Source: Fibrobacterota bacterium (GTDB lineage Bacteria; Fibrobacterota; Fibrobacteria; UBA11236). Taken from it: DNA of 64,000 nt. The stretch spans positions 186,001-250,000 of the forward strand of contig JAEKLQ010000022.1 of assembly GCA_019509785.1 (NCBI GenBank), written 5' to 3'. The notes beneath the pieces were generated by a model that was not told the DNA's origin, did not search any database, and worked only from the letters and a program-made list of their open reading frames with translations. This document shows positions 1 through 64,000 of the stretch, piece after piece; positions within the stretch are counted from its first letter, which is position 1; each line of letters starts with the position of its first letter. The translations under genes and the position numbers were made by a program.

Positions 1-852
1 GGTGAGGCTCGCGACCGCGGCCTTCTGGGGTCCTTCGCCCCCGGCGACGTCCACGTGAGCGCTTAAATAGAGGTCCCGCCCGTTCATGGTCCAGACATGC
101 AAATCATGCACTCCCCGGACTTCCGGGGCGGCCAGCATGGCGCGGCGCACCTCCTCGATGGCGATCCCCTCCGGCGTGCCCTCTACCAGGATATGCCCGC
201 TGCGGCGCATGACGCCGATGCCGGCGAAGGCCATGGCGCCCGCGATAGCGAGGCTCAATACCGGATCGGCCCAGAGCCAGCCTTGGGCGAGGATGAGGAT
301 GGCGGCGGCCACGGCGGCCAGGGAAGCGGCCAGATCGCTGAGCACGTGCTTGAAGGCGCTTTCCTCGTTAAGCGTCTTTTCATGCCCGCCGCGATGCAGC
401 CACCATGCGACCACGATATTGACGATGAGGCCCAGGGTTGCCACGATGAGCATGGATCGGGCCGCGACGGGCTGCGGATGAGCCAGCCGCGCGATGGCCT
501 GCGCGGCGATCAGAACGGAGAGGAGCGCCAAGGTGAGACCGTTGCCGAAGGCGGCCAAGACCTCGAAGCGCTTGAAGCCGAAAGTCTTTTCGCGGGTGGC
601 GCGCCGCGCCCCGAGGGAAACCGCCAGGGCGGAAAGCCCCAAGGCCACGGCATCCGAAAGCATATGCACGCCGTCGGAAAGCAAGGCGAGCGAATGGAAG
701 AGGGAGCCGCAGGCGATTTCCACGCCCATGAAAGCGGTGATGATCCAGAAGCCGGTCAGCAATTTCCCGTAGGATGCATGTACCAGATGCAGGCCGGAAC
801 CTTCATGGTGGTGATCGTGATGATGGGGGTGATGGTGATGCGGCTGGGCCAT
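1..852 (-). CDS. Cation diffusion facilitator metal exporter (3' end cut by window edge)
   Basis: Inner-membrane exporter of divalent metals such as Zn, Fe or Co by proton antiport (CDF/ZitB-CzcD family). The start ATG is at 852 and the frame stays open to base 1, so about 284 residues are seen and the C-terminus is missing. The first 16 residues are a histidine cluster, a typical metal-binding tail. Hydrophobic segments follow, with SDGVHMLSD in the second, matching the family's D/H/D transport-site pattern. A cytoplasmic domain begins near VEGTPEGI and contains the usual VHDLHVW. It lies 90 bp downstream of the cytochrome lipoprotein gene on the same strand and may share its metal-responsive promoter at 2175-2222. 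The exported metal is not determined by sequence. Confidence 0.9.
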   Translation of the reverse strand, partial: MAQPHHHHPHHHDHHHEGSGLHLVHASYGKLLTGFWIITAFMGVEIACGSLFHSLALLSDGVHMLSDAVALGLSALAVSLGARRATREKTFGFKRFEVLAAFGNGLTLALLSVLIAAQAIARLAHPQPVAARSMLIVATLGLIVNIVVAWWLHRGGHEKTLNEESAFKHVLSDLAASLAAVAAAILILAQGWLWADPVLSLAIAGAMAFAGIGVMRRSGHILVEGTPEGIAIEEVRRAMLAAPEVRGVHDLHVWTMNGRDLYLSAHVDVAGGEGPQKAAVASLT

Positions 853-942
853 ATCCGTAATATACCCTATGGGCGGGACGGAAAACCGGATCGGAAGGGT
901 CTTGAAACGGGAGCCGCGGGCCTCGGGGACGAAGGCCCGGCC

Positions 943-1353
943 TCAGCCATGCGGCGCATGCGACGAATCCGCAGGGGCCGCCCCGGAATCGCCTCCGTGC
1001 ATGGAGGCAGACACCCCGACCAAGTACTGGGTTATGGCCCGCTGCTGATCGGGATTGAGTTTGGCGTTCTCCGACATGCGCTCCACCATTCCCGGCCAAT
1101 CCTGGGGATCGAGGAAGGCGGGATCCTTGAGGGAATGGCAAGCTCCGCAACGCCCGATATAGAGGCTGCGGCCAACCTTGAGGGCCTCCAGCGTAGTAAC
1201 TTGCCCGTTACGTCCCGCCAACTCCACTTCCTTGGCGGTGGGGTGGGGGATGCGCGAACTGCCGGCGCATCCCGCCAGCGAAAAAAGCGCGACGGCCACG
1301 GGGACGGCCGCGCGGAGCCGATCAGATATGGAAGGAGAAGAGCAACCTGGCAT
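943..1353 (-). CDS. Monoheme cytochrome c-like lipoprotein
   Basis: Small exported electron-transfer-like protein. It has a signal peptide ending in the lipobox LAGC and one heme-c motif, CGACH. A Met in VERM further on could be the distal ligand. I chose the ATG at 1353 because it gives a compact signal peptide; ATGs at 1371 and 1380 are also in frame, so the N-terminus is uncertain. The gene overlaps the end of the upstream outer-membrane protein gene (stop at 1322), which indicates co-transcription. It is probably anchored to the outer or inner membrane facing the periplasm. The redox partner is unknown. Confidence 0.75.
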   Translation of the reverse strand: MPGCSSPSISDRLRAAVPVAVALFSLAGCAGSSRIPHPTAKEVELAGRNGQVTTLEALKVGRSLYIGRCGACHSLKDPAFLDPQDWPGMVERMSENAKLNPDQQRAITQYLVGVSASMHGGDSGAAPADSSHAPHG

Positions 1354-2128
1354 TGACCTTTTCGCCGTCATCGAGCACAAGTATAGAACCGCCCGATTCC
1401 TTGGACAAGGCCGGCAATTGCGGAAGGACGGAAAGCGTCACCCACCAGGACTGGGTCGCGTAGGAGACCACGGGGCCGGCGTACAGGGCCGAGAACCGGT
1501 AGGCCAGGTCTTCTGCTTCCGCCTTCGCGATGGCGTTGTGGTTGCGGAGTTCCAGGCCGGCCATGAATCCCGGCTTGATCTCGTAGGTCGCGCCCAGGGA
1601 AAGGTCGGGGGCGATCTCTTCCAATTCCATCCCGCCGTCGGCTTTGGCCGCGTACTCGAATTCGGTGATGGCGTTGGCGGCGAACAGCCAATTCCCCGCC
1701 TTCTTGTCAAGGAGGATTTTAGGTTCGATCTCCATCCCCGCGGTCCCGTAGGACAATTCCGCGTACAGCCCCAGGCCCACGGGATCGGCCACCGGATCCA
1801 TCAACTTCCATTTCCATTCGTTGGAGATGCCCTGCCATTCGAAGGACGAGGACAAGGCGGTTCCGCCTTCGGTGACGTTGCTCCAGTTCAGGTAGAAAGA
1901 GGTCATCAGGCGTTCGGCCACGCCCACTTCGAATTCCAGGCGATGATCGAGGGCGGCGTAATAATCGTCGCGGCCGGCGCGCAAGGTGGTGGAGGTCTCG
2001 ATCTCCTTGGCTCCGGGGGCCAGGACGCCGGTTTCGTAGACGAATCCGAAGTGGCGTTCGTTGGCCAGCGCGGGAATGGCCGCCAAGGTTATGCCGAGCA
2101 GGGCGGGAATGCGAAAGCGGGAATGCAT
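1322..2128 (-). CDS. Outer-membrane beta-barrel-like protein
   Basis: 268 residues with a clear signal peptide (MHSRFRIPALLG..., cleavage after ALA). The mature part is rich in alternating polar/hydrophobic strands and aromatic residues and ends in an aromatic/hydrophobic pair (FHI), as outer-membrane barrels do. It resembles the DUF6662-type outer-membrane proteins, but I am not certain of the family. It is the first gene of a likely operon with the cytochrome lipoprotein and the CDF exporter. Its promoter region (2175-2222) carries the same operator/promoter arrangement as feoAB, so expression is probably tied to iron or another metal. Function otherwise unknown. Confidence 0.6.
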   Translation of the reverse strand: MHSRFRIPALLGITLAAIPALANERHFGFVYETGVLAPGAKEIETSTTLRAGRDDYYAALDHRLEFEVGVAERLMTSFYLNWSNVTEGGTALSSSFEWQGISNEWKWKLMDPVADPVGLGLYAELSYGTAGMEIEPKILLDKKAGNWLFAANAITEFEYAAKADGGMELEEIAPDLSLGATYEIKPGFMAGLELRNHNAIAKAEAEDLAYRFSALYAGPVVSYATQSWWVTLSVLPQLPALSKESGGSILVLDDGEKVNARLLFSFHI

Positions 2129-2174
2129 GGGTTTCCTTTCAACGGGGATATTTCATCCTAGATATGCTGAACTA

Positions 2175-2222
2175 AGGATAATGCCGGTTGAGAATAAGAT
2201 CAAGACTAAGTCTCAATCTTAT
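2175..2222 (-). promoter_or_regulatory. Promoter with palindromic operator, twin of the feoA promoter
   Basis: Read on the minus strand: operator TTGAGACTTAGTCTTGAT, whose right end forms a -35 TTGATC (2198-2203), then a 17-bp spacer and a -10 TATCCT (2175-2180) followed by TAGTTCAG. The feoA promoter at 21158-21205 has the same order, the same spacing and nearly the same operator. The operator sits on the -35, a position suited to repression. An iron- or manganese-type regulator (Fur, DtxR or MntR family) is the likely reader; this is inferred from feoAB. Confidence 0.65.
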
Positions 2223-2307
2223 TTTTGTCAAAAGGACAATACCCGCAAGCCGGTCCCCGGATCCAGGCCTGGCGCCAGGTCTTCGCGGGGGCGCCTGGGG
2301 CCGGCGG

Positions 2308-2682
2308 TCAGTCGGAGAAGGCTTCCCGGACGGGCGGCGGGGTTCCTTCCGTGAACTCCTGGACTTCCACCAGGTTTCCATCGGGATCTTCCATCCGGAT
2401 CACCTTCATCCCCAAATGCGAAGGCATGGGGCCGGAGTAGGATATTCCCTTGCCCTTAATCGAAGCGATGAACTCGGCCAGGTTATCGACCACGAAACCT
2501 AGCCGGATCTTTCCGGGAAGGTGGATCGAAGTGTCCAGGTCCATCCCCGGCCAGCCGGGATCGAATACGTTGAGCCCCGCTTCGTGGTGGTTCAAATGCA
2601 GTCCCAGCGCCTCTTGATAGAAACGGCGGCTCTCCGGGATTTTCCCGCTGGGCAATTCGATTTCATGCAAGCGGATTTTCAC
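2308..2682 (-). CDS. VOC-family (glyoxalase/bleomycin-resistance fold) protein
   Basis: 124 residues, one vicinal-oxygen-chelate domain. It shows the beta-alpha-beta-beta-beta pattern with SRRFYQEALGL at residues 18-28 and the closing MEDPDGNLVEVQEF strand, where the final Glu is a usual metal ligand. Such single-domain proteins act as dimers in dioxygenase, lyase or drug-binding roles. The substrate cannot be read from the sequence. It follows the N-formylglutamate amidohydrolase gene with a gap of about 60 bp on the same strand. Confidence 0.8.
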   Translation of the reverse strand: MKIRLHEIELPSGKIPESRRFYQEALGLHLNHHEAGLNVFDPGWPGMDLDTSIHLPGKIRLGFVVDNLAEFIASIKGKGISYSGPMPSHLGMKVIRMEDPDGNLVEVQEFTEGTPPPVREAFSD

Positions 2683-2745
2683 AGCGGGTCCTTTCGTATG
2701 GGGTCGCGGGCCGGTTCGGACGGTAGTCCCGGGGTCGGAGCGTGA

Positions 2746-3552
2746 TCAGGGTAGCGATTCCGCCACCCAAGCGGCGAGCCGCTGGACGGCCTTGGACAAG
2801 GCCTCGATGCGGCCCGGCAGCGGGCGCAAGGACTCTTCGTCCAGGTAGAGGGCGCGGTTCACTTCGATCATGACGCCGGGCACGGAAAAGGGCGCGGCGG
2901 AATAACGGCGTAGGACGTGGCCGCCGTCGAAGGGCGAATTGAGGGCGGGCGCCTCCAATCCGCTTGCGGCGATCACGTCGCGCAAGGATTCGGCCATATG
3001 ATCGCGGATGCCGCGGGCCATAGGTCCCGGGCAGGAAAGCGGCCCAGCGGCGGGATCGCCGTCGGCATCGCCGAAATTCCCGATGCACAGGGCCGGCCGC
3101 GGGTCGCCTTCATCGGGGCCGATGGCCGGCCCGCGTGCGGTCATGGAATGGCCGTCGATGAAAAAGCGGATTGATCCCGAAGCCAGGACGCGCGCCAGGG
3201 CGGTATGGAAAGGATCGTAATACTGCGTCAGGCGGGCTTCGCGCTCTTCCGGGGTCACCACGTAACGGGTGGGGAAGAAGGGCCTCCGCTCGAAATCGGT
3301 GAGCTTGATGACTCCGTTCTCGCCGCCCTCGCTACGGGCCCGGTTGGGATCGGCCACGAAGCGCGAGGCCGCCGCGTTCACCGTCGCGGCCGCGTCGGGT
3401 ACGTCGAAGATCAAGTCGGTGAAGGGATCGCCTTCTTTAAATAGGCGCCGCTCCAAGGCCGACCGTTCCTCGCCCGTGCGCAGCATGCGCGCCAGGAGCC
3501 AGTGGGGAACGTGCGCGGAGGAATGCGGAGTGGAGATGAGGATGGGCAGCAT
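2746..3552 (-). CDS. N-formylglutamate amidohydrolase family protein
   Basis: 268 residues, full length for the N-formylglutamate amidohydrolase (HutG-like) family, zinc-dependent hydrolases acting on N-formylglutamate or related N-acyl amino acids. Visible motifs are STPHSSAHVP near the N-terminus, DGHSM in the middle and MIEVNRALYLDE near the C-terminus, all typical of the family. No other histidine-degradation genes are nearby, so the physiological substrate is open. The gene starts 20 bp after the end of dacB, so the two may be co-transcribed. Confidence 0.85.
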   Translation of the reverse strand: MLPILISTPHSSAHVPHWLLARMLRTGEERSALERRLFKEGDPFTDLIFDVPDAAATVNAAASRFVADPNRARSEGGENGVIKLTDFERRPFFPTRYVVTPEEREARLTQYYDPFHTALARVLASGSIRFFIDGHSMTARGPAIGPDEGDPRPALCIGNFGDADGDPAAGPLSCPGPMARGIRDHMAESLRDVIAASGLEAPALNSPFDGGHVLRRYSAAPFSVPGVMIEVNRALYLDEESLRPLPGRIEALSKAVQRLAAWVAESLP

Positions 3553-3572
3553 GATCGCTCTCTCTTATGCGT

Positions 3573-5126
3573 CTAATGCGAATCGGCCCAAGCGCGGAGC
3601 AAAGGCGCGAAGTATTTTTGCGGATCCCCGTTGCGGGGCTCGAAATTGTTGGCGGCGATGGCGAACACCAGCCATTTCCCCGACTTTCCGCGCAGGAATC
3701 CGGCCAAGGCGCTCACGCCCTCCAGGGTTCCCGTCTTCGCGTACAGCCGGCCTTCCCAACCCGGCCCGAAACGATCCAGCTTCCCTTCCGATCCCGGCGC
3801 GCCCAGCAAGGTGGCCTGGAATTGGGGAAGCTTCGCATCCCTATAGGCGTATGCCAACAGGCGCGCCGTCATGGCGGGGGCGATCCAATCGTAGCGGGAC
3901 AAGCCGTTGCCGTCCTTGAGATGGATCAGCTTGCGATCGAAGCCATGGCCGTCCAGCCACCCGTAAACCGCCTCCAGGCCCCCGCGCCAATCCGCCGCGT
4001 GCCCGGTCCCCTTGCCGATCAGGGCCAAGGTCTGCGCCGCCCAGTTGTTGTCGCTGCGTTGATTCACGATGCGCAACAGTTCCCGCAAGGGAGGGGAAAC
4101 CACGCTGGTCCCCGCGATGGCCTGGGCCCCGGCGACGGGGGCATGATTGGGCAAGGCCAAGGGATCGCCGCATGCCGAGCCTTTGCCCGTCACTTCGATC
4201 CCCTTCGCGATCAGGAAGTCCTGGAACTCGCGGGCGCAGGTCCAGGCCGGATTGGGAAGGCTGCCTTTGAGGGCGAAGGCCATGCGCCCGGCCGGATAGC
4301 TGCCGCGCAAGGTCCTGACCGGGCTCGGGAATCCGCCCAGGAAATAGGCCGAATCGCGCGAGTCGGCCGGGCCGGTGACCAGGCGGTTGTCGAAGCGCGC
4401 GATGCCCGTATGCGCGGGAAGCGTGCTCCGCAAGGCTACGGGCTTTCCCGGGACCGAGGCGCCCGAGAACTCGGCGGTGAAAAGGTTGTCGTTGAAGCAT
4501 AGGCCCGAAACGATGCCCGCGTAATAGTTGCCCGCGTCTTCCCACAGCTCCGCGGGATGCGGCCCCTCTTCTTCCAGGAACGACCCGTCCCCGACCACGC
4601 AGCCGTCCACGCGTTTGACGCCTTCGCGCTTGAGGGCTTCGGCCCAAGCGCCGAACACCGCGGCCGCCGTCCGTTCGGGGCCGCCTTGCGCCCCGGCGAA
4701 GGAAGGATCGCCGCCGCCCTTGATCAGCAGATCGCCTTTCAACGTCCCGTCCGCGATCACCCCTGTGCGCTGTAGCTCGGTAGCGTAAGTGCGATCAGCG
4801 CCTAGCAGTTCCAGGGCGATCCAGGTCGTGAACAGTTTCTGCGTGGAACCCGGGGTGAAGTTGCGATAGCAATCGCGGCAGGCCAGCAGCTCGCCTTCCG
4901 GTGCGGCCGGGTCGGCCAGTACGTAGCCTAGCTGCGCTTCCTTGGGGAAATAAAATCCGCCGGCCCGGGAAGGCGCTGCCTTGGGGGCGGGTACCGCCGC
5001 GGCCGCGGGCACGCCGACCGGAGAGCGGGGGATGGAAGCCGATTTCGCCTCGGCCCGGATCCAGGAACCGGCCAGGGTAACGCCCAGAGCGAAAGCGATC
5101 AGCCTATGCGCGCCCGTCCCGATCAT
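3573..5126 (-). CDS. dacB: D-alanyl-D-alanine carboxypeptidase/endopeptidase (PBP4 type)
   Basis: Periplasmic penicillin-binding protein that trims peptidoglycan stem peptides or cuts cross-links (peptidase family S13). The ATG at 5126 gives a 517-residue protein with a signal peptide; an upstream in-frame extension lacks one. The three active-site motifs are present in order: STQK (Ser94, Lys97), SDN (358-360) and KTG (464-466). A large insertion between the first two motifs is normal for PBP4. The start lies about 100 bp after the SRPBCC gene, and the amidohydrolase gene follows by 20 bp. Confidence 0.92.
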   Translation of the reverse strand: MIGTGAHRLIAFALGVTLAGSWIRAEAKSASIPRSPVGVPAAAAVPAPKAAPSRAGGFYFPKEAQLGYVLADPAAPEGELLACRDCYRNFTPGSTQKLFTTWIALELLGADRTYATELQRTGVIADGTLKGDLLIKGGGDPSFAGAQGGPERTAAAVFGAWAEALKREGVKRVDGCVVGDGSFLEEEGPHPAELWEDAGNYYAGIVSGLCFNDNLFTAEFSGASVPGKPVALRSTLPAHTGIARFDNRLVTGPADSRDSAYFLGGFPSPVRTLRGSYPAGRMAFALKGSLPNPAWTCAREFQDFLIAKGIEVTGKGSACGDPLALPNHAPVAGAQAIAGTSVVSPPLRELLRIVNQRSDNNWAAQTLALIGKGTGHAADWRGGLEAVYGWLDGHGFDRKLIHLKDGNGLSRYDWIAPAMTARLLAYAYRDAKLPQFQATLLGAPGSEGKLDRFGPGWEGRLYAKTGTLEGVSALAGFLRGKSGKWLVFAIAANNFEPRNGDPQKYFAPLLRAWADSH

Positions 5127-5226
5127 CGCACTTAAGTGTCGTAAAATCCCGGGCAATTGCCCAGCTCCATGGTGAGCCGGGGCGTCCCGGGATGGCGCGG
5201 CGGATCGGCGGCGTGGGATCCGTTCC

Positions 5227-5625
5227 TTACAAGACCGTCGCGAGATGGGCGACCACCTTCGGCCAGCCGGCGCCCATTCCCTCGAAGGCCATGCGCCCCA
5301 TGGGGGAGTCCATATCGAAGCCTTCATGGATCAACTTAAGGCGGGTGCCCGCGCCTTCCGCCGCGAGGCGCCAGGTGATAAAGGTATTCAGGGTGCCGAT
5401 CCCGAACTTGTATTTCAACAGCCGATCCGGTTCTACCTGGACCACCTCGCAGGGCTGCTTGCCCCATTGGCCCATGTCCAGATCGAAACGATGGCCCACC
5501 ACGGGACGCACGTCCCCGGCGGCCCACCAACGGGCATGCAGGGCCGGATCGGTCAGCGCCTTCCATACGGACGCGGGCGGATGGGAAAACAGATGTTCGA
5601 CTTCGATGATCGCGGGCTTGTTCAT
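5227..5625 (-). CDS. SRPBCC/AHSA1-domain protein
   Basis: 132 residues forming one START-like ligand-binding domain of the activator-of-Hsp90 homology type. It carries the usual VWKALTDPALHARWW near the N-terminus and a C-terminal helix GWPKVVAHL. Its ATG overlaps the ArsR stop codon as ATGA (5622-5625), so the two are translationally coupled. ArsR plus SRPBCC pairs are a common bacterial arrangement, usually with the regulator controlling the pair. The ligand is unknown. Confidence 0.85.
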   Translation of the reverse strand: MNKPAIIEVEHLFSHPPASVWKALTDPALHARWWAAGDVRPVVGHRFDLDMGQWGKQPCEVVQVEPDRLLKYKFGIGTLNTFITWRLAAEGAGTRLKLIHEGFDMDSPMGRMAFEGMGAGWPKVVAHLATVL

Positions 5626-5939
5626 TTCTTCGCCTCCATGTCCAGCAGCGTCTCCAGCGCGGACATCCTTTGTTTCCAATACTTGTGGAAGGCCTCCATC
5701 CAGGCGTCGATCTCGTGCAACGGTCGGGGATCCAGATGGTAATACCGCTCCCGTCCCCGGGGCTCTTCGCGGATCAGGCGCGCCTTGCGCAGCACCTGCA
5801 AATGCTCCGAGACGGCCGGGCGCCCGATGGCGAATCCCTTGGCCAAGCCGGAAACGGCCTGCGGACCGCGCCGTAGGCGCATGAGGATTTCGCGGCGAAC
5901 CGGGTTCGCGAGGGCGGAGAAGACGTCGACTTCGGCCAT
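5622..5939 (-). CDS. ArsR-family winged-helix regulator
   Basis: 105 residues from the ATG at 5939. The winged helix is clear: ALANPVRREILMRL near the start and the recognition-helix region RPAVSEHLQVLRKA, followed by the wing REEPRGRERYYHLDP. No cysteine metal site (such as ELCVCDL) is visible, so this is probably the non-metal subgroup that pairs with SRPBCC proteins. There is no Shine-Dalgarno sequence before the ATG, and the predicted -10 ends only 6 bases upstream, so the message may be leaderless. It probably represses its own operon through the repeats at 5952-5987. Confidence 0.9.
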   Translation of the reverse strand: MAEVDVFSALANPVRREILMRLRRGPQAVSGLAKGFAIGRPAVSEHLQVLRKARLIREEPRGRERYYHLDPRPLHEIDAWMEAFHKYWKQRMSALETLLDMEAKK

Positions 5940-5945
5940 AAGGGA

Positions 5946-5987
5946 ATAATACATCGGAAATATCCGACGCGTCAACTATTTCCGACG
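5946..5987 (-). promoter_or_regulatory. Predicted arsR promoter with repeated operator halves
   Basis: On the minus strand: -35 TTGACG (5970-5975), an 18-bp spacer, -10 TATTAT (5946-5951). The element GCGTCGGAAATA lies just upstream of the -35 and GTCGGATATTTCCGA, which contains the inverted repeat CGGATATTTCCG, fills the spacer. The repetition of CGGAAAT/ATTTCCG around the promoter suggests an autoregulatory ArsR site. Confidence 0.5.
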
Positions 5988-6013
5988 CATTGAAAGGGGC
6001 GGTTTGTCGGCGC

Positions 6014-6457
6014 TTAATTGTTGAGGATGAGGACGGCGAGCAAGAGGCCTAGGGCGAAGAGGGCGCCGAAAGCGGCGAAGAAGTCCGGGCGGCCCTGACC
6101 GCGTTCCTCGCCCCGGTCCTTTTCCTTGCGGCCGACCCAAGCCGTCTTGGATCCCGGCAAGGAATCGCGCGGGACGTTCCGGACCGTGGCCACGCTGTCC
6201 TTGGGGAATTTCCGGAAGGAATAATCCAGCATCACCGCGAAAAGGGTATCGTCCTCTTCCTGCAGCTTCCGGATCTCGAATTCCGATCCGCCCTTGGTAT
6301 CGATGACCAGGGCCCGCTTCAGGTCCGGCGCGGACAGGTCCCCGTATTCGCCGGAAAGCGGTAGGGGCGGGCGGTGCGAAGCGCAACCCGAAAGGACCAC
6401 CGCCGCCGCGAGCAAGGCGGAACCCATCCAAAGGCGAAGCGAAGTTTCCACGTGCAT
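6014..6457 (-). CDS. Small lipoprotein with C-terminal membrane segment
   Basis: 147 residues from ATG 6457; an in-frame ATG at 6487 adds ten residues before the signal peptide. The lipobox is VLSGC. The middle holds a domain around LSGEYGDLS...RALVIDTKGGSEFEIRK...DDTLFAVMLDY, and the last 20 residues are a hydrophobic helix ending ILNN. The gene at 20111-20524 encodes the same plan with recognisable similarity, so this is a small paralogous family. The helix after a charged linker suggests that both ends touch a membrane. No named family recognised. Confidence 0.65.
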   Translation of the reverse strand: MHVETSLRLWMGSALLAAAVVLSGCASHRPPLPLSGEYGDLSAPDLKRALVIDTKGGSEFEIRKLQEEDDTLFAVMLDYSFRKFPKDSVATVRNVPRDSLPGSKTAWVGRKEKDRGEERGQGRPDFFAAFGALFALGLLLAVLILNN

Positions 6458-6587
6458 GATCCCCGGGCAAAAGGGCCGTATCCCCAAAGATACCTGATTC
6501 GAGGGGCCAAGTCAGCTTGCAAATGCCCGATTCACCGACCAGGGCGCGTTCCGCTTGGAATCCCGAGGTCGCGACGCGTTCCGCATT

Positions 6588-6996
6588 TCATGTTCTCACG
6601 CAAATCGTTTTCGCGATCCGATCATGGATGGCCCTTCGTTTCGGGCTGAACAAGGCCGTGAGGATTTCGGCCCAGGACCAGAGGCCGTCGACGGCTCCGG
6701 AATAATCCCTGGGGATGGAATTGGAATGCCAGTAGTAGAGCAGTTCCCCGGCGGTGATGAAAAGGACCCCCAAGGGTACCATGTCCCGAAGCACCGCTTG
6801 GAGAAGGCTTATCCGGCCTTCGCTCGCGTAGTCCACGACCTTGACGCCCGTGGCCATTTTCCCGAAGGTCGCCCCGAAGCGCCAGTGGAAGACGTTGGGC
6901 GTACTTTTCCTGGTCGATGGAAAGCGCGATCGACTTCAGGTTCTCGCTGCTATATCCGGCTATCCTGTTCGCGTATTCTTCGATGGATTCTTCCAT
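6588..6996 (-). pseudogene. Frameshifted and internally deleted RDD-family membrane protein
   Basis: Two reading frames share one gene remnant. The first, from ATG 6996, encodes a short helical start ending DQEKY, a motif that often precedes RDD domains. About 100 bp later the sequence continues in another frame as NVFHWRFGATFGKMATGVKVVD, the middle of an RDD domain, then transmembrane segments to the stop at 6588. The first RDD helix pair expected between these parts is absent. The gene therefore carries both a deletion and a frameshift, or an assembly error. RDD proteins are small inner-membrane proteins, some being ion exchangers. Confidence 0.55.
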
Positions 6997-7020
6997 TCCT
7001 ATTTCCCCTCTTTCCCCGGC

Positions 7021-7866
7021 TCAAGGCGCCGCGAACGGATCCACCGAGTCCGCCAGGGCGGCGACCCTCTCCTTGTCGGCGGCGCGGTTCTTCTCGCGCG
7101 CCATACGCCGGGCTTCGCGCATCCCGCCCAGGTAATAACGCTGGAAGAAAAAGGCGCCGATGATGCCGAAGTCCACGGCCGCGGTGGCGCGCGCCTTGCG
7201 ATTGGCCCCCGTAAAGACGCGGTATCCGCTCCAGGCCGACAACGACCCGAAGGCGAGGCTGGTGAGGAGATGGCTCAGGGCCGCCTTGGGTTCGCCCACG
7301 TAAAGCAGGCCCGCCCCCGGGAGGAAGGATAGGCGCCAGGCCAGGCCCGGATCGAAGCGGCCCGGGGGTAACCTATAGGTTACGGGGGCGGGCCGGGCGT
7401 AGGGCGTGAGGGATAGCCCGCCCCAAGCCGCCGGCGCGTATGCCGCCACCGCGGCCGAATCCGCGCCGCCGCGGGATATCCCATGGTCGAAGGCGGCGAA
7501 GGCGCCGCCGAAATCACCGCGGGCCAGGGCCGAGGCGATCTCCCCGCGGGCGGCGGCCGGGGAAGCCTCGCAGAATTCCTGCGCCATGTCGAATCCATGC
7601 CGGCCGGCGTCCTCGCGATCGGATTCCCAATCCAGGCAGGCGCGACGGAAGGCGTAAGCGCAATGCGACAAAGCGGCTTCGGACAAGGCGCGTTCCAGCC
7701 CAATCCGCTGGGCAAGATATTCCGGATCGGTCAGGAGGGAGGAACCGCGCGCGCCGCAATGGGGGCTTCCCTCTTCGCCCCACCCGGCAGAGAGAAGCGT
7801 CGCGGAGATCAGGAACGCCAGCCTCCATGCGGGCCGCGTGGCGAATCCCGATTTCAGGGGAACCAT
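7021..7866 (-). CDS. Exported protein with C-terminal membrane helices, unknown function
   Basis: 281 residues from ATG 7866, which overlaps the end of the upstream gene (stop 7854). It has an N-terminal signal-like segment, a helical cysteine-containing middle part, then a PGAG-containing membrane region (LSFLPGAGLLYVGEP near residue 178) and a further hydrophobic stretch. The neighbouring gene has a matching segment, LSLFPGAGYAYAGR, so the two share a DUF5683-like membrane module. Third gene of the YidD operon. Role unknown; the envelope location is inferred from the signal and helices. Confidence 0.65.
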   Translation of the reverse strand: MVPLKSGFATRPAWRLAFLISATLLSAGWGEEGSPHCGARGSSLLTDPEYLAQRIGLERALSEAALSHCAYAFRRACLDWESDREDAGRHGFDMAQEFCEASPAAARGEIASALARGDFGGAFAAFDHGISRGGADSAAVAAYAPAAWGGLSLTPYARPAPVTYRLPPGRFDPGLAWRLSFLPGAGLLYVGEPKAALSHLLTSLAFGSLSAWSGYRVFTGANRKARATAAVDFGIIGAFFFQRYYLGGMREARRMAREKNRAADKERVAALADSVDPFAAP

Positions 7867-8678
7867 CGCTGGTGGAGCGCCATCACGAAGGCCAGCCGGC
7901 GGCCCTGATTGGCGACCTGCGCGGCCCGCGCCGCGCCATAGACGTTGGAAGCATGCAAGACGCCCCCGATGGCGGCGAAGGTCCAGGCCCGGGCGGGCGA
8001 ATCCAGCGCCGCGTAGGTCGCGGCCAATCCGTAACAGACCGATACCATGGAGAAGGCGAACCAACCGTCGCCGGAGCGGCCGGCGTAGGCATAGCCGGCG
8101 CCGGGGAAGAGCGAAAGCCAGGCGGCCGCAGCCGGGCTGGCGAATCCCCGATCCAAGATGCAGCGGGCATCCTTACCGTCGGCGCAGGCGCCCTGGGAAG
8201 GCTCCGGCCAGGCCGAGCGAGCGGAGCCCGCATCCCCTTTCAAGAAGGCCGCGGCGGCCGCGATCTCGGCGGCTTCCGGGCCCGGCAGCCCGCGGCTGCG
8301 GGCGATGGCGGCGGCCGAATCGGGATTGCGGGCATCGCCATGATCCAATAACCAGGATTCATAGTAATAATGCCGGAAGCGCGCGTCTGGTTCGCCTAGG
8401 TCCGGCTCCAGGAGCGCGCGCACGCGGGGGAAGGCCCCCAACTGGTAAAGCGCTTTGGCCAATTCGAGATCGCGTTGCGGGTCGCGGCAAGCCGTATCCT
8501 GGAGGCGATCGAGGGTGCCCTGGTAGGCGACCAGGGAGAATTCGCGTTCCCGGTTGAGTCCGCGGAGGAATTCGGCTTCGCGGGCATCCGGGCAGGCCTG
8601 CGCGCGCGCGGCCACCGCGCCCGTTAAGGATAGGCTGGCTAATGCGGCCGTAACGAGGCGGTTAACGAACCGGATCAA
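7854..8678 (-). CDS. Exported protein with TPR-like part and DUF5683-like membrane module
   Basis: 274 residues with a signal peptide (cleavage near AVAARAQA). The region up to about residue 165 is helical and alanine-rich and looks TPR-like (ELAKALYQLGAFPRVRALLEPDL). From about 185 there is a PGAGYAYAGR motif and two or three hydrophobic segments. It overlaps the yidD gene by 17 bp and the next gene by 13 bp, indicating a three-gene operon. No function is recognised; proteins of this shape are often associated with the envelope. Confidence 0.65.
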   Translation of the reverse strand: MIRFVNRLVTAALASLSLTGAVAARAQACPDAREAEFLRGLNREREFSLVAYQGTLDRLQDTACRDPQRDLELAKALYQLGAFPRVRALLEPDLGEPDARFRHYYYESWLLDHGDARNPDSAAAIARSRGLPGPEAAEIAAAAAFLKGDAGSARSAWPEPSQGACADGKDARCILDRGFASPAAAAWLSLFPGAGYAYAGRSGDGWFAFSMVSVCYGLAATYAALDSPARAWTFAAIGGVLHASNVYGAARAAQVANQGRRLAFVMALHQRWFP

Positions 8679-9036
8679 GATAATGCCCGTCGGGACCGAT
8701 GCGCGGATAAATGGAGCGATCGTACGGATTGCAACGGAGGAGCCGATCGCCCGTCATCAGGATGCCTTCGGCGACTCCGTGTTTACGCAATGCCTCGAGG
8801 GCGAAGCCGGCGCAGGTGGGAGTGAAAGAGCAAGTGGGCCCGTCGGCGGGGGAGACGCCGTTCCGATAACCCCATAAAAGCAGATCGAAAAAAGCCTTCA
8901 AAACCCCCGGGCCCGATGCGACGGCGGCCTTCTCGTTGGCGAGATAAGCCTGCGAAATCGGCTCCGGGGAATCGGCGCGGGCCGCGGCGGCGAAGGCCAG
9001 GACGGCGGACAGGACGAGGCTACGCAGCGGTCTCAT
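8662..9036 (-). CDS. yidD: YidD-family membrane protein insertion efficiency factor
   Basis: 124 residues. The core matches YidD: CSFTPTCAGFALEALRKHG followed by RLLRCNPY and a C-terminal YLDPV. YidD proteins are thought to assist YidC-dependent membrane protein insertion. This copy has an added signal-peptide-like N-terminus (cleavage near AARA) and is not in the usual rnpA-yidC neighbourhood. It heads an operon with two exported proteins that carry DUF5683-like modules. It may therefore serve a different, envelope-facing role; that is inference. Confidence 0.8.
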   Translation of the reverse strand: MRPLRSLVLSAVLAFAAAARADSPEPISQAYLANEKAAVASGPGVLKAFFDLLLWGYRNGVSPADGPTCSFTPTCAGFALEALRKHGVAEGILMTGDRLLRCNPYDRSIYPRIGPDGHYLDPVR

Positions 9037-9131
9037 GGATAGGTTGGGCCGGGAAGCAGGCGGGTCCGGGAGCGAGGCGACGCGGGGGCGGCCGGCCTCC
9101 GCGTCTTTTCGCTACGGATCATTGGCCCGGA

Positions 9132-9995
9132 TCATTGCGCCCGGGAATCGGATGGTACTTGGACCGCGGCGGAAGCCCCGGCGGCGTCCGCGGGCAGCCT
9201 CTGCAAGAACGCCGTGATCAATTCCTTTAGCCTTTGCGCCATGTCCCCCGAATAAGTGGAAATGGAACCCGACTGCGGGCTTTGGAAAATGCAAAAGCCG
9301 CCAGAGCTCGAGATGCTGCCGGAAGCGTAGGCGATTTCGCCGGTCTCGGCGGACCAGATCCCGAAGCGCGCATCGGCCGTATAAGAGGTGCTGGTGCCCC
9401 CGCCTCCGCCCATCATCATGCCCCCGCCGCCGCCAGGCATGGGACCCATCATCATGCCGCCCCCGTTGCTGTGGGTCTCTCCGGTCATTTTCGGCGTCAC
9501 CAGGGCGATGATGAAGTCGACGGAATCGGCCGCCCTTATCTTGCTACCCCACGTCTGCATTTCCGGGTCGCGCTGGGCGGCCTTGTAAATGAGCGGCTTT
9601 TCCTGCCCGCCTTGCACTTCGTATTGTTCCACCCCCATCTTGACGATGTCGGTTTCGGCGCGGGAGAAAAAGCTTTCCGACTTGATGCCGAGCTCATCCA
9701 ATTGCGTCAGCGGGATGGAGATGAATTTCTGCTTGGGAAAAGAGGTGCCCAGGGATTTCACGAGTTCCCGCTCCCATTCCATGCGGTATTTTTCGGCGTC
9801 CGCATCGTTCGAGCCCCCGCCGAAGCAGGAAGACGGCGGGTTATACTCCATGGTGGGCATGGCCACCACGCCGAACCTCACCTTGTCGAGCTTACTGTCC
9901 TTATAGGTTTCGCTCATGTGGTGGGTATAGGTTTGCGAGCATCCGCCCATGCCGAAAGCGGCGGCGGCGAGTGCGATACGGATAACGAACCTCAT
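9132..9995 (-). CDS. Lipoprotein with Gly/Met-rich loop, unknown function
   Basis: 287 residues from ATG 9995, giving a signal peptide with lipobox GMGGC. The upstream in-frame extension has no signal features. The middle contains an unusual low-complexity loop of glycine and methionine with two MMMG clusters, then a strand-rich part (ARFGIWSAETGEIAYASGSI). The pattern of a short enzyme-like core with 'status' strands resembles curli/CsgG-type lipoproteins only loosely, and I do not assign a family. The Met clusters could bind soft metals, but this is speculative. Confidence 0.6.
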   Translation of the reverse strand: MRFVIRIALAAAAFGMGGCSQTYTHHMSETYKDSKLDKVRFGVVAMPTMEYNPPSSCFGGGSNDADAEKYRMEWERELVKSLGTSFPKQKFISIPLTQLDELGIKSESFFSRAETDIVKMGVEQYEVQGGQEKPLIYKAAQRDPEMQTWGSKIRAADSVDFIIALVTPKMTGETHSNGGGMMMGPMPGGGGGMMMGGGGGTSTSYTADARFGIWSAETGEIAYASGSISSSGGFCIFQSPQSGSISTYSGDMAQRLKELITAFLQRLPADAAGASAAVQVPSDSRAQ

Positions 9996-10186
9996 GCATC
10001 CTTTCCACTCGCGGCGAAAAAATCCCGGACGAACGGCTACAGGGATCTTCCTGTTCCGCCAAGGCGAACTTTGCGCGAGATGTCGAAAAATGTCCCGAAG
10101 ACTGGCGCGAAAAAATGACCAAGGAATATTTACATTTCGGTCCCCGATTTTCACAGGTACAACACTCTCACTTAGGAGACCTAGCG

Positions 10187-11434
10187 ATGCGAAGGTCATC
10201 GTCCGCCGCTCTATTAATGTATTGCTTGATTACCATTATTTGGGTTTTATCAGGTAAGGCCCGGGCCGAACCGTATTTCCGTGCCTCGCAAGCGCTTCCG
10301 CCGAGCCATAATGTCGACGTCCTGGTTTGGTTGTTCGATTCGACCGCGACGGATTCGCTCTGGGATTGCGCCCGCGCCGATTCCTCCGCCATCAAACCCG
10401 CGAACTGCAGCGTGCGGGCTTATTCGCATCCGAATACCCGGCCGGATAAATACCTCTATGGGGCCTTCCTGAACCTGGGCCCGCATTCCGACCGGGCCGA
10501 TCTGGGGGCGCAGGACGAGGACGATCAGGATGCGTTCGCAGCCTGGAAGCGCCCCCTGCTGGCCATGAAGATGCGCCACGATTCCTGCCAATACCTCGTG
10601 GTCCAACGCGATCAATTGGCTCCCCTGGCGGGCGGCAATGTCCCTTGCTCCGACTTGTCGCAGGGGCTCAAAGGCGTGGCCGCCGATCTGCAAGGACGCG
10701 ATCATTTCATCGCCCGTCCCGATGGCGAAGGCGCCCCCAAGAAGATCCGGCGTGATGGGGCCTTGATCCATGCCGCGCCGCATACCCTGGATTTCGGCTT
10801 CGATGCCGCCGTGTGCGCCGCTTTGCCTCTCAACGACGATCAGCAAGCCGATCAGAACGACCCGTTCTCGCAGCCGAGCCAGTCTTTCGATTTCGAGGAT
10901 TACGCGGACACCAAATCGCCGCCGATCGGGTTCCGCGCGACCCTTCTCTACCGCGATATCGTCGGGCTCCGCCTCGGATACGCCTACACCACTTACGATG
11001 CGAGCAGCGACATCAAGAACAGCCTGGCCGAGTCCATCGCGCAAGCCCAACCGGGCGCCGTATTGAGCGATTGGAATATCAGCCGCAAGGACTGGACCTT
11101 GGAATTCATCCTGGGCTTTCCCACCGTGGGCAACACCGCGGAGTTGCCCGTTTACGGGATGCTCGGGTTCGGGAAGAGCTACTTCAACGAGACCGCGGTC
11201 GTGAACGGCAAGAGTTACCCCCATCAGGGCATTCTGGCCGACGAAAGTTCCGTCATACTCGGAGGCGGGGGCCAGATACGCTTGCCTTACTTCTATATCG
11301 GGTTGGAAATGAACGCCTACATTAAGGACTTCAAGTTCCGGCACAGCACCCAGCAGCCGGACGGGAGCGGCAGCGAAATCCAATTCCGCCTATACGCCGG
11401 ATCGTATTACCGCATCCGTTATAGCGAGGACTAA
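10187..11434 (+). CDS. Secreted or outer-membrane protein, unknown function
   Basis: 415 residues from ATG 10187, preceded by AGGAG at 8 bp and starting with a good signal peptide (cleavage after ARA). The N-terminal half is soluble-looking, with paired cysteines. The C-terminal half has beta-barrel-like alternation (GFRATLLYRDIVGLRLGYAY; GSYYRIRYSED at the end). It is probably an outer-membrane barrel with a periplasmic or surface N-terminal domain. An ATG at 10115 is in frame but gives no signal at the N-terminus. No family recognised. Confidence 0.65.
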   Translation: MRRSSSAALLMYCLITIIWVLSGKARAEPYFRASQALPPSHNVDVLVWLFDSTATDSLWDCARADSSAIKPANCSVRAYSHPNTRPDKYLYGAFLNLGPHSDRADLGAQDEDDQDAFAAWKRPLLAMKMRHDSCQYLVVQRDQLAPLAGGNVPCSDLSQGLKGVAADLQGRDHFIARPDGEGAPKKIRRDGALIHAAPHTLDFGFDAAVCAALPLNDDQQADQNDPFSQPSQSFDFEDYADTKSPPIGFRATLLYRDIVGLRLGYAYTTYDASSDIKNSLAESIAQAQPGAVLSDWNISRKDWTLEFILGFPTVGNTAELPVYGMLGFGKSYFNETAVVNGKSYPHQGILADESSVILGGGGQIRLPYFYIGLEMNAYIKDFKFRHSTQQPDGSGSEIQFRLYAGSYYRIRYSED

Positions 11435-11448
11435 GGACCCGTTCGCTC

Positions 11449-11469
11449 CGGTCCACGCTTCGTGGACCG
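11449..11469. terminator. Hairpin between convergent genes
   Basis: A 9-bp perfect stem CGGTCCACG/CGTGGACCG with a 3-base loop lies between two convergent genes ending at 11434 and 11498. There is no strong T tract, so it may be a bidirectional or factor-assisted terminator. Confidence 0.45.
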
Positions 11470-11497
11470 AGGGGCTCGCTTCTTCGCCCCCCTTATG

Positions 11498-12301
11498 TTA
11501 GGGACTCTTGACGGAAGGCGCGACCTTCCCATGAACCGCATTGCAACGCGCGCTCACGGTGATCGGTTCGGATGCGGGCGCGGCCAATCGCGTGCGCAAG
11601 CGTTCCCGGAGCGCGGCGGTTTCCGCCGCGGACATGGCCGCCAACGTAGGCCCCACGCTGGGCCCTCCGAGGATGGTGGCCCAGTAATCTTCGAAGCCGG
11701 AGTAGGTCCTCTTCACCTCGAACGTGCGCGTTGCGATGGATTCCAGGCCCGCCCGGGTCCAGAGATCGCGTAAGGTTTCCAAGCGGGAGGCCTCCGGAAA
11801 GGGCGTCTTCGGCGCTTCATGGCCCAAGGCTTTCAACTCTTCCATCAGCATCGCGTACGGGAACCCGCCTCCGGTCATGTCCCAGGCGTAGGCGGATACG
11901 ATTCCTCCCGCCACGACGACGCGCGCCATTTCGGCCACGCCCTTCGCGGGATCGGGCACGAAGAAGATCACCAGGGGCATCACCGCCGCATCGAAGGCGT
12001 CATCGGGATAGGGCAGGGACATCGCGTCGGCCTTTCGGAAGACCGCGGTACGTAGGGCGTTGCGCGAGCGGGCGAATTCCAATTGCGGCTCGGACGGATC
12101 GATCCCGTGGAGGGAAGCCGGGGCGCAGGATTCGGCGAGCCTTTCGGTGAAGGCCCCGTTGCCGCAGCCCACGTCCAACCAGCGCAGGCCGGACCTTGGT
12201 TTCAGCCAATCCAGGAACGCGTCCCCCACCATGCGGCTCCAGAGGCCCATGTACCTTTCGTACGCGGCCCCGTCCGTGAATTTGATCTCGTTGGTACCCA
12301 T
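11498..12301 (-). CDS. Class I SAM-dependent methyltransferase
   Basis: 267 residues. The SAM-binding motif I is LDVGCGNGAFTERL (residues 42-55), the acidic end of strand 2 is GIDPSE, and the post-I motif is DAMSLPYPDDAFDAAVMPLV. This is the UbiE/Methyltransf_11 type that methylates small molecules. The substrate is unknown. It stands alone, convergent to the 10187 gene and divergent from the RND efflux genes. Confidence 0.88.
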   Translation of the reverse strand: MGTNEIKFTDGAAYERYMGLWSRMVGDAFLDWLKPRSGLRWLDVGCGNGAFTERLAESCAPASLHGIDPSEPQLEFARSRNALRTAVFRKADAMSLPYPDDAFDAAVMPLVIFFVPDPAKGVAEMARVVVAGGIVSAYAWDMTGGGFPYAMLMEELKALGHEAPKTPFPEASRLETLRDLWTRAGLESIATRTFEVKRTYSGFEDYWATILGGPSVGPTLAAMSAAETAALRERLRTRLAAPASEPITVSARCNAVHGKVAPSVKSP

Positions 12302-12437
12302 GCGCGATGCCTCCCGAATGCTTGCAAGTTAGCATCCGGATGCGGAGAAACGATTTTATTCCCATGCGTTATCGCAAATGCGATTTTATCCCCGTCGGGC
12401 CGCGCTCCGGGTGGGGTCGCGCGGCAAGGAGCCCAGC

Positions 12438-13610
12438 TTGGCGTACTCCCGCAGGCGCATCCTCTGGATCGGCATCGGATTGGCAGCCCTCGTATTGCTC
12501 GCGATCCCCAAGGTCATCCAAGGCATCCATGGTAAGCCGGTGAAAACCGGCCAAGGCCCGCGCGGCGGCTCCGGAACCGGCGGGGGAGGATCCGGAGCGG
12601 GAACGGGCGCCGCCGCCGGGGGAATGCGGGGCGGTTCGGGAGGATCAAGGGACGGGGGGCCAGGCGGTTCCGCGGTGCAGGTGACCGCCCACGTGGTGCG
12701 GCCCCAGAAGCTGGAGCGGACCGTGGTCAGCACCGGAAGCCTGCGGGCCGGGGACGCGGTGCAACTCAAGAGCGAGACCTCCGGGCGCATCGTGCAATTG
12801 CCTTTCAAGGAAGGCGCGCGCGTGGCCAAGGGCAAGCTGCTGGTGAAAATCAACGACGCGGATTTACGGGCGCAATTGCTGAAAGCCAGGGCTGCCTTGG
12901 GAATGGCCCAGGTCAATGAGCAGCGGGAGCGCCAGTTGTTCCAGCGCGAGTTCGTGAGCCGGCAGGAGTATGATCAGGCCCGCGAGGCATCCGCCTCCGC
13001 GAAAGGCGACATAGAGCTCATCGAAGCGCAGATCGCCAAGACGGAAATCCGCGCCCCCTTCGACGGCGTGGTGGGCTTGAGCCAGGTGAGCGTCGGGACC
13101 TTGGTTTCCGCGGGGGCGCCCATCGCCAATTTCGTCAGCGATGCGCCCCTCAAGGTGGACTTCGCCGTTCCCGAGCAGTATTACGATTCCGTGGGGCCGG
13201 GGACGAAGGTGAGCTTCACCCTGCAAGGCAACCCCAAGGTCTATGCGGCCAAGGTCTACGCCGTGGATCCGGTGGTGGACCAGGCGACCCGCACGGTGAA
13301 CGTGCGGGCCTTATGCGACGGCCTGGACAGCGCATTGGCGCCGGGGACCTTCGCGCGCCTGAGCCTGGTGGTGCAGGAAAAGCCGCAGGCCCTGGCGGTG
13401 CCGAGCCAGGCGGTGGTGCCCAGCGGGAACGGCGAGCAGGTATACGTGTTGCGAGAGGGAAAGACGGCCGCCCAGCCGGTGCGGACCGGGCTGCGCACCT
13501 CGGCCGTTGTGGAAGTGGTGTCGGGCCTGAATCCCGGGGACACGGTCATCACTTCGGGCGTGTCCGTAGTGCGCCCGGGATCGCCGGTGCAGATCAAAAG
13601 CCTGGATTGA
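12438..13610 (+). CDS. RND efflux periplasmic adaptor (membrane fusion protein)
   Basis: About 390 residues. I chose TTG at 12438 because it follows AAGGAG at 6 bp and puts the membrane helix (RRRILWIGIGLAALVLL) at the very N-terminus; an ATG at 12378 is in frame but has no clear ribosome site. After the helix comes a glycine/serine-rich linker of about 40 residues, then lipoyl, coiled-coil hairpin and beta-barrel domains of the HlyD/AcrA family (SGRIVQLPFKEGARVAKGKLL; IRAPFDGVVGLSQVSVG). It bridges the RND pump to an outer-membrane channel. The pump gene follows after 10 bp. No TolC-type gene is nearby. Confidence 0.93.
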   Translation: MAYSRRRILWIGIGLAALVLLAIPKVIQGIHGKPVKTGQGPRGGSGTGGGGSGAGTGAAAGGMRGGSGGSRDGGPGGSAVQVTAHVVRPQKLERTVVSTGSLRAGDAVQLKSETSGRIVQLPFKEGARVAKGKLLVKINDADLRAQLLKARAALGMAQVNEQRERQLFQREFVSRQEYDQAREASASAKGDIELIEAQIAKTEIRAPFDGVVGLSQVSVGTLVSAGAPIANFVSDAPLKVDFAVPEQYYDSVGPGTKVSFTLQGNPKVYAAKVYAVDPVVDQATRTVNVRALCDGLDSALAPGTFARLSLVVQEKPQALAVPSQAVVPSGNGEQVYVLREGKTAAQPVRTGLRTSAVVEVVSGLNPGDTVITSGVSVVRPGSPVQIKSLD

Positions 13611-13620
13611 AGGGGCCGGA

Positions 13621-16600
13621 GTGAAATTCTCTTCCCTCTTCATCCGTCGCCCGGTGCTGGGCATCGTACTCAATCTCGTCATCGCCTTGCTGGGCCTGGT
13701 CTCCTTCAAATTCCTGGGGGTACGGGATTACCCTTCCGTGGATCCGCCGGTCATCACGGTCTCCACGACCTACACCGGCGCGGCGCCGGAGGTGATCGAG
13801 GCCCAGATCACCGAACCCCTGGAAAGCTCCATCAACGGCATCGCCGGCATCCGCACCCTCACTTCGTCCAGCTCCCAGGGCACCAGCGCCATTACGGTGG
13901 AATTCAACCTGGGAGCGGACCTGGAGGCCGCCGCCAACGACGTGCGGGACCGCGTCTCCCGCGCGGCGCGACAGCTGCCCACCGATCTCACCACTCCGCC
14001 CGCCATTACCAAGGCGGACGTGAACGCCTCGCCCATCCTGATCGTGACCGTGCAAAGCGACGCCCGCAGCCCCATCGATCTCAGCCAATACGCGTCCGAC
14101 GTGTTGACCGAGCGCGTGCAGACCATTCCCGGCGTGAGCGAGGTGCGCATCTTCGGGGAAAAGCGCTACGCCATCCGCCTGAACATGTCCGCGGGCCTGA
14201 TGGCCGCCAGAGGCGTGATCCCGGAAGACGTGCAGGCGGCCCTGAACCGGGAAAACGTGGAGCTTCCGGCGGGATACCTGGAGGGCAAGCGCACGGAGCT
14301 GACGGTGCGCTCCTTGAGCCGCCTCCAGGATCCGAAGGACTTCGAGGACCTGATCGTGAAGAGCGATAGCGGAAGGGTAGTGCGCTTTAGCGACATCGGG
14401 CGGGTGGAAGCAGGGGCGGAGAACGAGCGCACCATCATGAAGCTGAACGGGGTGGAAATGATCGGCGTGGCGGTGATCCCGCAGCCCGGGACGAACTATA
14501 TCGCCATCGCCGACGAGTTCTACAAGCGCCTCGATCAAGTCGTGGCGGAAGCGCCAAAGGATATCAAGATCCAGACCTTCCTGGACTATACGGCGAACGT
14601 CCGGCAATCGATCAAGGAGGTGCTGGAAACCCTCGCCGCCGCCTTCGCCCTGGTCGTGCTGGTCATCTTCGTATTCCTGCGGGACGGGCGCGCGACGCTC
14701 ATCCCGGTCATCGCCCTGCCCATCTCCCTTCTGGGCGCTTTCTTCCTGATGCTGGCCAGCGGCTTCTCCATCAACATCCTTTCCCTCCTGGCCATCGTGC
14801 TGGCCACCGGCCTGGTGGTGGACGATGCCATCGTGGTCCTGGAAAACATCTACCGGAAAATCGAGGATGGGGAAGACCCGGTGGCGGCCGGGCATCGGGG
14901 TTCGGCGGAAATCTTCTTCGCGGTCCTGTCCACCACCCTCACCTTGGCCGCCGTGTTCCTGCCCATCGTATTCCTCCAGGGCATCGTAGGCCGGCTCTTT
15001 CGGGAGTTCGGCGTGGTGGTGGCGGGCGCGGTGCTCATCTCCGCCTTCGTCTCCCTGACCATCACCCCCATGCTCTGCACGCGCTTCCTGAAACGGCGCG
15101 AACGCAAGCCGAGTTCCTTCTACGTCCGTAGCGAAGCCTTTTTCGAACGGCTCATCCATGGCTACCGCGGCCTCTTGGAGGGCTTTCTCGAACGGCGCTG
15201 GCTCAGCTTCGCCATCATGGGCCTTGCCGTGATCCTCATCTTCATCTTCTACCGGCAACTTCCCCGGGAACTGGCCCCCACCGAGGATCGTTCCCGCTTG
15301 AGCGTCAACGTCCGTGCCCCCGAGGGTACCTCCTACACGGCCATGGTCGATTACATGGACGCGCTGACAGGCCTGATCAAGAAGGCCGTTCCGGAGGAAA
15401 AGGGAGTGCAGATCCAAGTGGCCCCCAGCTTCGGCGGGACGGGGGCGGTGAATACCGGATCGGGCCGCATCATCCTGAAGGATCCCGGCCATCGCAAGCG
15501 CACCCAAACCGAAATCTCCGACGACCTCACCCGGGCCGTGAGGCAATTGAGCGCGGCCCGTACCATCGTTTCCGAAGAACAGACCGTCAGCACCAGCCGC
15601 CGCGGGGGCCTGCCTTTGCAGTTCGTGATCCAGGCGCCGGATCTGGATCGCCTCGCGGCCAAGCTCCCCGATTTCCTCCAGGCGGTGAACCGCGATCCCG
15701 CCTTCTCCGTGTCCGACGTGGATTTGAAGTTCAACAGCCCGGAGGTGCAGTTGCAGATCGACCGCGCCAAGGCCCAGGATCTGGGCGTCTCCCCGCTCGA
15801 CATCGATCAGGCCTTGCAATTGGGGCTCAGCGGCGCGCGCTTCGGGTATATCGTGCGCGGAGGCAAGCAGTACCAGATCATCGGGCAATTGGAACTGGAG
15901 GACCGCGACGATCCCTTGGTATTACGTTCCCTTTACGTGCGCGGGTCGGGGGGCCGGCTGGTGCAATTGGACAACGTGCTGCGCCTCCAGGAGGGCAGCA
16001 GCACGCCCACCCGCTTCCGCTACAACCGCTTCGCTTCCGCCACCGTAAGCGCGGGCCTATCCCCCGGCGTCACCTTGGGGGCCGGCATCCAGGAGATGGG
16101 CAAGATCGCCCGCGAGGTACTCGGCCCATCCTTCTCCACCGCCCTTACCGGCCCCGCCCGGGATTATTCGGAAAGCTCCTCTAGCCTCGCCTTCGCCTTC
16201 CTCTTCGCCCTGGCCCTCATCTACCTCGTCCTGGCCGCGCAATTCGAGAGCTTCAAGGACCCGCTGATCATCATGTTCACCGTGCCTTTGGCCCTGGCCG
16301 GCGCGTTCCTCTCCTTGTGGTATTTCGATCAATCGCTCAACATCTTCGGGGAGATCGGCATCATCATGCTGATCGGCCTGGTGACCAAGAACGGCATCCT
16401 GATCGTAGAGTTCGGTAATCAGCGCAAGGAGCACGGCCTCCCGGTCCGGGAAGCCATCATCGAATCGGCCACGGCGCGTTTCCGCCCCATCGTGATGACC
16501 AGCCTCACCGCCATCCTGGGTAGTTTGCCCATCGCGTTGGCCCTGGGCGCCGGGGCCAAGAGCCGGGTATCCATGGGCATCGTGGTCATCGGAGGCTTGC

Positions 16601-16698
16601 TGTTCAGCCTGGCGTTAACGCTATTCGTAGTGCCGGCGTTCTATACCTACCTGTCTTCTCCTGTCACCACTTCCAATGGTGATAAGCCGGCGCCTTAG
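13621..16698 (+). CDS. RND-family multidrug efflux pump (AcrB/MexB type)
   Basis: Inner-membrane proton-driven exporter of 1025 residues, full length for the HAE1 family, starting at GTG. The proton-relay acidic pair in helix 4 is Asp401-Asp402 (GLVVDDAIVVLENIYR). Twelve membrane segments and two large periplasmic loops are evident, beginning with the usual RRPVLGIVLNL. It forms an operon with the adaptor 10 bp upstream. An outer-membrane partner must be encoded elsewhere. Substrates cannot be inferred from sequence. Confidence 0.95.
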   Translation: MKFSSLFIRRPVLGIVLNLVIALLGLVSFKFLGVRDYPSVDPPVITVSTTYTGAAPEVIEAQITEPLESSINGIAGIRTLTSSSSQGTSAITVEFNLGADLEAAANDVRDRVSRAARQLPTDLTTPPAITKADVNASPILIVTVQSDARSPIDLSQYASDVLTERVQTIPGVSEVRIFGEKRYAIRLNMSAGLMAARGVIPEDVQAALNRENVELPAGYLEGKRTELTVRSLSRLQDPKDFEDLIVKSDSGRVVRFSDIGRVEAGAENERTIMKLNGVEMIGVAVIPQPGTNYIAIADEFYKRLDQVVAEAPKDIKIQTFLDYTANVRQSIKEVLETLAAAFALVVLVIFVFLRDGRATLIPVIALPISLLGAFFLMLASGFSINILSLLAIVLATGLVVDDAIVVLENIYRKIEDGEDPVAAGHRGSAEIFFAVLSTTLTLAAVFLPIVFLQGIVGRLFREFGVVVAGAVLISAFVSLTITPMLCTRFLKRRERKPSSFYVRSEAFFERLIHGYRGLLEGFLERRWLSFAIMGLAVILIFIFYRQLPRELAPTEDRSRLSVNVRAPEGTSYTAMVDYMDALTGLIKKAVPEEKGVQIQVAPSFGGTGAVNTGSGRIILKDPGHRKRTQTEISDDLTRAVRQLSAARTIVSEEQTVSTSRRGGLPLQFVIQAPDLDRLAAKLPDFLQAVNRDPAFSVSDVDLKFNSPEVQLQIDRAKAQDLGVSPLDIDQALQLGLSGARFGYIVRGGKQYQIIGQLELEDRDDPLVLRSLYVRGSGGRLVQLDNVLRLQEGSSTPTRFRYNRFASATVSAGLSPGVTLGAGIQEMGKIAREVLGPSFSTALTGPARDYSESSSSLAFAFLFALALIYLVLAAQFESFKDPLIIMFTVPLALAGAFLSLWYFDQSLNIFGEIGIIMLIGLVTKNGILIVEFGNQRKEHGLPVREAIIESATARFRPIVMTSLTAILGSLPIALALGAGAKSRVSMGIVVIGGLLFSLALTLFVVPAFYTYLSSPVTTSNGDKPAP

Positions 16699-16730
16699 GC
16701 GATCCCACCGGCCCGGCTCCGGGAAAGGCT

Positions 16731-17102
16731 TTGAAGAAAGTCACCCAATATGACCGCATCTACGGAAGTACGGGATTACCCGATCCCGTGAACGACGTCA
16801 TTTGGACGTATTACTTTACCAAAGCGGGAAAATTCGATTTCGCCTTTCTCCCGCCCGTCGACACCGTGCGGAATGACTCGGCCTACTTTTTGGCCACGCG
16901 GGGCGACACGATTTTCGATCCGGGACTTGGCCCTTATCCTGCCTACAAGGAATACATGGCTAATAAAAAATTCGATCCTTTCGGGCATCTGATCTCTTAT
17001 ACGCTGGGATTCCAAGATGCAACCGAATTGGATTCCGCTTACAACTATTGGTTCCTGAATGAATATTGGGACGGGCAGGTGACCGGGGGATTGCCGAAAT
17101 GA
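16731..17102 (+). CDS. Hypothetical protein, possible gene remnant
   Basis: 123 residues from a TTG start that has a poorly spaced GGGAAAGG before it. The frame is open further upstream into the RND gene end, so the true 5' end is unclear. Base composition is visibly lower in GC than the neighbours. The product is rich in aromatic residues (NYWFLNEYWDG) and lacks a signal peptide as called. It might be the C-terminal remnant of a larger exported protein. No family recognised. Confidence 0.35.
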   Translation: MKKVTQYDRIYGSTGLPDPVNDVIWTYYFTKAGKFDFAFLPPVDTVRNDSAYFLATRGDTIFDPGLGPYPAYKEYMANKKFDPFGHLISYTLGFQDATELDSAYNYWFLNEYWDGQVTGGLPK

Positions 17103-17149
17103 ATGCCGAGAAGAAGACCGCGATCACCGGCCAATAAACCGCCGATAAA

Positions 17150-17362
17150 TCAGCGGCTCTTAAGCACGAAGGGAATGGCGATGAGCAAGCCTCCGACCAG
17201 GAGGATGAACGCCATCCGATCCACGAAGTAAGGGAAGATCCCCAGCCCCATGCCGCAGCATAGCGCGATCATGTTCCCGGCCTTCCGGCCGTACATGAAA
17301 TATCCCGTTCCGACCATGCCGAAGAGGAACTCGATGAAGAGCTTGAGCGGATCCATTCCCAT
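17150..17362 (-). CDS. Small two-helix inner-membrane protein
   Basis: About 70 residues starting MGMDPLKLF; ATG 17356 is an alternative start. It has three hydrophobic stretches: FIEFLFGMVGTGYFMYGRK, ALCCGMGLGIFPYFV and ILLVGGLLIAIPFVL. The pattern GTGYFMYGRKAG...MGLGIFPYFV matches a widespread uncharacterised family of roughly 70-residue membrane proteins, sometimes labelled amino-acid transport protein without proof. It lies just after the esterase gene on the same strand. Confidence 0.65.
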   Translation of the reverse strand: MGMDPLKLFIEFLFGMVGTGYFMYGRKAGNMIALCCGMGLGIFPYFVDRMAFILLVGGLLIAIPFVLKSR

Positions 17363-17369
17363 GGATCCA

Positions 17370-18578
17370 TTATCGGAACAATAACTTCGCCACGTCACGG
17401 AGATTATAGCGCCATACGCTCCATTCGTGCCGCCCTTCGCCCAGGACGAAGGTATGCTTGATGCCGCGCCGGGTCAGCAGGGAATCGAAGGCCAGATCGC
17501 CAGGCCCGGTAATCACGTCCTGCTTGGTCGCGCCCAGCCAGAGCAGCTTAAAGCGCTGGTTCGCGGCCGCCGCATCCGCGAAGAACGCGGGATAAGCCAG
17601 GTCCACGCGGCCGTCGGCGGCCGGGCTCATGAGCACGACGTAACGGAACAGCTCGGGCCGGGAAAAGGCGAGCTGGATGCTTTGCCCGCCGCCCATGGAT
17701 AGGCCGGCGATGGCGCGGCTATCCGGCGACTTCGCGACCTTGAATGCGCCTTCCACCAGCGGCATCACGTCTTGGAGCAAGTCCTTCGCGAACGGGGATA
17801 GACCGCCTTTGCCGTCCCCGGAGTACATGGCGGCGAAGATTTCCGCGGCCTTCCCGCTTTGGAAAGCCTTCGCGATGGGATCGGGCGCGGATTGGGCCGG
17901 GCCCGTCCACCAGCTTTGGATGGCATGGCCCAACGGCATGACCACCACCATGGGCTTGGCTTCGCCCGAGGCGATGAGGTTGTCCAGGATGAGATTGGCC
18001 CTGCCGATCATGGTCCATCCGGATTCGACGTCTCCCGCGCCGTGCAATAGGTAGAGCACGGGGAAGTCCTTCCCTTGCGCGTAGCCGGGGGGAGTATAAA
18101 CCCATACCGTGCGAGCCAAGCCCATGGATTTGGATTGGTACGGCTGGATGGACACCGCACCGTGGGGAACCGGCTTGGCGTCGTAGAATTGCAGGGACGG
18201 CCCGGGAACCTCAAAGACGCTGACGGCGCCGAAGATGCCGTACTGGTATTTCGTATTCGCGTTCCGCGGATCCAAGGAGGTGATGCCGTCGACTTGGAAG
18301 GCGTAGAGATAAATATCGGGTTGCAGAGGGCCGACGGTGACGCTCCAGAGCCCCTGGATGTCCTTGGCCATGGCATGCGGTTGCCCATCGAAATCGGGGG
18401 AGAGCATCACCTGTTTGGCCGCGGGAGCCAGATAGCGGAAAGTTACCTTCCCGTCCGCGCCGATTTCGGGCGAACTCAAGGCTACGCTTGCCGGCTTAGG
18501 GGAATCGGCGGGACCGCTGGCGGCCAAGGACGCGGATAATAAGATCAGATTCAGGAATGCGGCGAACGGCAACGGCAT
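17370..18578 (-). CDS. Secreted CE1-type esterase with N-terminal E-set domain
   Basis: 402 residues with a signal peptide (cleavage near LAASG). Residues about 30-120 form an immunoglobulin-like E-set/CBM48-type domain (VTFRYLAPAAKQVMLSPDFDG). The rest is an alpha/beta hydrolase of the esterase D/feruloyl esterase group. The nucleophile motif is GLSMGG and the C-terminal catalytic His is in EGRHEWSVW. Known relatives remove ferulate or acetate from xylan or act on siderophore esters. A plant polysaccharide role fits a Fibrobacterota-like host but is inferred. Confidence 0.85.
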   Translation of the reverse strand: MPLPFAAFLNLILLSASLAASGPADSPKPASVALSSPEIGADGKVTFRYLAPAAKQVMLSPDFDGQPHAMAKDIQGLWSVTVGPLQPDIYLYAFQVDGITSLDPRNANTKYQYGIFGAVSVFEVPGPSLQFYDAKPVPHGAVSIQPYQSKSMGLARTVWVYTPPGYAQGKDFPVLYLLHGAGDVESGWTMIGRANLILDNLIASGEAKPMVVVMPLGHAIQSWWTGPAQSAPDPIAKAFQSGKAAEIFAAMYSGDGKGGLSPFAKDLLQDVMPLVEGAFKVAKSPDSRAIAGLSMGGGQSIQLAFSRPELFRYVVLMSPAADGRVDLAYPAFFADAAAANQRFKLLWLGATKQDVITGPGDLAFDSLLTRRGIKHTFVLGEGRHEWSVWRYNLRDVAKLLFR

Positions 18579-18622
18579 GGGCGGACCCCCTTCGGTGGGA
18601 ATCCGCTAAAGCTAGTTGAAGC

Positions 18623-19324
18623 CTACCACTGGCGTCCGGCCTGGAATACGAAATAGCCCGCCATCAGGACCATCATGTAGCCCATGACTTTCTTGATATA
18701 CACCATCCACATTCCCGACTTGGGCAGGCGGGTAAGGAAGGAGGAGAAAGTGCCGATCAAAATCAGGATCGATCCCATCCCCAAGGCGAAGGAGAAGAGG
18801 AAAAGCGGCCCCAGGACCAGGTTATGCGTGGAGCCCACCCAGGTCAGGATGACCGCCAGGGGCGGCGCCGTGCAGGGCGAGGCCACCAGGCCGAAGGTGA
18901 GGCCATAGGCGAAGTTCGAAAGCAATCCCTGCTTACGTTGCCCCGCGCCGCCGCCCAGGTTCAAGCGGGAGAAGTTGATTTGGAAAACGTCCAGCATATT
19001 CAAGGCCAGGGCCATGATCACCGTGGCGACGCCGATCAGGATCCAGGGGTTCGAACTCAAGGATCCGAACAAGGATCCCGTGAACGCGGCGATCACGCCC
19101 AGGGCCGCGTAGGTGGTGGCGATTCCGCCGACGTAGAAAACCGTCAACAGGAACCCGCGCAACTTCGATTCCACGTTGCGGGTGCCCAGGATGCTGATGG
19201 TCACGGGGATGAGCGGATAAATGCAAGGGGTAAAGCTCGACGCCACTCCCGCCATGAAGCAAAGGAAAAGGACCCCGAAGGAGCCGGTCGAGAGCGCCGC
19301 CGCCAGATGTTGACTGCTGATCAT
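18623..19324 (-). CDS. ccdA: CcdA/DsbD-type thiol-disulfide transmembrane transporter
   Basis: 233 residues with six membrane segments. The two redox cysteines sit in the standard places, SFTPCIYPLIP in the first helix and ASPCTAPPLA in the fourth. CcdA passes electrons from cytoplasmic thioredoxin across the inner membrane to periplasmic thioredoxin-like proteins for cytochrome c assembly or disulfide repair. It follows the TlpA-like gene by 27 bp, so the partner is probably encoded in the same operon. The DsbD alpha and gamma domains are absent. Confidence 0.9.
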   Translation of the reverse strand: MISSQHLAAALSTGSFGVLFLCFMAGVASSFTPCIYPLIPVTISILGTRNVESKLRGFLLTVFYVGGIATTYAALGVIAAFTGSLFGSLSSNPWILIGVATVIMALALNMLDVFQINFSRLNLGGGAGQRKQGLLSNFAYGLTFGLVASPCTAPPLAVILTWVGSTHNLVLGPLFLFSFALGMGSILILIGTFSSFLTRLPKSGMWMVYIKKVMGYMMVLMAGYFVFQAGRQW

Positions 19325-19351
19325 ATTTTAAGCCTTCCGCTCCACGTCATT

Positions 19352-19855
19352 TCAGTTTATCGCCTTTTGCGCCGCATCGGTCAGTTGCGCTTCCTGATCG
19401 GGATCATACCCGGGCATGGCCGTTACCAGGGAGCCTTTGCGATTGAAGACGTACAAGGACGGGATTCCGTTGAAACCGAAGGTCTGGCTGAGGGTATTTT
19501 CCTTGTCGAGGAGCACCAGGTAATTGATGCCCAGCTTTTTGGCGGACTTCATGATCTTCTCCGCTGATCCTTTGTCGACGCTGATGCCTATGACGGTCAG
19601 GCCCTTGTCCTTGAACTTTTCGCTAAGCTCGCTCAGCTTGGGAATGGTTTCCTTACAGGTATTGCACCAGGTAGCCCAAAAATCCAGGACGCAGGCTTTG
19701 CCTTCCAATTGGGAGCTTTTCCATTCCTTGCCGTCCAGATCCTTCAGCGTGAACTGGGGGAGCTTGGTCATATCCGCCGCCTGCGCTTGTAAGATGCCTG
19801 CGAAACAGAGGGCTGCGGCCGTCTTGAATAGGGACTTGGGGATGAACTTTTCCAT
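19352..19855 (-). CDS. TlpA/ResA-like periplasmic thioredoxin
   Basis: 167 residues with a signal peptide (cleavage after QAQA) and one thioredoxin fold. The active site is WCNTCK (Cys64, Cys67), in the AhpC/TSA-like TlpA subfamily, with the cis-proline strand GIPSLYVF. It reduces periplasmic disulfides, probably receiving electrons from the CcdA encoded next. A GTAC-N8-GTAC motif lies 135 bp upstream of the start (19990-20008), also found before the b561/YceI genes, so the pair may be redox- or metal-regulated. Confidence 0.9.
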   Translation of the reverse strand: MEKFIPKSLFKTAAALCFAGILQAQAADMTKLPQFTLKDLDGKEWKSSQLEGKACVLDFWATWCNTCKETIPKLSELSEKFKDKGLTVIGISVDKGSAEKIMKSAKKLGINYLVLLDKENTLSQTFGFNGIPSLYVFNRKGSLVTAMPGYDPDQEAQLTDAAQKAIN

Positions 19856-19989
19856 GACGCTTCTCCTTGAAAGATTGAACGGCGACCCTTTCAGGAATAC
19901 ATCCTGGCAAGGCAGTGCCGCTTCTTCGGCGATAACCTGAGGCTAAGTTAACGATCCTGCCCGGATAAAACTTTCAATCCGCTCGGAAT

Positions 19990-20008
19990 GTGTACTCTTT
20001 TGTGTACG
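19990..20008 (-). promoter_or_regulatory. GTAC-N8-GTAC operator upstream of tlpA-ccdA
   Basis: On the minus strand: CGTACACAAAAGAGTACAC. It matches CGTACACAAAAGTGTACG at 52391-52408 in 16 of its first 17 bases, with the two GTAC cores 12 bp apart in both. This is the only plausible regulatory signal I see in the 255-bp gap 19856-20110. The regulator is unknown. Confidence 0.5.
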
Positions 20009-20110
20009 CGTCAGTCTCCGGTAAAATCCGGATAGGCCGCTTTTCAAGTGGCCATGCCACCGTCACTTACGGCCTGCTGGGTCCGGCGGGGCCGGCTTTC
20101 TCCTGGAAAA

Positions 20111-20524
20111 TCAAAGCAAGAGCGCGATGAGTACGAAGGCTCCAATAACGGTAGTCATGATTTCAAGGCTACGCGTTATCGTGGCGCCGATTTTCGGGTC
20201 GTCGCCCAACTCGCTTTTCGAATCCATCCGCGCAGGCTCGCCTGAAGCCCCACTCGGATCGTCCGAATCCAGGATGAGAATCCGGTCCACCTGGTTGGCG
20301 GGGATCGCGGCGAGGCCATAATCCATGCGGGTGAGATAAAGGGTGTCGTGCTCTTGTTCGATTTTCCGGGCCGTGAGGGAATCGCCGGAATCCAAATACA
20401 GCCGGGCCATTTGCCCGCGATCCGGAACCGGCGATTCGCCGAATTTCCCGGTGAGGGTCATGGGGCGCATCGCGCAATCGGTCAGCGCCAGGGTTAGCCA
20501 GAAGAGAAGGGCGGGCTTAGGCAT
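20111..20524 (-). CDS. Small lipoprotein with C-terminal membrane segment (paralog of 6014-6457)
   Basis: 137 residues from ATG 20524, with a short signal peptide and a probable lipobox LTDC. The core LTGKFGESPV...ARLYLDSGDSLTARKIEQEHDTLYLTRMDY aligns with LSGEYGDLS...RALVIDTKGGSEFEIRK...DDTLFAVMLDY of the protein at 6014-6457. Both end in a hydrophobic helix (here IMTTVIGAFVLIALLL). This is therefore the second member of an unnamed family. A longer frame to 20650 has no signal at its N-terminus and was not used. Confidence 0.6.
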   Translation of the reverse strand: MPKPALLFWLTLALTDCAMRPMTLTGKFGESPVPDRGQMARLYLDSGDSLTARKIEQEHDTLYLTRMDYGLAAIPANQVDRILILDSDDPSGASGEPARMDSKSELGDDPKIGATITRSLEIMTTVIGAFVLIALLL

Positions 20525-20642
20525 GGTCCTTGGAAAAGGTAGTCCTTCGGTTTCGCCCCGGCCGCTCGCATCTAAAAGCGGATGGCCCTCTCGGATCACG
20601 GGGGGCATAGGTATCTTTAATAAGAGAAACCCAGGAGAACCT

Positions 20643-20882
20643 ATGCGCATCGATCATCGCGACCTGCACGACGATTTCCCCGAATATGCCCAACGCATCC
20701 ATGACCTCAAGATCGGCAATCCCGCCTTCGCCCAACTGTTCAAGGCCTATGACGAAATCAACCACAAGATCCGTCGCATCGAAATCGACAATGTCCCCAT
20801 GGGCGATTCCGAATTCGAGCATTTGAAATTCGAGAGGCTGAAGGTGAAGGACAAGCTCTACGCCATGCTCCAGCAGGGTTAG
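20643..20882 (+). CDS. YdcH-family (DUF465) small protein
   Basis: 79 residues from ATG 20643, preceded by CCAGGAGAAC. It is a short two-helix hairpin of the DUF465/YdcH family: FPEYAQRIHDLKIGNPAFAQLF, then YDEINHKIRRIE, then EHLKFERLKVKDKLYAML. These cytoplasmic proteins are widespread and of unknown role. A strong terminator follows at 21009-21044, so it is probably a single-gene unit. Confidence 0.88.
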   Translation: MRIDHRDLHDDFPEYAQRIHDLKIGNPAFAQLFKAYDEINHKIRRIEIDNVPMGDSEFEHLKFERLKVKDKLYAMLQQG

Positions 20883-21008
20883 CCGGGTTATTCGCACAAA
20901 ACGTGCGCGCCCTCGGGGAAATTCCCCCTTCCCTGTCGGGGGTTCCATGGGTGAAACTTAGGTCAGCCTCTCCCGTTCCGAATTGAGGCGGCCTCATTCC
21001 TCGAGGTC

Positions 21009-21044
21009 GGGGGCGCCGGAATCACCCGGCGCCCCCAATTTTTA
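21009..21044 (+). terminator. Rho-independent terminator after the YdcH gene
   Basis: A perfect 11-bp stem GGGGGCGCCGG/CCGGCGCCCCC with a 6-base loop (21009-21036) is followed by AATTTTTATT. It separates the YdcH gene from the feoA promoter. The 359-bp gap 20883-21241 otherwise holds only that promoter. Confidence 0.88.
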
Positions 21045-21157
21045 TTCCGGCAGCTTGGAATTCATGGCAGAATGTCTGTCCGGCTGCAGCCGTCCGTGCG
21101 GTCCGCTGTTTCAGTACCGTTTGCCGCAAAAACCGAAAGCTTGCATTTTTGGCAAAT

Positions 21158-21205
21158 ATAAGATTGAGACTAAGTCTTGATTTTGGTCGGGCCGCCATGT
21201 ATTCT
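21158..21205 (+). promoter_or_regulatory. feoAB promoter with palindromic metal-regulator operator
   Basis: Operator TTGAGACTAAGTCTTGAT (21164-21181), an odd-centred palindrome built on AGACT-A-AGTCT. Its right end is the -35 TTGATT (21177-21182); a 17-bp spacer leads to -10 TATTCT (21200-21205), followed by TAGTTCAG. The layout is the same as upstream of the 2128 gene. A Fur- or DtxR-type regulator is expected because feoAB genes are usually repressed by iron. Confidence 0.7.
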
Positions 21206-21241
21206 TAGTTCAGGAACCGTCTTTTCAGGGATACGCGATTC

Positions 21242-21556
21242 ATGGTGAAAATTGCTCAACGCGAGGGCCTGCCCAAAGGCCGTGAAGGTACCGATGCCAC
21301 GGCATCAGCCGCGTCCGACGCCGGCGGGGAAGGAACGACCCTCGATCGTTTGCGTCCCGGCCAAGCGGGCACGGTGATAAAGGTGGAGGCCGAAGCGGCC
21401 CTCAAGCTCCATCTGATGGAACTGGGATTCGTGGCGGGCAGCCCCATCGTATTCCTGATGTCCACCCCTTTCGGCGATCCCAACATCTATGCCCTGCGGG
21501 GGACTTCGATCGCTCTGCGGAAGAGCGAGGCCAAGTGCATTCGCATCCGGATTTGA
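21242..21556 (+). CDS. feoA: Ferrous iron transport accessory protein FeoA
   Basis: 104 residues. The C-terminal 70 residues are the SH3-like FeoA domain (LDRLRPGQAGTVIKV, LMELGFVAGSPIVF, YALRGTSIALRKSEA). The N-terminal 30 residues are a low-complexity extension. FeoA is a cytoplasmic partner needed for full FeoB activity. The gene overlaps feoB by 22 bp. Transcription is expected from the operator-bearing promoter at 21158-21205. Confidence 0.93.
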   Translation: MVKIAQREGLPKGREGTDATASAASDAGGEGTTLDRLRPGQAGTVIKVEAEAALKLHLMELGFVAGSPIVFLMSTPFGDPNIYALRGTSIALRKSEAKCIRIRI

Positions 21557-23703
21557 ACCCCGCCCCCGGGCCGGGTCCCGCACCGTCTTCCGCCTCTCCC
21601 GACGCTTCCGTGCTCTCCGCATCGGGCTCGGCTTCCGCTTCGGATCCTTTGGTGGCGCTGGTGGGTTCGGCCAATTCCGGAAAGACCACCCTCTTCAACC
21701 TGCTGACGGGATCGCATTACACGACCATCAATTATCCCGGGGCCACGGTGGAATTCGCTTTAGGGCAGGGGAAGAACCTGGGCTTCAAGTGCAGGGTCAT
21801 GGATACGCCAGGCTTGTCGAGCCTTATCCCATCGTCCTTGGACGAGAAGGTCACCGTGGATGCCCTCTTCGCGCGGCATCGTCCCGACGTGGTGGTGGCG
21901 GTGGTGGACGCCAACCAGCTTTCGCGGCATCTGTACCTCGTGAAGCAATTGCAAGATTTGGGATTCAACCTCATCATCGCGCTGACCATGTCCGACTTAT
22001 TGCGGAAGCGCGGCCAGGCGGTGGACGCGGGCAAATTGTCCGAAATGATGGAGTGCCCGGTTTTCCCCATCGATCCGCGCCGCAAGGACAAGGCCGCCGA
22101 GATGGGGAAGCTGGTGGAGAAACGTTGGCTGGCGGGACGTCCCGAGTCAGGACGGAGGCCGGTGGACGAAGGGTCTTATCGGGCCTTCGCGGCGGGGATG
22201 TCCGACGAGCGGGTGCAGCAGTATTACGCAGCCCTCGATCAGGTGGAACTCCTGGTGTTGAAGGATGCCGGCGAGGCGGAGGCCAACGCAGGGCGGAGCG
22301 GGACGGTATCGAAGCAGGAAGCGGGGAACGGGGATGGGCGGGCGCCGGCCGGCGGCGCGCGGGCGCGTAGTGATGCGGCCGATCGCATCTTGCTGCATCC
22401 CGTTTGGGGCCTGGCGATTTTCCTGCTGGCCATGTTCGCGATCTTCACTTCCATCTTTTGGCTGGCGACGCCGTTCATGGACGGCATCGACGCGGCTTTC
22501 GGTTGGGGCATAGCAGGACTGAAAAGGATTTTGCCCGATTACTGGGCGGTGGACATGCTGGCCGACGGGGCCATCGGCGGGGTCGGCACGGTGATGGTCT
22601 TCCTGCCCCAGATCCTGATCCTCTTCTTCGCGATGGGATACCTGGAGGATTCGGGATACCTGGCGCGGGGCGCGGCCTTGGTCGATAAGCCCTTGTCCAA
22701 GATCGGGCTGAACGGGAAATCCTTCGTGCCTTTGCTATCGGGATATGCCTGCGCCATCCCGGCCATGCTGGCGGCGCGCACCATCCCCAATCGCTACGAA
22801 CGCAACCTGACCATCTTCATCATTCCGCTGATGAGCTGCAGCGCCCGCCTGCCGGTCTACACCTTGTTATTGGCGTTCATCACGCCGCGGGACAAGCCCT
22901 GGATAGGCGGATTGGCGCTGACGGGCCTCTACCTCGCCGGCCTGGTGCTGGGGGCGGCGGTATCCACCATCATCAGCAAGATCATCAAGAACAAGGGAAT
23001 GTCCGGCTTCATCCTGGAGCTGCCCGCGCTGCGCATGCCGGTGCTGAAGGTGGTGGCCGCTTCCACCTACCATAAGGCCGCGCAGTATTTGCGGAAAGCG
23101 GGATTGATGATCATAATCATTTCCCTGGGCCTGTGGGTTCTGACGCATACGCCGCCGCAAGCCCGGACCGCGGCCACCGTCGAATCCGCTTCCCCCGCGG
23201 CCCAGGACGCGCCCGGGCCGAACCCGCCTTCCGCTTTGGCTCCCGTGGGCGACGTGGAATACGTGGCGGTGACCCATTCCTATGCGGCCCAGCTCGGGCA
23301 TTTCCTGGAACCGGTCACGCGGCCCATGGGATTGGATTGGCGCGGGGGCGTGGCCATGATTTGCGGTTTCGCGGCGCGCGAGGTGTTCGTGAGCGCTATG
23401 GCTTTGATGTACCGCATCGACGATGCGGGAGGCAAGGATAAAGGCCTGGCCGATCGGCTGCTGGCGCGCATGGGCGAAGTGCGCTTCGAGGACACGGGAG
23501 CGCGCGTCTTCACCATCTCTTCGGTCCTGGGGGTGATCCTCTTCTTCATGATCGCCCTGCAATGCTTTTCGACCGTGGCGGTCGCCAAGGCCGAATCGGG
23601 CGGATGGAAGCTGGCTGCGGTCCAGCTCCTGCTCTACACCGGGACCGCCTACGTGCTGACGGTGGCCTTGGTGCAGGGGCTCAGGGCCCTGGGCGTTCCG
23701 TAA
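21535..23703 (+). CDS. feoB: Ferrous iron transporter FeoB
   Basis: 722-residue inner-membrane Fe(II) importer with an N-terminal GTPase. It starts with GTG inside feoA, preceded by GCGAGG. The G1 loop is GSANSGKTT (44-52), the switch Thr is in NYPGATVE, and G3 is DTPG (90-93). The G4 position, normally NxxD, reads TMSD (151-154), which is unusual. The membrane part has the two gate motifs, [18 protein letters not shown] and [15 protein letters not shown]. No feoC follows. A proline/alanine-rich cytoplasmic insert lies between GTPase and membrane domains. Confidence 0.95.
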
Positions 23704-23761
23704 CCTTCCCGTTACGGATTATCCGTCATTTGCTAAATTGCCCGCCGTGTCCCACCCGGTC

Positions 23762-24118
23762 ATGAAACTGTATAAGTCCTTCGGCTTCGAGGCCGCCCAC
23801 TACCTGCCCAAGGTGCCCATCGGCCATAAGTGCGGGCGCATCCATGGGCATAGCTTCCGGTGCGAAATCGAGGTGACGGGACCGGTCGATCCCGCGACCG
23901 GTTGGGTGATGGATTTCGCGGACATCAAGAAGGCTTTCCGTCCCCTCGAGGAAGCCCTGGATCACCGCTTCCTCAACGAGGACGTCGCGGATTTGCCCAA
24001 TCCCACTTCGGAAGAAATCTGCAAATGGATTTGGGATCGGCTGAAGCCCTCCCTGCCGCTCTTGACCGGCGTTATCCTCCACGAGACCTGCACGGCCCGT
24101 TCGGAATACCGCGGCTAA
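23762..24118 (+). CDS. queD: 6-pyruvoyl tetrahydropterin synthase/QueD family
   Basis: 118 residues, normal for QueD (6-carboxy-5,6,7,8-tetrahydropterin synthase), the second step of queuosine/7-deazaguanine synthesis. Zinc ligands are the His of FEAAHYL and the two His of IHGHSF. The catalytic Cys is in [10 protein letters not shown]. The C-terminal part has [14 protein letters not shown] used the ATG at 23762, where the family's usual start [13 protein letters not shown] falls; upstream GTG and TTG codons are possible. Other que genes are not in the window, so a PTPS-like alternative role is possible. Confidence 0.88.
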
Positions 24119-24217
24119 GCTTCCCGTTTTCCCATCGGGAACCCCCCGGAGATTTAGGTCCGCGCCCCGAGGGCGGGAGTATAATGGATCGTTCCTAGGG
24201 AAATAGGGGGGATAGCC

Positions 24218-25480
24218 ATGGCGAATCGAATCGCTCCGGGGAAATGGACGGCATTGCTCCTCCTGTTCGCGGGTTGCGCATCGTCCTTGGCGCGCACGCT
24301 GGAAGTGGGACCGGGCAAAGCCTATGCCTTTCCCCACCAAGCCGCCGACGTCGCCATCGACGGCGATACCGTGGCAATCGCCGCCGCGAACTACGAGGGC
24401 GAAGTGGCCACTTGGAAGGCTAATGACTTGGTCCTTCGCGGGGTTTCGCGATACGCCCGCCTGCATGCCCCGGCGGATATCCCCAACGGCAAGGCCATCT
24501 GGGTGATCCAAGGCAAACGTACGACGGTCGAGAACATCGAGTTCTACGGCGCCGCCGTGCCGGATTTGAATGGCGCCGGCATCCGGCAAGAAGGGGACGG
24601 ACTCGTGGTCCGGAACTGCTTTTTCCACGACGATGAGGACGGGATCCTGGGTGGCGGCGGGGCCGCCAGCGAGGTCGTCATCGAGAACAGCGAATTCGCC
24701 GCCAACGGCCATGGGGATGGCTACAGCCATAACTTGTACATCTCCAATATCGCCTCGTTCACCTTCAGATTCTGCGACACCCACCACGCCAAGGTGGGCC
24801 ATGATCTCAAGAGCCGGGCGCAGAAGAACTTCATCCTGTACAACCGCATCTGGGACGGGGCGGAAGGAACGGCCAGCATGGAAATCGATCTGCCCAATGG
24901 CGGCACGTCCTACGTCATCGGCAACCAGATCCAACAAGGCCCGGCCAGCGAGAACTCCACCATCTTGAATTACGGAGCGGAGGGCCTGAGCAATACCGGC
25001 AAGGATTTGTACGTGGTGAACAATACCTTCGTGAACGATCGGACGGGCGGAGGTTCCTTCGTCAGCGTGGCTTCGGGCGGGACGGCCAAGATCATCAACA
25101 ACATCTTCGCCGGGCCCGGAACCGCGATTTCCGGATCCGCCGACACCGCGGCGGATTGGACGGGAAACGATCCCGGATTCCTGGATCGCCAGGGCTACGA
25201 CTATCGGCTGGCCGATGGTTCCCCAGCCATCGACAAGGGCAAGGATCCGGGAACGGCCGGGGGCTTTTCCCTGCTTCCGGTTTCCCAGTACGTTCCGAAT
25301 GCCCAAGGCATGTCCCGCCCTGCCAAGGGGCCATTGGACATCGGGGCCTACGAAGCGGGTACCGCGTTCCCGATCGCGATCCGGCTCGGGATCCGCACGG
25401 TGAAAGCCGGCCGCCGGTACGTCCTTCCGGTCGACTTGGCGGGGCGCGTATTGCCTAAGCGCCATTCCGGCGGCCGTTAA
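24218..25480 (+). CDS. Parallel beta-helix lipoprotein
   Basis: 420 residues with lipobox LFAGC. The rest is a right-handed parallel beta-helix, seen as repeated N-rich turns such as VENIEFYGAAV, VVRNCFFHDDEDG, VIENSEFAANG, YVVNNTFVNDRTGG and IINNIFAGPG. The C-terminus has the usual closing pattern of this fold, DYRLADGSPAIDKG and DIGAYEAG. Related folds are polysaccharide lyases and hydrolases or surface binding proteins; no catalytic site is identifiable. The last 30 residues (RTVKAGRRYVLPVDLAGRVL) look like the start of a short C-terminal beta domain. Confidence 0.8.
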   Translation: MANRIAPGKWTALLLLFAGCASSLARTLEVGPGKAYAFPHQAADVAIDGDTVAIAAANYEGEVATWKANDLVLRGVSRYARLHAPADIPNGKAIWVIQGKRTTVENIEFYGAAVPDLNGAGIRQEGDGLVVRNCFFHDDEDGILGGGGAASEVVIENSEFAANGHGDGYSHNLYISNIASFTFRFCDTHHAKVGHDLKSRAQKNFILYNRIWDGAEGTASMEIDLPNGGTSYVIGNQIQQGPASENSTILNYGAEGLSNTGKDLYVVNNTFVNDRTGGGSFVSVASGGTAKIINNIFAGPGTAISGSADTAADWTGNDPGFLDRQGYDYRLADGSPAIDKGKDPGTAGGFSLLPVSQYVPNAQGMSRPAKGPLDIGAYEAGTAFPIAIRLGIRTVKAGRRYVLPVDLAGRVLPKRHSGGR

Positions 25481-25508
25481 GGCGGCGTTGGCGTCAATCG
25501 GGCCGCAG

Positions 25509-25748
25509 CTAAACCGTTTTTGCGATCAGCATTCGCAGCAAATCCCCCACGGTGCGTACGGCCCGCAGGTCTTCCTGGGACAGGCGTATGGGGAACTGTT
25601 CCTGTAGCTCGATGATCATTTCCACCAGCAAAAACGATTCTTGCACCAATTCGAGCAGTAGGGCGTTTTCATCCAGGCTTTCCGGCTTCCGTTTCAGGAA
25701 ACGGGCCATGGAGTTTTTGAATGCCTCGCGGGTAGGCGGATTTCCCAT
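25509..25748 (-). CDS. Acyl carrier protein-like domain (second carrier of the cluster)
   Basis: 79 residues from ATG 25748, one base after the stop of the ferritin-like gene. It has the four-helix carrier-protein pattern; the predicted phosphopantetheine Ser is in LVQESFLLVEMIIEL, where the canonical DSL is replaced by ESF. The C-terminal helix reads RAVRTVGDLLRML. It is the last gene of the 25.5-36.3 kb operon, which also encodes an Sfp-type transferase able to load it. A longer frame to 25970 lies in the ferritin-like gene and is not used. Confidence 0.8.
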   Translation of the reverse strand: MGNPPTREAFKNSMARFLKRKPESLDENALLLELVQESFLLVEMIIELQEQFPIRLSQEDLRAVRTVGDLLRMLIAKTV

Positions 25749-25749
25749 T

Positions 25750-26367
25750 TCAGTCCTCTCCAATCTTTCCATCCTCTCCTGATTCGATGTCCGCATCGTT
25801 CCCGCCCAAGAGGACGTCCAGCTTGTCGCCATGCTTCGATAAGACATCGGCGTAGGCTTCCTGGTCGGCGGCGGAGTAGCGCCTGAGGGTGGATGCGATG
25901 GCATCCGCTCCGTATTCGTCTTCCATCCCCCGAAGGGCTTCGCGGATCCATTGCAAATGCCACTTCTCATCTTCCATGATCAGGGCCAAGGTCTCGCGCA
26001 CGGGGGCATCCAGGCCGGGCAGGCGGGCATGGCGGGAATATTGGTTGATGACGCGGCGTTCGAAGATTTGGGTCAGGGCCAGCACTTCCATCAGGTTGGC
26101 GGGCATGCCCGCGGCCGCCAGGTAACGTTCCTGGTACGTCTCCTCCAGCTTGAGGGGAACGGCCCCCAGCTTCGCCAGGCAATCGGTCCATAGGCGCGCG
26201 TGCTCAGCCTCGTCGGCGAAGTGGCGGGTGAGATCCATCTGGATGGATCCGGGTTTCATGGATTTGGCCAGCCGGCCGAAGAAAAGCGCGCCGGTGATCT
26301 CCGAGACCCGGTAGAAACTGAGGAGCCAGATCTGGTTTTCCTTATCCTTCGCGAAGTCCTTAGCCAA
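25750..26367 (-). CDS. Ferritin-like di-iron protein
   Basis: About 205 residues. I chose TTG at 26367 because it follows GGGAGGA closely and begins LAKDFAKDKENQIW; an ATG at 26427 lies inside the previous gene. The four-helix di-iron ligands are visible: Glu in VSEITGALFF, ExxH in DEAEHARLW, Glu in FERRVINQY and ExxH in EDEKWHLQWI. Such proteins are oxygenases or oxidases more often than iron stores when they lie in biosynthetic operons. It lies between the Ppant transferase and a carrier protein, which suggests a carrier-bound substrate. Confidence 0.8.
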   Translation of the reverse strand: MAKDFAKDKENQIWLLSFYRVSEITGALFFGRLAKSMKPGSIQMDLTRHFADEAEHARLWTDCLAKLGAVPLKLEETYQERYLAAAGMPANLMEVLALTQIFERRVINQYSRHARLPGLDAPVRETLALIMEDEKWHLQWIREALRGMEDEYGADAIASTLRRYSAADQEAYADVLSKHGDKLDVLLGGNDADIESGEDGKIGED

Positions 26368-27049
26368 GCGTCCTCCCGGTTCCCGCCGCCAACGATAGGT
26401 GCCAACCGGCCAGGCGATGCGATACATAACGGAATTCCCGGCGCCCTAACTCGGCCCGCAAGGCGGCCCGGCCGCGGCGGGCCATCGGATCGGACAGGCG
26501 ATAGTCCGCCAGGATACGCCCGCGGTTGCCCGTATCGGCCTTGAACAAGGCTTCCTTCGCGGTCCATAACCGCAGCAAAGCATCTTCGAATCCGGCGCTT
26601 TCGGGCGCAAGGCCGCGAAGGGCCAGGCGCGCGCGCTCCCCGTCGGAAAGGAAGAAGCGGGCCGATTCGCTGCGCAAGGAACGCTCGGCCTCCAGGTCGA
26701 CGCCCAGGCCTTGTCCGGGCGCGTCCAAGCAGGCGACGGCGACGGCCATGCCGCCGGAATGGGTCAGGGACATATCCGGGGCCGGAAAGGCCAGCCCCGC
26801 GGTATCGGGGCCCCTGTCCAGGCGCCGGAGCAGGCGGCGCAAGGCGGCGCGGCCCGTGAGCCAGGAACGCCTCCGTTCCGTTCCATCCAGGTTACGGTAA
26901 CGCGCGAGTTCCCCCGGGGTGAGCAGGTCCACGGACAAAGGGGAGAAGGCCACGGCCGCGCGCACGTCCAGGCCCAAGGCGCGGCGCCATTCCCCCGCCA
27001 ATCCGCCGGCCTCGAGGTAGGCGGAGATGCCGGGCAAGGTTTCAATCAT
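26360..27049 (-). CDS. 4'-phosphopantetheinyl transferase (Sfp type)
   Basis: 229 residues. It transfers phosphopantetheine from CoA to the serine of carrier proteins. The magnesium and CoA motifs are present: SLTHSGG (94-100), GVDLE (Asp118, Glu120) and LWTAKEALFK (Trp162, Lys165, Glu166). Length and motif order are those of the Sfp/EntD group used in secondary metabolism and not of AcpS. It overlaps the reductase gene upstream by 8 bp and the ferritin-like gene downstream by 8 bp. The two carrier proteins of the operon are obvious substrates. Confidence 0.92.
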   Translation of the reverse strand: MIETLPGISAYLEAGGLAGEWRRALGLDVRAAVAFSPLSVDLLTPGELARYRNLDGTERRRSWLTGRAALRRLLRRLDRGPDTAGLAFPAPDMSLTHSGGMAVAVACLDAPGQGLGVDLEAERSLRSESARFFLSDGERARLALRGLAPESAGFEDALLRLWTAKEALFKADTGNRGRILADYRLSDPMARRGRAALRAELGRREFRYVSHRLAGWHLSLAAGTGRTLG

Positions 27050-28142
27050 GGGCGGCCTCGCGGCCCCAGCGCGTGGCCACCAGGCGGGCGCAGGCGTTAC
27101 GGAGGAGGGTTTCCGGATCGGGAGCGCGATAAGCGGATCCCATCAAGGCGGCCAATTTGTCATTGCGGATATCCTTATCGATGTAAAGCTGGCGCGCGAA
27201 CGGTGCCACGCTGGCCACGCTCTGGCGCACGATTCCGCCCGCGAAGTTGCGCACGCCCTCGTCGAGCAAGGCGAAGGCCTCGAAGTCGGAGAAGAGGGGC
27301 GGCAGGATGCGGCGCGCGCGGAAACCGGCATCGCGGCCGAATTCGGCGAAGGCGGCATCGACCAGGCGGCCTAAGGTGAGGGATTCCCCGCGCGCATGGG
27401 AGGCGTGGTAAATGCCGCGGGGCGCGCCTTGGCGCAGTACGCAGACGGCCGCGGCGGCGGCGAAATCCCCGGTGACGAAATACAAAGGGGTTTCCGGCTT
27501 GCCGGGGACGATGGACATGAGTCCGTGGAAAAAAAGCTTGAGGGTATTGTGGAAGGCATTGTACTGGGTGACCTGGCCGAGCTCATTATCGGCGATGGCG
27601 GTGGCCAGGCGGCAGATTTTCCAGGGGAGATCCCGGTGGGCCGGCAGGAGGTTTTCGCATTCCCGTTTCGATCGTTCATAATGGTTGGCGAAGCCGTCCG
27701 CCTCGGTAAAATGGTCTTCCCCGATGGCGCCGGCCCGCAGGCCGGAGGCGTATACGCTGCTCAACAGGCAGAGGGAAGAGAGCGCCGGGCATCTTTCCGC
27801 GAAGGCCAGCAGCTTTTCCGCGCCGCGCACGTTGACCCGATCCGCCAAAGCCGCTTCTACGTTGAACCGGATCACGGCGGCTGCGTGCACGATGCCGGCC
27901 ACGGCCTTAGCATCGACTCCGACGAAAGGCTCCGGGTCCTCCAGATCGCCTGGTACGAAAGCGAAGCGCGGCGAAGGCCCTCCCAACGCGCGTTCCAGGT
28001 CTTCCCGCTTCGCGGCGGCCATGGCCCCGTCGCGAGCGCGGCTCCATAGGATAAGGGGGACATCGGTGGTCTCCGCCAAGCGGCGCGCCACGCGGGAGCC
28101 CAGGTATCCGTCCGCGCCGGTGATGAGGATGGCGCCCTTCAC
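27042..28142 (-). CDS. NAD(P)-dependent epimerase/reductase (extended SDR)
   Basis: About 366 residues from GTG 28142, which overlaps the upstream stop as GTGA. The Rossmann motif is TGADGYLGSRVA near the N-terminus and the catalytic YxxxK is in NHYERSKREC. The pattern LLSSVYASG...GEDHFTEADGF resembles thioester-reductase and epimerase members of the family. In this operon it may reduce a carrier-bound thioester or a keto group; that is inference. A longer open frame to 28235 runs into the preceding gene and is unlikely. Confidence 0.85.
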   Translation of the reverse strand: MKGAILITGADGYLGSRVARRLAETTDVPLILWSRARDGAMAAAKREDLERALGGPSPRFAFVPGDLEDPEPFVGVDAKAVAGIVHAAAVIRFNVEAALADRVNVRGAEKLLAFAERCPALSSLCLLSSVYASGLRAGAIGEDHFTEADGFANHYERSKRECENLLPAHRDLPWKICRLATAIADNELGQVTQYNAFHNTLKLFFHGLMSIVPGKPETPLYFVTGDFAAAAAVCVLRQGAPRGIYHASHARGESLTLGRLVDAAFAEFGRDAGFRARRILPPLFSDFEAFALLDEGVRNFAGGIVRQSVASVAPFARQLYIDKDIRNDKLAALMGSAYRAPDPETLLRNACARLVATRWGREAAHD

Positions 28143-29113
28143 GATTCCGCCTGGGGCAAAGGCCAACGGGAAGGTTCGCTTCCGAAGGCTTCCAGAAAAG
28201 CGTAGATCCAACGTTCCAAACCGAAGGCGACGCATCCGGAGTAGGCGTCCTCCCCGGCGCGTTTGATCCCGAAGGCTTCGCCGAAATAATTGCGGTGGAA
28301 GTTGATGGAACCGATGGCCAAAGGCTCTGAGAGGGCGGATTGGCCGGATGCGGATGCGGCGGCGCCATGGCCGGGAGCGGCTGCGGGGCCACTGCCGGCG
28401 ATGCCGGTTGCGGCGGTAGGCCCGCGATAAACCATCTCATGTTTGACCGGATCCAATTTTTGCAGCAGGTACTTGGGATTGGCCTTGGGGTTGAAGAAAG
28501 GATCGGTCGCCGTTTCCCAGGCGATGGGCAAGCCGATGGAGGCGAAATAGGCTTCCAGCTTTTCCCGGTAGCGTTGCAGGAAATCCTTCACCTCGTCCGC
28601 CGTGCCCAGGCAGACGATTTCGCGCATGGAGAAATTCCATTGCCGCCGCAACGGCAGGTAATGGGTTTCGCGACGGAAGCAGGCCGCGCGGGTGGTGAGA
28701 TAGAGGGGCGCATCCAAGGAGCTTCCTTGGAGCAAGGCGTAGAAATGGTAGCAGGCCGCGGGCGTGAGCGCCTCGCGTACGGGCGCGGCGGCGGCCAACC
28801 GGATGCTGCCGTCGTTGCGAAAAGGTTCCCCTTGAGCGAAAGCGGAGAGGTTGGATGGATCGGGATCCAGGGTAACCGGGAAGGTAACCAGGTGCGGGAA
28901 GGAACGGAAATAATCCAGGCGCGCCAGGTCCCGGGCGGCGATGAAGGCCGGGAAGCGATGGGCTTCGGCGCCACACTCCGCGGCCCAGGCCTGGAACAAG
29001 GCGTCGAGGCGGCGGAACAGACGCAAGGGCGCGCCGCTCAAGGATGTCTGGCCGGAGGGATGCCAACGGAGGCCCGGCAGCTTCTCCGGATCGAATCGGG
29101 GGACGGCTTCCAT
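28139..29113 (-). CDS. Class II aaRS-like amino acid:[carrier protein] ligase
   Basis: 324 residues related to the seryl-tRNA synthetase catalytic core but without the tRNA-binding arm. Members of this family activate an amino acid with ATP and attach it to the phosphopantetheine of a carrier protein. Motif 2 lies around TTRAACFRRETHYLPLRRQW (140-159) and motif 3 at GCVAFGLERW. Cys121, Glu165 and Cys294 sit where family members bind an active-site zinc. An Ala/Gly/Pro-rich insert of about 30 residues (232-261) is unusual. The carrier gene immediately upstream overlaps by ATGA, as expected for its partner. Confidence 0.85.
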   Translation of the reverse strand: MEAVPRFDPEKLPGLRWHPSGQTSLSGAPLRLFRRLDALFQAWAAECGAEAHRFPAFIAARDLARLDYFRSFPHLVTFPVTLDPDPSNLSAFAQGEPFRNDGSIRLAAAAPVREALTPAACYHFYALLQGSSLDAPLYLTTRAACFRRETHYLPLRRQWNFSMREIVCLGTADEVKDFLQRYREKLEAYFASIGLPIAWETATDPFFNPKANPKYLLQKLDPVKHEMVYRGPTAATGIAGSGPAAAPGHGAAASASGQSALSEPLAIGSINFHRNYFGEAFGIKRAGEDAYSGCVAFGLERWIYAFLEAFGSEPSRWPLPQAES

Positions 29114-29424
29114 CAGACGTTTCCGTTCCCGCCGAACGGACCGGGTTCGGCGCCGGGATCGATCCCCGCGCGGGTACCCCAGAAGGCGGCATAGATGGAC
29201 GCGACGTCCTTGAAGGCCCCCGGCTTGAGGCGTTCCACGTCGATGGGAGCGCCTGTCAGGCTTTCCAATTCCAGGATCAGATCCATGACTTGCAGGGAGG
29301 TGATGATGCGCCGTTCGAGGATGTGGGTATCGTCGGCGATGTCGGAGGCGGATACCTTGCCGGACAGGCGCGCGATGCGTTCCCGCAAGGCGTCCTTGAC
29401 GTCCTTCATGAGTTGCGGACGCAT
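29113..29424 (-). CDS. Acyl carrier protein (probable partner of the aaRS-like ligase)
   Basis: 103 residues from ATG 29424, overlapping the radical SAM stop as ATGA; ATG 29409 is an alternative. Carrier-protein helices are clear, with the modified Ser expected in RRIITSLQVMDLILELESL and a C-terminal helix VASIYAAFWG. A short Gly/Pro-rich tail follows. Its own stop overlaps the ligase start as ATGA, the arrangement seen with dedicated amino-acid carrier proteins. Confidence 0.85.
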   Translation of the reverse strand: MRPQLMKDVKDALRERIARLSGKVSASDIADDTHILERRIITSLQVMDLILELESLTGAPIDVERLKPGAFKDVASIYAAFWGTRAGIDPGAEPGPFGGNGNV

Positions 29425-30440
29425 CAGAACCAGCCGTCCTTCCACAGGGAGCAATCGCGGCAAGCCGGGCTCTTGTCGTACTGGCGCAGGCTCACCACGC
29501 GGCGGATCTCGCGCATGCGTTCCCCGTTCCACAATTCGGCGAGGGTATGCGTCTTCACGTTGCCGATGATCTCCTTGCGCGCCCAATCATGCACGCACAT
29601 CAGCACGTCGCCGTTATGCAGGATGTTGGCCGTGGAGAAGGGGATGGGGCAATGGCCCATCCACTTGCGGAACGCGTAGCGGCCGGCCTTGTGGGCCCAG
29701 GACAGTTCGCTTTCGGATACGCGCATGTCCCGATCGAATTCCTCCATCGCACCGGTGCGGTTGTTGGCGGTATACACGAAGACGGGCACGCCGCGGGCGG
29801 CCCATTTCCTGCGGAAGGCGTCCACCTCGGGCATATTGTCCTTCAGGCGGATCAGGCGAACGAACACCCGCGTCCCGGGCAGATCGGCGTTGAGCACGCG
29901 GTCCACGCCCGCCATCACCCGTTCGTAGTCCAGGCCGACGCGTACCTTCTTATAGACCTCGGGGCTGATGGCGTCCAGGCTGACGTCCAGCACGTCCAGG
30001 CCGCTCTGCTTGATCTTGGCGATGTTGCGGTCGTCCAGGAAAGCCCCGTTCGTCACCAGTTCCACCGTCACCTTTCCCTTGGTCTTCTCCTTGAAGTTCC
30101 GGATCTTGTCGAAGATGTGCGGATCGAGGAAGGGTTCGTTTTGCAGCATGGGCACGAAGGTGTCCACCTCCGGATGTTCCGCGATCTCGTCGGTGATCTT
30201 GTCGAACAGCCCGACCTCCATCCGGCCGCTGGGGAACACGTCCTTGAAGACGGGATACGGGCACATTTTGCAGGCGGCCTGGCAGGCGTTCACCGTCTGC
30301 AATTGGATGCCCATCGGGAAAGGCAGCTTGGCCATGTCCCGGCTCGGGGAATACTGATTGTTAGCCCACCGCATCTTGCCGTACAAGCGCCACTGGTATC
30401 GCAGCTTTCCCATCTTCTTGATCTTGGGGGTGGCTTCCAT
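29424..30440 (-). CDS. Radical SAM protein with SPASM-like C-terminal domain
   Basis: 338 residues from ATG 30440. The radical SAM cluster motif is CQAACKMC (Cys53, Cys57, Cys60), followed by the TIM-barrel pattern VELVTNGAFLDD and VLDVSLDAISPEVY. The C-terminal part has CPIPFSTANILHNGDVLMC and ACRDCSLW, the cysteine layout of an auxiliary Fe-S (SPASM/twitch) domain. Such enzymes modify peptides or small molecules by radical chemistry. No precursor-peptide gene is visible, so a carrier-bound or free amino acid is the more likely substrate here. Confidence 0.9.
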   Translation of the reverse strand: MEATPKIKKMGKLRYQWRLYGKMRWANNQYSPSRDMAKLPFPMGIQLQTVNACQAACKMCPYPVFKDVFPSGRMEVGLFDKITDEIAEHPEVDTFVPMLQNEPFLDPHIFDKIRNFKEKTKGKVTVELVTNGAFLDDRNIAKIKQSGLDVLDVSLDAISPEVYKKVRVGLDYERVMAGVDRVLNADLPGTRVFVRLIRLKDNMPEVDAFRRKWAARGVPVFVYTANNRTGAMEEFDRDMRVSESELSWAHKAGRYAFRKWMGHCPIPFSTANILHNGDVLMCVHDWARKEIIGNVKTHTLAELWNGERMREIRRVVSLRQYDKSPACRDCSLWKDGWF

Positions 30441-30480
30441 CGGTTTCCTTTGCGGTCCGCGTCCTGGTGAACCGCGGCTT

Positions 30481-31623
30481 TCAGACCAAGGCGGTTTCGA
30501 AGTGCAAGGGTAGGACGTCCAGGGCCGGCCCATGGTAACGGCCCGCGGGCGTGGTCACCAGCGCATCGATGTCGGTGGGCTGGGCCATGAGGCCGCGGAA
30601 GGCGGCGCTGAGCGGGTCTTTCTTGTCCAGGCCCACGGAAAGGAACGCGTAGCCGCGGCCGCGGGAGGCGTTATAAGCCTCGATGACCAGGGCCCGCAAC
30701 ACGTTGGCGCGGCCGTCAGCCACGCAGACGTTGACGGCGGTGAGATAACGCAAGGCCCCGCCCGGCGGCGGCAGGGGCGCGGCGCGTAGGAACGGGGCCG
30801 CGAGGTTGAAACCCGCGCGGAAGAGCTTGAGGTTGCGGGAGTAGCGCACCACGCGCATTTGCTTGAAGGACTCCTGATCCCAGAAGGCGACGAAGCCCAA
30901 CAAGCGGCCGCGGCCATCGCGCGCGAGCAGGTAGTCTTCCCAATCCAGGCCGGGGGCCATTTCCACCCAGGCGGCCAGGCTTTCCGGGGAGAACACGGGG
31001 GCGAATTGGCGGCCGGGCGCGACCCGTCGCCAAAGCTCCGCCATCTCTTCGCAGTCCGCTCGCGTGGCGCGCCGGATGGAGGCGCCGGTGGCCGTAGGAG
31101 GGTTCCGCTTCCAGAGCAGGCTCACGTTATGGGCCCGCAGGGTCGCGAAGCGCGTCAGCTCCGGCATTCCCCGCGGTCCTTCGGCGCGGCGGGCCATCGG
31201 CGCATTGCCCCCCAGCACGGTCATGACCGTGGGTACGTCATCGCCGCCGCGTTCGCGGCAATACCCGCGGATGAATCCCGATAGCGCGTCCGCGGCGCCG
31301 GACCCGCGTCGGTCGGGATGCACCTTGAGATCGCTGACGTACATGACGCGGGTCTCGGCACCGAACAGGTAAGCGAGACGCTCGGCCCCGGCCATGCAGC
31401 CCGCCAGGCCGCCGCCGGGCGCGTCCGCCACGGCCAACCGGAAGTCCTTGCCTTCCATGCGGTTCAAGGCGAAGAAATCCGGCGAGCGATCCACCCGCAG
31501 GCCGATGTCCCCTTCCATGGTGCATGCGGCCGACAGATCGATGAGGGCCTGATTGTCCTCCGGGGCCGCGAGGCGCGGCCGCCAGGCGGCGCGTTCCGCC
31601 GCGCTTCCTTCCGCTTTCATCAT
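30481..31623 (-). CDS. Double GNAT-domain acyltransferase
   Basis: 380 residues, two GNAT folds in tandem. The first has the acetyl-CoA loop in VSDLKVHPDRRGSGAADAL; the second (from about residue 180) starts IRRATRADCEEMAEL and is more degenerate. The start ATGATG overlaps the previous stop. GNAT proteins transfer acyl groups to amines. In a cluster with an amino acid:carrier-protein ligase it could N-acylate the amino acid or release it from the carrier; this is inferred. Confidence 0.8.
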   Translation of the reverse strand: MMKAEGSAAERAAWRPRLAAPEDNQALIDLSAACTMEGDIGLRVDRSPDFFALNRMEGKDFRLAVADAPGGGLAGCMAGAERLAYLFGAETRVMYVSDLKVHPDRRGSGAADALSGFIRGYCRERGGDDVPTVMTVLGGNAPMARRAEGPRGMPELTRFATLRAHNVSLLWKRNPPTATGASIRRATRADCEEMAELWRRVAPGRQFAPVFSPESLAAWVEMAPGLDWEDYLLARDGRGRLLGFVAFWDQESFKQMRVVRYSRNLKLFRAGFNLAAPFLRAAPLPPPGGALRYLTAVNVCVADGRANVLRALVIEAYNASRGRGYAFLSVGLDKKDPLSAAFRGLMAQPTDIDALVTTPAGRYHGPALDVLPLHFETALV

Positions 31624-32744
31624 GCCTCCTTACGGATGCGGCAAAAGGCGAAACGGCTCTGCATCAGGCTGCGATCTTTCTTGATCAGCTCGTCCCCGGC
31701 GGGGTCGAGGGGGAAGTGGGCCGCGAGGCGGGCGGGTAGGTCCGTCCAGCCAACGAAGTTGCGGAAGCAGAGGATCGCGCCGGGCTTGGCGGTGCGTAGG
31801 ATTTCCGCGAACAGATCTTCCAGCATGGCCGCATCGTGCCACTCCCCGATATTGGAGAGCGAGAAGCCGTCCAGGCTGGAGGCTGCTTGGGCGCGCAGGT
31901 ATTCGGTGAAAGTGGCGTCGACCAGCAGCAGGCGCTCGGCGGACCCCGCCGCGGCCGCGCCCCCGTCCTCGAGATAGGGGGGTAACGCGCCGGGTACGGA
32001 GGGATCGTAGCGTCCCAGCACCAGGAAGTGCAGGAAATAATTGGCGCGCGCGGGTCGGTGGCGCAGGGTGCGTTCGAACAGCCCGCGGAAATGCCGCGAG
32101 AAGCTGGGGTTTTCCACGTTGGCGAAAAATCCCGGATGGTATGCGCGATTGAAGACCGCGCGATTCAGCAACAGGGAGAACAGGAGGCGCCAACGGGGCG
32201 TGTCCCATTCCCTTTCGAAAAAGCGGATTTGCGATTCCAGATCCCCATAGGCCAGCAGCCTCCGCATGCGGGATTGCGGATGGATGAGCAAGCGCACGAC
32301 GCCCACGATGGCGCGCAGGAACTTTTCCGTGACACCGGCGGCGAGGACCCCGTCGGCCACGGCTTTCCGGCGCGCGTCCCAATAAGCGCGGGCGCCGGGG
32401 GAGAGCGCATCGCCCAGAACGGCATAGGCGCGGGCGCGTTCGGCCGCGGAGGCGGGCACGGCGCCCAGGAAGGCGCGGGCATCGCCGGGAGATAAGCGGC
32501 GCAGGGCGGCGGATTTCAATTCCACCAGATGGTTCTGGGAACGGTTCAGATCGATGGCGGCCACGTGGCCGGCGCCGCGGGCCAGCAGGGACAGGGCCGT
32601 GCAACCTCCCGAAGAGACCACTGCATAGCGCCCGCCGGAATGCGGACGCAGGACTTCCAATTCCAGGAGCGGATCTTCGCGCACTTGGGCGAAGAAAAGG
32701 CGGTCGTCCCGGGGGGTACCGTGGGCGATACGTTCGGGATTCAT
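31620..32744 (-). CDS. BtaA/DUF3419-like SAM-dependent 3-amino-3-carboxypropyl transferase
   Basis: 374 residues, full length for DUF3419. The SAM-site region is VVSSGGCTALSLLARG followed by AIDLNRSQNHLVELK (63-77), and the C-terminal part has SLSNIGEWHD and KPGAILCFRN. In betaine-lipid synthesis BtaA moves the aminocarboxypropyl group of SAM to diacylglycerol. No N-methyltransferase (BtaB) is fused or adjacent here, so the product is probably not an ordinary betaine lipid. It overlaps both neighbours by ATGA. Confidence 0.85.
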   Translation of the reverse strand: MNPERIAHGTPRDDRLFFAQVREDPLLELEVLRPHSGGRYAVVSSGGCTALSLLARGAGHVAAIDLNRSQNHLVELKSAALRRLSPGDARAFLGAVPASAAERARAYAVLGDALSPGARAYWDARRKAVADGVLAAGVTEKFLRAIVGVVRLLIHPQSRMRRLLAYGDLESQIRFFEREWDTPRWRLLFSLLLNRAVFNRAYHPGFFANVENPSFSRHFRGLFERTLRHRPARANYFLHFLVLGRYDPSVPGALPPYLEDGGAAAAGSAERLLLVDATFTEYLRAQAASSLDGFSLSNIGEWHDAAMLEDLFAEILRTAKPGAILCFRNFVGWTDLPARLAAHFPLDPAGDELIKKDRSLMQSRFAFCRIRKEA

Positions 32745-33658
32745 GCGGCCCCCGCGGCCAGCATGCCGTGGCGGCGCAGGAATTCCAGGCAGGGGCCCGC
32801 GATGGCGGACCGCCGCGCGGCCGCGGCGGGATGGTCGAAGGCTTGGTTGCGCAAGGCCAAGGCGTCCCCGGGCAGGCCCGCGTCCGCGTAGGCGCGGGGG
32901 TTGTAATATTCCTTCCAGACGGATTCCAGGTAACCTAGAAGGTACCCTTGCACGCGATCCCGGGCCGCGGCATCCCAAGCGGGCGCATGCTTGGCGAACA
33001 GGTCCCGCGCGACCCGGCGGCCGAATGCCAGATGCCGCGCTTCGTCCCGATGGTGCAGGGAATGGATGCGGCGGGCCAGGGGGTGGAGGCGTTCGTCCCG
33101 GGCGCAACGCGCGTTGTAGGCGTCCACGATCTCCTCGAAGATCATCACCTTGGCGAAAAAGAGGAAGTCCACTTCGCCCTCGGCCGCGTTCTCGACGGGG
33201 AGGAGGGCCATCTTCTTGTCGGGATAGATGCCGCCGGCATAGCGGCGGCAGAAGCCCCCGAACCAACCCATATGGCGGTTCTCTTCCTCCAGGAAATGGT
33301 GCAGGTAGGCATCGTGGCCCGGCAGCGCGCGGGTGGGGGACGTCGTCCCGATGCGGTCGATGGCGGGGCCGCGATCGCCGCGGTACAGGCGTAGGGCCAA
33401 GCCCGCCACCAGGGATTTCTCCCCGTGCACGTTGAGGCTGAAGAAGTTGACGGCCTCGAAGAAGCTCAGGCGCTTGCGCGCGCCTTCGTCCAGGGCCTCA
33501 TAGGCCGGCGTACCGTATAGGGACAACAGCTCCGGGGACAAAAACCAAGCTTCCCGATCCAGGACCGCGGGCCAATCGATGGCGTATTCCCCCGCCTGGG
33601 CTTCCGATGCCTCGCACAGTCGCGCGAGGGTCCTTTCCCAATTTTCCTCGCTGCTCAT
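32741..33658 (-). CDS. AurF-like di-iron N-oxygenase
   Basis: 305 residues from ATG 33658, overlapping the upstream stop as ATGA. It matches the AurF/CmlI di-iron oxygenase family (PF11583) that oxidises amines to hydroxylamine, nitroso or nitro groups. Predicted iron ligands are Glu80 (NVHGE), Glu126 and His129 (EEENRHM), Glu175/176 (FEEIVDAYN), and His202, Glu206 and His209 (HHRDEARH). This points to an N-oxygenated product, but some relatives oxidise carbon, so the chemistry is not proven. Confidence 0.85.
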   Translation of the reverse strand: MSSEENWERTLARLCEASEAQAGEYAIDWPAVLDREAWFLSPELLSLYGTPAYEALDEGARKRLSFFEAVNFFSLNVHGEKSLVAGLALRLYRGDRGPAIDRIGTTSPTRALPGHDAYLHHFLEEENRHMGWFGGFCRRYAGGIYPDKKMALLPVENAAEGEVDFLFFAKVMIFEEIVDAYNARCARDERLHPLARRIHSLHHRDEARHLAFGRRVARDLFAKHAPAWDAAARDRVQGYLLGYLESVWKEYYNPRAYADAGLPGDALALRNQAFDHPAAAARRSAIAGPCLEFLRRHGMLAAGAA

Positions 33659-34611
33659 CGGCACGCACACCTTTCCAGCACTACGCCCTGCCAATTCAGG
33701 CCATAGCCCGACATCAAGAGCAGCAACTTGTCGCCGGAGCGCACGCGGCCCTCCGCCTCCAGCCGCAACAGGTTCACGATATTGTCCCCGCTGATCATAT
33801 GCGCGACTTCCCCCAGGCTCGGGAACGCCACCTTATCGAAACCGATCCCCAGCAGGCGCGAGAGGATTTGCCAGGCTTTCACGTTCATGTTCTGGGTGAC
33901 GATTGCCGACAGGTCCCCGGCCTTGAGGCCCGCTTTCGCCAAGGTCTCGCCCACGAAGCGATGGGTATGATTGAAGAAGGTGCCCACCGTTTCGTCGTCC
34001 GAGGCCCGGGCCCAGGCCCCGTTGGTGCGCGCGTGGCAGGCCAGGATACGGTAACCCGCGGGTTTCCTGCCCACCACCATGGCCGCCGCCCCGTCCGAGA
34101 TCAGGTTGTAGGCTTGCTCGTATTTGGCCCCGGGGGGAAAACGATCCGCCGTGACGCAAAGCGCGGACTGCAAGGCCGGTTCGCCCGCCAGCATCAGAGC
34201 GGCCAGGCGCAGCGCGCCCAGAAGACCGGTGCAAGCCTGCTGGTTTACGCCCAGGACGAAGGCGTCTTCCAGTCCGAACTCCGCCTGCAAATGGCTGGCC
34301 GGGAAGTCCATCAGGTACTTCACGTCCCCGGTGGCCGCGAAGCGGGAGGGATCGCCCAGGTTGGCATTGGCCGGGATGCAGGTCGCGTACAGGAGGGCGC
34401 CGGTCCCCGCCAAATGCGGCCGGAGGGGTTCCACCGCGCGGCGCGCGAGATCGTATGCGGTCGTGCCTTCGGCACAGGCATGCTGCCGCGCGAACCCGGC
34501 GGCCCGCAGGGCCGCGGCCCCGGAGACCAGCAGGCCGAGGGCATCGGCTTCCTCCACCGTACGTTCCACCTCGCCCACGGCGAAAGCCATGGCGTTCAGG
34601 TAGGCGGGCAT
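33655..34611 (-). CDS. KASIII-like 3-oxoacyl-ACP synthase with altered active site
   Basis: 318 residues with the thiolase fold. The nucleophile Cys127 is in NQQACTGLLGAL. The normal HQAN motif reads TQNMNV (Gln240 where FabH has His), and the GNTSAAS-like loop reads GEVAHMISGDN, offering His271. The triad therefore differs from FabH. Such variants often condense or transfer unusual acyl groups. The start overlaps the acyl-AMP ligase end by 16 bp, so the ligase could supply its acyl substrate. Confidence 0.85.
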   Translation of the reverse strand: MPAYLNAMAFAVGEVERTVEEADALGLLVSGAAALRAAGFARQHACAEGTTAYDLARRAVEPLRPHLAGTGALLYATCIPANANLGDPSRFAATGDVKYLMDFPASHLQAEFGLEDAFVLGVNQQACTGLLGALRLAALMLAGEPALQSALCVTADRFPPGAKYEQAYNLISDGAAAMVVGRKPAGYRILACHARTNGAWARASDDETVGTFFNHTHRFVGETLAKAGLKAGDLSAIVTQNMNVKAWQILSRLLGIGFDKVAFPSLGEVAHMISGDNIVNLLRLEAEGRVRSGDKLLLLMSGYGLNWQGVVLERCACR

Positions 34612-36338
34612 GCCATCCCTTCCGCTCCGGCCTTGCCGAGCATGGCCTTGACCGCGTCCCGCCTCACCTTGCGCGTGGCCGTGCGCGGGAGTTCCTGTTC
34701 GGAAAAGAATACGCGCGCGGGCCGCTTCCAGGGCGAGAGCTCCGCCAAGGCCGCATCGATTCCCATGCCATCGGCCTTGCGTGCCGAACAATCCGGCTGC
34801 GGAACGATCACGGCCACGACCTCTTCCTTACCGTCCCGTCCGGGCATGGCCAGCACGCAGGCTTCCTTTACCCAGTCCAGGCGCGCCAGCAATTCCTCCG
34901 GTTCCTCGGGGTGGATTTTCTTCCCGCCTTCCAGCACGATCAGGCTCTTGATCCGGCCGGTGATCCGCAAGAATCCGTCCGCATCCAGGCAACCCAAGTC
35001 CCCGGTGCGGAACCAGCCCTCGGCATCGAAGGCTTCCGCCGTGAGGTCCGCCCGGCCATGGTAGCCGGCCATGACATGGGGCCCGCGGGTGCGGATTTCG
35101 CCTTCCGCATCCCCGCCCTTCGCGTCTTCGCCTTCCGCATCCACCGGGACGATGCGGACCTCGATGCCCGGCCAGGGACGGCCCACGGTACCCGCGCGCG
35201 CGCCGTGGGGCCGGTTGGCGCTGATCACGGGACTGGTTTCGGTCAGCCCATAGCCCTGGAAAACGACCAAGCCCAAGCGCGCCAGGAAATCCTCCGTGGC
35301 CGCGTCCAGGGGCGCCCCTCCGGAGATGAAGGCGCGCAGATTGCCGCCCAGGGCTTCATGCACGGGACGGAAAACCATGCGCCGCGCCGCCGCCGGAAGC
35401 CAGGGGGCCAAGCCCTGCCACGCCGAGAACAAGGCCCGCCGCCACCTGCCCTTGGCCGCCACCGCGGAACGCATCTGCCTGGCCACCAGACGCAAGAAGA
35501 AGGGGACCGCGATCATGTAGGTAACCTTGCGCCTACGTAACGCGTTCGTTACCTCGGAAGGAAGGAGGCTCCGGCAATAATAGACGCGCGCGCCCGCGTG
35601 GATCACCCCCAGCATGCCGCAGGTGAGTTCGAATAGGTGGTTGAGGGGGAGGATGGACAGGAATCGATCGTCGGAAGTGATGCCGAAGCCCTGCCTCTGG
35701 GCCTCTATCTGGAAAAGGAGATTGCCCACCGTGATCAAGGCCCCCTTGGCCGTTCCCGTGGTTCCCGACGTGTAAACGATGAGGGCCAGGTCGGCGCGGC
35801 GCTTATCGGGGAAGGGCATCGCTGGCGGCAAGGTATCCGTCCGCAGGGATTCGAGTTCCAAGATGGCATTGCCCGGCGAGCGGAGGCCGGCCGCCATTTC
35901 CGCGCATGCGCGCGAGGCGAGGATGACGACAGGGCGGGAATCCGTGACGATGGCGCCGAGTTCCGCCTTAGTGGCCTTTGCGTCCATTGGCACCAGCACG
36001 GCCCCGGCGATCTGGACCCCGAAAAAGGCGGCACCCCACTCCGGCCTTGATTCCGAAAGCAAGGCGACGCGGTCGCCGGGGACCACGCCCATCGCCTCCA
36101 GGCGCGCGGCCAGGCGAAGGGCGGTCGCATGCAATTCCCGGTAGCTGAAGCGGCCCGATCGCATTCCCGTAACGTCCGACCAGGCCAGCGCGGTACGGTC
36201 GCCGTGACGCTGCGCGCGTTCCCGCAGGAATTCCGCGAATCCGCGCCAATGGCCGTCCGTTCCCGCTTGGGGAACGGCGTCCTCCCCGGGCGTCTCTTTC
36301 TCCCTGGAAATCCATGTCCGGCCGGAAACGCTTGGCAT
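34596..36338 (-). CDS. AMP-dependent acyl-CoA/acyl-ACP ligase
   Basis: 580 residues of the ANL superfamily. The P-loop is YTSGTTGTAKGA, the A5 motif is GYGLTETSP, A7 is WFRTGDLG, A8 is RIKSLIVLEGGKKIHPEE and the catalytic C-terminal Lys is in PRTATRKVRR. It activates a carboxylic acid as an adenylate and passes it to CoA or a carrier protein. It is the first gene of the 12-gene operon, so the pathway probably starts from a fatty or aromatic acid. ATG 36338 has a poorly spaced AAAGG; the promoter was not identified. Confidence 0.93.
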   Translation of the reverse strand: MPSVSGRTWISREKETPGEDAVPQAGTDGHWRGFAEFLRERAQRHGDRTALAWSDVTGMRSGRFSYRELHATALRLAARLEAMGVVPGDRVALLSESRPEWGAAFFGVQIAGAVLVPMDAKATKAELGAIVTDSRPVVILASRACAEMAAGLRSPGNAILELESLRTDTLPPAMPFPDKRRADLALIVYTSGTTGTAKGALITVGNLLFQIEAQRQGFGITSDDRFLSILPLNHLFELTCGMLGVIHAGARVYYCRSLLPSEVTNALRRRKVTYMIAVPFFLRLVARQMRSAVAAKGRWRRALFSAWQGLAPWLPAAARRMVFRPVHEALGGNLRAFISGGAPLDAATEDFLARLGLVVFQGYGLTETSPVISANRPHGARAGTVGRPWPGIEVRIVPVDAEGEDAKGGDAEGEIRTRGPHVMAGYHGRADLTAEAFDAEGWFRTGDLGCLDADGFLRITGRIKSLIVLEGGKKIHPEEPEELLARLDWVKEACVLAMPGRDGKEEVVAVIVPQPDCSARKADGMGIDAALAELSPWKRPARVFFSEQELPRTATRKVRRDAVKAMLGKAGAEGMACPPT

Positions 36339-36479
36339 CCTTTATTTTGGACGCCCAACGGGCCGAATCCGGTAATGGGCTGGAGGCTTGGAATTTCGGG
36401 TCGCCGATCCCGCCGCCGACCGGGTGGCGGGCCGGAACCTAATTAAACGGCCACTTCTTGTGGTCTTTGGCCCCGGCGA

Positions 36480-36683
36480 TCAGCGGCGGAGGAAATCCGT
36501 CCCGGTAGGGGAGGCTTTCCGGCTCAGCTCCTCCGCCATGGGATCGTTTTCGCTGAGGAAATTCCCCTTGAGGTCCCAATAGGTTTTAACCCAGCGCGAG
36601 GGCAATCCGCCGGTCTCGTCCCCGCTGCGTAGATGTTCGACCTCGATGACCTGGATAAGCTTGGCGCGGATATCGTTCTGCAT
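36480..36683 (-). CDS. Small conserved-looking hypothetical protein
   Basis: 67 residues preceded by AGGAAGG. The central motif TYWDLKGNFLSENDP resembles small uncharacterised proteins found across bacteria, and charged residues dominate the ends. No signal peptide or membrane segment. It lies between the M18 aminopeptidase gene (upstream on the same strand) and the biosynthetic operon and could belong to either transcript. Function unknown. Confidence 0.55.
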   Translation of the reverse strand: MQNDIRAKLIQVIEVEHLRSGDETGGLPSRWVKTYWDLKGNFLSENDPMAEELSRKASPTGTDFLRR

Positions 36684-36763
36684 GTCCGTCCTTCCTGGCT
36701 AAAGCAGCCAAGGTAGCTACAGGCCGCCCGCCATGTCAGCCCCGGCGGGCCCGGGGCCCCGGC

Positions 36764-38047
36764 TCAGTCGCGGTAGAATTCGCGTAGCACGCGGACCATC
36801 ATCCCATGGTCCTCGCTGCCGCACATCTCCCGGGCCGAATGCATGGAAAGCATGGGATTGCCTACGTCCACGGTGGGGATTCCCAGCGCGGCGGCCACGT
36901 GCGGCCCGATGGTGGTGCCGCATGCGAGATCGGTGCGGTTGACGAAGTCCTGCGCGGGCGCGCCGGCCCGGCCGCAGAGGGCGCGGAAAAGGGCGGCGGT
37001 CTCGGAATTGGTCGCATAGCGCAGGCTGGCGTTGCCCTTGATGACGGGCCCGTGGTTGAGGAGCGGGAAATGCGAGGGCTCATGCTTTTCCGGGTAATTG
37101 GGATGCAGGGCATGGGCCATGTCCGCGGAGACCAGATGGGAACGCGCCAGGGCGGCCAGGGAATCGGCCCGGCCCAGCCCCAAGGCCAAAAGGGCCCGCT
37201 CCAGGACGGCTTCCAAGAGATTGGAGTTGGCCCCTTGCGCCGAGATGCTGCCCACCTCTTCGTTATCGAAAAGGGCGGCCACCTGGATGGCCCCGTCGCC
37301 CGTGGTTTCGGAGCAGAAGGCTTCGAGGACGGCGTGGGACATGGCCAGATTGTCCAGGCGGCCGGAGAAAACGAATTCATCATCCGACCCCCCGTAACAT
37401 GCCGGTGACGTATCGTAGAGATGGAGCTCGAAGGAGAGGGCGGGGAAGGCCGCGCCCACGGTTTCTTCCAGCCATCCTTCCAGGGAGCGGCCGGGGCCCG
37501 GATCGGTCAATCCCAAAACGGGCACCAGATGCCGCTGGGCGTTGAGGATCAGCCCGGTATCGTTCACTCCGCGATCGAGATGGATGGCGAGCTGGGGGAT
37601 GCGTAGCGGCCCCGATTCCCGGCGGACCAGTTGGCTCTTAACTTGGTTCCCGTCGAGGCGGGAAACCCGCCCGGCCACCCCCAGATCGCGGTCCAGCCAG
37701 GAATTATACAGCACCCCTCCGTAGACCTCCACTCCCCATTGCCGGTAATTGGCGGGAGAATCGGGGGCGCGCGGCTTCAGCTTGAGGCACGGGCTGTCCG
37801 TATGGGCCCCGGCGATGCGGAAGCGCGGGCGCGAAAGGTCCTTCGGGGCGCGTAGCGCGACGATGCTGCTGCCGTTGCGGATGACGAAAGCGGTTTGGCC
37901 CGGGCCCAAGGACCAGGGCTCCTTTTCGTCCAGGCGCGTCGCCCCCAAGGCGGTAAGCCGGTTGGCGGCGGCCTCGACCGCATGGAAGGGGGTGGGGCTG
38001 GCGTTGAGGAAAGCGATGAGCGCGTCGGCTTGGGCGTTCCGGGACAA
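36764..38047 (-). CDS. apeB: M18-family aspartyl aminopeptidase
   Basis: 427 residues, cytoplasmic zinc aminopeptidase of family M18. Metal and catalytic motifs are AGAHTDSPCLKLKP (His of the first zinc), SGRLDNLAM (bridging Asp), ALFDNEEVGS (catalytic and metal Glu), SADMAHALHP (Asp/His) and a C-terminal MHSAREMCG. Members remove acidic or other N-terminal residues from peptides. Standalone gene; the symbol is used by family analogy. Confidence 0.93.
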   Translation of the reverse strand: MSRNAQADALIAFLNASPTPFHAVEAAANRLTALGATRLDEKEPWSLGPGQTAFVIRNGSSIVALRAPKDLSRPRFRIAGAHTDSPCLKLKPRAPDSPANYRQWGVEVYGGVLYNSWLDRDLGVAGRVSRLDGNQVKSQLVRRESGPLRIPQLAIHLDRGVNDTGLILNAQRHLVPVLGLTDPGPGRSLEGWLEETVGAAFPALSFELHLYDTSPACYGGSDDEFVFSGRLDNLAMSHAVLEAFCSETTGDGAIQVAALFDNEEVGSISAQGANSNLLEAVLERALLALGLGRADSLAALARSHLVSADMAHALHPNYPEKHEPSHFPLLNHGPVIKGNASLRYATNSETAALFRALCGRAGAPAQDFVNRTDLACGTTIGPHVAAALGIPTVDVGNPMLSMHSAREMCGSEDHGMMVRVLREFYRD

Positions 38048-38159
38048 GGGTAACCTCCGTGTGTCCCTTGGGCGAAGGCGCGCGCCGGGGATCCGCGGAT
38101 AATTATACTAAGGGCGGAGCGGAAGCTGCCGTACCCCTTAGGCTAGAGCGGCTCCGGTC

Positions 38160-38405
38160 TTAAAGCGGCGCCCCGTCGCCGTCCCCTTCGACCGGCTTCG
38201 GCCCGCGGGCATGGGCTTCCAGCTTATCGCCGCCGGGCTCGCCGCCCAGATCCTCTTCCCAACGCTCCTTCGAACCCGAGTCGGGGTAGACTTCTTCCAC
38301 GTGGGGGTGCTTGCCCGCGCCTTCCGGTTCCAACGAGGTCCATCCGCTTTCGTCCACGTATCCCTCCGTCTTCGATTCGCCGGAGTCAGGGTTTTGCTTG
38401 GCCAT
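38160..38405 (-). CDS. Small acidic hydrophilic protein, unknown
   Basis: 81 residues, very rich in Glu, Gly, Asp, Pro and Lys and without hydrophobic segments, so probably disordered. It is preceded by AGGAGG-like bases (the forward strand reads TTCCTCCTTG just upstream). Repeated short patterns such as VDESGW and VYPDSG give no family match. Possibly a stress-type or linker protein; function not assignable. Confidence 0.45.
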   Translation of the reverse strand: MAKQNPDSGESKTEGYVDESGWTSLEPEGAGKHPHVEEVYPDSGSKERWEEDLGGEPGGDKLEAHARGPKPVEGDGDGAPL

Positions 38406-38600
38406 GATGTTCCTCCTTGCTTCGGCCGCAGAGGGGGCGGCCCTGATCCCAAGATAGGTTCCGCCGGCATAGGAGGGATGCTCCGGATCGAAAGACGGTT
38501 CGCAAGCGGAAGGGGGCCGACGCGCGAGGCGGCGATGGGAACCGGCGTAGCGATGGAAAGTTGTCGGTTGGTTTTCCGATTTATCGGCGGCAGGGAAAAA

Positions 38601-39197
38601 TCAACGACGCCGTTGCAGCGCGATCGGCTTATCGAGGATAACCTTGATGATGAATGCCTTCCGCAAGGCTTCGGGATCGGTGAAATCGCCCGGTCCCACC
38701 AGGGCCTGCGCGGCCGGCGCGGTCATTGGCGCCGGCGTGGGCCGGGTATCCGAGCCTTCGCTCCGGGATGCTTCATCCCTTTCGTCCCTGTCCGACCTAT
38801 TCGTTTTATCCGACGGGCGCGCGTCCCGCCGGGTTTCCTGGCGTGCCGTCTGCGGACGCGCGGATGCCGCCTCTACCGGCCTTGCCGGCGCTCGCTGGGG
38901 AACCGGGGCGGACCCGGTCGGTTGGGGCAATTCCAATCCGAGCTCGCGCGCCAATTGCTCCAGCAACCCCTTCCCGGCCGGCTTCGGAGCCTCGCGGCGC
39001 GCTTGCGCGGGCGCGGCCGGCATTTCGGCTTTACGCGTTTCCGTACGCGGGTTCGCCGGGGAACCGGACTTCGCTTTCCCCTGCTTACGCTTGGAAATCA
39101 TGCCCGCGACGATATTGAAGACGATGAACGCCAGCACCAGCTGCCAGGGCAGGGACGCGAATGCGATCGGATGCGGCGCGGAAGGAAAGCTTTGCAT
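38601..39197 (-). CDS. Membrane-anchored, low-complexity protein next to floA
   Basis: 198 residues. One N-terminal helix (WQLVLAFIVFNIVAGMI) is followed by a long Ala/Pro/Arg/Glu-rich and probably disordered region, then a short ordered end (PEALRKAFIIKVILDKPIALQ). The cytoplasmic tail carries a segment GLLEQLARELGLELPQP. It begins 4 bp after floA and so is likely to be translated with the flotillin genes. It may be an adaptor of the flotillin assembly; that is inference. Confidence 0.6.
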   Translation of the reverse strand: MQSFPSAPHPIAFASLPWQLVLAFIVFNIVAGMISKRKQGKAKSGSPANPRTETRKAEMPAAPAQARREAPKPAGKGLLEQLARELGLELPQPTGSAPVPQRAPARPVEAASARPQTARQETRRDARPSDKTNRSDRDERDEASRSEGSDTRPTPAPMTAPAAQALVGPGDFTDPEALRKAFIIKVILDKPIALQRRR

Positions 39198-39200
39198 GGA

Positions 39201-40175
39201 TCAGGTTTTGGGTTTGACGTCCCCGCCGCCGCCGATCTTCTCGCGCATGGAGGTGTCCGCCATGATGTTCTTCATGTTGTAATAATCCATGATGCCCATA
39301 TGGCCGCTCCGGAAGGCTTCGGCCATGGCCAACGGGATCTGCGCCTCGGCTTCCACCACCTTCGCGCGCATCTCGGCCACGCGGGCGATCATCTCCTGCT
39401 CGGTGGCGATGGCCATCGCGCGGCGCTCCTCGGCCTTGGCCTGCGCGATCTTCTTGTCCGCCTCGGCGCGATCCGTCTCCAGGCCCGCGCCGATGTTCTT
39501 GCCCACGTCCACGTCGGCGATGTCGATGGAGAGGATATCGTAGGCGGTGCCGGTGTCCAGGCCCTTGCTCAAAACCGTCTTCGAGATCTGGTCGGGATTC
39601 TCCAGCACCGATTTATGGTTGCGCGTGCCGATGGTGGAGACGATGCCTTCGCCCACGCGCGCCAGGATGGTCTCCTCGCCCGCGCCGCCCACCAGCTTGT
39701 CGAGATTGGTGCGCACGGTAACGCGCGCCACCGCCTTCAGCTGGATGCCGTCCATGGCCACGCCCGCCACTAGGGGCGTTTCGATCACCTTGGGGTTCAC
39801 CGACATCTGCACGGCCTCCAGCACGTTACGGCCCGCGAGGGAAATGGCGGCCGCGCGCTTGAAGTCGAGATCGATGTTGGCCTTGTCGGCCGCGATCAGG
39901 GCTTGCACCACGCGCAGCACGTTGCCGCCCGCCATGTAATGGGCCTCCAGCTCTTCGGTGGAAAGGCGGAGGCCGGCCTTGATGCCCATGATCTTGGATT
40001 CCACGATCACCTTGGCGGGCACCTTGCGGAAGCGCATACCGAGCAATTGCACAAACGACACGTCCGCCTTCGACATGAGGGCCTGGAACCAGAGGCTGAA
40101 GAAGTTCGCGATGAAGAATATCATCACCAGCAAGATCAGGCCGGCGATGACGAGGGCTATGATTTTAATGTCCAT
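39201..40175 (-). CDS. floA: Flotillin-like protein FloA
   Basis: 324 residues. An N-terminal membrane hairpin ([22 protein letters not shown]) is followed by the SPFH/band-7-like domain and the repeated Glu-Ala coiled coil ([20 protein letters not shown]...[20 protein letters not shown]). FloA oligomerises into membrane microdomains and affects membrane fluidity and signalling. The two NfeD genes just upstream, in the same orientation, form the usual nfeD-floA operon. Confidence 0.93.
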
Positions 40176-40185
40176 GCGCTTGCTC

Positions 40186-40662
40186 CTATGGGTTTTTCTT
40201 CTCGACCTGGAAGCGGCTGCCCGCTACCGATATCACCGTCACCGTTGCGCCGCGTTCGACGAAGTCGCCCGAGGCCTGGGCTTCGTAAGTCTCTTCGCCG
40301 ATGCGGATGCGCCCCGTGGGCCTTAAAGGGGTATCCGCCACGGCGGACTCGCCCACGTGCCGGCGCAATTCCGATTCCAGGGCTTCCAATCCGGAGCCGT
40401 GCCCCACATCGGTGCCATGGGAGATGGGCGACCGCCCCAGGTATAGGAAACCGAGGCGGATGCAAATGGGGATGAGGACCAGATCGGCCAGGCCCACGGA
40501 CATGAGCATGCCGTGGCTGAAATGCCGGATGAGCAGGGTCCAGGACCAGGCGAATAAGGCCGCGCAAACCAAGGCCAGCAGCCCGAAAGAGGGCAACAGG
40601 ACCTCGGCGAAGCCGACCGCGAAGGCCAGCGCCTGCAAGGCCAAAGGAATCCAGGCCTTCAT
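40186..40662 (-). CDS. Short NfeD-family protein
   Basis: 158 residues: N-terminal membrane segments ([25 protein letters not shown]) then the NfeD OB-fold ([40 protein letters not shown]). It lacks a protease domain. Its ATG overlaps the end of the long NfeD gene as ATGA, and floA follows after 10 bp. Short NfeD proteins are thought to organise or stabilise flotillin. Confidence 0.88.
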
Positions 40663-42365
40663 GCTCCGGTCCCTTGGACCGGCCCGGTCCCCGGGACGGG
40701 CCCGTTCCCTTGGACCGGCCCCGTCCCCTGGGCCGAGGTTTCCTTGGTCCGCACTACGATGATATTCCCGTCGATACGGCTGACTTCCACCTGCTTGCCG
40801 GCTTCGATGAATCCGCCCCGGGAGCTTACATCCACCGTCTTACCGTCGAATACCGCTTTGCCCGAGGGACGCAAAGGCGTTTTCGTGATCCCCATCGTTC
40901 CCAATGCCAAGCCGGCCGTGGACGGGACCGTCGCGCGCGCATCGGCGAGAGTCGTATTCGAAATGACCCTGGCTCCCTTGGGCAGATGCGGCAGCAGGAA
41001 GCGGGCGCTGACGAAGGGGACGAGCAGCGCCACCAGGGCCGACCCGCAGGTGAGCAGCAGATTGTCGATCAGGCTCTTCCATTCCCAGGGCGCGCCCTTG
41101 TCCGGTATGGTGAACGATTGCAGGGATAGGGTGAGGGCGATCAAGAGCACGGCCAATCCCAGCCCGCCCGCAATCAAGGTGCCGGGCAACAGGTAGATTT
41201 CCACCGCCACCAGGGCAAAGCCCCCAAGCATCAAAAGCAGTTCGGTATGATTGGCCAGGCCCACCGCGTACTTGCTGCCGAAGACGATCAGCAGGCACAC
41301 CACCCCGATCACCCCGAAGATGGACAGGCCCGGGGTCTTGAACTCCATGTACAGCGCCCCGAAACCGATCATCATCAGGATGGGCGCGAACTTGCCGATG
41401 ACCCGCACCAGGCCTTCCGACCACGATTCGGCAGCTTCCGCCATCTTGACGAATCCCTTCGCCTTCAGGAATTCGTCCATGCTCGCGAACGACCCGATGG
41501 AAAAGCCGAGTTCGGAGGCCTCGCGATCGGTCAAGGTCAGGAGCTGCCCTTCGGGCACGATGATCTTATGGGATTGGTACTGGGCTTGCCCCTTCGCCCC
41601 CAGGCTTTCCCATTGCTTCGCCGTCAGGAAATCCCGCCCGTTCTTGCCCGGCGCGCCGCCCGCCGGTACGACGGCCACCACTCCCAAATCCGCCGTCACC
41701 ATCGCCTGTGCCGGAAGGCTCGGATAACCGTTGCGTTCGGCCAGGGTACGGAACTTGGCCCGCAATGGCGACTGGATCTTCTCCCCCAGCATGATGATGC
41801 CGTCTTGGCCGCCTTGGGTGATGGGGGCGCAATCGCCGATGGTGGTCCCGTTCCCCATGGCGATTCGATTGGCGGACAGGGAAATCAAGGCTCCCGCCGA
41901 AATGGCCTTTTGCTCAACGAAGACGTAAGTGCTGCATTGCACTACGCCGGTCAGCAAGTCCACGATATCGAAGGCGGCTTGCAACTCGCCTCCGTAGGTA
42001 TTCACCTTGAAGACGAGGGCATCGGGCTTTTTCTCCAAGGCCTGTCCGACCGAGCGCTTCAAAAAGGCGTACATACCGAAATCCACATCGCCTTCGACGG
42101 GGATCACGATAACGCGCTTGCCCTGAACCGCGCGGGCCTTCGCGGCAGAGTCCGGCTTCTGGGAAGCTGGAAGAACGGAAGCCCTGGCGAGCGGGGCCGC
42201 TCCGGAGAGCGGGGCCGCTTCGGAAAGCGGGGTCGCTCCGGAAAGCGGGGTCGCTCCGGAAAGCGGGGTCGCTCCGGCGAGCTGGACCGTGAATAAGGCG
42301 GAGATCGCGCAGAGGGCCAAACCCGCGATAAGCGGGAATCGATGGAGCGCGGAGGGAGAACGCAT
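40659..42365 (-). CDS. Long NfeD protein with ClpP-class serine protease domain
   Basis: 568 residues from ATG 42365, with a signal peptide. After a short tandem repeat (18-bp units at 42187-42276) comes the ClpP/SppA-like protease domain (VFKVNTYGGELQAAFDIVD; the catalytic Ser/Lys pair probably in QKAISAGALISLS), then membrane helices and the NfeD OB-fold (LRPSGKAVFDGKTVDVSSRGGFIEAGKQVEV). A second repeat encodes the Gly-Pro-Val tail. Such proteins cleave membrane-associated proteins such as stomatin homologs. First gene of the nfeD-nfeD-floA operon. Confidence 0.9.
   Translation of the reverse strand: MRSPSALHRFPLIAGLALCAISALFTVQLAGATPLSGATPLSGATPLSEAAPLSGAAPLARASVLPASQKPDSAAKARAVQGKRVIVIPVEGDVDFGMYAFLKRSVGQALEKKPDALVFKVNTYGGELQAAFDIVDLLTGVVQCSTYVFVEQKAISAGALISLSANRIAMGNGTTIGDCAPITQGGQDGIIMLGEKIQSPLRAKFRTLAERNGYPSLPAQAMVTADLGVVAVVPAGGAPGKNGRDFLTAKQWESLGAKGQAQYQSHKIIVPEGQLLTLTDREASELGFSIGSFASMDEFLKAKGFVKMAEAAESWSEGLVRVIGKFAPILMMIGFGALYMEFKTPGLSIFGVIGVVCLLIVFGSKYAVGLANHTELLLMLGGFALVAVEIYLLPGTLIAGGLGLAVLLIALTLSLQSFTIPDKGAPWEWKSLIDNLLLTCGSALVALLVPFVSARFLLPHLPKGARVISNTTLADARATVPSTAGLALGTMGITKTPLRPSGKAVFDGKTVDVSSRGGFIEAGKQVEVSRIDGNIIVVRTKETSAQGTGPVQGNGPVPGTGPVQGTGA
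40666..40737 (-). repeat. Four 18-bp tandem units in the 3' end of long nfeD
   Basis: Units such as CCGGTCCCTTGGACCGGC repeat four times imperfectly and encode the pattern GTGPVQ at the C-terminus. Each unit contains a self-complementary core (GGTCC/GGACC). The repeat stops at the overlap with the short nfeD start. Confidence 0.8.
42187..42276 (-). repeat. Five 18-bp tandem units in the 5' end of long nfeD
   Basis: The unit GAAAGCGGGGTCGCTCCG on the forward strand repeats five times; the last three copies are nearly identical. It encodes the pattern GATPLS just after the signal peptide. The length may vary between strains by slippage without breaking the frame. Confidence 0.9.
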
Positions 42366-42840
42366 GCGCGCAAAGGTAGTTCCCCTATCCGGCCGGTCAA
42401 AACCTGCTGGTCCGAAATCCTCTTCTGAGCGTCGCCTTCGACACATTCCAATCCTCTATCCCGTCTAATCTTTGCGAAAGCGCCGGCGATGCGTAGGCAT
42501 GCCCATGGCATGGACTTCGCTCTCCCTATCGCCGTTACCCGCACCGGGTCCATCCCACGGGGTCTTGTCCACCCCGGACCCGGGAGCTGGAATGCGGGGC
42601 CCGCTCCGGGCTCCCGCATTCCTCTTTTTGTTTTTCGCTCCCATCCCCCTGCACCCCAGCTAACCCATTCAAGCCAAGGGACCTTCACCTATGCGTTCCC
42701 GATGGCTATCTTGCAGATCTCCTCTTCTTTTTGTCCCGTTCTCCTGTAATTCACACTACTCAAAAGTCCAAAAACAACGGTTTTAAACCGGATTTGAGTG
42801 GCGTATATTTTAAAAATGAGCTATACTGCACTACAGGCCT
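42366..42840. other. 475-bp intergenic region with a forward terminator and no clear gene
   Basis: Divergent region between nfeD and the TIGR02147 gene. It holds a hairpin-rich stretch (CATGCCCATGGCATG near 42498-42512), a very strong forward terminator (42589-42635) and an AT-rich stretch with TATACT at 42822-42827, 13 bp before the TIGR02147 start. Short frames here lack coding features. A small RNA ending at the terminator is possible. Confidence 0.6.
42589..42635 (+). terminator. Strong rho-independent terminator without an obvious upstream gene
   Basis: Stem GGAATGCGGGGCCCG pairs with CGGGCTCCCGCATTCC (one bulge, 3-base loop), followed by TCTTTTTGTTTTT. It is oriented for forward transcription, but the nearest gene to the left (nfeD) runs the other way. 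It may end a small RNA, or act as an attenuator for the TIGR02147 gene that starts 206 bp downstream. Confidence 0.85.
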
Positions 42841-43692
42841 ATGCATCCTCCCGCCCACTCCGTTTTCAACTATACCGATTACCGACGCTACCTGCGGGAG
42901 TATTACGCGTGGGCCAAGGCCCATCAGCGGGGATTCTCCCATCGTGCTTTCATGGCCAAGACCGGGATGTCGGGGCCGAATTATTTCAAACGGGTCATGG
43001 AAGGGGCGCACAACCTCACCGAGAACAGCATCCCCAAGTTCGCCGCGGCCCTGGGTCTCGGCGAAGCGGAGACGGAGTATTTCAAGAACCTGGTTTACTT
43101 CAACCAGGCCGCGACCCTGGAGAACAAGGACAAGTACTTCGGCATCCTGATGGAATTGAAATCGCCGCATTCGCGATACATGCTGGAGAAGGCGCAATAC
43201 GAGTATTACCGTGATTGGTACAACGTCGCCATCCGCGAGATGCTGTCCTTTTTCCCTTACGACGGTAACGCGGCGGAAATGGGGAAACGGCTGGCGCCCT
43301 CGGTGCCGCCCAAGCAAATCAAGGAAGCGATCAAGCTGATGGAAGGTTTGGGTTTGATCGCGCGAGGGGAGGACGGGGTTTACCGGGCCACGGCGAAATT
43401 CATCCTGACCGATCCGGACGTGCAATCGCTTTTGATCCCGAAGTTCCATCAGGCCATGACGCGCATGGCGGGCGAAGCCATCACGCGTTTCCCCAAGGAA
43501 GAGCGGTACTTCAGCTCGTCGACGGTGAGCATTTCGGAACGCACCTACCAGGAGATCATCGAACTCATCCGCGGCACCCGCAAGGAAGTGCTGCGCAAGG
43601 TGGGGGAGGATGCGGCGCCCGACCGCGTGTACCATCTCAACATGCAATTGTTTCCGTTGACCGCCGGCGCGAGTCGAAAGGGGAAAGCATGA
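42841..43692 (+). CDS. TIGR02147-family regulator-like protein
   Basis: 283 residues of the family first described as a Fibrobacter succinogenes paralogous family. Hallmarks are VFNYTDYRRYLREYYAWAK at the start, the helix-turn-helix-like SHRAFMAKTGMSGPNYFKRVM, and YFKNLVYFNQAAT with a C-terminal STVSISERTYQEIIELIRGTR. There is no ribosome site before the ATG, and a TATACT lies 13 bp upstream, so the message may be nearly leaderless. Its stop overlaps the lipoprotein start as ATGA. In Fibrobacter these proteins often sit beside lipoprotein genes and may regulate them. Confidence 0.92.
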   Translation: MHPPAHSVFNYTDYRRYLREYYAWAKAHQRGFSHRAFMAKTGMSGPNYFKRVMEGAHNLTENSIPKFAAALGLGEAETEYFKNLVYFNQAATLENKDKYFGILMELKSPHSRYMLEKAQYEYYRDWYNVAIREMLSFFPYDGNAAEMGKRLAPSVPPKQIKEAIKLMEGLGLIARGEDGVYRATAKFILTDPDVQSLLIPKFHQAMTRMAGEAITRFPKEERYFSSSTVSISERTYQEIIELIRGTRKEVLRKVGEDAAPDRVYHLNMQLFPLTAGASRKGKA

Positions 43693-44786
43693 GCATCCGG
43701 CGCCCCTTCCGCATCGGCGGCATCCGCCCTATCCTCGTCCTGGCGGCCGTCGTGTCGCTCGGCTTGTCCGCGTGCATCATAGGAGGGACGGGGACGGATA
43801 CCGAAAACGGCGTGACGGACAAGCCGAACCCGGATCCCAATGCTTTGAAGGGTATCTCCGCGCGCGTGACGGATAGCACGGGAAAACCCCTTGCCGGCGT
43901 GGCCCTGAGCCTTTTCGATCCGGCTTATCGTCCCGATCTGGGGCTGCTCCCGGAAGCCATCGTAGCCAACAAGCCGGAATCCCTCGTGAGCGATACCGGG
44001 GGATACGTGCGCCTGACCTTGAAGGCGGCGGGCAAATTCGTGGTGGAAGGCGTCTTGCAGGGCAGGACCTTGTTCTTCGATACCTTGGCCGTGCCGGACC
44101 TGCAACGCGCGGCGATTTACACTTTCCGCGCCCGCGCCCCGCTGGCCTTCCAAGGCAAGGTGAAATTGGCCTCCGGCCTGCGCATCGATTCCGGGCGAGT
44201 GTTCATCCGCGGAACGGGGCGCATGGCCAAGGTGGATTCGGCGGGCGGCTACGATCTGGGCCTGCTCCCGGCGGACGCGGAACGGATGGCCTTGGGCGTG
44301 CGCTTCGTATCCAGCCCGGCGACCGTGCTGCGCGCTTCCCCGACCCCGCTGTCGATGCAGGACACGGTCAATCAACCCCGCTATTCCTGCAAGCAATTGT
44401 CCGGGGATTCCGCCAACAAGGCCGCGGCATCCGTGGTCGCGACCCCGCAGGGCGAGGCGGCCTCCAAGCTGGATACGGGAGTAGTGAACCCGGCCCTGCT
44501 ATCCTGCGGCGTCTTGGAAGAGGGGACCGTTATCAACGTACCGACCGGAAAATCGGCTTCCGGCACCTTCCCCGTTTCCAGCGAAACCAGCCTGCTGGTT
44601 CTGAAAGGGACGGATACCACCACCTATACAAGTCCGAAGGTTTTAGCGCCGGTGGTGGCGCCCTTGGCGCAATGCGTGCCCACCATGGGGAAGGAAAGCA
44701 CCACCTATTCCGTAGCGGTGCAATCCGGCGCGGCCGCGGGCGATCTGGTGGTGCAAGACTTGGCGCAATCCTGCCAGTCGCCCTAA
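43689..44786 (+). CDS. Lipoprotein paired with the TIGR02147 protein
   Basis: 365 residues with a long signal peptide and lipobox LSAC. The mature start IIGGTGTDTENG is of the type seen in Fibrobacter lipoproteins next to TIGR02147 genes. A carboxypeptidase-regulatory-like Ig domain follows (ARVTDSTGKPLAGVALSLFD...SDTGGYVRLTL). Four cysteines in the second half may form disulfides. It is translationally coupled to the regulator by an ATGA overlap. Exact role unknown; the surface location is inferred. Confidence 0.82.
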   Translation: MSIRRPFRIGGIRPILVLAAVVSLGLSACIIGGTGTDTENGVTDKPNPDPNALKGISARVTDSTGKPLAGVALSLFDPAYRPDLGLLPEAIVANKPESLVSDTGGYVRLTLKAAGKFVVEGVLQGRTLFFDTLAVPDLQRAAIYTFRARAPLAFQGKVKLASGLRIDSGRVFIRGTGRMAKVDSAGGYDLGLLPADAERMALGVRFVSSPATVLRASPTPLSMQDTVNQPRYSCKQLSGDSANKAAASVVATPQGEAASKLDTGVVNPALLSCGVLEEGTVINVPTGKSASGTFPVSSETSLLVLKGTDTTTYTSPKVLAPVVAPLAQCVPTMGKESTTYSVAVQSGAAAGDLVVQDLAQSCQSP

Positions 44787-44857
44787 CGATCGCCTTCCAT
44801 TAAGGCCCACGGCCTCCGCGATGCCGGGCCATCGATCAAGGGATGGCGTACCATCGC

Positions 44858-45304
44858 TTACGCGATGGTCTTGTTCTCCGCCTCGCTCTTGTTCGCCTTG
44901 GAGTAATCGTTTTCCTGGCGCGCGTGGTTGACGGCGTTCTTTTGCATGTAAATGCGGTAAACCCCTTCGGCGTCCAGGCCCGCCGTCATCGCCAGGGACA
45001 TCCAGAAGTGCAATTGATCGATGATTTCCACCCGGATGTTCTGCATGTCGAGATGATCCTTGGACCACCATTTCCAGAGCAGCTCTTCCTTCAGTTCGCG
45101 GGATTCGTCGTCCAGGGCTTGCAGGTATTTGCCCAGCCATTCGTTGACCTTGGTGTTGGGGCCGAGGCCGGATTTCTGGGCTTCGGCGATCAAGGCCGCC
45201 ATGGTGAGGACCTTGCCCTCGTTGTCGCGGATGTCCTTCTTGGCGAAGATGCGATCGTTGAGTTCGAGCTGGAGGGCGAAGAGTTGATCGAGCTTGTCGG
45301 CCAT
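44858..45304 (-). CDS. Dimeric all-alpha dUTPase/dCTPase-like NTP pyrophosphatase
   Basis: 148 residues. The helical MazG/dUTPase-2 pattern is clear: LFALQLELNDRIF, then EELLWKWWSK, then the acidic NIRVEIIDQLHFWMSLAM, then YMQKNAVNHARQENDYS. These Glu/Asp helices bind magnesium and hydrolyse dUTP or related nucleotides to prevent uracil entering DNA. Standalone gene, convergent with the lipoprotein gene before it. Confidence 0.85.
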   Translation of the reverse strand: MADKLDQLFALQLELNDRIFAKKDIRDNEGKVLTMAALIAEAQKSGLGPNTKVNEWLGKYLQALDDESRELKEELLWKWWSKDHLDMQNIRVEIIDQLHFWMSLAMTAGLDAEGVYRIYMQKNAVNHARQENDYSKANKSEAENKTIA

Positions 45305-45398
45305 CGGGAACGCCTGGGTTGGGGTGAGGCGGCAAAGATAGCAGCCGGGGGCCTTCGGCGGAATGGGAGTCGCGGCCCCGGGAGGCCCCGAAGCGCGG

Positions 45399-46871
45399 TC
45401 AGCGGGAGGAAAGGGCCTTGACGGGGTACTTCGCCCCCAGGATTTGCCGCTGGCGGGGGACCCAGCGATCTTCCAAGGCCTTGCGGACGTCCTCGTAGCG
45501 GGTCTTTTGGCCGGGCCCGGGCAGGCAGATATCCGCGTAGGCTTCCTGATAGTTGCGGGCCACTTCCGGGAATTCCGGCACCAGGGGAGCGGTCGTCAGG
45601 CGGTTCTCCACCAATTGCTGGGACGCGGTCTGGAAAACCTCGGCGGTCCAGCCGCCCCCGAACATGAGGCCCAACTCGCCGAGCAGATCCTGGCGGACCG
45701 GGACCATGCCGAAGGCGGAACTCTCCAAAACCTGGTTCTCGGTGTTGGACAGGAAACGGGCGAGCTCATACGCCAGCTTAGGGGAACGGGCTTCCTGCGT
45801 GACGCCCCACCAATAGCTGCGCGTCGCCACGTTGCGGCGGCCTTCGCGCAGAGGATCCCCGTTGGCATCCAGGAGCAGGGAGTTGCCCTTCGGCATCACG
45901 GCGACTCCCATATCCTCGGGATTGGCCAGGTAGCCGGGCAGATCGGCCGACCCGGTTCCGTGGATCTGGAAAGCCTCGCCTTGGGGGACGGCCGATATGT
46001 AGAGTTCGCCGGAGCGGAAACCATCCCGGACTTGTTCGTCGCTCCAGCGCTCTTTGATCAGGGCGGGGTTGAGGATCCCCTCGCGAGCCAGCGCCGACTG
46101 CCATTGGAACATGTCCGCCACGCCCGCGTCGCTCATGGCCAATAGCCCTTCGGAGGAGGCGCCGGTAAGGAAGCATGCGTCCATCAGGGCCTCGGGAGTG
46201 GAAGGCGAACCCAGCGGCCCCAATGCCATGCGCCCCCGCTTTTGGCCCTGCACTTCCTTGGAGTTCCAATACCATCCCGCCACGAACAGATCGAACCAGT
46301 CCCATTGCGAGGGATCTTTCTCGAGGGTATAGCCGCGCGGAAGACCTCGGCCGTTGTAGCGCGCCAAAGCGCGGTTGATGTCGTCCCGGCGGATATCCCA
46401 ATACTGGGCCGCTTCCGCCACCTTGGATTTCAGGTAGACCAGGACGGGGGTTTCGACGTAGCGCGGTAGGAAGTAGGTACGGCCGTCGACCGTTCCCAGG
46501 TCCGTGAGGAAGAATTCTTTGCGCGCCTCCGCCAGATCCTTGGGGCCGGCGATGGCGTCGAGGGGCGCGATGAGATTGCGTCCCACCAGGGCCCGCGTCA
46601 TTGCCAAGGGCGAGGCGACCAGATCGATGGTGTCGCCCGCGGCGAGCAGCTCCGGCAGCTTGGCCGCATCCGGCGCCGGCGCGAGCTCGATGATGCACTT
46701 GTGTTTCTTCTCGAAAGCCTTGAGGATGCGCGTCTCGTACAACGCCTCCTGCCCGGGGCGCATGTCCATGGCCACCTTGATGCGTACGGGGGCGGCGCAG
46801 CCGGCCAGGAACGCCGCCAGCAATAACGCGAGCCGAGCCGCGGGAATACGACCTGTCCTGCGATTGCGCAT
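45399..46871 (-). CDS. Extracellular solute-binding lipoprotein (family 1-like), orphan
   Basis: 490 residues from ATG 46871, lipobox FLAGC. The fold resembles ABC sugar-binding proteins: IKVAMDMRPGQEALYETRILKAFEKKH, then LPRYVETPVLVYLKSKV, and SYWWGVTQEARSPKLAYELARFLSN near the C-terminus. No permease or ATPase genes are nearby, so it may serve a transporter encoded elsewhere or act in sensing. The upstream in-frame extension to 47024 overlaps the priA end and lacks signal features. Confidence 0.85.
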   Translation of the reverse strand: MRNRRTGRIPAARLALLLAAFLAGCAAPVRIKVAMDMRPGQEALYETRILKAFEKKHKCIIELAPAPDAAKLPELLAAGDTIDLVASPLAMTRALVGRNLIAPLDAIAGPKDLAEARKEFFLTDLGTVDGRTYFLPRYVETPVLVYLKSKVAEAAQYWDIRRDDINRALARYNGRGLPRGYTLEKDPSQWDWFDLFVAGWYWNSKEVQGQKRGRMALGPLGSPSTPEALMDACFLTGASSEGLLAMSDAGVADMFQWQSALAREGILNPALIKERWSDEQVRDGFRSGELYISAVPQGEAFQIHGTGSADLPGYLANPEDMGVAVMPKGNSLLLDANGDPLREGRRNVATRSYWWGVTQEARSPKLAYELARFLSNTENQVLESSAFGMVPVRQDLLGELGLMFGGGWTAEVFQTASQQLVENRLTTAPLVPEFPEVARNYQEAYADICLPGPGQKTRYEDVRKALEDRWVPRQRQILGAKYPVKALSSR

Positions 46872-46930
46872 GCCGGATCCATTGTAGCGTACGGCATAGC
46901 CGTCCCGCCGGACCCGTCGTGGCCGCGCCG

Positions 46931-49072
46931 TTACAGCATGGCGAGCGGATCCATGTCCGCGCGCAGCTTGGTCTTCTGGGGATGTTTGGGTTGGTAACGT
47001 TCCAAGGCCTGATGGAATGCCCATTGCATCTGGTTGGGGGCCTTGCCTTTGGCCACCAGATGCGCCCGGTAATGATCCTTCAACTTCTTCAGCGCGGCGA
47101 AGGCGGGGCCCAGCACCTGGATTTCGGCTTGTTCCGCGAAAGGCCGGAATGCCGCCGCGAAGGCGCGCATATGCTCGTCCACCAGGGCCTCATCGGTCCC
47201 GGAGATCTCGACCAGGAGCAGGCGGCGGAAGGGCGGATAGTCCAGCTCGCGCCTCCTTTCGATCTCGGCGGCGTAGAAGGCGGCGTAGTTCTCGTCCAGC
47301 GCGAAGGCGAGGAGCGGATTATCGGGACGATAGGTTTGCAGGAAGACTTCGCCTTCGCCGTGCCGGCCCGCGCGTCCCGCCACCTGGGTGATGAGCTGGA
47401 AGGCGCGTTCCTGCGCGCGGAAATCCGAGAGCCCGAGGCCTGCGTCCGCGTCCAGCACGCCCACCACGTTCACCTTGGGGAAGTCGTGGCCTTTGGCCAC
47501 CATCTGGGTCCCGATCAAAAGCTTCTGCTCGCCCCGCCGGAAGTCTTCCAGGATGCGCTCCGCCCCGCCGATGGCGGAAGTGGTATCGCGATCGAGCCGC
47601 GCGATCCCGGCCCCCGGGAAGATGCCGTCCAGCCATTCCTCGATCTTCTCGATGCCGCGGCCCACGTCCAGCCAATCCTTGCCGCCGCAAGCCAGGCATG
47701 GCGCGGAGGCCGGCATCTGGTAACCGCAGTAATGGCAGATGAGCGCGGCGCGGCCCTTATGGTAAACCAGGGGAGTGATGCAATGCGGGCATTCCCGCGG
47801 GCGGCCGCAATCGCGGCACAGGCGCCGATTGGCGTAGCCGCGGCGGTTGAGGAAGAGGATGGCTTGACCGCCGGTTCCGATCGCCGTTTGCACCGCCTCG
47901 CGCAGCGGGATGGACAGGGGCTGCCCGCCTTGCAGATCGTGCTGCTCGCGCATGTCCACGATGCGCACCTTGGGCTTGGAGGAGCCGGTGGCGCGCGCGT
48001 GCATTTCCAGGAGCCGGTACTTGCCCGCTTGGGCGGCATGGTACGATTCCAAGGCCGGCGTAGCGCTTCCCAGAACCACCGGACAGCCTTCGCGGCGGCC
48101 CCGCCACAGGGCCAGGTCGCGCGCGTTGTAGCGGGGCGACGCGTCCGATTGCTTGTAGCTGCCGTCGTGCTCTTCGTCCACCACGATCAGCCCTAGGTTA
48201 TCGATGGGGCAGAGGACGGCGGAGCGCGCGCCTACGATCACGTCGGCCTCGTGCGCGAAGACGGCGCGCCACAACTCGCGGCGTTCGGCGGCGGAGAGAT
48301 TGCTATGCAAAGCCAAAACCGGCCGGCCCAGGAAGGCGCGAAAGCGCGCCAGGGCCTGCGGGGTGAGCGCGATTTCGGGCAAGAGGACCAGCACGCGACG
48401 GCCGAGGGCCAGCGCTTGGCGGGCGAGATGGAGATAGACGAAGGTCTTCCCCGATCCGGTGATGCCGTGCAATAGGAAAGCCTTGAAGCTCGGAGGCGAA
48501 AGGGCTTCCCCGATGGCGGCAAGGGCGGAGGCTTGCTCCGGCGTGGGATGGAACCGCAGGGCCGCGGCCGGCGCGCTATGATCACCCATGTCGACGGACG
48601 CCGCCTCCGGGGCCTGCACGGGTACCGTCGCAGGGCCGGATTCCGCTGGCCCTTCCAAGCGGTCGACTTCCGCCACCGTCGCCACGGCCTGCTTCCTGCG
48701 CGAGCGCTTAGGAGCCTTTGGCAAGCGGACCTTGGCCGGCTTAAAAACCTGGTCCAAGGCCGCCTTGGGCAGGCACGTGGCGAAGACTTGCGGAAGGGGC
48801 GTGAAGTAGTAGGCCGAGAGCCAGGCCAAGAGTTCCAGCCAGGCGGCGGGCACCCGGGCCCCGCCGGGGGCCGCGGCTTGGATGGGTTTGGTCCGGAACG
48901 CGAGTTCGGGACGGCCGATTTCCAGCACTACGCCGGGAACGGTCTTCGACATGAGGGGGACCTGGACGATGGATCCCGGGGCCAGTTCCGAGGCGGCATC
49001 CCCCAAATCGTACCAAAAGGGTTCCGCCATCCCTCCGGCCAGTAATACTTGGGCTCTTAGGGGATTTTCCAA
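46931..49072 (-). CDS. priA: Primosomal protein N' (replication restart helicase PriA)
   Basis: 713 residues. Superfamily 2 helicase that reloads the replisome at stalled forks. Order: N-terminal DNA-binding domain, then Walker A GITGSGKT, the DEEH box (IVVDEEHDGSYKQ), the GSATPALESY motif, the zinc-binding Cys pairs (CRDCGRPRECPHC...CHYCG...CLACGG) and the C-terminal helicase motif QVAGRAGRHGEG. A proline/alanine-rich linker of about 50 residues precedes the helicase domain. Complete. Confidence 0.96.
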   Translation of the reverse strand: MENPLRAQVLLAGGMAEPFWYDLGDAASELAPGSIVQVPLMSKTVPGVVLEIGRPELAFRTKPIQAAAPGGARVPAAWLELLAWLSAYYFTPLPQVFATCLPKAALDQVFKPAKVRLPKAPKRSRRKQAVATVAEVDRLEGPAESGPATVPVQAPEAASVDMGDHSAPAAALRFHPTPEQASALAAIGEALSPPSFKAFLLHGITGSGKTFVYLHLARQALALGRRVLVLLPEIALTPQALARFRAFLGRPVLALHSNLSAAERRELWRAVFAHEADVIVGARSAVLCPIDNLGLIVVDEEHDGSYKQSDASPRYNARDLALWRGRREGCPVVLGSATPALESYHAAQAGKYRLLEMHARATGSSKPKVRIVDMREQHDLQGGQPLSIPLREAVQTAIGTGGQAILFLNRRGYANRRLCRDCGRPRECPHCITPLVYHKGRAALICHYCGYQMPASAPCLACGGKDWLDVGRGIEKIEEWLDGIFPGAGIARLDRDTTSAIGGAERILEDFRRGEQKLLIGTQMVAKGHDFPKVNVVGVLDADAGLGLSDFRAQERAFQLITQVAGRAGRHGEGEVFLQTYRPDNPLLAFALDENYAAFYAAEIERRRELDYPPFRRLLLVEISGTDEALVDEHMRAFAAAFRPFAEQAEIQVLGPAFAALKKLKDHYRAHLVAKGKAPNQMQWAFHQALERYQPKHPQKTKLRADMDPLAML

Positions 49073-49185
49073 ATGGATTTAGTTTCCCACCGTCCCCTAT
49101 AATATAGTCGCAACCGGATACCCTGATGAGGAACCGCCCGGCGGACTCCGCCCTGAGGGGTCCGCCGCGCCGAACGGGAAGGGAC

Positions 49186-50691
49186 ATGCTGAGCCAAGAA
49201 CCCGCCAATTCCGCGGCGCCCGCGATACCCGCGGCCCCTTCCGTGGCCGCTTCCGGGGTTACTTCCGTGTTACCCCAGGATCCGGATGGCGGGGGCCCGG
49301 TCCAAGTCCTCATCCGCGTTTCCGAGGACAAGCTCAAAGCCTACATGGCCTTGAAGCCGCCTGTGAGGAACCCGCCGGCCCCCATCGAGGCAGATTTCCT
49401 CCTCCGGCGTTGGCGGGAAGCGCAGCTCGATCCCGAAGCCTTCCCGGAATCGGTCGCCGAAGCGCTCGCCAACGAGTGGAACCAGTCCAAAGCCGAAATG
49501 CCGGAGCGCCTGGTGGCCGAGGCCGCCCATCCTCCCGTTCCCGGAGCGGACGCCCGTATCGAGTACATCGTCGATCCCACCCTGACCTTCAGGCCTACGG
49601 AAGAAGGCGGCAGCGTGGACTTCCGCAACTTGAACCTGGTGAAGCCTGTCAAGCAAGGACAGCCATTGGCCCGCAAGGCGCCCGCCACCCTGGCCGTCCA
49701 TGGCATCGATCTGTTCGGCCAGCCGGCCATCGCTCCCGACGGAACGGACATGGAGATCCCCTTGGGCCTCAACACCGGGATCTCCCCCTCCGATCCCGCC
49801 ACCGTGATCGCCTCGGTCGCCGGCTTCCTGCAATTGAAGGACGGGAAACTCCAGGTCAACGAATGCTTCGTGGTCGACGGCAGCGTCGACTTCTCGACGG
49901 GCAACATTTCCTACGATCAATCCGCGGTTATCCGCGGCGATATCGCCGACGGTTTCGCCGTCAGCGTGGGCGGGGCGCTCGAAGTGGGCGGCAGCGTGGG
50001 GGAAGCGAAGCTGGTCGTCGGCGGGGACGTACTGGTCAAGAAGGGCTTCGTGGGTTCGGGCCATGGCCTCATCGCCGCCAAAGGCAACGTGACCCTGGGC
50101 TTCGCCTCCAACCAGATCATCCGCTCCCACGGCTCCATCACCTTGGAAAAGGAATCGTTCAACTGCCAGCTCGGTTCGCGGAAATCCATCTCCATATACG
50201 GAACGCTGGTGGGAGGCTTGGCTATCGCGTTCACGGAAATCCAGTGCCGCGTGGCCGGGAACGAAATGGGGAGCAAGACCGAGCTCGAGGCGGGCCTGGA
50301 TTACGTCCTCTACGAGAACAAGGCGCTGCTGGATGAAAAGCTGAAGGAACTGACCGCCCACCTGGCCAAGGTTACCCAGAAGCTGACGCGCATCCGCGAA
50401 GGCTATCGGACGCGCAAGCGCTTTACCTCCGCGGAGGCCAAGCTCATGCTCGAATTGCGGGACATGCAGGAAAAGATCCAGGCGCGCCTGCCGGAGCTGG
50501 AGAAGCGCCGGCAAGGGATACTGGAGCAAATCCGCCTGGGCTACGGCCGCGACGGCATTTGCGTGAAGGTGGATAAAAAGGTGAACCCCGGCGTGGTGAT
50601 CAAGGTGGGGCCGGAGGTCTTCCGCGTGCAGGAAGAGATGGCGGGGCCGAAAATCTTCCTGTTCAAGGAAGGCCGTATCAAGGTTCTGTGA
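49186..50691 (+). CDS. FapA/DUF342 domain protein
   Basis: 501 residues. I chose ATG 49186 because it follows GGAAGGG; an upstream ATG at 49126 is possible. The central FapA domain is a beta-helix of short turns (VVDGSVDFSTGNISYD, VIRGDIADGF, VGGALEVGG, VGGDVLVKKGFVG, GSRKSISIYGTLVGG). A long coiled coil follows (LKELTAHLAKVTQKLTRIREGYRTRK) and a C-terminal OB-like part. FapA proteins are linked to polymer or flagellar functions but are poorly known. An HD-GYP-like gene follows after 24 bp, so they probably work together. Confidence 0.85.
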   Translation: MLSQEPANSAAPAIPAAPSVAASGVTSVLPQDPDGGGPVQVLIRVSEDKLKAYMALKPPVRNPPAPIEADFLLRRWREAQLDPEAFPESVAEALANEWNQSKAEMPERLVAEAAHPPVPGADARIEYIVDPTLTFRPTEEGGSVDFRNLNLVKPVKQGQPLARKAPATLAVHGIDLFGQPAIAPDGTDMEIPLGLNTGISPSDPATVIASVAGFLQLKDGKLQVNECFVVDGSVDFSTGNISYDQSAVIRGDIADGFAVSVGGALEVGGSVGEAKLVVGGDVLVKKGFVGSGHGLIAAKGNVTLGFASNQIIRSHGSITLEKESFNCQLGSRKSISIYGTLVGGLAIAFTEIQCRVAGNEMGSKTELEAGLDYVLYENKALLDEKLKELTAHLAKVTQKLTRIREGYRTRKRFTSAEAKLMLELRDMQEKIQARLPELEKRRQGILEQIRLGYGRDGICVKVDKKVNPGVVIKVGPEVFRVQEEMAGPKIFLFKEGRIKVL

Positions 50692-50714
50692 AGGCATTCC
50701 GAAAGGCTTGAGCA

Positions 50715-51914
50715 ATGGCGATGGACCCGATCCCGGATGAGGACAAGGATCTCCGATCCATATTGGAGATGAACCTCGACGGCCTGGATACCCTGGGGGT
50801 GGAGGATAATTCCTTCCGCTCCGCGGGGCCGGCCGAACCGATGACCCTCGAGAAGCGCATGTCGGGAAGCGCCCGCCTGACGCGGCTGCAGGCCCAATGG
50901 GAAAAGGGCCAGACCGGGGACGCTCCCTCCGGCCTGCCGTTCAACCGCGGACTGGTCCAAATCGAGCCCGCCGAGCGGACCCTGACCTATAAGGCCACCG
51001 TGGTCAAGACCTGGGATTCCGCGGTGCAGGACGCCAAAGGGATCTACGATTCCATCTGCCTGGGGGAGATGGCCAATCTTTCCCAGGTTCGCACCCTGGT
51101 CGGCTCCTTCCTGGACGTGCTCGAAAAGGATCGCAACATCCTGTTGGCCCTTTGCCTGTACCAATCCCCCAACCTGGCCGAATACCTCTACCGCCATGGG
51201 GTGAACATGTGCCTGGTCTCCCTCGCTGCGGCGACGGCTTCGGGCTATTCCAAGGGCCAGGTGCTGGAAATCGGCCAGGCCGCCCTCCTCGCCGACGTGG
51301 GCATGGCTATGGTCCCGGAAGCCATCCTGCTCAAGGCCGGTAAGCTTACCGAAGAGGAACTGGCCGAGATCCACCGCCATCCCGCGAACAGCTTCGCCCT
51401 CCTGGAGAAGATCCACGACGCGTCCGATTATATCCTGGCGGCGGCCTACCAGCATCATGAACGCCTGACCGGAGCGGGCTATCCGAAGCGGCGCTCCCAG
51501 GCGCAAATCTCCCAGGTGGCACGCATCGTCGCCATCTCGGATACGCTCTGCGCCATGGTCCATAAGCGCTCGCATCGCGACGCGCTCACTCCCCAGATGG
51601 CCCTCGACAAGGTCATCAAGATGGGCCAGATGAACTTCCTCGATCCGGTCCTCATCCGCAACCTGCTGCGCTACCTGTCCGTCTTTCCCATCGGGACCTA
51701 TGTGGAGCTCGTCTCCGGCCGCATGGGCCGGGTGGTGGCGGCGCATCCCGAGGATCCTACGCGTCCCGTCATCTCCATCCTCCGCAACGAAAAGGGCATG
51801 CCTCTGCCCATGAAGCAGATCCTGCAGGTCGACTTGATGAAGGAGAAAAACGAGAAGATCATCAAGGTGGTGGATGGGGAAGCGGAGAAGTTCAGGCCCT
51901 TAGACGGATTCTGA
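50715..51914 (+). CDS. HD-GYP-domain protein with degenerate catalytic motif
   Basis: 399 residues. HD-GYP proteins hydrolyse cyclic di-GMP. The GYP part is intact (HHERLTGAGYP, 247-257), but the HD motif HDIGK reads ADVGM (193-197), so a metal-binding His and a conserved Lys are missing. The protein may be a non-catalytic receptor or have altered activity. The N-terminal 130 residues do not resemble a known sensor. The C-terminal 70 residues carry a small beta domain (YVELVSGRMGRVV). It follows the FapA gene by 24 bp. Confidence 0.82.
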   Translation: MAMDPIPDEDKDLRSILEMNLDGLDTLGVEDNSFRSAGPAEPMTLEKRMSGSARLTRLQAQWEKGQTGDAPSGLPFNRGLVQIEPAERTLTYKATVVKTWDSAVQDAKGIYDSICLGEMANLSQVRTLVGSFLDVLEKDRNILLALCLYQSPNLAEYLYRHGVNMCLVSLAAATASGYSKGQVLEIGQAALLADVGMAMVPEAILLKAGKLTEEELAEIHRHPANSFALLEKIHDASDYILAAAYQHHERLTGAGYPKRRSQAQISQVARIVAISDTLCAMVHKRSHRDALTPQMALDKVIKMGQMNFLDPVLIRNLLRYLSVFPIGTYVELVSGRMGRVVAAHPEDPTRPVISILRNEKGMPLPMKQILQVDLMKEKNEKIIKVVDGEAEKFRPLDGF

Positions 51915-52043
51915 AAACCCCGGCTTCATCCCTTTGCGTCGGAGTCCCATACGCATTCGCCCTCCGCATCCCGGGCCGTCCCCTGCGTATGATGCCGAAG
52001 GGCGGGCCGGGCCGGCCATGGGCCGGGATCGTATGTTATTGGG

Positions 52044-52271
52044 ATGCAACCGCGAATCATCTATCAAGTGGTTCCCCGCAACGACGAATGGCATGTGGTG
52101 AAAGGCCGTAACGAATGCGAAGGCCGTTTCAAGTCCAAGCCCGATGCGGTGGAATTCGCCCGCTTCCTGGCGATGCGGGAAGCGGTGGCGGAACTGCGCG
52201 TGGCCAAGCTCGACGGGTCCATCCAATCCGAATACACCTTCGGCAAGGATCCGCACGAAGTGGAAGGCTGA
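52044..52271 (+). CDS. Small DUF2188-like protein
   Basis: 75 residues with the DUF2188 pattern: RNDEWHVVKGRNECEGRFKS, KPDAVEFARFLA and a C-terminal LDGSIQSEYTFGKDPHEVEG. It has neither signal peptide nor membrane segment. The family is common and uncharacterised, possibly nucleic-acid or stress related. Monocistronic as far as I can see. Confidence 0.75.
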   Translation: MQPRIIYQVVPRNDEWHVVKGRNECEGRFKSKPDAVEFARFLAMREAVAELRVAKLDGSIQSEYTFGKDPHEVEG

Positions 52272-52390
52272 ACGCGCGGGAACGATCCACCTTTCCTTAG
52301 CGTTCGTCGATTACCCTTTTAAAATCCGGATCCGGGAGGAGCAACATAGCTACCATTCCGCTCCCCTGGTATCGGCAATCGCGGGTTCAC

Positions 52391-52408
52391 CGTACACAAA
52401 AGTGTACG
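52391..52408 (+). promoter_or_regulatory. GTAC-N8-GTAC palindrome upstream of the b561/YceI operon
   Basis: CGTACACAAAAGTGTACG, a perfect 7-bp inverted repeat (CGTACAC/GTGTACG) around AAAA. It matches the site upstream of tlpA-ccdA (19990-20008). It lies about 170 bp before the ATG at 52580 inside the 308-bp gap 52272-52579, whose other notable element is the inverted repeat at 52487-52506. Confidence 0.55.
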
Positions 52409-52486
52409 GGCCTGCCGCAGCGCATACTGATGCGCTCCTAATGGAACCGTAATCTCGAAGTACTCCAGGTCCGACCTCGATTTTGT

Positions 52487-52506
52487 CGGAATGTCTCTAC
52501 ATTCCG
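52487..52506. promoter_or_regulatory. Perfect inverted repeat before the b561-like gene
   Basis: CGGAATGT-CTCT-ACATTCCG, an 8-bp perfect inverted repeat with a 4-base centre, 74 bp before the ATG at 52580. ACATTCCG also borders the GTAC motif upstream of tlpA. It could be a second operator or a leader hairpin. Confidence 0.4.
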
Positions 52507-52579
52507 TTACTCTACGCGAAAATAATCGAGTAATTAGAATGAGGAACCCAAAACCACTTCCCGGGAGCTCTGGAATTTT

Positions 52580-53314
52580 ATGAAGACGGCAAGAATTTTT
52601 TTTGGCATTCCGTTCGCCATCGCCTTAGGATGCCAAATCCCTGCCATGGCCGAGGATGCCGCTGCTTCCAAGCCCGTGGACCATGCGGCCGCTCGTCAAG
52701 CCCCCGCCCCCGCCAAGGATTCCTTGAAGACGCCGGAGGCTTCGCCCGCCCCCGACATGGCCGCGCTGCAGGATCCCTTGCTCCCCGCCATCATGAGCCC
52801 GGGGGAGAAACTGATGTGGGGCAAGAACGGGTTGATGCGCAAGATAGGGGCCTTTCCCTTGACGGAAGAATCGCGGGAAAAGGAAATGAGCCTGCGCCGC
52901 ACCATGCTCACCGTCCATGAAATCGGCGGCTTCATCACCTTGGCTTCCATGCTGACGACCGTGGTCTACGGGCAGTTGACCTTGAACGGAAACCTCAGCC
53001 TGGGCGAAACCCATCAGGCATGGGCCACTGCCACCATAATTTCCTACTTCACCACCGCCTCCCTTTCCCTGCTGAGCCCGCCGCCTATGGTCCGCAGGAA
53101 CGAATGGAATACCGTATCCATCCACAAGGGCTTGGCCATTATCCATTTCACCGGGATGATCCTGACGCCCTTGCTCGCCGACGGCATCGCCCAGGAGGAA
53201 CGCGGCTCCTCGAGCCCGGCCAAGATCAACCGGGACAAGGCCCACATCCACCAGATATCCGGCTACATCACCACGGCCACGTTCGCCGCGGCGATGATGG
53301 TCATCACCTTTTGA
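52580..53314 (+). CDS. Cytochrome b561-like membrane protein
   Basis: 244 residues: signal peptide, an Ala/Pro-rich linker of about 45 residues, then four hydrophobic helices. Histidines are placed for heme b: TVHEIGGF (His113), ETHQAWA (His145), SIHKGLAIIHF (His182, His189) and HIHQISGYI. The next gene, 14 bp on, is a YceI protein. E. coli has the same pairing of yceJ (a b561 cytochrome) and yceI, which supports the assignment. It may accept or donate electrons in the inner membrane. The family match is by pattern, so moderate confidence. Confidence 0.65.
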   Translation: MKTARIFFGIPFAIALGCQIPAMAEDAAASKPVDHAAARQAPAPAKDSLKTPEASPAPDMAALQDPLLPAIMSPGEKLMWGKNGLMRKIGAFPLTEESREKEMSLRRTMLTVHEIGGFITLASMLTTVVYGQLTLNGNLSLGETHQAWATATIISYFTTASLSLLSPPPMVRRNEWNTVSIHKGLAIIHFTGMILTPLLADGIAQEERGSSSPAKINRDKAHIHQISGYITTATFAAAMMVITF

Positions 53315-53328
53315 AAACGGGAATCGAA

Positions 53329-53877
53329 ATGCGCATTTGCTCCGGTATGGTAAAATCATTGATCGTCTCGGCGCTGGCCGTGGGCGCGGCCGCGCAGGCG
53401 AAGACCTATGAGGCCATCAAGGGGGAGTCCTCCTTGAGCTATGGTCTGGTCCATCCCATGCATCATATCACCGGGGTCAGCCGGGATTTCCTGTGCCAGG
53501 TGGATCTGTCGCCGGACACGGTTTCCTCCCATATCAAGGTCAGCGCCGCCATCAGCAGTTTCGACAGCAAGAACTCGAGCCGGGACTCGCATGCCATGGA
53601 AATGGTGGAAGCGATGAAGTATCCCAAGGTGGAGTTCTCCAGCGATGCCGTGAAGCCGGAAGGCGACGGCTACCTCGTATCCGGCAACCTCACCTTCCAT
53701 GGGATAACCCACCCCGTCAGCTTCCATGTCACGCCGAAATCCGCGGGCGGCAAGGAGGAAATCATCGGCGAGTTCGCCGTAAAGCTCTCCGATTACAAGG
53801 TCGAGCGCCCCAGCTTGCTATTCGTCCGGACGGAAGACAAGCTCACCATCCGCTTCGATTTGTTCGCCAAGCCCTGA
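53329..53877 (+). CDS. YceI-family periplasmic protein
   Basis: 182 residues with signal peptide (cleavage after AQA). The lipocalin-like YceI barrel is clear: LSYGLVHPMHHITGVSRDF, then SHIKVSAAISSFDSKNSSRD, MKYPKVEFSS, YLVSGNLTFHGITHPVSF and KVERPSLLFV. YceI proteins bind long isoprenoid chains. It pairs with the b561-like gene 14 bp upstream. ATG 53347 is an alternative start. Confidence 0.9.
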   Translation: MRICSGMVKSLIVSALAVGAAAQAKTYEAIKGESSLSYGLVHPMHHITGVSRDFLCQVDLSPDTVSSHIKVSAAISSFDSKNSSRDSHAMEMVEAMKYPKVEFSSDAVKPEGDGYLVSGNLTFHGITHPVSFHVTPKSAGGKEEIIGEFAVKLSDYKVERPSLLFVRTEDKLTIRFDLFAKP

Positions 53878-53992
53878 GGGACGGAACACCAGGATTAATG
53901 GTTATAGGCCTCCTCGCCGTGCACCGATAGATCCCGCGGCCCGAACGTCGTCGAGCTTATGTGGCCTGATGTTGGCTTCGATTTTCTTCACC

Positions 53993-54035
53993 TGACAATT
54001 GCCTTCGTAATCGTGGGCGCCAAAGGTAATTGTCA
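53993..54035. repeat. Inverted repeat with 11-bp arms
   Basis: TGACAATTGCC (53993-54003) is matched by GGTAATTGTCA (54025-54035), complementary at 10 of 11 positions, with a 21-base centre. It lies in the 285-bp gap 53878-54162 before the NAD(P)-binding gene. It could be two regulator half-sites or a hairpin; I see nothing else in the gap. Confidence 0.5.
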
Positions 54036-54162
54036 ATCTTCGGGCCGGTCACCCTACTTTCCTCTGCCATCGGGTAAATAAATGTCAGGACCGGCTCCGG
54101 GTCCGGACCCGGCATGCGGGTTAATACAGTATCTTTCCCGCGTCTGTTTGCTGGGAGGACCC

Positions 54163-54837
54163 ATGGGCTTGAAGGTCGTCGTAACCGGCGCGACCGGAAT
54201 GGTGGGAAAGGCGGTCTTGCTGGAATGCCTGGATAGCGCCGCGGTGGAGCAAGTGCTCGCCATCGGCCGCCGGCCCATCGGCATGAAGCATCCCAAGCTC
54301 TCGGAGCGGCTCCTGGCCGACATGTCCGACCCGGCCTCCATCGCGGACGCCCTCTCGGGCGTGGATGCCTGTTATTTCTGCCTGGGGGTTTCGTCCATGG
54401 GGATGAGCGAGGCGGAATATTCCCGCTTGACGTACGACCTGACCCTGGGTTTCGCCAAAGCCCTGGCGGCCTCCAGCCCGCAAGCGGTCTTCTGCTACGT
54501 CTCCGGGGCGGGTACGGATTCCAGCGAGAAGGGAAAGCGCATGTGGGCGAGGGTGAAAGGCAAGACCGAGAACGCCCTGCAACGCTTGCCCTTCAAAGCG
54601 GCCTACAATTTCCGTCCCGGGTTCATCCGCCCCATGCGCGGGGTCGCTTCGCGCACGAAGACCTACCAGGTCCTCATCACCCTTTTCCGCCCCCTGTTCC
54701 CGCTGCTGGCCTTGTCCAAGGCTTTCGCCACGGATAGCGTCACCCTGGGTCGGGCGATGCTCTACGTAACCCAGAAGTTACCCGAGGGACGGTTCGTGGA
54801 AAGCGTGGATATCAATCGTTACGGCAAAGCGGGCTAG
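54163..54837 (+). CDS. NAD(P)-binding oxidoreductase (HTATIP2-like atypical SDR)
   Basis: 224 residues from ATG 54163, preceded by GGGAGGA. The Rossmann motif is VVTGATGMVGKAVL, with downstream GVDACYFCLGVSSMGMSE and FCYVSGAGTDSSEKGK, typical of atypical SDR proteins. The substrate is unknown. Convergent with the next gene; a hairpin lies between them. Confidence 0.82.
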   Translation: MGLKVVVTGATGMVGKAVLLECLDSAAVEQVLAIGRRPIGMKHPKLSERLLADMSDPASIADALSGVDACYFCLGVSSMGMSEAEYSRLTYDLTLGFAKALAASSPQAVFCYVSGAGTDSSEKGKRMWARVKGKTENALQRLPFKAAYNFRPGFIRPMRGVASRTKTYQVLITLFRPLFPLLALSKAFATDSVTLGRAMLYVTQKLPEGRFVESVDINRYGKAG

Positions 54838-54861
54838 CAGAGGCCGGAACCGGTAAGCCCG

Positions 54862-54882
54862 GCGCGAGCCGCCGGCTCGCGC
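54862..54882. terminator. GC-rich hairpin between convergent genes
   Basis: A 9-bp perfect stem GCGCGAGCC/GGCTCGCGC with a 3-base loop lies between stops at 54837 and 54899. There is no T tract. Probable bidirectional transcript end. Confidence 0.45.
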
Positions 54883-54898
54883 GAGCGGCTACGCGGCT

Positions 54899-55777
54899 CT
54901 AAGCCTGGACGTACGACCCCGCGGCTACATCCTCCAGGATGCCCGGCCGCGACGGCTTCCAACCCAAAGCCTGCTTCGTCTTATCCGAGGAGATGATCTG
55001 GTTGGCGGCCAAGGCATCCGCGAAGGGGCCCATGGCCTTCCTGGCTTCTTCCACCGTCACGGAGGAAACCTTCGCGCCCTTCCCGCCCGCTTTGGCTGCG
55101 GCTTCCGCCAACTTACGCACTTCCACTTGGCCCGAGATCCCGTGCCATACGGCGCCCGCGGCCGGCTTGGCCAAGGCCTTAACGTATAGATCGGCCAAAT
55201 CCTCCACGTGGACCGTGGGCCATTTCTGATTGCCGGCGCCTACGTAACGCACTTCCCCTTCGCGTCCCGCCGCCACCCACATGGCGGGGATGCCTCCGCC
55301 CCGGCCGTACACGATGCCGGGACGCAGGACCATGCCCTTCATGGCTTTCGCCGTCAGCGCCAAGATCTCATGGGCAGGCCTCCACGCGACGATGCCCAAG
55401 GGCGAGGTGGGGGAGGATTCGTCCGCCGGCGTCGCGCCGGTCTGGCCCAGTACCCATACGCCGCTGGTGTAGATGAACGGTTTGTTCGCTCCGCTCAAAG
55501 CATCCAGGATGGCTTCCACCGTGGCGCGGTCGGACGTCGCCATATTCGCGTCGTTGGTGGCGGCCATGTGGATGACCGCATCGCAGGTGCGGGCCACGGT
55601 GGTGATGGTTTCCTTGTCGGTGAGCTCGGCTTGCACCACGGTCAAGCCGCGGATACCCAATTTCTTAGCGGACTCCTCGTTGCGCGCCATTCCGGTCAGG
55701 GAGTGTCCGGCCGCTTTGAGCGCGTCAGTAACCGCGGTTCCGATGTACCCCGTCGCTCCCGTGAGAAAAACCTTCAT
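54899..55777 (-). CDS. NAD-dependent epimerase/dehydratase-like SDR
   Basis: 292 residues from ATG 55777 (ATG 55780 is the alternative), preceded by CCAGGAGCGG. The Rossmann motif is VFLTGATGYIGTAV. DAVIHMAATND and FIYTSGVWVLG fit the extended/atypical SDR group, as in nucleoside-diphosphate-sugar epimerase-like proteins. A short palindrome GTCGTAACGAC lies about 40 bp upstream and could be an operator. Substrate unknown. Confidence 0.85.
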   Translation of the reverse strand: MKVFLTGATGYIGTAVTDALKAAGHSLTGMARNEESAKKLGIRGLTVVQAELTDKETITTVARTCDAVIHMAATNDANMATSDRATVEAILDALSGANKPFIYTSGVWVLGQTGATPADESSPTSPLGIVAWRPAHEILALTAKAMKGMVLRPGIVYGRGGGIPAMWVAAGREGEVRYVGAGNQKWPTVHVEDLADLYVKALAKPAAGAVWHGISGQVEVRKLAEAAAKAGGKGAKVSSVTVEEARKAMGPFADALAANQIISSDKTKQALGWKPSRPGILEDVAAGSYVQA

Positions 55778-56011
55778 CATCCGCTCCTGGAATTTTTTCG
55801 TTCCTGAGAAGATAGGTGTCGTAACGACTAAATGCGAGGGAAAAGGGGGGTCGCTTGCCACCTTTGGGACCGGCTGGGACGAATGGCGCGACGGCATGGA
55901 CGCCGGCCGGGGTTCAGATGAGCCGTTTGCCGGTCTTGCCGTCTTCCGTGGAAGATCGCCGGCATTGGCGCGACCCCATCCTTGTCGATGCGGAGGTAAC
56001 TTGGGGCACGG

Positions 56012-56797
56012 CTACTCGACGATTTTCAATTTGCGGCTTAGCAAATCCAACATGCGGGGTTCGCCCCCGGCCAGACCGGGCTTGATTTCGATGTGGTACA
56101 AGGCGTTCTTCCGCATCCCGAGGAAGAAGGAAGCCGTTTCCGATTCGGAAAAGGCGAACGCCTCCAAGCCGTACTGGTCCTTTCCGTTGACGCGGTCGGA
56201 ACCCGAGTGGCCGTCTATTAATTCCTGATACATGTGCGCTGCGGCGGGATGCCGTATGTAATTACTGTACCCCGAGACCACTTGGTAAACCTTCCCATCA
56301 AAGGCGTAGGCTTCGGTGAAAGTCGCATACGAAACGTAGGTGCCTTCGGATGCCTTGTAGCGGTTTCGCTTCCCCGGTTCCAGATCGCGCGGTTCCGCCC
56401 CGTGGCCCAGGGCGATTTGCAAATCCTCGGCGCTGGGGAAGCGCATAAGAATGGCGGCATTGACCGGCCGTTCTTTGGGCCAAAGTTTGTACACGTAGAA
56501 CCCTGTCGTGGCCAGCATCAGCAGGGCGACTTGCAACATGAGTTTGGAGGGACGGTATAACCCCAAGTACCAATACCATAGGCTGCCCCGGCTCGCGAAC
56601 CAGGCCGCGACAGGCTTGCGAAGGATGCGGAAAGAGACGTACCAGACGGGCACGATCGGAACGAGCAGGGCCGCGGCGCCCACGACTCCGTTGCGATCGC
56701 TGCTGAACAGCATTACTATGAACAAGGCGCCGATCACCGTGGCGCATGGGAATAAAACGCAGGCGAGACCGATCAGGATCCGGGATTTCCAGGACAT
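56012..56797 (-). CDS. Membrane protein, unknown function
   Basis: 261 residues from ATG 56797. Three hydrophobic segments occupy the first 100 residues (ILIGLACVLFPCATVIGALFIVML; VGAAALLVPIVPVWYVSF; LMLQVALLMLATTGFYVYKL). The remaining 160 residues are soluble and probably periplasmic, with a strand-rich core (AYAFDGKVYQVVSGYSNYI). No family recognised. Standalone. Confidence 0.6.
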   Translation of the reverse strand: MSWKSRILIGLACVLFPCATVIGALFIVMLFSSDRNGVVGAAALLVPIVPVWYVSFRILRKPVAAWFASRGSLWYWYLGLYRPSKLMLQVALLMLATTGFYVYKLWPKERPVNAAILMRFPSAEDLQIALGHGAEPRDLEPGKRNRYKASEGTYVSYATFTEAYAFDGKVYQVVSGYSNYIRHPAAAHMYQELIDGHSGSDRVNGKDQYGLEAFAFSESETASFFLGMRKNALYHIEIKPGLAGGEPRMLDLLSRKLKIVE

Positions 56798-56855
56798 GGT
56801 TGGCAAAGATATCCCATCGGCCGGAATTGCCAAGGGCCAATTCCAATGGTGGTTT

Positions 56856-57437
56856 TCAAGTAGCGCCAGGGCTGCCGGCAGGAACCTTCTGCCCGGCTAG
56901 GGCATCCTTTAAGCGCTTGGCTTGGTTGAAGTGCCGCTTCTCATGCTCGACCAAGATTGTGATGCAAGCCCGCAGCGAGTAGGTCACGAAGGGGCCAGCG
57001 GGCGAGGTGATGATCTGCTTGTCCAAATCCTCCTCCCGGATCGCCTTCAGCTTTTCCGTCAATTGCGCGTTCGAGGTCGCGACTTCTCCCGCCAGGTTGC
57101 GGCCGTAGCGGGAGCTGAGGGGCATAAAGACCGGGAAGGTCTTGGATTTGCCTTGGGTCTCGGGGGAAACCGCCTTCAGGATCATCTTGGCCCAGAAGGT
57201 CGGGAGGAAAGGGATCCGGCTCCAAGCGTTGCGGCGATGCCGATTCTGGGCGACCGCGTCAAGTACATTATGATAGGACCGGTTGCACTGGATGATATGG
57301 TCCAGGCACTCGTTGATGCTCCACGCCTTCTCTTCCGGCTTGAGATCCGCATCGGCCGCGGACAAGTCCGAAAATTCCGCCGCGAATTTACCCGAGAGAT
57401 CGGCGAGTTCCTGGATTTTCCGTTCGATGAATTTCAT
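56856..57437 (-). CDS. DinB-superfamily protein
   Basis: 193 residues, four-helix DinB/DUF664 fold. The metal-binding histidines appear as SINECLDHIIQCNRSYH in the first part and LVEHEKRHFNQAKRL at the end. Members include thiol transferases and stress proteins; activity cannot be read here. It starts 10 bp after the ThuA-domain gene, so the two are probably co-transcribed. Confidence 0.82.
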   Translation of the reverse strand: MKFIERKIQELADLSGKFAAEFSDLSAADADLKPEEKAWSINECLDHIIQCNRSYHNVLDAVAQNRHRRNAWSRIPFLPTFWAKMILKAVSPETQGKSKTFPVFMPLSSRYGRNLAGEVATSNAQLTEKLKAIREEDLDKQIITSPAGPFVTYSLRACITILVEHEKRHFNQAKRLKDALAGQKVPAGSPGAT

Positions 57438-57446
57438 GGTTGGCCT

Positions 57447-58517
57447 TTAACGGACAATTTTCATTGTCCTGTGGAAATCCGCGGTTTTGAAGTCGACGAA
57501 GTATAGGGAACCGCGCAAACCCTCCGGCAGAGGCACGGAGTGGGAGCCGGCATCTAGGGTCGCATCGATTAATCTCGAAAGCATCCTGCCCTTAAAATCG
57601 TAAAGCCGGATCGCTACATGGGCCCTTTTCGGAAGCCCGAAACGCAAGGATTGGTTCCTGCCATCGCTGAACCGTTGCAGCTCGAAGCCCATCGGCGCCG
57701 GCCCGTCAGCGATCCCGGTTGGCCCATATCCCGGTCGATTGAGCGCGTACAGGATGCCGTTGAGGAATAACTTATTCCAGTTAGAGCCTGAATTCCACGT
57801 ATCGGCGTTATGGCCGGGAGCCAATCCGAAATAGCGTCCTCCCTGATAGTTGTGCCTGTAGACGAAGGGATAAAAGGACTGCGTTTGTCCGGCCGGGTAA
57901 TCTTTAGCGTCGGCCCTGATCAACACCTTGTAACTCGTGTCGGCCTCGGTGAAAAACAAGCTGTCGACCCGGACCTGCTGGTTGTCGGTAAAATCCTTGG
58001 GCAGGCCCATGGTCAGGAATTCATTCGGGTCCGACACATGGTAGGTACTGCTCTGCGGCCCGATATCGTTCACGTACCGCAGGCCCATGAAGGTCCGGAC
58101 GTACCATGGCCAGTTGCTGTTCATCCTGGTGTGGGCGTGCACGCCGACTACCCCTTTCCCCGAGAGCACCCAATCCTTGAACGCCGAATCCTGATCCGCG
58201 CTCATGGTATCGCTCAGTCCCGTGGAGGGATTGGCCTTGTTGTACGCCTCGGGGTACATCAGCACGACCGCGGCGTATTGCGCCAGATTGGCTTTGTTGA
58301 ATGACGTCAGATGAATCGTGGTATCGATCGTGAAGGCGTTTGACGAGGCGAATCCCTTCATCAACGTCATGGCCGCAGCGATGCCGGCCGCGTGGCCGCT
58401 ATAGGGGAGGGAATCCTTGAACACCAGTATTTTTTCGCCATTAGCGGAAATGGAGGACGGTATCGACAATGCGAGCAAGGACAACACCATCGCGCGCCCG
58501 AAAACCCTGCTTAGCAT
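57447..58517 (-). CDS. Secreted ThuA-domain protein with type IX-like C-terminal domain
   Basis: 356 residues with signal peptide (cleavage near SISA). Residues about 28-265 are a ThuA/glutamine amidotransferase-like domain (ILVFKDSLPYSGHAAGI; GKGVVGVHAHT; RYFGLAPGHNADTW). The last 75 residues are a separate beta domain (RFGLPKRAHVAIRLYDFKG...YFVDF...KIVR) resembling type IX secretion sorting domains or FlgD-like Ig folds. It is therefore probably exported to the surface. ThuA relatives are linked to sugar metabolism. Confidence 0.8.
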   Translation of the reverse strand: MLSRVFGRAMVLSLLALSIPSSISANGEKILVFKDSLPYSGHAAGIAAAMTLMKGFASSNAFTIDTTIHLTSFNKANLAQYAAVVLMYPEAYNKANPSTGLSDTMSADQDSAFKDWVLSGKGVVGVHAHTRMNSNWPWYVRTFMGLRYVNDIGPQSSTYHVSDPNEFLTMGLPKDFTDNQQVRVDSLFFTEADTSYKVLIRADAKDYPAGQTQSFYPFVYRHNYQGGRYFGLAPGHNADTWNSGSNWNKLFLNGILYALNRPGYGPTGIADGPAPMGFELQRFSDGRNQSLRFGLPKRAHVAIRLYDFKGRMLSRLIDATLDAGSHSVPLPEGLRGSLYFVDFKTADFHRTMKIVR

Positions 58518-58653
58518 ATCACCCGCCCTTTTTGAGGCATAATTTATCGTTTCGTTTCGATAACTTACCCTGACCCGATGGGTTCGGGATGGGGTTTTTT
58601 AGCCTATACAATCATGGGCATCGGGCAAACTGAAAACGGAGGGAAAAGCATTA

Positions 58654-58670
58654 TATAATCCAAGAGGAGG
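58654..58670 (+). promoter_or_regulatory. Promoter -10 and strong ribosome site before the 58675 gene
   Basis: -10 TATAAT (58654-58659) is followed closely by the ribosome site AGAGGAGG (58663-58670) and ATG at 58675, giving a very short leader. No good -35 was found (TGAAAA at 58631-58636 is weak). Confidence 0.45.
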
Positions 58671-58674
58671 CAAT

Positions 58675-59061
58675 ATGCGCCGATTGATTTTATTCTGCAT
58701 GTTCCCGGTCTTAGCGTTCGCCCAGATTGCGCTTCAGGCCGGCGGGCAAACCGCAGCCTTCACGCTAAAGGCCGGCGGCAAGGCTGCCTGGAACATCGCG
58801 GGCGCCCCGATCGGCAATTCCCCGAAAGCGCCGGTTTCGGATTTCCGCATCAGCATGGCCGGAAACAAGCTTTTCGTACAAGCGGGTACTAAAGGCTTGC
58901 TTCGCCTGGTCGATAGCCGCGGACGCATCGCTGCCACGCTGGCGGTGGATCATGACGGGTATGCGGCATTGCCGCACGGACTTCCAATCAGTATTTACGC
59001 GGCCAGATTCGAGGCGCCGGGAATGCGCCCGAGGATCGCGAAATTAGCGGTGGTACGATGA
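58675..59061 (+). CDS. Small exported protein consisting of a sorting-domain-like fold
   Basis: 128 residues with a signal peptide (cleavage after AFA). The remaining part is one beta-sandwich-like domain (FRISMAGNKLFVQ, LLRLVDSRGRIAATL, LPISIYAARFEAPG) that looks like the C-terminal domain of the ThuA protein encoded divergently. No other domain is present. The ATG of the next gene overlaps its stop as ATGA, so the two secreted proteins are coupled. Function unknown. Confidence 0.65.
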   Translation: MRRLILFCMFPVLAFAQIALQAGGQTAAFTLKAGGKAAWNIAGAPIGNSPKAPVSDFRISMAGNKLFVQAGTKGLLRLVDSRGRIAATLAVDHDGYAALPHGLPISIYAARFEAPGMRPRIAKLAVVR

Positions 59062-60056
59062 AGATTTTATTCATGATCCTGGTATCGGCCTCTCTCCTGC
59101 CGGCCATGACGCTCAGCGTGGATAGCGTCACGGTTGACAGCGTTTGGAACAGCGATAGTGGCGGCGTGGCCCGGCGTTCCTGCCTGGTCACTTTCGTGCC
59201 CAAGGGGGATGCGCAGTATGCCTGGTGCGCTCCCTCCGTTTCGTTTAACGGGGGCTCAACCTGGTTTGCGGACTCCATCGTCTGCGTGAACAAGGCAATT
59301 GATACCCTGCTTCCCTGCGGCAAGAAAAAAACCATCACGCTACGGATTAAAGGGGGCGACCGGAACGATGTCGCCATCCGCATGACCGCCAAATTACTCG
59401 ACTCGTCCGGCCACTATGAGGTGGACTTCGCCAAGATGCAAATCGAAGACCCTTTGTCCGTGGGAGGGTTGTGGTCCAACAATACTCAGGGCGTTGGAGG
59501 CAACGCGGCCCCGCTTAACCTCACCAGCATGCGCGTAGCCTTGGCCTCGGATGGTGTCACGCGCATCGCCATGGAAAACCACGGGGGCATCGAGTACGAC
59601 GACAGCTTCGCTTTTATCCCCGGCTGGGGCGCCAACCAGTTCCTGGAAGCGGTGATCTATAAGGCCGCCGGCTACAACCCCAACGCCAGCGGGTCGAATC
59701 ATGAATTGGAAATCATCCTGGGTTGCCGGACGGCCAGCGGTATCCATCGCTGGAACGAATTTCTGTTCAACTCGGGCGGAGGGGTCGATATCGTGAGCCT
59801 TGACGGAGGTCCCAGCGCTTTCACCTCCATCGGGGTAAGCGCCGGCGCCGCCCGGATTCCGGTAGACGGCGACGTGTTCCGCGCCACCAAGATCGGCAAT
59901 GCGCTGAAATTTTACCAGAACGGCGTTCTGATTTGCAGCTATACGGGCCCGCTGGCCGCCGATGGCAGCGGGATCGGCATCGGCGGGTTTGTCCGCCCGG
60001 ACGGCTCGGTGCACAACAAATACGGGTTCCGCCGGCTTACCCTGGGCAATCTCTAG
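59058..60056 (+). CDS. Secreted protein, LamG/concanavalin-like, unknown
   Basis: 332 residues with a signal peptide (cleavage near LPAM). The first 100 residues form an Ig-like part with four Cys; the rest looks like a jelly-roll LamG-type domain (FAFIPGWGANQFLEAVIYKA, HELEIILGCRTASGIHRWNEF, ALKFYQNGVLICSYTG, GIGIGGFVRPD). Such domains bind glycans. It is translationally coupled to the small gene upstream and ends before the ahcY terminator. Confidence 0.65.
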   Translation: MKILFMILVSASLLPAMTLSVDSVTVDSVWNSDSGGVARRSCLVTFVPKGDAQYAWCAPSVSFNGGSTWFADSIVCVNKAIDTLLPCGKKKTITLRIKGGDRNDVAIRMTAKLLDSSGHYEVDFAKMQIEDPLSVGGLWSNNTQGVGGNAAPLNLTSMRVALASDGVTRIAMENHGGIEYDDSFAFIPGWGANQFLEAVIYKAAGYNPNASGSNHELEIILGCRTASGIHRWNEFLFNSGGGVDIVSLDGGPSAFTSIGVSAGAARIPVDGDVFRATKIGNALKFYQNGVLICSYTGPLAADGSGIGIGGFVRPDGSVHNKYGFRRLTLGNL

Positions 60057-60103
60057 GCTTGTCGGCGGGCCGCGCCCGGATCGCCAGAACGGATCACCAG
60101 CAT

Positions 60104-60138
60104 AAAAAAAGCCCCCGGAGTCTCCTCCAGGGGCTTCA
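60104..60138 (-). terminator. Rho-independent terminator of ahcY
   Basis: On the minus strand, AAGCCCCTGGAG/CTCCGGGGGCTT with a short loop is followed by TTTTTTT (60104-60110). It lies 33 bp after the ahcY stop. A weaker T run on the other side may also end the convergent secreted-protein transcript. Confidence 0.88.
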
Positions 60139-60170
60139 TCTTTTCCAATCGGCTCAACGGCCGACCGGGA

Positions 60171-61643
<1,473 letters not shown>

Positions 61644-61682
61644 GGATTCGTTCCTTTGTTGTTCCGTTAATTCCTGAATATG

Positions 61683-61714
61683 AAAAGGCCCGCCGCGTAT
61701 CCTACGGGCGGGCC
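61683..61714 (-). terminator. Hairpin with short T run between metK and ahcY
   Basis: On the minus strand, GGCCCGCC and GGCGGGCC form an 8-bp stem followed by only TTTT (61683-61686). It may partly terminate or attenuate transcription from metK into ahcY. Confidence 0.6.
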
Positions 61715-61723
61715 GGGAGGGAT

Positions 61724-62920
61724 TTAGGCCATCACCTTTTCGGGCTTGCCCGCGGTGAGCTTGGCGGCGGAAGCCTTGAGGGCCTCGGCCTTGTCGGTCT
61801 TTTCCCAGGTGAAGGCATCGCCCTTGCGGCCGAAATGGCCATGGGTGGCGGTCGCCTTGTAACGGGGCTTCAGCAGATCCAGGGTGCGGATGATACCGGC
61901 CGGAGTGAGGTCGAAATGCTCGTGCACCAGGGCCTCGAGGGCCTCGGTGGAAAGCTTGGAGGTGCCGAAGGTATCGACGTAGACGGAGACGGGCTTGGCG
62001 ACGCCGATGGCGTAGGCCACCTGAACTTCGCACTTGGTGGCCAGGCCGGCCGCCACGATGTTCTTGGCCACGTAGCGCGCGGCGTACGCGGCGCTGCGGT
62101 CCACCTTGGACGGATCCTTGCCCGAGAAGGCGCCGCCGCCGTGGCGGCCCATGCCGCCGTAGGTGTCCACGATGATCTTGCGGCCGGTGAGGCCGGAGTC
62201 GCCCATGGGTCCGCCGACCACGAAGCGGCCGGTGGGGTTGATGTAGAACTTGGTGTTGGCGTCGAGGAGGTGGGCGGGGATGGTCGCCTTGATGCACTTC
62301 TCGAGGATTTCCTTCACGAGGGTGGCGTGGTCCACTTCCTCGCCGTGCTGGGTGGAGACCACGATGGCGTCGATGCGCTTGGGCTTGCCGTCGATATACT
62401 CGACGGTGACCTGGGACTTGGAGTCGGGACGCAGCCAAGTGAGTACGCCCTTCTCGCGTAGTTCGGCCAGCTTCTCCATCAGGCGATGGCTGTAGTGGAT
62501 GGGCATGGGCATCAACTCGGGGGTATCGTCGCAAGCGAAGCCGAACATCATGCCCTGGTCGCCGGCGCCCTGTTCCTTGTGGAGGCCTTCGCCTTCGGTC
62601 ACGCCCTGGGAGATGTCCGGGGACTGCTTGTTGAGGGCGACCATGACGTTGCAGGTCTTGGCATCGAAGCCCCATTCGGCATTGGTATAGCCGGTGCGGG
62701 CCACGGCGTCGCGAACGACCTTCTGGAAGTCGATGTTGGCCTTGGTGGTGATTTCGCCGGCGATAATCACCATGCCGGTGGCCAGCATGGTTTCGCAAGC
62801 CACGCGGCTCTTGGGATCCTGCTCCAGCATCGCGTCGAGGATGGAGTCGGAGATCTGATCGGCCATCTTATCGGGATGGCCCATGGATACGGATTCGGAC
62901 GTAAAGAGCTGTCTGGACAT
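61724..62920 (-). CDS. metK: S-adenosylmethionine synthetase
   Basis: 398 residues from ATG 62920, preceded by AGGAG at 7 bp; the longer frame to 63007 is not needed. It makes SAM from methionine and ATP. Motifs include [17 protein letters not shown] near the N-terminus, [12 protein letters not shown] and the flexible-loop signature [19 protein letters not shown]. ahcY follows. SAM is also the substrate of the radical SAM and BtaA-like proteins in this window. Confidence 0.97.
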
Positions 62921-63178
62921 TACGGACTCCTGCTGATGGTTCCAAGCGACCCGGGTCGCCCGCGGCCAAATTATGGCCCTCTTTGGTAAAGGATACAATA
63001 TTTCCAATCGAGATGCATCGGTTTATCGCGATGGATTGATATTTCCTATCTGATGCCGGCTTTTGAATGAAAAGTCGGGAAATTTGACAGAAAACAGACC
63101 ATCAGAGGTTTAAATCCCTCCCCTCATCCAATTTCAGGGAGGATGCCTTTGGCATGGTATTCGATGTGCAGACCGGAT

Positions 63179-63997
63179 ATGAAAAAACCTTTCCAATTCT
63201 TCCTCTTAGGCATCATATCCATCGTCAGCGTATCCAAGTCACTAGCGGTCCCGGTACTTAACTCCTCGAACCTGTACACGATCAGCTCGGACGCGGCAGT
63301 TGGATCAACCGTCCAATCCACCAGCCTGACGAGCGGCGCAGCGGCAATATCCTCCGATCTCGGCACGGTTTCCGAATCGACCCAGGGGACGGTTTCGTCT
63401 TCGGCGAACAGCTTGACGATGAACTACGCCTTTTCCGAGCATCTCGACGCCCCTCATCCTACCCTGGTTTCATATTACGACTACTGGTACGGGTACGTCA
63501 GCTTTCTATCCGGCGATATGTACTCCCAATCGCTGGTCAACGGGACCTTCACTTTGGATGCCGCAGATGTCGGATACACCTATTCCATGACAGCCGATTT
63601 CGACCAGACCGGTACTTCCCAGATGGTGCTCTTCGCCAGTCTCTACGACATTACCGAGTACGGAGCTCTGTACGATGATTTCCAGTTCACCAATGGCTCG
63701 ACGGACGGTAGCATGGGACTGGGAACGGGGGCCCAATCATTCAATTATCCTACCGTCGGCGCTACTTCGGGGGACCTGATCGCAGGGCATACCTACGGTT
63801 ATTCCATGTCCAGCTATATCCGGCATTGGCAGGCCGCCGATGGCGAAACCGCAACGGATGCGCAAGGGACTTTCGCGATGAATATCCAGGGACCGGCTCC
63901 CGAAGCCGTTCCCGAGCCGTCGAGCTTGGCCTTGTTAGGCCTCGGAGCTTGTGGTATCATTTTCGCCGCCCGCAAGCGGACCTCTTCCCGCGCCTAA
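63179..63997 (+). CDS. PEP-CTERM exported protein
   Basis: 272 residues from ATG 63179, where the signal peptide starts MKK; an ATG at 63143 gives a poor N-terminus. The mature part is Ser/Thr/Tyr-rich and strand-forming. The C-terminus is a PEP-CTERM signal: VPEPSSLALLGLGACG, a hydrophobic helix, then AARKRTSS. Such proteins are sorted by an exosortase, so that system should exist in the genome. No exosortase gene is in this window. Confidence 0.85.
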   Translation: MKKPFQFFLLGIISIVSVSKSLAVPVLNSSNLYTISSDAAVGSTVQSTSLTSGAAAISSDLGTVSESTQGTVSSSANSLTMNYAFSEHLDAPHPTLVSYYDYWYGYVSFLSGDMYSQSLVNGTFTLDAADVGYTYSMTADFDQTGTSQMVLFASLYDITEYGALYDDFQFTNGSTDGSMGLGTGAQSFNYPTVGATSGDLIAGHTYGYSMSSYIRHWQAADGETATDAQGTFAMNIQGPAPEAVPEPSSLALLGLGACGIIFAARKRTSSRA

Positions 63998-64000
63998 TCG

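Follow-up and report, generated by a model that had tools for sequence, protein, structure and literature searches.

The closest described counterparts of the gene cluster reported here are cassettes for glycine nitronates. As far as the work of He and Ryan (2021) is related in PMC9967187, PMC11035981 and PMC12154687, glycine bound to a carrier protein is converted by a diiron oxygenase to a nitronate, which is O-methylated in the enteromycin branch and undergoes denitrification in the other. In these accounts, the feature resembling our locus is an AurF-like diiron oxygenase that acts on a carrier-bound amino acid. The gene order AurF-carrier-aaRS, optionally followed by a nitronate monooxygenase (NMO) gene, occurs in many actinobacterial loci. 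An AurF-family diiron N-oxygenase, a carrier-bound amino acid and reductive release are also found in the HamC and PvfB pathways to fragin/valdiazen and pyrazine N-oxides (PMC5878181). Those pathways employ NRPS adenylation, whereas no NRPS that could supply an aminoacyl thioester is present among the twelve operon genes in the window (the whole stretch of 64,000 nucleotides analysed) or the scanned neighbouring genes of the loci that share its core.

Compared to the glycine-nitronate cassettes, the family represented by this operon lacks NMO and possesses in addition a KASIII-like acyltransferase, a second carrier protein, an SDR resembling thioester reductases and a ferritin-like enzyme, as well as exchangeable tailoring genes of the ICMT-like or DUF3419 type. 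The initial annotation regarded the operon as unrecognised. This does not hold for the AurF-carrier-aaRS trio, which matches the module type already known from glycine-nitronate biosynthesis. That the combination as a whole fits no nameable pathway still stands, since literature searches revealed no characterised cluster with such a gene set and order.

Operon organization and conservation

Examination of the open reading frames in the window confirmed an operon of twelve minus-strand genes (25509-36338), here called G1 to G12 from the 36338 end to the 25509 end. All reading frames are present in the order first given and are tightly coupled, the largest intergenic gap being 40 bp. From G1 to G12 the joints are overlaps of 16, 4, 4 and 1 bp, a gap of 40 bp, overlaps of 1, 1, 4, 8 and 8 bp, and a gap of 1 bp; the G4/G5 overlap becomes 4 bp if the upstream one of two tandem ATGs is the start. 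The earlier count of six ATGA/GTGA joints was slightly generous, with four strict cases (G2/G3, G3/G4, G4/G5 and G8/G9) and two one-base TGATG joints. Most of the proposed family assignments were reproduced by Pfam, but the GNAT and ferritin-like matches fall below the Pfam cut-offs and the second GNAT domain was not confirmed.

A synteny search showed that the order G2-G3-G7-G8-G9-G10-G11-G12 is kept not only in the window but also in 14 further loci, with one exception (L114) in which G7 and G10 were not detected; together these loci represent about eight phyla. The block thus occurs in no fewer than 15 genomes, the majority of them drafts (MAGs) of uncultured bacteria from poorly studied lineages. 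The G8 proteins of these core loci form a single clade (support 99/99), and the eight-gene block is a real conserved unit. It is usually preceded by an AMP-ligase gene, a counterpart of G1 with 28-43% identity being found in most loci. The test proposed initially, whether the gene set recurs as a block, had a positive outcome for eight to nine core genes and not for all twelve; the DUF3419, GNAT and radical SAM genes are an exchangeable accessory set. The full twelve-gene order was found only in the window, and the sole other locus with all three accessory genes (L013) carries them upstream of the KASIII-like gene. In relatives, exporter genes adjoin the operon: MMPL in L013, and HlyD and RND in Melainabacteria.

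Proposed amino acid loading and N-oxidation

G3 (32741..33658, minus strand as for all genes of the operon; 305 aa) belongs to the AurF family (PF11583; 9e-37), with a domain score of 127.2 bits against a gathering cut-off of 29.6. Its residues E68, E126, H129, E175, H202, E206 and H209 are invariant in 15 sequences, and the last four of these diiron ligand positions align with AurF at a constant offset. Sequence identity to the enzymes of plasmid-borne cassettes is only 30-38%, which leaves the level of oxidation uncertain.

The carrier protein G7 (29113..29424; 103 aa), a proposed aminoacyl carrier, gives a PP-binding match of 0.004, below the Pfam cut-off, and has an invariant Ser43. In the core loci it is encoded between the AurF and aaRS genes, like the carriers of the Streptomyces and Tistrella cassettes. 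The Sfp-type phosphopantetheinyl transferase G10 (26360..27049; 229 aa; ACPS 4e-10) has a WxxKE motif that is invariant in 14 sequences.

G8 (28139..29113; 324 aa; tRNA-synt_2b 1.6e-10) is a class II aaRS-like protein with matches to PRK07080 (8.5e-40), a family of amino acid:[carrier protein] ligases, and to PDB entry 3mey (1.2e-34). The latter is Bll0957 from Bradyrhizobium, with which G8 shares the class II aaRS core without a tRNA-binding domain, the zinc-ligand positions and an adjacent carrier gene. Compared to such ligases, G8 represents a divergent subfamily, its score of 136.6 not passing the curated NCBIfam cut-off of 357 for PRK07080. Residues C121, E165 and C294 are invariant in 15 sequences at the positions of the Cys/Glu/Cys zinc ligands of the solved enzyme, and we take them to be zinc ligands as in the Bll0957 structure. 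G8 is closer to the aaRS-linked cassettes (up to 46% identity) than to other amino acid:carrier protein ligases. Its substrate would be a small amino acid, with glycine as the most likely and alanine as a possible choice.

The operon thus has a seven-ligand AurF-like diiron oxygenase adjoining a carrier protein and an amino acid-activating enzyme, as in glycine-nitronate biosynthesis. Among 76 loci outside the core family, AurF adjoins aaRS in 69, and 37 of these 69 include NMO. No NMO match was found in any core locus or in the window operon, and the latter has neither of the nitronate-specific branch enzymes (O-methyltransferase or NMO).

Proposed acyl activation and transfer

G1 (34596..36338; 580 aa; AMP-binding 3.7e-81) is an AMP-dependent ligase that is proposed to activate an acyl group or fatty acid; it scores far under the cut-off for every named acyl-CoA ligase. 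In two relatives (L011 and L012) the AMP-ligase carries fused MFS and PlsC-type acyltransferase domains, an arrangement known from the acyl-ACP synthetase Aas. The second carrier protein, G12 (25509..25748; 79 aa; PP-binding 4.3e-7), has an invariant Ser38 and is the candidate acyl carrier.

G2 (33655..34611; 318 aa; ACP_syn_III_C 4e-11) has 14 homologues with 51-60% identity, and its predicted model (pLDDT 92) resembles FabH, ChlB3, DpsC and OleA with TM scores of about 0.8. In all 15 sequences Cys127 is conserved, whereas the His and Asn of the FabH-type Cys-His-Asn triad are replaced by Gln240 and His271. For this protein, first designated a KASIII-like synthase, decarboxylative condensation should therefore not be assumed. 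G2 looks like an acyltransferase-type KASIII member: the KASIII fold with non-FabH catalytic partners is shared with the acyltransferases ChlB3, CerJ and DpsC, and in ChlB3 both the altered His/Asn pattern and an aligned GH-x4-D stretch are found. It differs from these enzymes by a sequence identity of about 20%, a PQN motif in place of PHQ, and a proposed acceptor that would be an aminoacyl-carrier instead of a sugar or polyketide. The set of AMP-ligase, KASIII and SDR is also reminiscent of OleACD olefin/beta-lactone biosynthesis, which was rejected because the His and Asn of OleA-type enzymes are missing from G2 and OleB was not seen. In Streptomyces NBC_00335 and NBC_01431 a 'hypothetical' neighbour of AurF was considered as the KASIII-like gene, but showed no similarity to it.

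Proposed release, late oxidation and tailoring

G9 (27042..28142; 366 aa) is indeed an SDR, as first annotated, and more exactly is nearest to thioester reductases of the PKS/NRPS type (NAD_binding_4 1.7e-22; thioester reductase 1e-14), with PDB matches to MxaA and PKS reductase domains and an invariant Tyr155-x3-Lys159. An OleD identity was discarded, the match to OleD-type reductases being only 0.055. G11 (25750..26367; 205 aa) matches ferritin-like Pfam families at 1.6e-4 to 4e-3, under the cut-offs; it is regarded as a ferritin-like putative diiron oxidase because six diiron-ligand positions (E23, E53, H56, E103, E134, H137) are invariant in 15 homologues (54-62% identity) and the predicted model is a helical bundle. 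Foldseek gave weak matches to 3ez0, aldehyde-deformylating oxygenase and PaaA. Identity with aldehyde-deformylating oxygenase was not accepted, as such matches (best E 2.7e-3) are common to many ferritin-like folds.

The tailoring genes are mutually exclusive in the 15 loci: 11 encode an ICMT-like methyltransferase, four encode DUF3419 plus GNAT, and none has both. G4 (31620..32744; 374 aa; DUF3419 3.3e-47), a proposed SAM-dependent 3-amino-3-carboxypropyl transferase, occurs only in the window, L013, L017 and L018. G5 (30481..31620; 379 aa) adjoins it in all four (54-60% identity), the GNAT match (Acetyltransf_9, 4.3e-5) covering the N-terminal half. The radical SAM/SPASM protein G6 (29424..30440; 338 aa; Radical_SAM 1.5e-17, SPASM 1.1e-14) has one homologue, in L013 (69% identity). 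As the window has no ICMT-like counterpart, its tailoring may differ from that of most relatives. The DUF3419 domain relates G4 to BtaA, the 3-amino-3-carboxypropyl transferase of betaine-lipid synthesis (PMC10491745). Unlike the BtaA/BtaB pair, G4 is teamed with a GNAT protein, and the window operon encodes no partner N-methyltransferase or any other methyltransferase.

Proposed pathway and alternatives

The gene content supports the carrier-protein biosynthesis suggested initially, in which an acid would be activated, an amino acid loaded on a carrier, and nitrogen oxidised. From gene identity, catalytic residues, co-conservation and exchange of tailoring genes, all evident from the sequences, we infer the substrates, order of steps and product, and favour with moderate confidence a pathway that oxidises the nitrogen of an amino acid bound to a carrier (probably glycine), acylates this intermediate, releases it by reduction and alkylates it. 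G8 would activate the amino acid, a small one with glycine as the likeliest candidate, and load it on G7, which G10 would convert to the holo form. G3 may then oxidise the amino group on G7, with nitro/nitronate as the most likely level. On the acyl side, G1 would activate a carboxylic acid, probably a fatty acid, and load it on G12, from which the G2 cysteine could take the acyl group and pass it to either the carbon or the N-oxygen group of the N-oxidised aminoacyl-carrier. Reduction of the carrier thioester by G9 would free the product, and G11, the second diiron enzyme, may act late. SAM-dependent alkyl tailoring would involve the ICMT-like methyltransferase in most relatives, and the DUF3419 aminocarboxypropyl transferase, GNAT and radical SAM proteins in the window. 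The expected product is a small, lipid-like molecule that is N-oxygenated, acylated and alkylated; its lipid nature is indirectly suggested by the AMP-ligase fusions, the kinship of tailoring enzymes to BtaA and ICMT, and the exporters.

A more specific version, which we consider improbable, has carrier-bound nitroacetate as a carbon nucleophile that is acylated with a fatty acid by G2 without decarboxylation, a third fate of the nitronate. It would yield a long-chain 3-oxo lipid with a 2-nitro group, which might later become 2-amino. After reductive release, this lipid would be O-alkylated by one or the other of the exchangeable SAM enzymes. The sequence would amount to the reaction of serine palmitoyltransferase achieved without PLP.

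The acyltransferase-type residues of G2 would also suit acylation of a heteroatom. If G3 stopped at the N-hydroxy stage and G2 acylated the N-OH or N, a metal-binding N-hydroxy-N-acyl amino acid would arise with no new C-C bond; FDO N-oxygenases yield nitroso to nitro products (PMC12154687), and the related HamC pathway yields the metallophore fragin (PMC5878181). Such a hydroxamate is distinctly unlikely, as NMO in 37 of the 69 AurF-positive nearest aaRS-linked modules points to nitro-level oxidation, the nearby FeoB gene belongs to the ancestral locus and not to the operon, and no siderophore-uptake gene was found among the scanned neighbours. We also think it unlikely that alanine or another small residue is converted to an oxime or nitroso compound, as by PvfB/HamC in pyrazine N-oxide and valdiazen formation. 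Gly, Ala and Ser have been reported as substrates of related ligases (PMC9437257) and AurF-like proteins with 29-33% identity adjoin NRPS genes in Nostoc and Azospirillum, but the closer resemblance of G8 to aaRS-linked cassettes and the lack of NRPS genes among the scanned neighbours in core loci argue against it. Somewhat unlikely, though conceivable, is a product other than a lipid, namely a small diffusible signal or antibiotic for which G1 would load an aromatic or short acid: secondary-metabolite clusters typically show such a patchy occurrence across phyla, and G1 stays far under the cut-off for any named acyl-CoA ligase, yet the Aas-like fusions, the membrane-enzyme-like tailoring (ICMT/PEMT, DUF3419) and the MMPL/RND exporters favour a hydrophobic product.

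The favoured pathway would join aaRS-type amino acid activation, N-oxidation and acyl-chain chemistry. It could bring to light nitrogen-oxidised lipids or signals of a new class, and KASIII-like enzymes might prove to catalyse a new reaction. The eight small core proteins are a defined set whose reactions are testable by intact-protein mass spectrometry, and the exchange of ICMT-like for DUF3419/GNAT genes provides a handle on the targets of DUF3419 enzymes outside betaine-lipid synthesis.

Genomic site

The operon lies in a 12.4 kb segment (24127..36516) together with one plus-strand gene without a Pfam family (24218-25480). The segment is absent at the orthologous site of the congener G159 (L119), where the matches to window positions 24126 and 36517 are only about 70 bp apart. 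Its GC content is 0.657, against 0.606-0.631 in the flanks, but its codon usage is no farther from the flanks than the flank halves are from each other, and no repeats were found at the segment edges; recent transfer is thus not visible in composition, and the segment may reflect either an old acquisition or a loss in congeners. The genes for FeoB, a 126-aa protein, M18 peptidase and FloA remain syntenic in congeners, and the presence of FeoB at the same site in congeners without the operon invalidates it as a sign of an iron-related function. Binning contamination of the contig was rejected, the flanks being syntenic with five congeners.

Gene organization and recurrence of the core

The twelve minus-strand open reading frames at 25509-36338 are arranged as in the initial annotation, and the close spacing reported there is borne out: joints are mostly overlaps of 1-16 bp and no gap exceeds 40 bp. 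The array is real, beyond a chance arrangement. The genes encode an AMP-ligase (G1), KASIII-like (G2), AurF-like (G3), DUF3419 (G4), GNAT (G5) and radical SAM/SPASM (G6) proteins, carrier protein 1 (G7), an aaRS-like amino acid:carrier ligase (G8), an SDR (G9), an Sfp protein (G10), a ferritin-like protein (G11) and carrier protein 2 (G12). Domain searches upheld nearly all these family names; those of the GNAT, ferritin-like and first carrier proteins are weak on single sequences and gain support from residues conserved across homologs.

Within its own phylum the aaRS-like and KASIII-like proteins were detected in the window genome alone, one of 168. Scanning 84,980 species genomes with the aaRS-like alignment gave nine loci (46-58% identity; the next matches fall to 42% and below), all in MAG records labeled Nitrospirae, Proteobacteria, Omnitrophota, Deltaproteobacteria, Melainabacteria, Acidobacteria, Alphaproteobacteria, Acidimicrobiales and Actinomycetota. 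The proposal that the gene set recurs as a block was confirmed for a core of G2, G3 and G7-G12, carried by all nine in identical order. Searches with the KASIII-like alignment, counts including the known locus, gave hits in 3 of 396 and 1 of 285 genomes in the phyla of loci L015 and L012, and in 5 of 194 and 1 of 247 in the classes of L014 and L017. Five additional loci (L113-L117) keep the core order except L114, where matches to G7 and G10 were sought and none found. From these counts and the uniform order, the core family is rare, scattered and strongly co-conserved. Extra neighbors common to the Melainabacterial copies (L115-L117) are TPR proteins, efflux genes of the HlyD and RND types and a divergent gene for a radical SAM protein; L115 and L116 have a TPR gene between their aaRS-like and SDR genes.

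Relation to AurF-carrier-aaRS cassettes

The closest homologs outside the core family belong to AurF-carrier-aaRS cassettes of Streptomyces, Tistrella, Agrobacterium and others. These resemble the glycine-nitronate module of He & Ryan (Nat. Chem. 2021, as relayed in PMC9967187, PMC11035981 and PMC12154687), in which a diiron oxygenase turns carrier-bound glycine into a nitronate whose fate is O-methylation, in enteromycin, or denitrification by nitronate monooxygenase (NMO); from gene content we infer that the cassettes are the same. An AurF-like gene occurs in 69 of 76 non-core loci, 37 of these 69 also having NMO (Tistrella counted twice), whereas no NMO match was found in the core family loci. 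Core aaRS-like proteins form their own clade (support 99/99) and the AurF proteins nearly do; sister to the core clade is a planctomycete cassette (L036, 7766-13533) without a KASIII-like gene, flanked by sulfotransferase and MBOAT acyltransferase genes. The operon is a new variant on a known module.

Several loci have further genes. In four with Streptomyces-type AurF-carrier-aaRS cassettes (L003, L020-L022) these encode an AMP-ligase, an ATC-hydrolase-like product and a conserved protein that has no Pfam family and shares 31% identity with a protein of L005. A Streptomyces clavuligerus plasmid (L006, 9996-14146) encodes an aaRS-like ligase, a small protein and Sfp without AurF, near phytanoyl-CoA dioxygenase-family and condensation-domain genes. 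An Azospirillum plasmid cluster (L009, 3947-19151) combines an AurF-like gene with NRPS/PKS genes and with genes for a leucine carboxyl methyltransferase-type enzyme and arginine 2,3-aminomutase.

Conserved residues

In G3 the seven diiron ligands are kept in all 15 members, and E175, H202, E206 and H209 align with AurF positions at a constant offset of 21. G8 retains Cys121, Glu165 and Cys294, which align with residues that we take to be the zinc ligands of Bll0957, the solved Bradyrhizobium amino acid:carrier ligase. The predicted G2 model (pLDDT 92) superposes on FabH, ChlB3, DpsC and OleA with TM ~0.8; the acyl-Cys (127) is kept, but Gln240 and His271 replace the FabH His and Asn, and a GH-x4-D stretch is common to G2 and ChlB3. 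G9 has the SDR Tyr-x3-Lys pair, with PKS/NRPS thioester reductases nearest, and in G11 two ExxH motifs and two more Glu are invariant. The aaRS-like protein of the window (28139-29113, minus strand) has an Ala/Gly/Ser-rich insertion of ~30 residues (~234-262), missing in five aligned homologs, and the AurF-like protein a 16-residue insertion missing in six others.

Accessory genes and proposed pathway

In most loci an AMP-ligase 28-43% identical to G1 lies directly upstream of the core; in L012 several genes separate the two, and the sole L010 match is weak (29%) and downstream, close to a contig end. The window, L013, L017 and L018 have G4 and G5; G6 is confined to the first two of these. In L013, G4-G5-G6 precede the KASIII-like gene and are separated from it by an MMPL transporter gene. 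In each of the remaining 11 loci an ICMT/PEMT-like methyltransferase gene stands immediately before the KASIII-like gene, and none of the 15 combines it with DUF3419/GNAT; such an exclusive 11 versus 4 split has a chance of 1/1365 if the loci are independent, but some are closely related, so the figure is no more than a guide. Each alternative is expected to work as a SAM-dependent alkyl transferase, suggesting a shared pathway stage for the two.

In the best-supported scheme, G8 would load an amino acid on G7 and G3 would N-oxidize it on the carrier; G1 would load an acyl group on G12, which G2 would pass to the oxidized aminoacyl-carrier. G9 would release the product reductively, G11 would oxidize it further, and the ICMT-like or DUF3419/GNAT proteins would tailor it. 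For loading and N-oxidation the family parallels are strong. Acyl transfer is predicted from the residue pattern of G2 and the co-conserved second carrier and AMP-ligase; the absence of the His and Asn of FabH fits transfer to a nucleophile needing no decarboxylation, either nitroacetate or a hydroxylamine, for example. Reductive release and the late steps are more conjectural, and both substrate and product are what we infer. A product of lipid nature is suggested by the Aas-like AMP-ligase fusions of L011 and L012, the tailoring families and the MMPL and HlyD/RND exporters adjoining some loci.

Evolution in the window genome

In a congener (G159), matches to window positions 24126 and 36517 are separated by only ~70 bp, and FeoB, M18 peptidase and FloA are still syntenic in congeners; the 12.4-kb segment was therefore either gained in the window genome or lost from its relatives. 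Its codon usage shows no distinction from the flanks, which makes a very recent gain unlikely. The segment missing from G159 includes a plus-strand gene of 420 amino acids without Pfam family (24218-25480), a region with partial DNA matches located elsewhere in three congeners. Apart from the operon, the window has a plus-strand HlyD and AcrB-type RND pair at 12378-16698.
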